Virus record (IMG/VR): IMGVR_UViG_3300006919_014604
Coordinates: 1-21,891 of that record
Length of the DNA: 21,891 nucleotides
Source of the DNA: a virus
Strand: one strand, 5' to 3'
Part shown: positions 1 through 21,891 of the stretch, piece after piece
Layout of the letters: every line of letters starts with the position of its first letter
Position numbering within the stretch: position 1 is the stretch's first letter
Notes under the pieces: generated by a model
The model's input: only the letters and a program-made list of their open reading frames with translations
Database searches by the model: none
Told to the model about the DNA's origin: nothing
Translations under genes and position numbers: made by a program

Positions 1-213
1 GGTAATGATGCTTGGACTGGATTTAATATTAAAACTGCTAAAAAAGTTAATATGAAAGAAGCAGGTATTATTGATCCAACTAAAGTAGCAAGAACAGCAT
101 TACAAAATGCAGCATCAGTAGCTGGTACTGTTTTATTAACAGAATGCACTGTTGTCAACGAACCAGAAGAAGACAAAACACCCCAAATTGACCCTATGAT
201 GGGGATGATGTAA
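1..213 (+). CDS. groEL: GroEL chaperonin, C-terminal fragment (5' end outside window)
   Basis: The first 70 codons are open from base 1 and end at TAA 211-213, so this is the 3' end of a longer gene. The peptide carries the GroEL equatorial-domain signature [18 protein letters not shown], then a TEC motif, then a short acidic linker and a Met/Gly tail ending PMMGMM, a short version of the GGM tail of bacterial GroEL. GroEL forms 14-mer cytosolic folding rings driven by ATP. Its nucleotide-binding residues are upstream and not visible here. The gene lies 16 bases before a small ORF that leads into the phage clamp-loader genes, on the same strand. That makes a phage-encoded chaperonin likely, perhaps for folding capsid proteins; T4 itself encodes only a co-chaperonin (gp31). 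No GroES-like gene is visible in the window. The family call is very secure; phage ownership depends on the contig being continuous. Confidence 0.93.
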
Positions 214-219
214 AATAAT

Positions 220-229
220 TTCGTATATT
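220..229 (+). promoter_or_regulatory. Possible promoter -7 element (TTCGTATATT), weak
   Basis: The decamer TTCGTATATT is identical to the -7 region core of the two stronger promoters at 17550-17582 and 19892-19924. A TTTG box is not found at the matching distance upstream (200-203 reads TGGG). The next gene's ATG begins at 230, directly after the decamer, which is too close for a normal leader. Either this is a chance match in AT-rich DNA, or it drives a transcript whose true first codon lies further downstream. Confidence 0.3.
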
Positions 230-499
230 ATGAATATTAAAACAGTTGAAAATAAAATATTAATTGCCAATAGGATCCCCCCTGGGGATCGTTGGCAATT
301 AGCTGATGAGCCTAATGGTAAAATTTATCTCAGTATAACAGAAACTTTACAAGCATATATGGATAAAACAGGTTTTAGAGGTGATTATAGATTAGAACCT
401 TTAAGCAGCAAATTATATGCTATATCAACTGAAGAAGTAGAAGTTAAACCAAAACCAATTAAACGTTATTCTTTATATGGTGAATTCTCAGAACAATAG
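230..499 (+). CDS. Unknown 89-aa protein upstream of the clamp loader
   Basis: I do not recognise this family. The ORF follows the GroEL stop by 16 bases and overlaps the gp44-like gene by 23 bases, suggesting translational coupling with replication genes. The product is soluble, with a PPGDRW turn, a central KTGFRGDYRLEP segment that looks like a small folded domain, and a Lys/Pro-rich C-terminal stretch. There is no signal peptide or membrane segment. Codons 11-24 coincide with a strong GC-rich hairpin (261-301), which forces codons such as CCC, GGG and CGT that are uncommon in the neighbours. The start at 230 has no leader with a ribosome-binding sequence. The next in-frame ATG is at 359 and would leave a 46-aa product with the hairpin in its leader. 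Position upstream of gp44 suggests a replication-related or regulatory role, but this is only inferred. Confidence 0.6.
   Translation: MNIKTVENKILIANRIPPGDRWQLADEPNGKIYLSITETLQAYMDKTGFRGDYRLEPLSSKLYAISTEEVEVKPKPIKRYSLYGEFSEQ
261..301 (+). repeat. Long GC-rich inverted repeat / hairpin inside the 89-aa ORF
   Basis: Bases 261-270 (TAATTGCCAA) pair perfectly with 292-301 (TTGGCAATTA). Bases 274-280 (GATCCCC) pair perfectly with 284-290 (GGGGATC). The loop is 3 bases (281-283), and a 3-by-1 internal loop (271-273 against 291) separates the two stems. That gives 17 base pairs in a 41-base element, with a core far richer in GC than the surroundings. No T-run follows, so it is not a classical intrinsic terminator. 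It is likely an RNA structure affecting translation or mRNA stability, a protein-binding palindrome, or the footprint of a small inserted element. Confidence 0.85.
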
Positions 500-1406
500 T
501 TTATGGGTTGAAAAATATCGTCCTGACCAGTTAGAAAATTATGTTGGGAATGAAAGTATAAAAAAAGTTATATCTAAATATTTACAACAGAATGATATAC
601 AAAATTTAATCTTTTATGGACCTGCAGGAACAGGCAAAACAACTCTTGCAAAGCTCATTATTAAAAATCTTGATTGTGAGTCTATTTATATTAATGCCTC
701 GGATGAACGGGGTATTGAAACAATTAGGGATAAAGTTCAAAGTTTTGCAAGCGTGGCTTCATTTAAACCACTTAAAGTGGTCATTTTGGATGAAGCTGAT
801 TTTCTTACTATTCAAGCGCAGGCTTCATTACGTAATATCATTGAAACTTTCTCGCGTACTACACGTTTTATAATGACATGTAATTTTGTAGAGCGTATTA
901 TAGATCCTTTACAATCAAGATGCCAAGTACTTAAAATTATACCCCCAACTAAAAAGGATGTAGCTAAACATTTAAATTGGATTTGTAATAAAGAATCAAT
1001 TACACATGAAATAAATGATTTAGTACCTTTAGTTAATCAGTATTACCCTGATTTGCGTAAATGTATTAATATTATACAATTATCAGTTGTAGATGGTGGT
1101 GCAAATGATTTATATCTTAGCCTAGACCAATCAACACTAGTATCTTCTAATTATATAGATAAAGTTATTACTGAATTAAAAAATAAAGCTGATTTTAAAG
1201 TTATTAGACAAATTATAGCAGATGCCAATGTAAGTGATTTTGATGAATTGTTTAAATCCTTATATGAAAGGTCATCTGAATACTTACCGGGTAAAGAGGG
1301 TACAGTAGCTATTCTAATAAATGATCATCAATATAAAGCTAATTTTAGAATTGATAAAGAAATCAATTGTATGTCATTAATTTCAAATTTAATAAATAAT
1401 AAGTAA
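477..1406 (+). CDS. 44: Sliding-clamp loader large subunit (T4 gp44-like AAA+ ATPase)
   Basis: At 309 aa it is close to T4 gp44 (319 aa). The start of the domain has the clamp-loader signature EKYRPDQLENYVG (residues 12-24). It is followed by Walker A GPAGTGKT (48-55), Walker B VVILDEAD (101-108), a sensor-1 region FIMTCNF (131-137) and the SRC arginine-finger motif (147-149) typical of RFC/gp44 subunits. A helical lid and C-terminal collar domain fill the remainder. Gp44 forms a 4:1 complex with gp62 and uses ATP to open the ring clamp (gp45) and place it at primer-template junctions for the phage polymerase. The gp62-like gene is two genes downstream, as expected for a T4-type replisome block. 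Gp45 is not in the window. The ATG at 477 overlaps the preceding ORF by 23 bases. It is shorter than cellular DnaX or RFC proteins and has no DnaX-type C-terminal domains, which favours the phage family. Confidence 0.93.
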   Translation: MVNSQNNSLWVEKYRPDQLENYVGNESIKKVISKYLQQNDIQNLIFYGPAGTGKTTLAKLIIKNLDCESIYINASDERGIETIRDKVQSFASVASFKPLKVVILDEADFLTIQAQASLRNIIETFSRTTRFIMTCNFVERIIDPLQSRCQVLKIIPPTKKDVAKHLNWICNKESITHEINDLVPLVNQYYPDLRKCINIIQLSVVDGGANDLYLSLDQSTLVSSNYIDKVITELKNKADFKVIRQIIADANVSDFDELFKSLYERSSEYLPGKEGTVAILINDHQYKANFRIDKEINCMSLISNLINNK

Positions 1407-1407
1407 C

Positions 1408-1650
1408 ATGGAACAACCATTACAACAACCCCAAATTGATTTAAAAAATACAAGTGAAGTAAAAAATTTTAATGGAGGCTCAGTCTTTGTACAAGGAGTT
1501 ATTTTACGTAAAGTATCTCGTTTTGTAACAGGAACTGATGAAGATGCTCTGTTACCTATTCCTGTATTTTTTGATCCTGAAACTAAAAAAATTCTAACAG
1601 ATTCAGTACCTAAAGATTTAAGAGAAGAATTAGCAGATGAACTTATTTGA
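1408..1650 (+). CDS. Unknown 80-aa protein between clamp-loader genes
   Basis: I do not recognise this family. The 80-aa product has a Gln/Asn-rich N-terminus, a central segment predicted as beta strands (GGSVFVQGVILRKVSRFVTG), a LLPIPVFFDPETKKILTD strand-turn-strand region and an acidic C-terminal helix. That looks like a small beta-rich domain. It begins one base after the gp44-like stop and overlaps the gp62-like gene by 14 bases, so all three are almost certainly cotranslated. In T4, genes 44 and 62 are adjacent, so this small gene is an insertion relative to that arrangement. A role with the clamp loader is possible from context only. Confidence 0.7.
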   Translation: MEQPLQQPQIDLKNTSEVKNFNGGSVFVQGVILRKVSRFVTGTDEDALLPIPVFFDPETKKILTDSVPKDLREELADELI

Positions 1651-2047
1651 TTGGTTAAAACATATAAATCAATATAAAACCCCAATAGAAAAATTTACAG
1701 ATAAAGATTGGGAAAGTTTCAATTCTTATATGATTCATAGATTTATTTCTATGAATAGAGAATTTATTGAGGTAGTAAATTATGTGCAAGAATTACCCCC
1801 TCAAGAAAAGAAAATGATTTATAATGTTTATAGAGAATTTATTCCAAAAAATAATAAATGGAACAAATATATCAAATCAACAAATAAAGAACCAAATAAA
1901 GAACTAGTTTTAATACTAAAAGATCATTTTAATTTATCAACTAGAGAAATTAAAGATTATTTAAAAATATTGGATAAACAAGAAATTAGTCGTATATTAT
2001 CAAATAGAGGTTTAGAACAAAAAGAAATAAAACAATTAATAAAATGA
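1637..2047 (+). CDS. 62: Clamp-loader small subunit (T4 gp62-like)
   Basis: The 136-aa protein starts MNLFDWLKHIN and contains FNSYMIHRFISMN (residues 28-40), which I recognise as characteristic of gp62-like proteins of T4-like phages of aquatic bacteria. The rest is predicted helical and rich in Lys and Glu. Gp62 is the single non-ATPase subunit that joins four gp44 subunits in the clamp loader. At 136 aa it is shorter than T4 gp62 (187 aa), and it is very diverged from T4. The call therefore rests on the N-terminal motif plus position just after gp44. It overlaps the previous ORF by 14 bases and the next by 4 bases (ATGA). Confidence 0.75.
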   Translation: MNLFDWLKHINQYKTPIEKFTDKDWESFNSYMIHRFISMNREFIEVVNYVQELPPQEKKMIYNVYREFIPKNNKWNKYIKSTNKEPNKELVLILKDHFNLSTREIKDYLKILDKQEISRILSNRGLEQKEIKQLIK

Positions 2048-2277
2048 CAAAAGAACTTTATCAAATGTTAAAAACATCTGCAGAAGCAGATAAAGCAAAA
2101 GCCTTATTATCTTTAGAATTATTAGGAAACCATGCTACAGGTATTGGTGATCATTCTACTGGAGATTTTTATAAAAATGCAGAAGAAGCTTTGGCAATGT
2201 TAGTAGATGCTGACGATAGATTATCAGCATTATCTAAATATTTTTATGGAACAACCCAAGAATTAATAAATGAGTGA
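2044..2277 (+). CDS. Conserved-looking small phage protein, unknown function
   Basis: A 77-aa acidic, largely helical protein without Cys, membrane segments or signal peptide. It has the segment GIGDHSTGDFYKNAEEAL (about residues 32-49) followed by a helix rich in Ala, Leu and Asp. Similar small proteins occur, to my recollection, near the clamp-loader genes of marine T4-like phages, but no function is known to me. It is coupled at both ends: ATGA overlap with the gp62-like gene and an 8-base overlap with the following gene. Its place among replication genes hints at a replication or transcription-switch role; this is inference. Confidence 0.7.
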   Translation: MTKELYQMLKTSAEADKAKALLSLELLGNHATGIGDHSTGDFYKNAEEALAMLVDADDRLSALSKYFYGTTQELINE

Positions 2278-2701
2278 TACCATAAGTAAACATTGGGATA
2301 ATATGAGTGATAGAGATATTATGAATTCTAAAGGCTATTCAGGTATGTATAGTATGCCTGAACCATCAAATACTATAAAAATATTTGAATCTGAATATCC
2401 TGAATTATCAGATGAGTTTAAAAAAATCCAAAAAGAAATGTATGAAATGTTTGCTGCAAAACATATGGATTATGGTTTAAATAATATTGCCCTAGGAGGG
2501 GATTTAACTAATGAAGTAGATAAAAATTTTTCACTTACAGGCCTTTGCATTAGATTAACTGATAAAATTAGTAGATTAAGAAATTTACTTACTAATGGTA
2601 AAAATTTTGTTAAAGGAGAAGGAATGGAAGATACGTTTATTGATATAGCTAATTATGGAATAATTGGTATGTTAGTAGGACGTGATAAATGGAAAAAATA
2701 A
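2270..2701 (+). CDS. Nucleotide modification associated domain 1 (DUF1599/Nmad1) protein
   Basis: The 143-aa protein matches the Nmad1 (DUF1599) pattern. It has AKHMDYGLNNIALGGDL (63-79), the helix LCIRLTDKISRLRNLL (92-107), and the acidic helix EDTFIDIANYGIIGML (120-135). The acidic residues, E120, D121 and D125, resemble the metal-binding helices of all-alpha NTP pyrophosphatases. The family was named for its association with phage nucleotide-modification systems. It may hydrolyse or sanitise nucleotides to favour modified bases, but its reaction is not established to my knowledge. It overlaps the preceding ORF by 8 bases and ends 3 bases before the nuclease gene. No thymidylate-synthase-like base hypermodification enzyme is visible in this window, so a modified genome cannot be claimed from here. 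Confidence 0.8.
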   Translation: MSDTISKHWDNMSDRDIMNSKGYSGMYSMPEPSNTIKIFESEYPELSDEFKKIQKEMYEMFAAKHMDYGLNNIALGGDLTNEVDKNFSLTGLCIRLTDKISRLRNLLTNGKNFVKGEGMEDTFIDIANYGIIGMLVGRDKWKK

Positions 2702-2704
2702 ATT

Positions 2705-3673
2705 TTGGCTAAAAAAATCCCTAAAATAATAAGGGAGATTAGAAGTAATCCTCCACAAGAGATAAATTTTGCTTATCAAAAAAATATCTCTTATTCGCAA
2801 ATGTCTATATTTCGTGGGTGTCCCCATCGTTGGAAACTCCAATATAAAGATAAAATAAAGGCATTTACCTCTTCAATCCATACTGTTTTTGGTACTGCCA
2901 TCCACGAAACACTACAACATTATTTAGATACAATGTTTGAAACAAGTGGAGCTAATGCTGATAGAATTAATCTAGAAGAATACTTCCAGGATAAATTTAT
3001 AGGTGAATACAAAAAGCAATATAAAAAGAATAATGAACAACATTTTTCATCAGCTGAAGAAATGAGGGAATTTTTTGAAGATGGAGTGAGTATCTTAAAT
3101 TGGTTTAAAAAGAAAAGAAATAGATATTTTACTAAAAGAGGTTGGTATCTAGTTGGTTGTGAATTGCCTATAGTAATTCCACCAAATAAAATGTATAATA
3201 ACATATTATATACAGGATTTTTAGATGTTGTAATGTACCATGAACCTACTCAGACATTTAAGATAATCGATATTAAAACTAGTACTAAGGGTTGGAATCA
3301 AAGAGATAAAAAAAATGAAGATAAACAATTCCAATTACTCTTATATAAGCAGTTTTTTAGTGAACAATATGGTATTCCTTTAAGTAACATTGATGTTGAA
3401 TTTTTTATTGTTAAAAGAAAAGTATTAGATTGGGATGATGAAAAAATGATATCTCCCCATCAAGCATATAGAGTGCAAGTGTTTTCACCACCTAGTGGGA
3501 AAATAAAATTAGGAAGAGCTACCAAGGCAATAAATAATTTTATAAAAGAAGCATTTAACTCTAATGGAGAAATTAAAGAACAAGAATATCCCAAGTTAGT
3601 TTCTAAATGGAATTGTATGTTTTGTCCTTTTAAAGAGGATAAAGAAAGATGTGGTGAGGGAATAATTTACTGA
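2705..3673 (+). CDS. Cas4/RecB-like PD-(D/E)XK exonuclease with Fe-S cluster cysteines
   Basis: The 322-aa protein has the PD-(D/E)XK nuclease layout. It shows SYSQMSIFRGCPHRW (29-43), GTAIHE with H67, GFLDVV with D174, IDIKT giving D189-x-K191, and the QFQLLLYKQ helix (208-216). A lone cysteine at C39 plus C304-x2-C307-x8-C316 forms the one-plus-three cysteine arrangement of Cas4 and AddB-type nucleases, which hold a 4Fe-4S cluster. The likely role is single-strand DNA end processing in phage recombination or replication. No CRISPR array or cas1/cas2 is nearby, so it is not a CRISPR adaptation gene in this context. The best start is TTG at 2705, three bases after the previous stop; no ATG lies before the conserved N-terminal region. 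It closes the replication block, followed by a 40-base gap. Confidence 0.85.
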   Translation: MAKKIPKIIREIRSNPPQEINFAYQKNISYSQMSIFRGCPHRWKLQYKDKIKAFTSSIHTVFGTAIHETLQHYLDTMFETSGANADRINLEEYFQDKFIGEYKKQYKKNNEQHFSSAEEMREFFEDGVSILNWFKKKRNRYFTKRGWYLVGCELPIVIPPNKMYNNILYTGFLDVVMYHEPTQTFKIIDIKTSTKGWNQRDKKNEDKQFQLLLYKQFFSEQYGIPLSNIDVEFFIVKRKVLDWDDEKMISPHQAYRVQVFSPPSGKIKLGRATKAINNFIKEAFNSNGEIKEQEYPKLVSKWNCMFCPFKEDKERCGEGIIY

Positions 3674-3681
3674 TATTTATA
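3673..3681 (+). promoter_or_regulatory. Possible phage late-type promoter element ATATTTATA
   Basis: The nonamer lies in the 40-base gap before the RHH-type gene. The same nonamer occurs in two other short intergenic gaps, at 19341-19349 and 21091-21099. It is related to the reverse complement of the T4 late promoter TATAAATA. This copy lacks the TAAATTAAT block shared by the other two, and it is followed by further TATA repeats, so it is the weakest of the three. Confidence 0.3.
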
Positions 3682-3713
3682 TATATAAAAATAATGTTAT
3701 TAAAATAAAGATT

Positions 3714-3902
3714 ATGAGCGCAAAAAAAGATATGACACTTACAAGTGTTAAAATCCAAAGCGATTTATTCGAGAATTTTAAGATTGAATGTGTAAAAAGA
3801 AAGTTTTCATTTCAAAAACTTGCTGATCGAGCTATTTATTTATACCTTACAGATGAAGAGTTTAGAAAACAAATTACCAATCAACTTAATCTTGACTTAT
3901 AA
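3714..3902 (+). CDS. Ribbon-helix-helix-like small DNA-binding protein
   Basis: The 62-aa protein has a first beta-strand segment (TLTSVKIQSDLFENFK, residues 8-23) followed by two helices (ECVKRKFSFQKLADRAIYLYL and the C-terminal helix). This is the ribbon-helix-helix layout of CopG/Arc-type repressors, which bind DNA as dimers through the strand. The segment FSFQKLADRAIYLYLTDEEFRKQI resembles a small protein common in T4-like phages of aquatic bacteria. It follows a 40-base gap with a possible promoter and is three bases ahead of the glycan cassette, so it could be cotranscribed with or regulate that cassette. Operator sites were not identified. The fold call is from pattern only. Confidence 0.65.
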   Translation: MSAKKDMTLTSVKIQSDLFENFKIECVKRKFSFQKLADRAIYLYLTDEEFRKQITNQLNLDL

Positions 3903-3905
3903 ATT

Positions 3906-5363
3906 GTGAAAAATCTAAAAGAAAAATTTCCCCATCTTCCTCAAAATGAAAGGAAGAAAATTTTATTAATCTGTGATGATATTAGAGTCCACTCTGGGGT
4001 TGCTACGGTTGCTAGAGAAATAGTTATTCATACCTCCCATCATTTTAATTGGGTTAACATAGCAGGAGCTATTAAACACCCTGAAGTTGGTAAGAGATTA
4101 GAAATATCAAATGATATAAACAGTAAATTAGGAATAATAGATGCCAGTTGTATTATATACCCTAAAAATGGATATGGAGATGCTAACATTTTAAGACAAA
4201 TACTTAGCATAGAAAAACCAGATGCCATAATGGTAATAACAGATCCTAGGTATTTTGTTTGGTTATTTCAAATTGAAAGTGAAATTAGAAAAAAAATTCC
4301 AATTACTTATTTAAACATATGGGATGATTTTCCTGCTCCTATGTACAATAGACCTTATTATGAGGCTTGTGATTTATTAATGTCTATTTCTAAACAAACA
4401 AAATTAATTAATGAAATAGTATTAGACGAAAAAGCTGATGATAAAGTTTTAAAATATGTGCCTCATGGGTTAAACGAAAAATTTTATTTCCCAATCCAGG
4501 AAAAAAGTAAAGAATTTGAAGAACTTCAAAAAATGAAAAATAACTTATTTAAAGGTAAAAACCCTAAATTTGTTTTATTTTTTAATTCTAGAAATATTAG
4601 AAGAAAACAAATTCAGGATACTATATTATCTTTTAGGGTATTTTTGGATTCATTACCAAAAGAAGAAGCATTACAATGTTATTTAATACTTCATACTGAG
4701 ACTGTAAGTAATGCTGGTACTGATTTGGAAGTGGTAAGGGAATATTTTTTGGAAGAAGATTATCCTGATCAACTTATTTTTTCAACTACTAAATTACCTA
4801 TAGAACAACTAAATATTCTATACAATATAGCTGATGCCCAAATATTATTAACCAGTAATGAAGGATGGGGACTAACCATTACAGAAGCTATGTTAACGGG
4901 AACTCCATTTATTGCAAATGTTACAGGGGGTATGCAAGATCAAATGAGATTTGAGGATAAAGATGGTAATTGGTTTACCCCAAGTAGAGAAATTCCTTCT
5001 AATCATAGAAAAACTTTTACTAAACATGGAGAATGGGTTTTTCCTGTTTATCCCTCTAGTAGATCCATTCAAGGTTCTCCCCCAACCCCCTACATATTTG
5101 ATGATAGATGTAATTGGGAAGATGTTGTAGAACAATTAAAAAAATTATATGAAATGGGTCCTGAGGAAAGAAAATTAGCAGGATTAAAAGGTAGAGAATG
5201 GGCTGTTTCTGATGAGGCTGGATTTACATCCAAACACCAAGCTCAAAGGGTAATGGAAGCCTTTGATGAGTTATTTAGAACCTGGAAGCCTAGAGAAAAA
5301 TATGAAATTATAAATGCTACGGAATTTAGAGGTAGATTTTTAAAACATAATATTATATATTAA
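3906..5363 (+). CDS. GT-B glycosyltransferase, GT4-like (first gene of glycan cassette)
   Basis: The 485-aa protein looks like a two-domain GT-B enzyme. The N-terminal Rossmann half opens with KILLICDDIRVHSGVATVAREI, the usual acceptor-side glycine-containing turn after strand 1. The C-terminal half contains SNEGWGLTITEAMLTG (about residues 317-332), the E-x7-E type donor-binding motif of retaining GT4 enzymes, followed by GTPFIANVTGG. The enzyme would transfer a sugar from a nucleotide-sugar donor; donor and acceptor cannot be read from sequence. There is no membrane segment, so it is probably cytosolic. The start is GTG at 3906, three bases after the RHH-type stop, because no ATG fits before the conserved strand. 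It is followed after 5 bases by a second GT-B gene, and the two may act sequentially on one glycan. Confidence 0.85.
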   Translation: MKNLKEKFPHLPQNERKKILLICDDIRVHSGVATVAREIVIHTSHHFNWVNIAGAIKHPEVGKRLEISNDINSKLGIIDASCIIYPKNGYGDANILRQILSIEKPDAIMVITDPRYFVWLFQIESEIRKKIPITYLNIWDDFPAPMYNRPYYEACDLLMSISKQTKLINEIVLDEKADDKVLKYVPHGLNEKFYFPIQEKSKEFEELQKMKNNLFKGKNPKFVLFFNSRNIRRKQIQDTILSFRVFLDSLPKEEALQCYLILHTETVSNAGTDLEVVREYFLEEDYPDQLIFSTTKLPIEQLNILYNIADAQILLTSNEGWGLTITEAMLTGTPFIANVTGGMQDQMRFEDKDGNWFTPSREIPSNHRKTFTKHGEWVFPVYPSSRSIQGSPPTPYIFDDRCNWEDVVEQLKKLYEMGPEERKLAGLKGREWAVSDEAGFTSKHQAQRVMEAFDELFRTWKPREKYEIINATEFRGRFLKHNIIY

Positions 5364-5368
5364 AAGTT

Positions 5369-6670
5369 ATGAGCAAACCAAGATTTGTAATATCATGCCC
5401 TTTTGATACCTACAGTGGGTATGGAGCAAGAGCTAGAGACTTAGTTAAAGCTATTATTGAATTAGATAAATATGAGGTTGAATTAGTTAGCCAAAGATGG
5501 GGGAGTACAAGTTGGGGATTTTGTGAAGATCACCCTGAATGGGAATTTTTGTTAGATTATTCTATACACCCACAAGAAATGGGACAAAAACCACAACCTG
5601 ATATTTGGATGCAAGTTACAATCCCTAATGAATTCCAACCTGTAGGGAAATATAACATAGGATGTACTGCAGGGATCGAATCCACCAGATGCCAACCAGA
5701 TTGGCTTGAAGGAATGAATAAAATGGATATGAATTGGGTTTCTTCTGTCCATGCTAAATCAACTTTTCTTAATACAAAATACGAAAAAACAGAAAAAGAT
5801 ACTAATAAGCCACTTGGAGAATTAAAATTAGAAAAGCCTATTGCTGTGGTATTTGAGGGAGCAGATTTAGATGTATATAAAAAAATCTCCCCAAAAGAAA
5901 TAACAACCATTAATTTGGATGATATTAAAGAAAGTTTTTGTTTTCTAGTTGTAGGGCATTGGATGCAAGGTGATTTTGGTCATGATAGAAAAAATATATC
6001 TTACACTATCAAATCTTTTCTAGAAGTATTTAAAAATTCCCCATCCCCACCAGCTCTTATTTTAAAATGTTCTGTAGGAGTATCGTCTTATATTAGCAGA
6101 GAAGAAATTTTAAATAGAATTAATAGATTAAAAAAATCAGTTAAAGCTAAAAAACTTCCTAATATTTACCTTCTTAATGGAGATTTAACTAACCAGGAAA
6201 TGAATGAGCTTTATAACCATCCTAAAGTAAAAGTAATGACATCTTTAACTAAAGGAGAAGGATTTGGAAGGCCTTTATTAGAATTTTCTCTAACAGGAAA
6301 ACCAATTATGGCTTCTTATTGGTCGGGGCATTTAGACTTTCTACATCCTAGAGCTAATTTATTTGTATCTGGAGAATTAGAATCTGTTCATGAAAGTGCT
6401 GCTAATAAATGGTTAACTAAGGAATCTAAATGGTTTAAACCTAATGATATTGAAGTGGGTAATGCGTGGGATTCTTTATTTAAAAACTATTCTAGAGCTT
6501 CTAAAGAATCTAAAAAACAAATTAAGTATGCCCAAGAAGCTTTTAGTTTTGATGCTATGAAAAATTTAATAGATACTATTTTAGAAGATAACCTACCACA
6601 TTTTCCTAAACAAATAGAATTAAACATACCAAATCAAAAAATTTCTTTACCCCAATTAAAAAAAGTATAA
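5369..6670 (+). CDS. GT-B glycosyltransferase, GT4-like
   Basis: The 433-aa protein starts with FVISCPFDTYSGYGARARDL, the first strand and glycine loop of a GT-B fold. It carries TSLTKGEGFGRPLLEFSLTGKP (about residues 290-311), the donor-binding E-x7-E motif of GT4-type enzymes. A middle segment, GCTAGIESTRC, and the following WVSSVHAKSTFLNT fit the acceptor domain and hinge of this family. It is a soluble cytosolic sugar transferase with unknown donor. It sits between the first glycosyltransferase (5-base gap) and a small unknown gene (1-base gap) and is clearly part of the same transcript. Because GT4 enzymes are diverse, no specific polysaccharide can be assigned. Confidence 0.83.
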   Translation: MSKPRFVISCPFDTYSGYGARARDLVKAIIELDKYEVELVSQRWGSTSWGFCEDHPEWEFLLDYSIHPQEMGQKPQPDIWMQVTIPNEFQPVGKYNIGCTAGIESTRCQPDWLEGMNKMDMNWVSSVHAKSTFLNTKYEKTEKDTNKPLGELKLEKPIAVVFEGADLDVYKKISPKEITTINLDDIKESFCFLVVGHWMQGDFGHDRKNISYTIKSFLEVFKNSPSPPALILKCSVGVSSYISREEILNRINRLKKSVKAKKLPNIYLLNGDLTNQEMNELYNHPKVKVMTSLTKGEGFGRPLLEFSLTGKPIMASYWSGHLDFLHPRANLFVSGELESVHESAANKWLTKESKWFKPNDIEVGNAWDSLFKNYSRASKESKKQIKYAQEAFSFDAMKNLIDTILEDNLPHFPKQIELNIPNQKISLPQLKKV

Positions 6671-6671
6671 T

Positions 6672-7091
6672 ATGAGTTATGATGAAATTATAAACTGCCC
6701 AAAATCAGGGGGTGATTTATGTTATAAAACAGAAGTTACCAAAGATATAACTAATTATATGAGTTTATCTTGTGGGTTTTGGACTAATACCCTAATGAAG
6801 GAAGGTTCTGAATTTTATAAAGAACAATTAGCTGCCTTACCTGAATTATATAAAGACTTAGCTTGGACAGACCCAGAAACTGATTTAATATGGCTTCCTA
6901 ATACAATAAATATAAAAGAGAAGGGAATGGTATTTGCTAATGGTGCTGATAGTAGTGATTGGAAATGGGCTGGAGTTAAGTCTATTGAAGATAAAGAAAA
7001 GGGTTATATAACAGATATGAAAACCCTTAAACATTTTAATGAACGTGATTATATAGAAGCATTATCCTATATTGGAATATTACCAGAATAA
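6672..7091 (+). CDS. Unknown 139-aa cysteine-containing protein inside the glycan cassette
   Basis: I do not recognise a named family. The protein opens with NCPKSGGDLCYKTEV (C9, C17) and then has MSLSCGFWTN (C34). After that comes a Trp-rich region with TDPETDLIWLPNTIN and GADSSDWKWAGVKSI. Three cysteines are fewer than a classical zinc ribbon needs, although one more ligand could come from elsewhere. It lacks signal peptide and membrane segments. It begins one base after a glycosyltransferase and ends three bases before the next one, so it is fully embedded in the cassette. It might be an accessory factor or simply an older phage gene around which glycan genes accumulated. Confidence 0.7.
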   Translation: MSYDEIINCPKSGGDLCYKTEVTKDITNYMSLSCGFWTNTLMKEGSEFYKEQLAALPELYKDLAWTDPETDLIWLPNTINIKEKGMVFANGADSSDWKWAGVKSIEDKEKGYITDMKTLKHFNERDYIEALSYIGILPE

Positions 7092-7094
7092 AAA

Positions 7095-7721
7095 ATGAAA
7101 ATAAGTTACGCTGTTACTGTTTGCAATGAGTTTGTAGAAATACAAACATTAATTAATTTTCTTAGAGAAAATAAAAGACAACAAGATGAAATTGTTATAC
7201 TTTTTGACCAGAAAAATGGAACAGAAGAAATAGCAAATTGGTTAACCAAACTAAATAAATTTCCTAATATTCAATTTTGGAGGGGCTTTTTTGAGGGTCA
7301 TTTTGCTAATTGGAAAAATAAATTAACCGAATATTGTTCTGGGGATTATATTTTTCAAATAGATGCAGATGAAATCCCTAATCAATTATTAATGAATAAT
7401 TTACCTACTATATTAGAATCTAATCCTGATAATGAAGTTTATTTAGTACCTAGAGTAAATATAGTAGATGGATTAACTGAAAGACATATTTTTGAATGGG
7501 GGTGGAGAATAAATGAAAATGAATGGGTTAACTGGCCAGACTACCAGTGGAGAATATGGAAAAACAAACCAGAAATAAAATGGGTTAATAAAGTCCATGA
7601 AAGACTAGATGGTTTTAAAACTTATGCCCCTTTACCTGATATAGAGGATATGGCTCTATATCATCGCAAAACCATAGACAGACAAGAAAAACAAAATGAA
7701 TATTATTCAAAACTACAATGA
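7095..7721 (+). CDS. Family 2-like glycosyltransferase (GT-A fold)
   Basis: The 208-aa protein has the GT2 start KISYAVTVCNEFVEIQTLI (2-20), where a short nucleotide-binding strand is followed by an N-E acidic turn. The metal-binding DxD element appears as QIDADEIP (D90, D92, E93). Downstream come WPDYQWRIWKN and KVHERLDG, a Trp/Arg-rich acceptor region resembling WaaE/LgtF-type small glycosyltransferases, and a terminal YHRKTIDRQEKQNEYY helix. It would use a UDP- or GDP-sugar and Mg/Mn to extend an oligosaccharide in the cytosol. It overlaps the Fcl gene by 4 bases (ATGA), indicating coupled translation. The length is short but complete for this subtype. Confidence 0.85.
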   Translation: MKISYAVTVCNEFVEIQTLINFLRENKRQQDEIVILFDQKNGTEEIANWLTKLNKFPNIQFWRGFFEGHFANWKNKLTEYCSGDYIFQIDADEIPNQLLMNNLPTILESNPDNEVYLVPRVNIVDGLTERHIFEWGWRINENEWVNWPDYQWRIWKNKPEIKWVNKVHERLDGFKTYAPLPDIEDMALYHRKTIDRQEKQNEYYSKLQ

Positions 7722-8608
7722 GAATATTAATTACTGGGGGGAGTGGGTTAGTAGGTAGATATCTTCAAGATATATTACCTGGCCCTAATACTTTTTATAT
7801 GTCTACTAAAGATGGAGATTTAACTGATATTCAATTTGTCAGATGGATGATCTCGTCCTATACCCCGGATGTAGTAATTCATTTGGCTGCTAAAGTAGGA
7901 GGTATAAAAGATAATATATCTAATCCTGTTGGTTATTTTGAAGATAATATTTTAATGAATACTAATATCCTTAAAGTTAGTCATGAATATAAAGTAAAAA
8001 GATTTATAGGAGTTCTTAGCACTTGCATCTATCCAGATAAGTTAGAAAATTATCCTATGAAAGAGGAAGATATGTTTTTAGGTCCTCCTACACCCACAAA
8101 TTTTAGCTATGGGTATGCAAAACGTAGTTTAGCAGTTCAAATAGATGCTTATAACCAACAATACGGGACTAAATACAATTATTTAATCCCCTGTAATTTA
8201 TATGGTGAGTTTGATAATTTTGAAGATGAAAATAAAATGCATTTTATTACAGCCTTACTCCATAAAATTAGAAATGCTAAAGATAATAAGATTGGATTAT
8301 TAGGTACAGGCAAACCATTAAGACAATTTATGTACGCTAAAGATTTTGCTGAAATAATAAAATTGGTTATAGATAATGATATTACAGAAAGCTTCAATGT
8401 TGCCCCTGATTATAACTATTCTATCAAAGAAATGGCTGAAATAGCTATTAATTCAATTAATCCATTACTAAAAATTAATTTTTCTAATCCTGAATTAGAC
8501 GGGCAGTATAGAAAAGATGTAGATAATTCAAAAATGAGAAGTTTAATCCCTAATTTTAAATTTACTCCTTTAGAAGAAGGAATATTAAGAACATATTATA
8601 ATGAGTAA
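7718..8608 (+). CDS. fcl: GDP-L-fucose synthase (GDP-4-keto-6-deoxy-mannose epimerase/reductase)
   Basis: The 296-aa extended SDR has the NADP-binding motif TGGSGLVG (6-13). LAAKVGGIKDN (57-66) follows, then STCIYPD with S101 and C103, LGPPTPTNFSYGYAK with Y131-x3-K135, and IPCNLYGEFDNF. These match GDP-fucose synthase, in which S107, C109, Y136 and K140 of the E. coli enzyme carry out C3/C5 epimerisation and C4 reduction. The product is GDP-L-fucose. The following gene is Gmd, which supplies its substrate, and a GT11 fucosyltransferase lies two genes further on, so the pathway reads as a unit. The alternative is a GDP-colitose synthase (ColC), a close relative, given the 3-dehydrase nearby. 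It overlaps Gmd by 8 bases. At 296 aa it is slightly shorter than the cellular enzyme. Confidence 0.9.
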   Translation: MRILITGGSGLVGRYLQDILPGPNTFYMSTKDGDLTDIQFVRWMISSYTPDVVIHLAAKVGGIKDNISNPVGYFEDNILMNTNILKVSHEYKVKRFIGVLSTCIYPDKLENYPMKEEDMFLGPPTPTNFSYGYAKRSLAVQIDAYNQQYGTKYNYLIPCNLYGEFDNFEDENKMHFITALLHKIRNAKDNKIGLLGTGKPLRQFMYAKDFAEIIKLVIDNDITESFNVAPDYNYSIKEMAEIAINSINPLLKINFSNPELDGQYRKDVDNSKMRSLIPNFKFTPLEEGILRTYYNE

Positions 8609-9572
8609 AGTAGCTTTAATAACAGGTATTAATGGTCAAGACGGATCTTACCTGGCGGAATTCTTAGTGGGAAAAGGATATGAAGTATGGGGTACTGTTA
8701 AAAGAAACTCTGTAGCGGAAAACCAAACTGCTAGAATTGATGATAAAATCTTTAAACAAATAAAACTTGAATATGCGGATTTAAATGATCTATCCTCATT
8801 AATCAGAGTAATCCAATTATCAAACCCAGATGAAATTTATAATTTAGCAGCTCAATCTCATGTTAGAATTAGTTTTGACCAACCAATTTATACAGCTCAA
8901 ACAACCGGTATAGGAACATTAAACCTATTAGAAGCAATAAAACTTACTAACCCTAAAGTTAAAATGTATCAAGCTTCTTCATCTGAAATGTTTGGTAATT
9001 CAATTGATGAAGATGGATTTCAACGAGAAACTACTCCTATGAATCCTGTTTCTCCTTATGGGTGTGCTAAAGTATTTTCTTATAACATTTGTAGAAATTA
9101 TAGAAATTCTTATGGTATGTTTATATCAAATGGAATTTTATTTAATCATGAATCCCCTAGAAGAGGAACAAATTTTGTAACTAATAAAGTAGTTAAAACT
9201 GCAGTTCAAATAAAAAAAGGCTTAAAAAACGAATTAGCATTAGGTAACCTAGAAGCTACTCGTGATTGGGGTCATGCTGAAGATTTTGTTGAGGCAATGT
9301 GGTTAATTTTACAACAAGATACCCCAGATGATTTTGTATGTGCTACGGGTATATCACATTCGGTTAAACAATTATGTAGTTATGTTTTTACTAAATTAGG
9401 GATGGATTATAAAGATTATATAACAATAGATCCTAAATATTTTAGAGCTGAAGAATTAACTGATCTAAAGGGAGATTCTTCTAAACTTAGGTCAATTACT
9501 GGTTGGAAACCTAAACATGATTTTGTATCTTTAATAGATGATATGATATCATACTGGTATAATAAATTATAA
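8601..9572 (+). CDS. gmd: GDP-mannose 4,6-dehydratase
   Basis: The 323-aa protein is a near-textbook Gmd. It has the NADP motif TGINGQDGSYLAE (8-20), GTVKRNS (31-37), the NLAAQSHVRISFDQP segment (81-95), SSSEMFG (126-132) with the active Ser/Glu, and NPVSPYGCAK with Y153-x3-K157. GILFNHESPRRGTNFVTNK (about 178-196) is diagnostic of this family, and the RDWGHAEDFVEAMW motif follows. It converts GDP-mannose to GDP-4-keto-6-deoxy-D-mannose, the branch point to GDP-fucose, colitose, perosamine or rhamnose. GDP-mannose itself must come from the host, because no phosphomannomutase or GDP-mannose pyrophosphorylase lies in the window. It is coupled to Fcl by an 8-base overlap and followed 3 bases later by the RfbH-like gene. 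Confidence 0.96.
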   Translation: MSKVALITGINGQDGSYLAEFLVGKGYEVWGTVKRNSVAENQTARIDDKIFKQIKLEYADLNDLSSLIRVIQLSNPDEIYNLAAQSHVRISFDQPIYTAQTTGIGTLNLLEAIKLTNPKVKMYQASSSEMFGNSIDEDGFQRETTPMNPVSPYGCAKVFSYNICRNYRNSYGMFISNGILFNHESPRRGTNFVTNKVVKTAVQIKKGLKNELALGNLEATRDWGHAEDFVEAMWLILQQDTPDDFVCATGISHSVKQLCSYVFTKLGMDYKDYITIDPKYFRAEELTDLKGDSSKLRSITGWKPKHDFVSLIDDMISYWYNKL

Positions 9573-9575
9573 AAA

Positions 9576-10931
9576 ATGAGTAAATTAAATGATTTTAAAA
9601 AAGGGCTAATTTTAAAATTAGTTACCTCTTACATTAAAGGAAAAAGAAAAAACCAAAAGTGGATCCCTGGAATTGATTGGGTTCAATATTCTGGTCCATA
9701 CTTTGATTCACAAGAGTTTAAAAATGGGGTTGATACCTTATTAGATGAATGGTTTATTTTGGGGGCTAAAGGTAGAGAATTTGAGAGAAAATTTTCTAAA
9801 TTATTAGGCAAAACAGATGGTGTATTAGTTAACTCTGGAAGTTCGGCTAATTTACTTATGTCCACTGTATTAAGAACAAAAAGGGGAGGAAGGTTACCTA
9901 AAGGATCTAAATTTATCACTCCTGTGGTTTGTTTTCCTACTACTATTAATCCTTTAATCCAAAATGGGTTTGAACCTGTTTTTGTAGATGTGGAATTACC
10001 CAACCTAAATCTAAATCTAGATCAGGTAGAATCATTGTTGAAAAAAGATAAAAAGAAAACTATTAAAGGTATTACTTTTGCTCATGTATTAGGTAATCCA
10101 CCTGATATGGATAGATTAATGGGATTAGTTGAAAAATATGATTTAATTTTCTTAGAAGATACTTGTGACGCCCTAGGTAGTACTTGGGATGGAAAACCAT
10201 TAGGTTCTTTTGGTAAAATCTCTACTTGTTCATTCTTCCCAGCTCATCATATGACAATGGGTGAAGGTGGATTTGTAGCTGTAAATGAGCCTATGTTACG
10301 TATGGCTTTAGCTTCATTACGAGATTGGGGAAGAGCCTGTTACTGTAACTCAAATAAACCAGGAAACGTAATTAATGGTACGGCTTGTGGTAGTAGAATA
10401 GCCCCATGGTTTAGAAAACAAAAAGATATAGAATATGACCATAGATATGTTTTTGATGAAATTGGTTATAATTTAAAACCAACTGAAATGCAAGCCGCAA
10501 TGGGTCTAGCCCAATTACCCAAGTTAGAAGAAATGCATGCTAAACGTAAAGTTAATTTTAATAAACTATACGATACATTTAAAAAATATGAAAAGTATGT
10601 TTACCTACCGAAAATGCATGAAAAAGCAGATACTTCTTGGTTTGGTTACTTAGTTACTTTAAAAGATGATGTTCCATTTACTAAAACTGAAATGATTAAC
10701 TTTTTTGAAGAGGCTAAAATCCAAACAAGATCTTACTTTACAGGCAATGCATTATTTCATCCTGCATATGAGGAAATAGCTAAGGATTATAAAGATCCTA
10801 GAAATGAATTTCCAGTAGCTACTAAATCAACAAAAGATACATTTTTCTTAGGTGTTTATCCTGGACTTACAGATGAACAAGTAGAATACATGTGTAATAC
10901 TATTGATGGTTTTTTTTATGGGGTTGAATAA
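9576..10931 (+). CDS. rfbH: RfbH/E1-type sugar 3-dehydrase (PLP/PMP and iron-sulfur, DegT family)
   Basis: The 451-aa protein belongs to the DegT/DnrJ/EryC1/StrS family. At the position of the aminotransferase lysine it has histidine, in SFFPAHHMTMGEGG (219-232, H224). That is the hallmark of C-3 dehydrases (E1/RfbH, ColD) rather than aminotransferases. Cysteines C197, C255 and C257 reproduce the C-x57-C-x1-C spacing of the E1 [2Fe-2S] site, and a fourth, C271, follows after 13 residues rather than the usual 7. E1 removes the 3-hydroxyl from a CDP-4-keto-6-deoxyhexose with an E3 reductase partner; no E3 gene is visible here. Because Gmd lies directly upstream, a GDP-linked substrate is also possible. 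Motifs SGSSANLL (87-94) and LEDTCDALGS (193-202) support PLP binding. It overlaps the next gene by 14 bases. Confidence 0.88.
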   Translation: MSKLNDFKKGLILKLVTSYIKGKRKNQKWIPGIDWVQYSGPYFDSQEFKNGVDTLLDEWFILGAKGREFERKFSKLLGKTDGVLVNSGSSANLLMSTVLRTKRGGRLPKGSKFITPVVCFPTTINPLIQNGFEPVFVDVELPNLNLNLDQVESLLKKDKKKTIKGITFAHVLGNPPDMDRLMGLVEKYDLIFLEDTCDALGSTWDGKPLGSFGKISTCSFFPAHHMTMGEGGFVAVNEPMLRMALASLRDWGRACYCNSNKPGNVINGTACGSRIAPWFRKQKDIEYDHRYVFDEIGYNLKPTEMQAAMGLAQLPKLEEMHAKRKVNFNKLYDTFKKYEKYVYLPKMHEKADTSWFGYLVTLKDDVPFTKTEMINFFEEAKIQTRSYFTGNALFHPAYEEIAKDYKDPRNEFPVATKSTKDTFFLGVYPGLTDEQVEYMCNTIDGFFYGVE

Positions 10932-11772
10932 AACAAATTATATTACGTTTAAAACTATAGGGGAAGCAGGTAATCTTGCTTCCCAAATTCAACAATATGC
11001 GTCTTTATACGCTATTGCCAAAGAAAATAATTTAGAAATTATATTCCCTGAATCTAGCTTAAGTAGAGGATATGGATTTAAATTTGCTAAAGCCTTAGAA
11101 ATTCCTATTATTACCAAAAAAGATGAATTTTTTACTGATTTTATAGATGTAAGACCAAATGATAAGTTATTAGTAGATGAATCTTTATTTAATTTACCTA
11201 AAGGGAACAATTACAACCTTACCTTTAGATTTGATTTATTTCATTATTGGTATCCTAAGTATAAAAATGATATAGATAAATGGAACTGGAACCAAAACCA
11301 TTTAAATTCAGCTTCAAAAATTTATCAAAAAATAAAGATTGAAGGTAAAGAAATGGTTTCTTTACATGTAAGAAGAGGAGATTACTTATTGCCTCAACAT
11401 AATCATTATTGTCAATTGGATACACCATATTATGGTGAAGCTTTAAATTACTTTTTTAGTGAAATAGATAAATATCAATTTGTTATTTTTTCTAACGATA
11501 TAGAATGGTGTAGAGAAAATTTAATTGATGAAAATGAAATAGTTACTTTTATAGACCCCGGGATTGATTATGTTGATTTAGTATTAATGAGTTTATGTGA
11601 CCATAATATTATAGCAAATAGTTCTTATAGTTTATGGGCTGCTTTTAAAAATAAAAATAAACATAAAAAAGTATATTGTCCTACTAATTATTTAAAACCT
11701 TATAGTCCCTGGTCCCACATAAATGGTAATTACTATCCTAAAGAATGGTTTAATATTGATAATAAAGTTTAA
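10918..11772 (+). CDS. Alpha-1,2-fucosyltransferase-like (GT11)
   Basis: The 284-aa protein has the GT11 pattern. It shows a modified N-terminal GNLASQIQQYASLYAIA loop (18-34), SLHVRRGDY (148-156) for GDP binding, FVIFSNDIEWC, then DLVLMSLCDHNIIANSSYSLWAAF, the DXXMMxxCxHxIIANSSFSWW-type motif. These are shared by bacterial alpha-1,2-fucosyltransferases and plant and animal FUT1-like inverting enzymes. It should use GDP-L-fucose, made by Fcl and Gmd encoded just upstream, and add it to a galactose or similar acceptor on a growing glycan. I prefer the ATG at 10918 (14-base overlap with RfbH). An earlier ATG at 10903 would add only five residues. The usual first-loop GRLGNQ is altered to GEAGNL, so acceptor use may differ. 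Confidence 0.9.
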   Translation: MGLNKTNYITFKTIGEAGNLASQIQQYASLYAIAKENNLEIIFPESSLSRGYGFKFAKALEIPIITKKDEFFTDFIDVRPNDKLLVDESLFNLPKGNNYNLTFRFDLFHYWYPKYKNDIDKWNWNQNHLNSASKIYQKIKIEGKEMVSLHVRRGDYLLPQHNHYCQLDTPYYGEALNYFFSEIDKYQFVIFSNDIEWCRENLIDENEIVTFIDPGIDYVDLVLMSLCDHNIIANSSYSLWAAFKNKNKHKKVYCPTNYLKPYSPWSHINGNYYPKEWFNIDNKV

Positions 11773-11774
11773 AT

Positions 11775-12731
11775 ATGAATAAAAAAATAGTATATGTAAC
11801 TGGTTGTTTAGGATTTATAGGTAGTTATGTAACTAGAGCTTGCCTTAAAGCTGGATGGTACGTAAGAGGGGTAGATAAAATGACTTATGCTTCTAATCCT
11901 AATTTATTAGATGAATTTTTAGATTATTCTAATTTTACATTTGAAGAAAAAGATATCAATGATTTAGAATTTTTATATGAATGTGATTATATAATTAATA
12001 GTGCTGCCGAAACTCATGTAGGTAACTCTATTATTAAAAATGAAGAATTTTTACATTCTAATATAAACGGAGTTCATCATCTCCTTGAATTGATCAAAAA
12101 TTACAGAGCAGAAGGGAAATCGAAACCCACTTTACTCCATTTTTCAACCGATGAGGTATATGGAGACATAACAGAAGGAGAACATATTGAAACTGATACA
12201 TTAAAACCTTCTAACCCATACTCAGCAACCAAGGCAGCAGCTGATATGTTAGTTATGGCTTGGGGTAGAACTTATAATATTCCTTATATTATCATCAGAC
12301 CTACTAACAATTATGGTGTGGGCCAATATGTAGAAAAGCTAATCCCTAAATCAATTAAATATCTTAAATTAGGGAAAAAAATCCCACTTCATAATAATGG
12401 AACCCCTATTCGCAATTGGCTACATGCTGCCGATACAGCAGAAGCAGTAATGACTATTATTGAAAAAGGGACACAGAATGAAATTTATAATATTTGTGGA
12501 GGATTTGAACAATCTAATTTGGATACTGTAGTTAAGCTTATTAAATTATATTATGGTAAAAAAGTTAATGTAAAAGATTATCTGGATTTATCCTTTTCTA
12601 GACAAGGACAAGATGTTAGATATGCCCTAAATGATAACAAATTAAGAGACTTAGGATGGGAACCTAAATCGATATTTGATAAAGAACTACCCCACATTAT
12701 AACTTATTACATAAATAATTTTATATGGTAA
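11775..12731 (+). CDS. NAD-dependent nucleotide-sugar 4,6-dehydratase, RmlB-like
   Basis: The 318-aa extended SDR has TGCLGFIG (9-16), AAETHVGNSI (77-86), FSTDEVYGD with T125-D126-E127, and NPYSATKAAAD with Y149-x3-K153. It also has RPTNNYGVGQYVEKLIP and GTPIRNWLHAADTAEA. These match dTDP-glucose 4,6-dehydratase (RmlB) and its close relatives, where Thr-Asp-Glu plus Tyr and Lys form the catalytic site. The reaction is oxidation at C4, loss of water across C5-C6 and re-reduction, giving a 4-keto-6-deoxy sugar. The nucleotide (dTDP, CDP, UDP) cannot be read with certainty. No RmlA, RmlC or RmlD partner is present in the window, so the gene may supply the RfbH/ThDP branch instead of rhamnose. 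It starts 2 bases after the fucosyltransferase and overlaps the ThDP enzyme by 7 bases. Confidence 0.88.
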   Translation: MNKKIVYVTGCLGFIGSYVTRACLKAGWYVRGVDKMTYASNPNLLDEFLDYSNFTFEEKDINDLEFLYECDYIINSAAETHVGNSIIKNEEFLHSNINGVHHLLELIKNYRAEGKSKPTLLHFSTDEVYGDITEGEHIETDTLKPSNPYSATKAAADMLVMAWGRTYNIPYIIIRPTNNYGVGQYVEKLIPKSIKYLKLGKKIPLHNNGTPIRNWLHAADTAEAVMTIIEKGTQNEIYNICGGFEQSNLDTVVKLIKLYYGKKVNVKDYLDLSFSRQGQDVRYALNDNKLRDLGWEPKSIFDKELPHIITYYINNFIW

Positions 12732-14509
12732 ATAAAAAGAAAGTTTTAGAATGTCTTATAGATTATCTCGTTTACAACAAAATTGATACTTTTTTCTTAG
12801 TAACTGGTGGAGCAATTGCCCCAACAGTGGATTATATTGGAAGAAAAAAAGGAATAAAATATTATTGTTTCCAACATGAACAATCTGCAGCAATGGCCGC
12901 CGAAAGTTACTATCGAACATCCGGTAAAATGGGTGTAGTATTAAGTACTAGTGGTCCTGGGGCTCAAAATTTACTGAATGGGATTTGTGGGTGTTGGTAT
13001 GAGTCTATTCCTTGTTTATTCATAACAGGGCAAGTTAGTACTTATGAATCTTTAGATTCAATATTCACCCAACCTCGTCAAGTAGGATTCCAAGAAATGC
13101 CCGTTGCTGAATCCTTTAAACATTTTACTAAATTTTCATCTAAAGTTTCTAAAGCGGAGTTATTTGAGGATACTTTGAAAACTGCTATTAATAAATGTTT
13201 TGAAAATCGTCCTGGTCCTAGCTTAATTGATTTACCTTTAGATATTCAAAATTCAACTTTAGAATATTTTACATTTGATTCTTTTGAAGAAGTTAAAATA
13301 CAACCTAATTTAAACAATGAAATTAATATTATATTAAATAAATTAGAAAAAAGTAAAAGACCATTATTACTTTTAGGACAAGGGATTAAATTAGGAAAAG
13401 CTGGGGATGAGATTAAAAGTTTAGTAGAAAAATTACAAATTCCATTTGTAGTCTCTTGGGGTGGGTTTGATATTTTACCCCATGACCATCCTTTATTTAT
13501 AGGAGATATTGGAGTGTATGGTAGTAGAGGAGGTAATTTTGCAGTCCAAAATTGTGACTTACTTATTTCAATAGGATCTAGATTAGATACTAGACAAACT
13601 GGGGGTGATTTGTCTACATTTTCAAGAGATTCATATAAAATAATGGTTGATATAGATGCTAATGAGGTTTATAAAGATAGAGGATTAAAGATCGATTTAC
13701 CCATAGTAAGTGATTCTAAATGGTTTATTTTAAATTTATTAGATAGGGTTGAAGAAGTACAATTACATGATGATTGGTTTAAATATATTGACCAATATAA
13801 AAACTATAAAGAAATACGCCCATTAAAAAATAATATTTTAACTTCATATGAATTTTTAGAAGAATTAAACCAACACATCCCTAATAATGCTACCATAATC
13901 CCAGATGAGGGAGGAAATTTAGTTTGGTCAATGCAATCTATTAAAATTAAAGGTACACAAAAAATATATTCTAATTTTGGAAATTCATCCATGGGTTATG
14001 GTTTACCTTCCGCTATTGGAGCTGCTATTGCAAATAAAGGACCTGTAATTTGTATTGATGGTGATGGAGGATTTCAGATGAATTTGCAGGAATTACAAAC
14101 TGTGAAACATTATAATTTACCCATCAAAATATTCATTATGAATAATAATTGTTATGGCATTATAAAACAATTCCAAGATTCATACTTTGGTTCTAGGTAT
14201 ACTGCTACTGATAATAAAGATTATTCTGCCCCAGATTTTGTTAAAGTAGCTGAAGCATTTGGAATCAAAGCTGTACGGGCTACTAAAGAAAACTATAAGG
14301 AAGTAATTAATTTGGCTATGCAAGAAGAAGGTAGTATATTAGTAGATGTTATAATAGATAAGGAACAGAAGTTATTACCTAAATTAGAATTTGGTAATCC
14401 TTTAGAAGATATGTCCCCCTATTTAAAGGATGAAGAAATTGAAAATAATATGGTAATTGATATGATCCCTAGAAGAGATAATTCTCAGGGGTGGGTAACT
14501 TTAAAATAA
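12725..14509 (+). CDS. Thiamine-diphosphate-dependent enzyme, acetolactate-synthase-like (possible YerE-type sugar enzyme)
   Basis: At 594 aa it has the full three-domain ThDP layout. The N-terminal Pyr domain holds the catalytic glutamate in QHEQSAAMAAE (E52), followed by STSGPGAQNLLNG and LFITGQVSTYESLD. A central domain follows, then the PP domain with GDGGFQMNLQELQ and FIMNNNCYG (near residues 444-475), the GDG-NN magnesium/ThDP motif. Acetolactate synthases, pyruvate oxidases and YerE-type enzymes share this core. YerE transfers an acetyl unit from pyruvate onto CDP-3,6-dideoxy-4-keto-glucose to make branched yersiniose, downstream of an E1 dehydrase like the RfbH here. The C-terminal KLEFGNPLEDMSPYL tail is one I associate with ThDP proteins of surface-polysaccharide loci. 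Alternatively it could make acetolactate toward pantothenate, since PanB is the next gene. A 28-base AT-only gap follows. Confidence 0.8.
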   Translation: MVNKKKVLECLIDYLVYNKIDTFFLVTGGAIAPTVDYIGRKKGIKYYCFQHEQSAAMAAESYYRTSGKMGVVLSTSGPGAQNLLNGICGCWYESIPCLFITGQVSTYESLDSIFTQPRQVGFQEMPVAESFKHFTKFSSKVSKAELFEDTLKTAINKCFENRPGPSLIDLPLDIQNSTLEYFTFDSFEEVKIQPNLNNEINIILNKLEKSKRPLLLLGQGIKLGKAGDEIKSLVEKLQIPFVVSWGGFDILPHDHPLFIGDIGVYGSRGGNFAVQNCDLLISIGSRLDTRQTGGDLSTFSRDSYKIMVDIDANEVYKDRGLKIDLPIVSDSKWFILNLLDRVEEVQLHDDWFKYIDQYKNYKEIRPLKNNILTSYEFLEELNQHIPNNATIIPDEGGNLVWSMQSIKIKGTQKIYSNFGNSSMGYGLPSAIGAAIANKGPVICIDGDGGFQMNLQELQTVKHYNLPIKIFIMNNNCYGIIKQFQDSYFGSRYTATDNKDYSAPDFVKVAEAFGIKAVRATKENYKEVINLAMQEEGSILVDVIIDKEQKLLPKLEFGNPLEDMSPYLKDEEIENNMVIDMIPRRDNSQGWVTLK

Positions 14510-14537
14510 ATAAAAATTAATATAAAAATTAAAAATT

Positions 14538-15473
14538 ATGCCAGCAGATAGTAAAACGAAAAAAACTATTCTAACTTTAAACAAAAATAAAAAAGAAGGA
14601 GTCACATCAGTAATGGTAACTGCCTATGATTACCCTCAGTCAAGAATAGCGGATGCTTCTGGGGTTGATTGTATTCTAGTAGGTGATTCATTGGGAATGA
14701 CTACATTAGGGTATAAAACAACAATCCCTGTAACCATGGATGATATGATTAGACACTGTGAAGCAGTAAGTAGGGGAGCAGATGATGCTTTACTAATTGG
14801 GGATATGCCCTATATGTCATACCAACCTTCAAACCAAGTAGCAATTGAAAATGCAGGTAGATTTATTACTGCAGGGATGGATATGGTTAAAGTAGAGGGA
14901 GCCCAAACTGATAGGATTAAAGCAATTTGCGATTCAGGAATAATGGTGATGAGCCATTTAGGTTTAACACCACATACTAGAGCTAAATTAGGTGGTTATA
15001 AAGTACAAGGTAAAACCGCTAAACAAGCGGAAGTAGTATTAAAACAAGCTTTACAATTACAAGAAGCGGGATGTTCTGCTTTATTGCTAGAAGCAATGCC
15101 CAAAGAACCAGCAGGTATGATCGCTAAAGAATTAGATATCCCAGTATTTGGTATTGGTGGCGGAAATGAGGTAGATGGTCAATTAGTTATATTCCATGAT
15201 TTGATGGGATTATTTTGGGAATTTAAGTCTAAATTTGTAAAAAGATATTGCGAAGCAGGACAAATAATGACTGATGCTCTTAAAGATTATGTCCATGAAG
15301 TTAGAGAAGGAATCTTTCCTGCTGAAGAAAACTTTTATGAAATTAAGGATGAAGAATTGGAAAAGTTATTGGGTGATAAAAAATGGAAATATGAATTAGA
15401 TAGAGATTATTATAATAATCCCAACCATAGCGCTACCCCAATTACGCAAAATAAAACAGTTATTAAACGTTGA
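14538..15473 (+). CDS. panB: Ketopantoate hydroxymethyltransferase (PanB family)
   Basis: The 311-aa protein is a clear PanB. It has MVTAYDYPQ (26-34), ILVGDSLGM with metal ligand D50, IGDMPYMSY with D89, GMDMVKVEGA with K118 and E120, HLGLTPHT (140-147), GGYKVQGKT (152-160), and LLLEAMPKE with the catalytic E185. The family transfers a hydroxymethyl group from methylene-tetrahydrofolate to 2-ketoisovalerate, giving ketopantoate for pantothenate and coenzyme A. PanB is typically about 260-280 residues; the extra length is in a C-terminal tail. It lies inside a sugar cassette and is the only gene there not obviously linked to glycans. It could be an auxiliary metabolic gene boosting CoA, or a repurposed aldolase adding a one-carbon branch to a keto sugar or acid. 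It shares its TGA with the next start (TTGA overlap). Confidence 0.93.
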   Translation: MPADSKTKKTILTLNKNKKEGVTSVMVTAYDYPQSRIADASGVDCILVGDSLGMTTLGYKTTIPVTMDDMIRHCEAVSRGADDALLIGDMPYMSYQPSNQVAIENAGRFITAGMDMVKVEGAQTDRIKAICDSGIMVMSHLGLTPHTRAKLGGYKVQGKTAKQAEVVLKQALQLQEAGCSALLLEAMPKEPAGMIAKELDIPVFGIGGGNEVDGQLVIFHDLMGLFWEFKSKFVKRYCEAGQIMTDALKDYVHEVREGIFPAEENFYEIKDEELEKLLGDKKWKYELDRDYYNNPNHSATPITQNKTVIKR

Positions 15474-16231
15474 AAATTCTAATTACAGGAGGAAATGGTT
15501 ACATAGCTCGTAGCTTAATAAATAAACTTACGGGCTATGAAATTACCTCTATCACTAGATCAGATTTTGATTTATCAAATAGAGAAGCTACTAATAATTG
15601 GTTTCAAGATAAATATTTTGATGTAGTATTACATACTGCTATATTAGGTGGAAGTAGATTAAAACAAGATGATGAAAAAGTATTTTTTCAAAATTTATCT
15701 ATGTTTTATAATTTATTATACAACCAAGATAAATTTAACCAATTAATTAGTTTTGGTTCGGGGGCTGAGCTTGGTTATCCTATTGATCCTTATGGTCTAA
15801 GTAAAAATATAATACGTAGAATAGTCCAAAATGAACCTAAATTTAATAATATAAGAATATTTGGGGTGTTTGATGAAAATGAATTAGATACTAGATTTAT
15901 CAAAGCAAATATTAAAAAATATAAAAATAAAGAATCTTTGGTTATCCATCAAAATAAGTTTATGGATTTTATTTATATGGATGATTTAGTTTCTTTAGTA
16001 AAATATGTTATAGAAAATCCTAAGGTAAAAGAAATTGATAGTTGTTATTCTCAACCTTACACTTTACTAAGTATAGCCCACTTAATCAATAACCTTTCAG
16101 ATTATAAATGTGCCATTAAAATAGAAAACCCCAAAATGGGTGAACCGTATGTGGGAAAGATACAAAATTTAGATTTACCCTTAATAGGATTAGAAAAAGC
16201 AATAAAACAAGTTTATGATAAAACCCATTAG
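15470..16231 (+). CDS. Short extended-SDR nucleotide-sugar epimerase/reductase
   Basis: The 253-aa protein begins KILITGGNGYIARSL, an NAD(P)-binding motif in which the third glycine is alanine (TGGNGYIA, 6-13). It keeps a Ser segment SFGSGAE (94-100) and DPYGLSK with Y108-x3-K112, so catalysis is plausible. It is shorter than typical epimerases (about 300-340 aa) and has a reduced C-terminal substrate lobe, which suggests a small or linear keto-sugar reductase role. The start is TTG at 15470, overlapping the PanB stop by 4 bases; no ATG precedes the conserved strand. By position it could reduce the product of the ThDP enzyme, as YerF does in yersiniose synthesis, but this is inference. It overlaps the following glycosyltransferase by 17 bases. 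Confidence 0.8.
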   Translation: MKILITGGNGYIARSLINKLTGYEITSITRSDFDLSNREATNNWFQDKYFDVVLHTAILGGSRLKQDDEKVFFQNLSMFYNLLYNQDKFNQLISFGSGAELGYPIDPYGLSKNIIRRIVQNEPKFNNIRIFGVFDENELDTRFIKANIKKYKNKESLVIHQNKFMDFIYMDDLVSLVKYVIENPKVKEIDSCYSQPYTLLSIAHLINNLSDYKCAIKIENPKMGEPYVGKIQNLDLPLIGLEKAIKQVYDKTH

Positions 16232-17549
16232 TTTCTGCATTACTGCTTGTAATAATGAAAAACATTATGTATTAGGGCTACTAGATAGCTTAGTAGTTAA
16301 TACTGAATATGAAAAGCATGAAGTATTAATCTTAATAGATTCTGATAATCAAAATCAATATGAAGCTTTTCTAGATTATAAAAAATTAAACCCAAAACTA
16401 GATCTTAAAATTTATAAAAATGAGGGTGATAGAATAGGATATCAAAGAAATATTTCTATTTTATTTTCACATGCTAAAAATGATATAGTTGTCTACCTAC
16501 AAGCTGATATGGTTGCTGGAAATAAATTTGACCATTACTTCTTAGAAGCCTTAAATGAAAATAAAAATGCTATAATTACTATAGCCAGAATAGAACCCCC
16601 AGTACATCCAGAATCACCTGAAAAAATTACTAAAAGTTTTGGTTTAACACCTGATGAATTTAAATGGGATGAATTCATGGAGTTTTCTAAGGAATTACAA
16701 AAAGAAAATAGACCTATGATTTGGGGTCATTTTGCCCCATTTGGAATGTATAAGGAAACTTATTTTAAAACATTAGGTGGTTTTGATACAAGATTTAGAT
16801 GCTCAAGAGAAGATTCTGATTTTATTATTAGAATAGGAGCAACTAAATTAGATGCTTTAGAAACTTGGAATGCCCATGTTTATCATTATACTTGTGTTTC
16901 TTCAAGGGGAGCAGGTTGGTATAAAAAAGACGATGAACAAATTGAAATAAATAATGAATGGCAATCTTTAGCTGATCGAGAAGAATTAAAACGCTTTATT
17001 AGAAAATGGGGATTCTTTGGCCACCATTACCAACCCCAGTATAATTCATCTTTAATTATTAACATTGATAGTGTACCTAATTTTTATATATTAGAATTTA
17101 TTGAACCTTATTTTAATAAAATAATAATTAATGATAAACATGTTTTAGATGAACTGTGTAGAAAAGTAAACTTTAATTATTACTATTATAGTAATCATAG
17201 GTGGAATTATGATAATGATAAATGGAATGAAGTAAAACATAGGTTTAATGAAAGTAATAAATTAAGTGATAAATTTATTTTATTAGAGGATTATGATAAT
17301 AGTGATGATATTGTTATTGCAACTAATATGAGTAAATTAGTTAAGGATTTTAAAACACCTTCTGTTAACCAATTTATAACACAATCTAATCAAATTTTTT
17401 CTAATTTAGTTAATGGGGAAGATGATCCTAAAGGAAAATATAATATAGGATGTTTTGATATTGAAGTTAATAATTTAGTTGATATTAACCAAAGTCATAT
17501 AGAAGGTTCGCAATATTTATTTGATACTAGTGAATTTATGTTTAAATAG
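16215..17549 (+). CDS. Family 2 glycosyltransferase with long C-terminal extension (last gene of cassette)
   Basis: The 444-aa protein has a GT-A GT2 domain. It shows ISFCITACNNEKHYVLGLLDSL (5-26), IDSDNQN (41-47), the donor/metal element VVYLQADMV (92-100, QAD in place of DxD), and GGFDTRFRCSREDSDFIIR (about 188-206), the GGFDE..ED type catalytic region. After about residue 265 comes a second region rich in Asn, Tyr and Asp that does not look like a known domain. It could bind an acceptor. It would transfer one sugar of the glycan assembled by this cassette. It overlaps the SDR gene by 17 bases, and its stop (TAG 17547-17549) is followed directly by a promoter for the next operon. Confidence 0.85.
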   Translation: MIKPISFCITACNNEKHYVLGLLDSLVVNTEYEKHEVLILIDSDNQNQYEAFLDYKKLNPKLDLKIYKNEGDRIGYQRNISILFSHAKNDIVVYLQADMVAGNKFDHYFLEALNENKNAIITIARIEPPVHPESPEKITKSFGLTPDEFKWDEFMEFSKELQKENRPMIWGHFAPFGMYKETYFKTLGGFDTRFRCSREDSDFIIRIGATKLDALETWNAHVYHYTCVSSRGAGWYKKDDEQIEINNEWQSLADREELKRFIRKWGFFGHHYQPQYNSSLIINIDSVPNFYILEFIEPYFNKIIINDKHVLDELCRKVNFNYYYYSNHRWNYDNDKWNEVKHRFNESNKLSDKFILLEDYDNSDDIVIATNMSKLVKDFKTPSVNQFITQSNQIFSNLVNGEDDPKGKYNIGCFDIEVNNLVDINQSHIEGSQYLFDTSEFMFK

Positions 17550-17582
17550 TTTGGCTGCCTGAATATTTTTTCGTATATTTAG
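17550..17582 (+). promoter_or_regulatory. Bacteroidetes-type promoter for the zinc-ribbon/HNH/lysis genes
   Basis: TTTG (17550-17553) is followed after exactly 20 bases by TATATTTAG (17574-17582), close to the Bacteroidetes -33/-7 consensus TTTG and TAnnTTTG. The copy at 19892-19924 shares the -33 flank (TTTGGCTRCCTRAA), the TTCGTATATTTAG core and the 20-base spacing. An AAAAATTTTT stretch and the leader motif AAAGGTTATAT (17594-17604) lie between it and the ATG at 17609. It starts on the base after the cassette's stop codon. Confidence 0.75.
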
Positions 17583-17608
17583 GAAAAATTTTTAAAGGTT
17601 ATATATTT

Positions 17609-17962
17609 ATGCTACAGACTGTAAAAACTTCAAATCAAGTGAAAATGATTCCATGCTCTAAGTGTCAAGGTGATATGCCTGAACTTAGAAAAACCCAATA
17701 TGGGTATGATTTTTGTGTTAGTTGTTCAGATGATTTAAATCTAGTAGGAAAAAAACGTGCTTTGCCTGTACAAATGGGTCAAGGTGATCATTCATGGACT
17801 GAAACTGTTATTATGGAAGAAAATGAGTATTTAAAACATACTGAACAGGAAGAATTAGCTTATAATAATATTAAAAGCATTAAAAAAGAAAATGATGAAG
17901 GAGAAAGAGATCTCCAAGGTCCTTTTAAAATCATTAATAATTCTCCCGAAGAAGAATTTTAA
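17609..17962 (+). CDS. Small zinc-ribbon (C4) protein
   Basis: The 117-aa protein has four cysteines in two pairs, C16-x2-C19 and C36-x2-C39 (IPCSKCQGDM and FCVSCSDDL), a C4 zinc ribbon like that of DksA/TraR C-terminal domains and many small transcription-related phage proteins. The remainder is acidic and helical (ENEYLKHTEQEELAY), with an EEEF end. No DksA coiled coil with acidic tip is visible, so RNA polymerase binding is only a guess. It is the first gene after a Bacteroidetes-type promoter and is followed 2 bases later by an HTH/HNH protein. An alternative start at 17645 would leave the zinc ribbon intact; I keep 17609 for its position after the shared leader motif. Confidence 0.7.
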   Translation: MLQTVKTSNQVKMIPCSKCQGDMPELRKTQYGYDFCVSCSDDLNLVGKKRALPVQMGQGDHSWTETVIMEENEYLKHTEQEELAYNNIKSIKKENDEGERDLQGPFKIINNSPEEEF

Positions 17963-17964
17963 CC

Positions 17965-18582
17965 ATGCCTTTACCAAAACCATTATCTAAAGAACAGATA
18001 GTGGCCGCTCAAGCTAAGACTAAGTCTAACATGGCCGCTGCTAGGTACTTACATGTCTCTTACCAACATTACAAGAGATATGCTAAAATGTATGGGTTAT
18101 TTGATAGCCACAAAAACCAATCTGGTAAAGGTATCCCTAAATTTTTAAAAAGTGCTAAGAAAGAACCACCCATGATTGAAATAATTGAGGGTAGAATCGC
18201 AGCTTCTCACTTCGATCCCAACAAACTTAAGTATAAAATGATAGAAGAGGGATATTTATCAGAGGAATGCGCTGTATGTAGTTTTAAAGAACGTAGGGTA
18301 TTGGATTATAAAATACCCCTGTTACTTCACTTTAAGGATAAAAACAGCAATAACTACTCCTTAGATAATATTCAGTTACTTTGTTATAACCATTATTTTT
18401 TGACCGTAGGGGATATCTTTAATAAAAAAGATGAACAACAAATAGAAACCCAACGAGAACATACTGGTACCAGTGAAAAAATAGAATGGGAAGTTGATGA
18501 TTACCATTTACAGCGTTTAAAAGAATTAGGACTAACTGATGAAGACGAAGATGATGTTAACCAATATATTTCAAGAATATGA
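17965..18582 (+). CDS. HTH plus HNH-like zinc-finger protein, probable DNA-binding factor
   Basis: The 205-aa protein has an N-terminal helix-turn-helix-like segment (SKEQIVAAQAK, then MAAARYLHVSYQHYKRYAKMYGLF, residues 8-46). An HNH-like fold follows, with C102-x2-C105, LLLHFKDKNSNNYSLDNIQLLC and C140-x2-H143. In active HNH enzymes the motif is normally H-H or D-H at the LHF position. Here the second, catalytic histidine appears replaced by phenylalanine (H122-F123), so nuclease activity is doubtful. Its acidic C-terminus ends EDEDDVNQYISRI. Such HTH-HNH proteins occur, to my recollection, in T4-like phages of aquatic bacteria and may be DNA-binding regulators rather than homing endonucleases. 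It overlaps the next small ORF by 4 bases (ATGA). Confidence 0.72.
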   Translation: MPLPKPLSKEQIVAAQAKTKSNMAAARYLHVSYQHYKRYAKMYGLFDSHKNQSGKGIPKFLKSAKKEPPMIEIIEGRIAASHFDPNKLKYKMIEEGYLSEECAVCSFKERRVLDYKIPLLLHFKDKNSNNYSLDNIQLLCYNHYFLTVGDIFNKKDEQQIETQREHTGTSEKIEWEVDDYHLQRLKELGLTDEDEDDVNQYISRI

Positions 18583-18749
18583 GAAAAGGAAAATCATACT
18601 CAAAAAAACACAATAAAATAGTTAAAGATTATGAAAAACAGAAGTCAAGACATTTAGAAAAACTTACAGATAAAATACTTAAAAATGATGAAAAAGCTGA
18701 GAAGCTAAAATCAAAACCAATTAAGGGTAACTTTCTTAAAAATTTTTAA
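18579..18749 (+). CDS. Small highly basic 56-aa protein
   Basis: This short ORF starts at ATG 18579, overlapping the TGA of the HTH/HNH gene by four bases (ATGA), and ends at TAA 18747-18749, two bases before the lysis gene. The 56-aa product is very rich in Lys (about a third of residues), with RKGKSYSKKHNK at the start, a helical middle and a KPIKGNFLKNF end. It has no cysteine and no membrane segment. A nucleic-acid-binding role is plausible from charge alone; no family is recognised. The coupling at both ends argues that it is a real gene. Confidence 0.6.
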   Translation: MRKGKSYSKKHNKIVKDYEKQKSRHLEKLTDKILKNDEKAEKLKSKPIKGNFLKNF

Positions 18750-18751
18750 TT

Positions 18752-19336
18752 ATGAAAAAATATAGTTTAACAATTATACTTAGCATTGTCATATATTTTA
18801 GTATGGCGTCTACTAATAAGTTATTTATTACTTTTAAACCCACTAAAAAGGCAGAACAAAAACCTATAATACATTATACAACCTCTCCTATTTTAACTGA
18901 TGATTTTGGAGTTAGTTTTAAAGGGCACGATGCATTCCTAGGTAAAATAGGTAATTTTGAATCCAATAATGATTACACCAGAGTAAACCGGTATGGATAT
19001 ATGGGTAGATACCAATTTGGAAAAGCAACATTAAAGACTTTAGGTTATAAAGTAACTAAAGAAGAATTTTTAAATAATCCTAACTTACAAGAAGAAGCAA
19101 TGCAGGATTTACTTGAACATAATTATTCAAATTTAAAAAGAATAATCGCTAGATACGAGGGTAAAACAGTTCATGGAGTATACATTACCAAATCAGGAGT
19201 TTTAGCTGCAGCTCATTTAGCAGGTGCTGGGAATGTTCGTAAGTTTTTTAGTAGTGGTTATGAATTTAAAGATGGAAATGGTACTAAAATGACCACATAT
19301 ATGAGATTATTTGGTGGGTACAAGTTGAATGTTTAA
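18752..19336 (+). CDS. Secreted muramidase / lytic-transglycosylase-like lysis protein
   Basis: The 194-aa protein begins with a basic MKK and a hydrophobic stretch SLTIILSIVIYFSMAS (5-20), a signal peptide or signal-anchor. The catalytic-like domain begins HDAFLGKIGNFESNNDY with E70 as the likely general acid, then RYGYMGRYQFGKATLKTLGY (80-99), the GxYQF motif of lysozyme/SLT-type folds. A later helix KSGVLAAAHLAGAGNVRKFF (147-166) is typical of muramidases that use a GAGNV-type loop. It would cleave peptidoglycan in the periplasm. The N-terminal segment suggests Sec export, so it may not need a holin; no holin is recognised nearby. It follows a small basic protein by 2 bases and precedes a probable structural gene after 29 bases. 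Confidence 0.82.
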   Translation: MKKYSLTIILSIVIYFSMASTNKLFITFKPTKKAEQKPIIHYTTSPILTDDFGVSFKGHDAFLGKIGNFESNNDYTRVNRYGYMGRYQFGKATLKTLGYKVTKEEFLNNPNLQEEAMQDLLEHNYSNLKRIIARYEGKTVHGVYITKSGVLAAAHLAGAGNVRKFFSSGYEFKDGNGTKMTTYMRLFGGYKLNV

Positions 19337-19340
19337 TCCA

Positions 19341-19365
19341 ATATTTATAAACAAAATAAATTAAT
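19341..19365 (+). promoter_or_regulatory. Possible late-type promoter and leader before the 115-aa gene
   Basis: ATATTTATAA (19341-19350) and TAAATTAAT (19357-19365) fill the gap before the ATG at 19366. The same two blocks, with no gap between them, occur before the last ORF at 21091-21109. ATATTTATA also occurs at 3673. The motif resembles the reverse complement of the T4 late box TATAAATA. Both downstream genes look like late or structural proteins, so a late promoter is a reasonable inference. Confidence 0.45.
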
Positions 19366-19713
19366 ATGGCCTCATATTCAGCAGAAGCATTATCAGGAGC
19401 AGGAACACCAACAGAAGCACTTTCAGGTACTAAAACATTTTCTTTAGTTAATCCGTTATCTTCATCTGCTTATTTTACTATAGAGACAGTTAGAGACAAT
19501 GATGGATTCTACTCAGGTTCGAGTACTAATGCTTTAGGAACCTATAGTTCATTTACTGGTATAGACACAGATACTTTAGTAACTTCATCATATATAGCAT
19601 CTGTAGTTGTCCCTTCAGGGAACAGTTCATTTCAATTTGCTCCAACAACAGCAATAGCAGCTAGTGGTTCTAATTTAAGAGCTACTGGTGGAATTTCTTT
19701 AACTATAACTTAA
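19366..19713 (+). CDS. Ser/Thr/Gly-rich probable virion structural or decoration protein
   Basis: The 115-aa protein is rich in Ser, Thr, Ala and Gly and has almost no Lys or Arg. A short direct repeat at the start (AEALSGAGTPTEALSGT) is followed by alternating hydrophobic and polar stretches such as TKTFSLVNPLSSSAYFTIETV and YIASVVVPSGNSSFQFAP. These suggest a beta-sandwich. The composition is typical of small capsid-decoration or tail proteins, but I cannot name a family. It has no signal peptide. It follows a possible late promoter and precedes a 51-aa ORF after 5 bases. Confidence 0.6.
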   Translation: MASYSAEALSGAGTPTEALSGTKTFSLVNPLSSSAYFTIETVRDNDGFYSGSSTNALGTYSSFTGIDTDTLVTSSYIASVVVPSGNSSFQFAPTTAIAASGSNLRATGGISLTIT

Positions 19714-19718
19714 TAAAA

Positions 19719-19874
19719 ATGGATCCACTTACAACTTCACAAGTTTTTGACAGCTTAACTGATGCTGAATTATTAGATATAATTAAAAAAGATCAATTAG
19801 TAGAGTGGTGTTGGTACTTATCTGTTGATAAACAACCCACTAAAAACTCAATTAGAAAAGAATATTTAGCTTAA
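19719..19874 (+). CDS. Small 51-aa acidic protein
   Basis: ATG 19719 to TAA 19872-19874 gives a 51-aa product (start MDPLTTSQVFDSLTDAELL, then VEWCWYLSVDKQPTKNSIRKEYL). It is mostly helical by pattern, with a Trp-Cys-Trp element (residues 30-32) and one Cys. No family is recognised. It lies five bases after the structural-type gene and 17 bases before the second Bacteroidetes-type promoter. Its codons and A-rich leader (taataaaaATG) match neighbouring genes, supporting a real gene. Confidence 0.55.
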   Translation: MDPLTTSQVFDSLTDAELLDIIKKDQLVEWCWYLSVDKQPTKNSIRKEYLA

Positions 19875-19891
19875 AAGTAATTGGGGAAAAA

Positions 19892-19924
19892 TTTGGCTAC
19901 CTAAAATAGGATTCGTATATTTAG
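19892..19924 (+). promoter_or_regulatory. Bacteroidetes-type promoter, second copy of the module
   Basis: TTTG (19892-19895), a 20-base spacer and TATATTTAG (19916-19924) match the promoter at 17550-17582 in both boxes, in spacing and in flanks (TTTGGCTACC, TTCGTATATTTAG). The leader motif AAAGGTTATAT recurs at 19941-19951, here overlapping the ATG at 19950. A short CCTA-AAA-TAGG inverted repeat (19900-19910) sits in the spacer. It should drive the run of small genes 19950-21083. Confidence 0.75.
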
Positions 19925-19949
19925 CCATAATTAAAAAAATAAAGGTTAT

Positions 19950-20165
19950 ATGTTTCCATCAAGAATTCAAAAAGAAGGTCCATTTAGGTATTCACAAGAA
20001 GTAAGAATAAAAAATGGTTGGTTAGAGATTAAGACTCGCAACAATAAGACTTTTAACATTTTTTCAGGAGGTAAAGAAATAGATGTCTTTACAGATTACT
20101 CTAATAGATACCCAGGAGCTAAGATTGCTGACTGGGTACAGGATAATCAAAATTATTTTGGATAA
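19950..20165 (+). CDS. Unknown 71-aa protein, first gene after the second promoter
   Basis: A 71-aa basic protein with alternating strand-like segments (FRYSQEVRIKNGWLEIKTRNNKTFNIFSGG) and a C-terminal IADWVQDNQNYF helix. This looks like a small beta-barrel or SH3-like domain. No family is recognised. Its ATG overlaps the shared AAAGGTTATAT leader motif. An AAAGG sits 4 bases before the ATG, a possible weak Shine-Dalgarno, unlike most genes here. The next gene begins one base after its stop. Confidence 0.6.
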   Translation: MFPSRIQKEGPFRYSQEVRIKNGWLEIKTRNNKTFNIFSGGKEIDVFTDYSNRYPGAKIADWVQDNQNYFG

Positions 20166-20166
20166 T

Positions 20167-20412
20167 ATGAGTAAAAAGATAGAAAACTTTTGGGTAGGAG
20201 ATGAATTTATGATTGATTGGCTAGATCAAAAAGGTGAATTATCCAAAGCAAAAGCTAAATTAATTTCATATCATGGTATGGGTGAGTATGTTATTGATCT
20301 CAATGGTACTGATATGCTTGTTGCTGGTGATATTGATGCTTACCCTATCATAGATGATATGGTTTATGAGAATGAGATTGATAAATGGGTTAATGTAAAC
20401 GAATATAAGTAA
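20167..20412 (+). CDS. Unknown 81-aa acidic protein
   Basis: I place the start at ATG 20167, one base after the previous stop. The frame stays open upstream to an ATG at 20083, but that would overlap the preceding gene by 83 bases and add a segment unlike the rest. The 81-aa product contains FWVGDEFMIDWLDQKGELSKAKAKLISYHGMGEYVIDL, a pattern of short strands suggesting a small beta-barrel. It then has DMLVAGDIDAYPIIDD and an acidic C-terminus. No catalytic motif or family is evident. It is one base ahead of the SWIM-domain gene. Confidence 0.6.
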   Translation: MSKKIENFWVGDEFMIDWLDQKGELSKAKAKLISYHGMGEYVIDLNGTDMLVAGDIDAYPIIDDMVYENEIDKWVNVNEYK

Positions 20413-20413
20413 T

Positions 20414-20863
20414 ATGGCACTTTGGAGTTTTAGTAATCTAAATAAATATGGTAATTATAGAACTAGAATAATCTATAAACCAGATGGACAGGGTTTTAGT
20501 TATAATCCTAAAGGATTAGGTCCCTCAATATGGGTAAAAAAATTTAGATACCAATACGAACATCCTTATATGGCTCCTACTTTAATGAAATTAAATGGGA
20601 AAAAGTATTTAATGCCATATTGGAAAGAAGTAGATATTAATACTACTTTAGACGATATAAATTGGATTAAACCCAAACCAAAGAAAAAACGTTCTGAAAC
20701 TGTAATTGAAACGTTTGCTAGTGGTAGCAGCAATAATGTTTATGAAACCAAATATTACTCTGATTCAGGTAAATATTTTTGTAGCTGTCCTGGTTCTTGG
20801 CGTTCACAAGGCAATTGTAAACATATAAAAGCATTAAGAAATAAAATAGAAAACAATGGCTAG
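20414..20863 (+). CDS. SWIM zinc-finger protein
   Basis: The 149-aa protein ends with a SWIM-type zinc finger. C123-x-C125 then C135-x-H137 (YFCSCPGSWRSQGNCKHI) matches CxCx(n)CxH, with the helix KHIKALRNKI after it. The N-terminal two-thirds (RIIYKPDGQGFSYNPKGLGPSIWVKK, then MAPTLMKLNGKKYLMPYWKEV) is basic, Tyr-rich and unassigned. SWIM fingers occur in DNA- and protein-binding factors, including some recombination-related proteins. The start at 20414 is one base after the previous stop. It overlaps the next gene by 8 bases. A nucleic-acid-binding role is likely; the exact target is unknown. Confidence 0.8.
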   Translation: MALWSFSNLNKYGNYRTRIIYKPDGQGFSYNPKGLGPSIWVKKFRYQYEHPYMAPTLMKLNGKKYLMPYWKEVDINTTLDDINWIKPKPKKKRSETVIETFASGSSNNVYETKYYSDSGKYFCSCPGSWRSQGNCKHIKALRNKIENNG

Positions 20864-21083
20864 ACAAACAGATAAATTAAGATTACCTATTGCAGTAGCA
20901 TTTGCTACATCAGATAGATCGAATGCTAGAACTAAAGTTAAAGTATTCAAAAATAAGGAAATAGATGATTTAATAAATGTAAACTTTGTTGTACCTGGGA
21001 TTCCCGCTAAAGCAATAATTAAAGAAGTAGTAATAGGAAAAGAGTTAGTTAAAAAATTAGTTAAAAAATACGATAATAATTAA
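20856..21083 (+). CDS. Unknown 75-aa basic protein
   Basis: The 75-aa product has MARQTDKLRLPIAVAFATSDRSNARTKVKV, a run of predicted strands (LINVNFVVPGIPAKAIIKEVVIG), and a basic C-terminal helix (KELVKKLVKKYDNN). No family is recognised. The ATG at 20856 overlaps the SWIM-gene stop by 8 bases, so translation is probably coupled. It ends at TAA 21081-21083, just before an AT-rich gap with a possible late promoter. Confidence 0.55.
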   Translation: MARQTDKLRLPIAVAFATSDRSNARTKVKVFKNKEIDDLINVNFVVPGIPAKAIIKEVVIGKELVKKLVKKYDNN

Positions 21084-21090
21084 AAAATAT

Positions 21091-21109
21091 ATATTTATAA
21101 TAAATTAAT
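21091..21109 (+). promoter_or_regulatory. Possible late-type promoter before the last ORF
   Basis: ATATTTATAA (21091-21100) followed directly by TAAATTAAT (21101-21109) repeats the two blocks at 19341-19365. The last ORF begins at ATG 21119. The motif resembles the reverse complement of the T4 late element TATAAATA. The repeat of both blocks makes chance less likely, although AT richness raises the background. Confidence 0.45.
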
Positions 21110-21118
21110 TTTAAAAAA

Positions 21119-21891
21119 ATGGGCAAATATAAATTATCTGAATTACTTAATGAAATTCAAGGAGGTAGAACTGGTACTTACTTAGTTACCCTAGATGAAT
21201 TAGAAAGAGTAAGAGACACAATAAAAGAATTCCCTGGAATGAGATATAGACAACGGGGACCTTCAAAAGATGGAAAAGTCGCATTTGAATATGAATTTGA
21301 TCCAAAAAGAGGAGGAGCTTTTAGTATTTATCCTTTTAAATTTAACCCTTCAAATATGTCAGAACCTACAGATTTACCTTTTAGTGTGGCAGGTGATATT
21401 GGTACTGCTATATTTTATGTTAAAAGAGCTGCTAAAATGCTAGATATAGAAGCCGAGATATTTAAAGGTAATCAATTTCAAAACCAAAATGAAAATCTAG
21501 AAGAAGCAAAAGAAGATAAAAAAGAAGGAATAGAAATTACTCAAGACCAAATGGATAAACTCCATAAAGGTGAGATGATTACAGTTACACATATGGATAG
21601 TAATGGAAATAAAATAAAAAGTAAAATAGCTTTTACAGGTAAAAATTTAAAAGAAATGACTGCAGATGAATTTGGTGGAGATGAAGAATCAGTAGCAAGA
21701 ATAGCTAAATTCCAAAATAAATCCTCAGAACAAGTTAGACAAGAAGCTTCAGATATAGAATATGAAGAGATTGCAGGTGCATTTATAAATAAATTGCCCC
21801 CATATATAGATAGAAGCAAATATACTAAAGCAGGATTAGGTAGAATAATAGTAGATATCGTGTATGATGGAGATTTAGAAAAAGCTTTTGA
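21119..21891 (+). CDS. Unknown Lys/Glu-rich protein, 3' truncated by window end
   Basis: An open frame from ATG 21119 to the window end gives 257 codons without a stop, so the gene is incomplete. The N-terminus MGKYKLSELLNEI is a short amphipathic helix. FPGMRYRQRGPSKDGKVAFEYEFDPKRGGAFSIYPF follows, which looks beta-rich, then FSVAGDIGTAIFYVKRAAKMLDIEAEIF. An acidic hinge (ENLEEAKEDKKEG) leads to a second part with KGEMITVTHMDSNGNKIKSKIAFTG and an ELIAGAF-like helix region before YDGDLEKAF. There are no catalytic motifs, signal peptide or membrane segments. It is preceded by a possible late promoter, and I guess it is a structural or virion-associated protein; no family is recognised. Confidence 0.65.
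   Translation, partial: MGKYKLSELLNEIQGGRTGTYLVTLDELERVRDTIKEFPGMRYRQRGPSKDGKVAFEYEFDPKRGGAFSIYPFKFNPSNMSEPTDLPFSVAGDIGTAIFYVKRAAKMLDIEAEIFKGNQFQNQNENLEEAKEDKKEGIEITQDQMDKLHKGEMITVTHMDSNGNKIKSKIAFTGKNLKEMTADEFGGDEESVARIAKFQNKSSEQVRQEASDIEYEEIAGAFINKLPPYIDRSKYTKAGLGRIIVDIVYDGDLEKAF

Follow-up and report, generated by a model that had tools for sequence, protein, structure and literature searches.

Gene content of the cluster

The window, which is the whole 21,891-nucleotide stretch of viral DNA analysed here, carries a run of intact, closely packed open reading frames (ORFs) on the plus strand between positions 9576 and 16231. As listed in Table 1, these encode an E1/RfbH-type 3-dehydratase, a GT11 glycosyltransferase, an RmlB-type 4,6-dehydratase, a ThDP-dependent lyase, a PanB-type hydroxymethyltransferase and a short-chain dehydrogenase/reductase (SDR). 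A Gmd-like gene lies just beyond this run. All of the pathway genes named in an initial annotation of this DNA are present, including the 4,6-dehydratase, which is of the RmlB type, although the PanB and GT11 genes had been overlooked. Matching gene runs are found again in dozens of independent viral contigs, and therefore the arrangement is far beyond what would be expected by chance.

Table 1. Genes of the cluster and its flanks, with coordinates in the window
Gene product	Coordinates	Strand	Supporting match
E1/RfbH-type PLP-dependent 3-dehydratase	9576..10931	+	NCBIfam RfbH, 442 bits (cut-off 423)
GT11 glycosyltransferase (fucosyltransferase family)	10903..11772	+	PF01531 E=3e-26
RmlB-type NDP-glucose 4,6-dehydratase	11775..12731	+	TIGR01181 303 bits, under cut-off 365
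YerE/JanthE-like ThDP lyase (predicted branch-forming carboligase)	12725..14509	+	Best PDB matches JanthE, PpYerE
PanB-type hydroxymethyltransferase	14538..15473	+	PF02548 E=2e-97; TIGR00222 278 bits (cut-off 208)
SDR, RmlD/GDP-fucose synthase fold	15470..16231	+	PF01370, PF04321; GGNGYIA and YGLSK motifs
Gmd-like GDP-mannose 4,6-dehydratase	8601..9572	+	TIGR01472 387 bits (cut-off 415)
Fcl/GDP-fucose synthase-like SDR	7718..8608	+	NF047922 174 bits, far under cut-off 500
GT2 glycosyltransferase, 3ˊ of the SDR	16215..17549	+	PF00535 E=1.5e-11

The ThDP enzyme resembles YerE rather than acetolactate synthase

The ThDP protein has the three-domain architecture of ThDP decarboxylases (PF02776, PF00205 and PF02775) and retains the cofactor motifs HEQSAA, with the HEQ glutamate, and GDGGFQMN...NN. 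Its best NCBIfam model is that of acetolactate synthase, at 400 bits, which is under the cut-off of 538. Against chains in the PDB, it scores 328 bits with JanthE (8rph), 301 with PpYerE (5ahk) and 241 with acetolactate synthase. The phylogenetic comparison with YerE and acetolactate synthases that had been proposed as a check was carried out with a careful tree that leaves out the long-branched catabolic and oxidase outgroups, and it places the protein inside the JanthE clade with support of 100/99. A tree that joins it with the acetolactate synthases fails the AU test (p=0.0021). On this basis, a place among IlvB/IlvI/IlvG and an identity as acetolactate synthase are rejected, and no IlvN-like ORF adjoins the gene.

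Comparisons of fold and active site are less discriminating. JanthE chains are at the top of a Foldseek search, and JanthE also ranks first in a fold comparison (Z of 46.2 versus 45.7 for acetolactate synthases), but these values are tied and so fold alone decides nothing between the two identities. The arginine of the acetolactate synthase acceptor site is kept in the window enzyme at the position of JanthE P293, and PpYerE keeps it as well. At the JanthE hot-spot residues, which are numbered here one higher than in the JanthE paper, the window enzyme fully matches neither JanthE nor acetolactate synthase. The gene is also linked to the E1 gene, a linkage that recurs in related phage and bacterial clusters. 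As judged from sequence, the YerE-like assignment made initially is supported over acetolactate synthase.

Dehydratases, nucleotide carrier and reductases

The predicted 3-dehydratase aligns over its full length with E1 (PDB 3bcx, 326 bits). It retains the catalytic His, which takes the place of Lys, and the four Fe-S cluster cysteines (motifs PAHH and CYC...C), in agreement with the original description of this protein. ColD, a GDP-4-keto-6-deoxymannose 3-dehydratase, is about 390 amino acids long and lacks Fe-S cysteines. An identity as ColD was rejected for the window enzyme, which has 451 amino acids and four aligned cysteines and scores only 171 bits against ColD-type chains.

The top PDB matches of the 4,6-dehydratase are dTDP-glucose 4,6-dehydratases. 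It carries the sequence STDEVYGD, as do all 74 related phage copies, and TSDKCYEN is found in bacterial clusters. The carrier of the branched sugar is probably dTDP, and GDP or CDP, both considered in the initial annotation, are less likely. The GDP option had been drawn from Gmd, but many related ThDP-PanB clusters lack Gmd, whereas RmlB usually remains beside the ThDP gene, and for this reason GDP was set aside. With regard to CDP, the CDP-glucose genes are absent, and no RfbF cytidylyltransferase was recognised among the window ORFs or by profile searches; one bacterial locus (L118) does have RfbF. Gmd, the Fcl-like gene and, probably, GT11 look like a separate, parallel GDP-fucose branch.

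An E3 reductase, noted as missing in the initial annotation, is indeed not recognisable among the window ORFs examined, and no window gene qualifies as a replacement. Because the contig is only a fragment of 21.9 kb, E3 may be located elsewhere or be encoded by the host. The AlphaFold model of the SDR has a pLDDT of 95, and its first Foldseek match is GDP-L-fucose synthase. Counterparts of the SDR occur in many clusters belonging to several types of cassette. A role like that of YerF is plausible. Together, these data support the view that E1, the dehydratase and the SDR cover the steps other than that of the ThDP enzyme, with the exception of E3.

PanB is paired with ThDP genes

The PanB gene is located directly 3ˊ of the ThDP gene. 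Its product scores above the curated PanB cut-offs, and the residues matching the catalytic positions of E. coli PanB are conserved. Among viral contigs, a ThDP gene adjoins a PanB gene of this kind in every one of the 49 distinct loci found, with either gene order. PanB proteins of one clade are paired with three ThDP lineages, which corresponds to 12 changes on the PanB tree when the least possible number is 2; PanB has repeatedly changed its ThDP partner.

Most clusters of one group (group A) carry a His-type 3-dehydratase that is either E1-like or ColD-like. In another group (group C), the PanB-ThDP pair has neither a 3-dehydratase nor RmlB nearby, indicating that the pair is not tied everywhere to 3,6-dideoxy acceptors. 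There it occurs alongside radical SAM and other DegT-family genes.

The genome search for bacterial homes of this PanB clade was conducted outside the Pseudomonadota. When GTDB species genomes were scanned by pattern, a method that can miss relatives, nothing above about 50% over the full length emerged. Plasmids yielded ordinary acetolactate synthases only, and isolate phages yielded only distant matches to acetolactate synthase or PanB, many of them in unannotated bacterial-looking records.

Other enzymes occupy the PanB slot in related clusters

In a phage cluster (L188) and its relatives (29 distinct), acetaldehyde dehydrogenase and 4-hydroxy-2-oxovalerate aldolase genes reside in the slot held by PanB. 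Thus the order RmlB-ThDP-PanB-SDR of the window is matched by RmlB-ThDP-acetaldehyde dehydrogenase-4-hydroxy-2-oxovalerate aldolase-SDR, and the flanking RfbH, GT11 and RmlB proteins of L188 are 61-70% identical to the window copies. The slot for GT2 after the SDR is also occupied in many AcDH-HOA clusters. Some phage clusters that otherwise match have split transketolase or E1 pairs instead of the ThDP unit, and in another (L216) a NeuB-like gene adjoins the ThDP gene. Bacterial JanthE/YerE-like clusters show the same donor-enzyme logic as the phage clusters, with E1 and a ThDP gene accompanied by an aldolase pair (L124) or by a NeuB-like synthase (L126 and L127). The L118 cluster has YerE, E1 and SDR genes without a donor enzyme.

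A proposed pathway to a branched sugar

We consider it likely that this gene set encodes a pathway of the YerE type, leading to a 3,6-dideoxyhexose that is branched at C-4 and destined for a host surface glycan, wherein PanB supplies the donor for the ThDP enzyme. RmlB would produce an NDP-4-keto-6-deoxyglucose, probably linked to dTDP, from which E1/RfbH would then remove the C-3 hydroxyl. PanB would convert a 2-oxo acid and methylene-tetrahydrofolate to a 4-hydroxy-2-oxo acid; starting from 2-oxoisovalerate, the product would be ketopantoate, and starting from pyruvate, 4-hydroxy-2-oxobutanoate. Decarboxylation of this acid by the ThDP enzyme would then allow its acyl unit to be added at the C-4 ketone, giving a tertiary alcohol that bears a hydroxy-acyl branch, whose ketone is probably reduced by the SDR. 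Presumably, nearby glycosyltransferases place the sugar on the host surface glycan. The yersiniose-like logic suggested earlier is retained in the predicted dehydratase, E1, ThDP and SDR steps, although the product would not be yersiniose itself.

A donor role for PanB is suggested by its strict adjacency to ThDP genes and by its replacement with a pair known to make 4-hydroxy-2-oxopentanoate. The position of PanB beside the ThDP gene likewise argues for a donor other than pyruvate. As a point against this role, PanB could be providing ketopantoate for another purpose. ErwE favours 4-hydroxy-2-oxobutanoate, -pentanoate and -hexanoate as donors and does not accept pyruvate (PMC12247030), and JanthE accepts 4-hydroxy-2-oxovalerate (PMC12188165).

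The same adjacency and replacement pair argue against a classical yersiniose-type reaction, in which the ThDP enzyme uses pyruvate to form a C2 branch and PanB acts on another substrate, for example by hydroxymethylating the acetyl branch, or another cluster product, at a later stage. This possibility is consistent with the active-site letters common to the window enzyme and PpYerE and with the existence of L118, but we regard it as improbable.

It is harder still to reconcile the data with a metabolic boost, whereby an acetolactate synthase and a ketopantoate-forming PanB raise the host's production of branched-chain amino acids and pantothenate (CoA). The PanB scores and the sub-cut-off NCBIfam match of the ThDP protein fit such a role, and 2-oxoisovalerate is common to both pathways. 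However, none of IlvN, IlvC, IlvD, PanC and PanE was recognised in the window, the tree test rejects the acetolactate synthase clade, and the PanB-ThDP pair is embedded in a sugar cluster where PanB is exchanged for an aldolase system. In addition, the control Microcystis phage MaAM05, a true pantothenate phage, has panB near panC without an annotated ThDP partner.

Least probable of all is that PanB and the ThDP enzyme make a hydroxylated ketone or an acyl group in free form, which is then attached to an amino sugar or glycan as a substituent, with no carbon branch. The group-C loci would suit this, but the genes beside the pair in the window include no recognised acyltransferase or CoA ligase, and the combination of E1, dehydratase and YerE-like enzyme is known C-branching logic.

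Beyond the pathway to a C-4-branched sugar, we lean towards the view that branch-sugar synthesis in aquatic phages is modular. A constant core (RmlB, an E1 or ColD-like 3-dehydratase, and SDR) would be combined with an exchangeable ThDP/donor slot (PanB, acetaldehyde dehydrogenase plus aldolase, NeuB-like, AroB-like, split transketolase or split E1), such that swapping the cassette changes the host sugar. PanB would then be the folate-dependent donor synthase for a branch type unreported in any sugar. If true, this would mean that an enzyme of vitamin B5 synthesis has been recruited specifically to make donors for C-branched sugars, for which the literature searched gave no precedent, and that phages exchange donor cassettes within one fixed pathway. 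Such exchange would be a concrete mechanism for fast change of host surface sugars, and hence of receptor identity and superinfection immunity. The clusters would also offer a large natural collection of ThDP enzymes that are candidates for accepting ketones. Each is paired with a proposed donor-making enzyme, and the collection could be useful for making chiral tertiary alcohols.

Comparison with known systems

A literature search revealed no published description of such a phage gene set, and nothing relevant on PanB or YerE-like genes in phage or O-antigen clusters. The yersiniose A pathway of Yersinia pseudotuberculosis, which relies on E1 and YerE, likewise combines a 4,6-dehydratase and an E1 3-dehydratase with a ThDP carboligase of the YerE-like kind, and an SDR accompanies them. 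However, it employs a CDP carrier and a pyruvate donor, whereas in the window the dehydratase is of the RmlB type, CDP-glucose genes are absent and PanB is present in addition. In the erwiniose system of Pectobacterium atrosepticum, ErwE adds 4-hydroxy-2-oxo acid donors to a 4-keto-3,6-dideoxy sugar (PMC12247030), as proposed here, although ErwE is reported to act with CDP-4-keto-3,6-dideoxyglucose, unlike the dTDP form inferred for the window. Two-gene transketolases are proposed to branch keto sugars in the miharamycin and amipurimycin clusters, and the candidates come from Streptomyces (PMC12247030). Similar pairs occupy the slot in related phages but are absent from the window. The same review mentions neither PanB nor phages.

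JanthE of Janthinobacterium sp. HH01 (8rph/8rpi/8rpj) is the nearest solved structure to the ThDP enzyme by sequence and the first in the fold search, and the two share a C-terminal PLED-SP motif. Identity is only 33-34%, however, and the proteins differ in the cofactor motif (CDG in JanthE, GDG in the window) and at P293 and Y297. Finally, the window PanB belongs to the same family as E. coli PanB (1m3u) and has the same catalytic residues, but it is 40% identical, carries about 45 extra C-terminal residues, and has a ThDP carboligase, rather than panC, as its partner.

A PanB gene within the glycan block

The window, a viral record of 21.9 kb, is from a T4-like phage, as its two clamp-loader genes show. 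The genes of its glycan block all lie on one strand, and the majority overlap or nearly do so. The genes named in the initial annotation are real and lie within this block, although that annotation overlooked the gene for PanB situated between those for the thiamine diphosphate (ThDP) enzyme and the short-chain dehydrogenase/reductase (SDR). A protein of 139 aa without an assigned family is encoded between glycosyltransferase genes at 6672-7091, and its place is kept in many related contigs (24-67% identity).

Features of the window and of its glycan block
Feature	Position	Strand	Match
Clamp-loader gene	477-1406		phrog_168, 258 bits
Clamp-loader gene	1637-2047
Fcl-like	7718-8608	+
Gmd	8601-9572	+
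E1/RfbH	9576-10931	+
GT11	10903-11772	+
RmlB-type dehydratase	11775-12731	+
ThDP enzyme	12725-14509	+
PanB	14538-15473	+
SDR	15470-16231	+
GT2	16215-17549	+

The window PanB scores above the PanB cut-offs and conserves the residues that correspond to the catalytic ones of E. coli PanB (D50, S51, D89, K118, E120, H140 and E185 in the numbering of the window protein). It differs from the E. coli protein by approximately 45 extra residues at its C-terminus. Scans of viral contigs for PanB yielded 42 and then 53 loci with identities of at least 71%, and a second lineage with about 45% identity occupies the same operon position in loci L195 and L225. The L195 representative (4237-5172; 46% identical to that of the window) carries an insertion of about 27 residues. 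Across both lineages, the ThDP gene adjoins PanB in 49 of 49 distinct viral loci, with no PanB lacking this neighbour among them. PanB can lie on either side of the ThDP gene, its partners belong to three ThDP lineages, and the PanB tree requires 12 changes of partner type compared to a minimum of two. In the control, Microcystis phage MaAM05, panB is found near panC. The searchable papers yielded no earlier description of PanB together with YerE-like enzymes, although one may exist. Sporomusa regions contain several PanB genes each, some as adjacent pairs (L072 and L075 in Sporomusa ovata; L081 and L074 in S. silvacetica).

Affinity of the ThDP enzyme

The solved structures nearest to the window ThDP enzyme are JanthE (8rph, 328 bits) and PpYerE (5ahk, 301 bits; PDB title, acetohydroxyacid synthase of Pseudomonas protegens), with acetolactate synthases behind at no more than 241 bits. 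The identity of 8rph is given in PMC12188165. JanthE is also the top scorer for every full-length phage ThDP protein of the set. The initial annotation had proposed placing the ThDP enzyme in a phylogeny with YerE and acetolactate synthases, and a careful IQ-TREE analysis places the window protein inside the JanthE clade with support of 100/99. A constrained tree grouping it with acetolactate synthases was rejected (AU p=0.0021). For the AlphaFold model (pLDDT 85.5), the first six Foldseek matches are JanthE chains; VIA-align Z scores for JanthE (46.2) and acetolactate synthase (45.7) are tied. The arginine of DTRQTG, also present in acetolactate synthases, is retained in the window enzyme, as it is in PpYerE.

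In five distinct viral loci, a JanthE-like ThDP enzyme is encoded by two overlapping genes (L061:8013-9020 and 9017-9763, approximately 335 and 250 aa; also L054-L060 and L062-L064). E1 and RmlB adjoin in most of these loci, which lack PanB.

An exchangeable slot between RmlB and SDR

A scan for E1 recovered phage clusters in which both flanks match those of the window and the slot between the RmlB and SDR genes differs. For example, L188 has the order E1, GT11, RmlB, ThDP, acetylating acetaldehyde dehydrogenase, 4-hydroxy-2-oxovalerate aldolase and SDR, where E1 (70%), GT11 (61%), RmlB (64%) and SDR (53%) are identical to those of the window to the extent indicated. Its dehydrogenase matches TIGR03215 (328 bits, cut-off 282) and its aldolase TIGR03217 (338 bits, cut-off 286). 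A scan for this aldolase returned 39 loci, including 29 distinct loci with the dehydrogenase, nearly all of which have RmlB and ThDP upstream and SDR downstream. Other neighbours of the ThDP gene are a NeuB-like gene in L216 and, next to a YerE-like ThDP gene, an AroB-like (3-dehydroquinate-synthase-like) gene in L192 (11544-12560) and L208 (2442-3458) that matches TIGR04425 below cut-off.

Two-gene transketolases occur in 11 distinct loci and two-gene E1-type ThDP pairs in 10, several exactly within the RmlB-SDR slot (e.g. L186 and L217). Because loci were sampled by scans for particular genes, these cassette counts are not frequencies. The L186 transketolase (7463-8077 and 8074-8550) comprises proteins of about 205 and 158 aa; others in phage branched-sugar clusters are in L185, L187, L189, L193, L194, L198, L199 and L215, and several share the slot of ThDP-PanB. 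The cluster in L015 carries both an E1-type pair (5018-5644 and 5654-6190) and ThDP-PanB, and therefore some phages may make two different branches.

Proposed pathway and nucleotide carrier

PanB hydroxymethylates 2-oxo acids at the beta carbon, and thus its products are 4-hydroxy-2-oxo acids. The YerE-like enzyme ErwE does not use pyruvate and prefers 4-hydroxy-2-oxo acids (PMC12247030). A donor role is best supported by the finding that PanB and the dehydrogenase-aldolase pair take up one and the same slot next to ThDP genes of the same kind. Branching of keto sugars has been proposed or demonstrated for split-gene transketolases and for pairs of alpha-keto acid dehydrogenase genes in PMC12247030, where the split transketolases proposed for this role come from Streptomyces only.

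In the proposed pathway, RmlB would form a 4-keto-6-deoxy sugar nucleotide that E1 would convert to the 4-keto-3,6-dideoxy sugar. PanB would supply the donor acid, the ThDP enzyme would couple the unit derived from it to C-4, and the SDR would reduce the branch ketone. By fold, the SDR belongs with sugar-nucleotide reductases and epimerases, and its presence alongside several cassette types is consistent with its reducing a product shared by all of them.

The window 3-dehydratase (E1/RfbH) passes the RfbH cut-off and aligns with Yersinia E1 (3bcx) over query residues 12-447, matching the catalytic histidine and all four cluster cysteines. It is therefore E1-type rather than ColD-type, which bears out the RfbH/E1 assignment made initially; the E3 partner of E1, already noted as missing, was not found. 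The related clusters L003-L006, L014 and L040 instead encode a His-type enzyme of 380-387 aa without the cysteines ('SFYASHVITAGG'), which is ColD-like and presumably performs the same step.

The initial annotation considered GDP, on account of Gmd, or CDP as the carrier. However, the RmlB motif STDEVYGD is present in 74 of 74 distinct related phage dehydratases, no CDP-glucose genes could be identified within the window, and many related clusters lack Gmd. Consequently, dTDP is the favoured prediction. The most plausible role for Gmd, the Fcl-like gene and GT11 is in a parallel GDP-fucose branch.

The PanB-ThDP pair must also serve another acceptor, since some loci (L020, L023, L026-L028 and others) carry it with neither RmlB nor E1 nearby, and in L028 a B12-binding radical SAM protein (6468-7997, 509 aa) is encoded directly before PanB.

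Bacterial parallels

JanthE/YerE-like genes of Desulfobacterota and Chloroflexota have E1-type genes nearby in most cases examined, and none of these clusters contains PanB. One cluster (L118) includes a CDP-glucose cytidylyltransferase and an RfbG-type dehydratase (TSDKCYEN), and two (L126 and L127) include NeuB-like synthases. In L124, an acetaldehyde dehydrogenase and a DmpG-type aldolase adjoin the ThDP gene.
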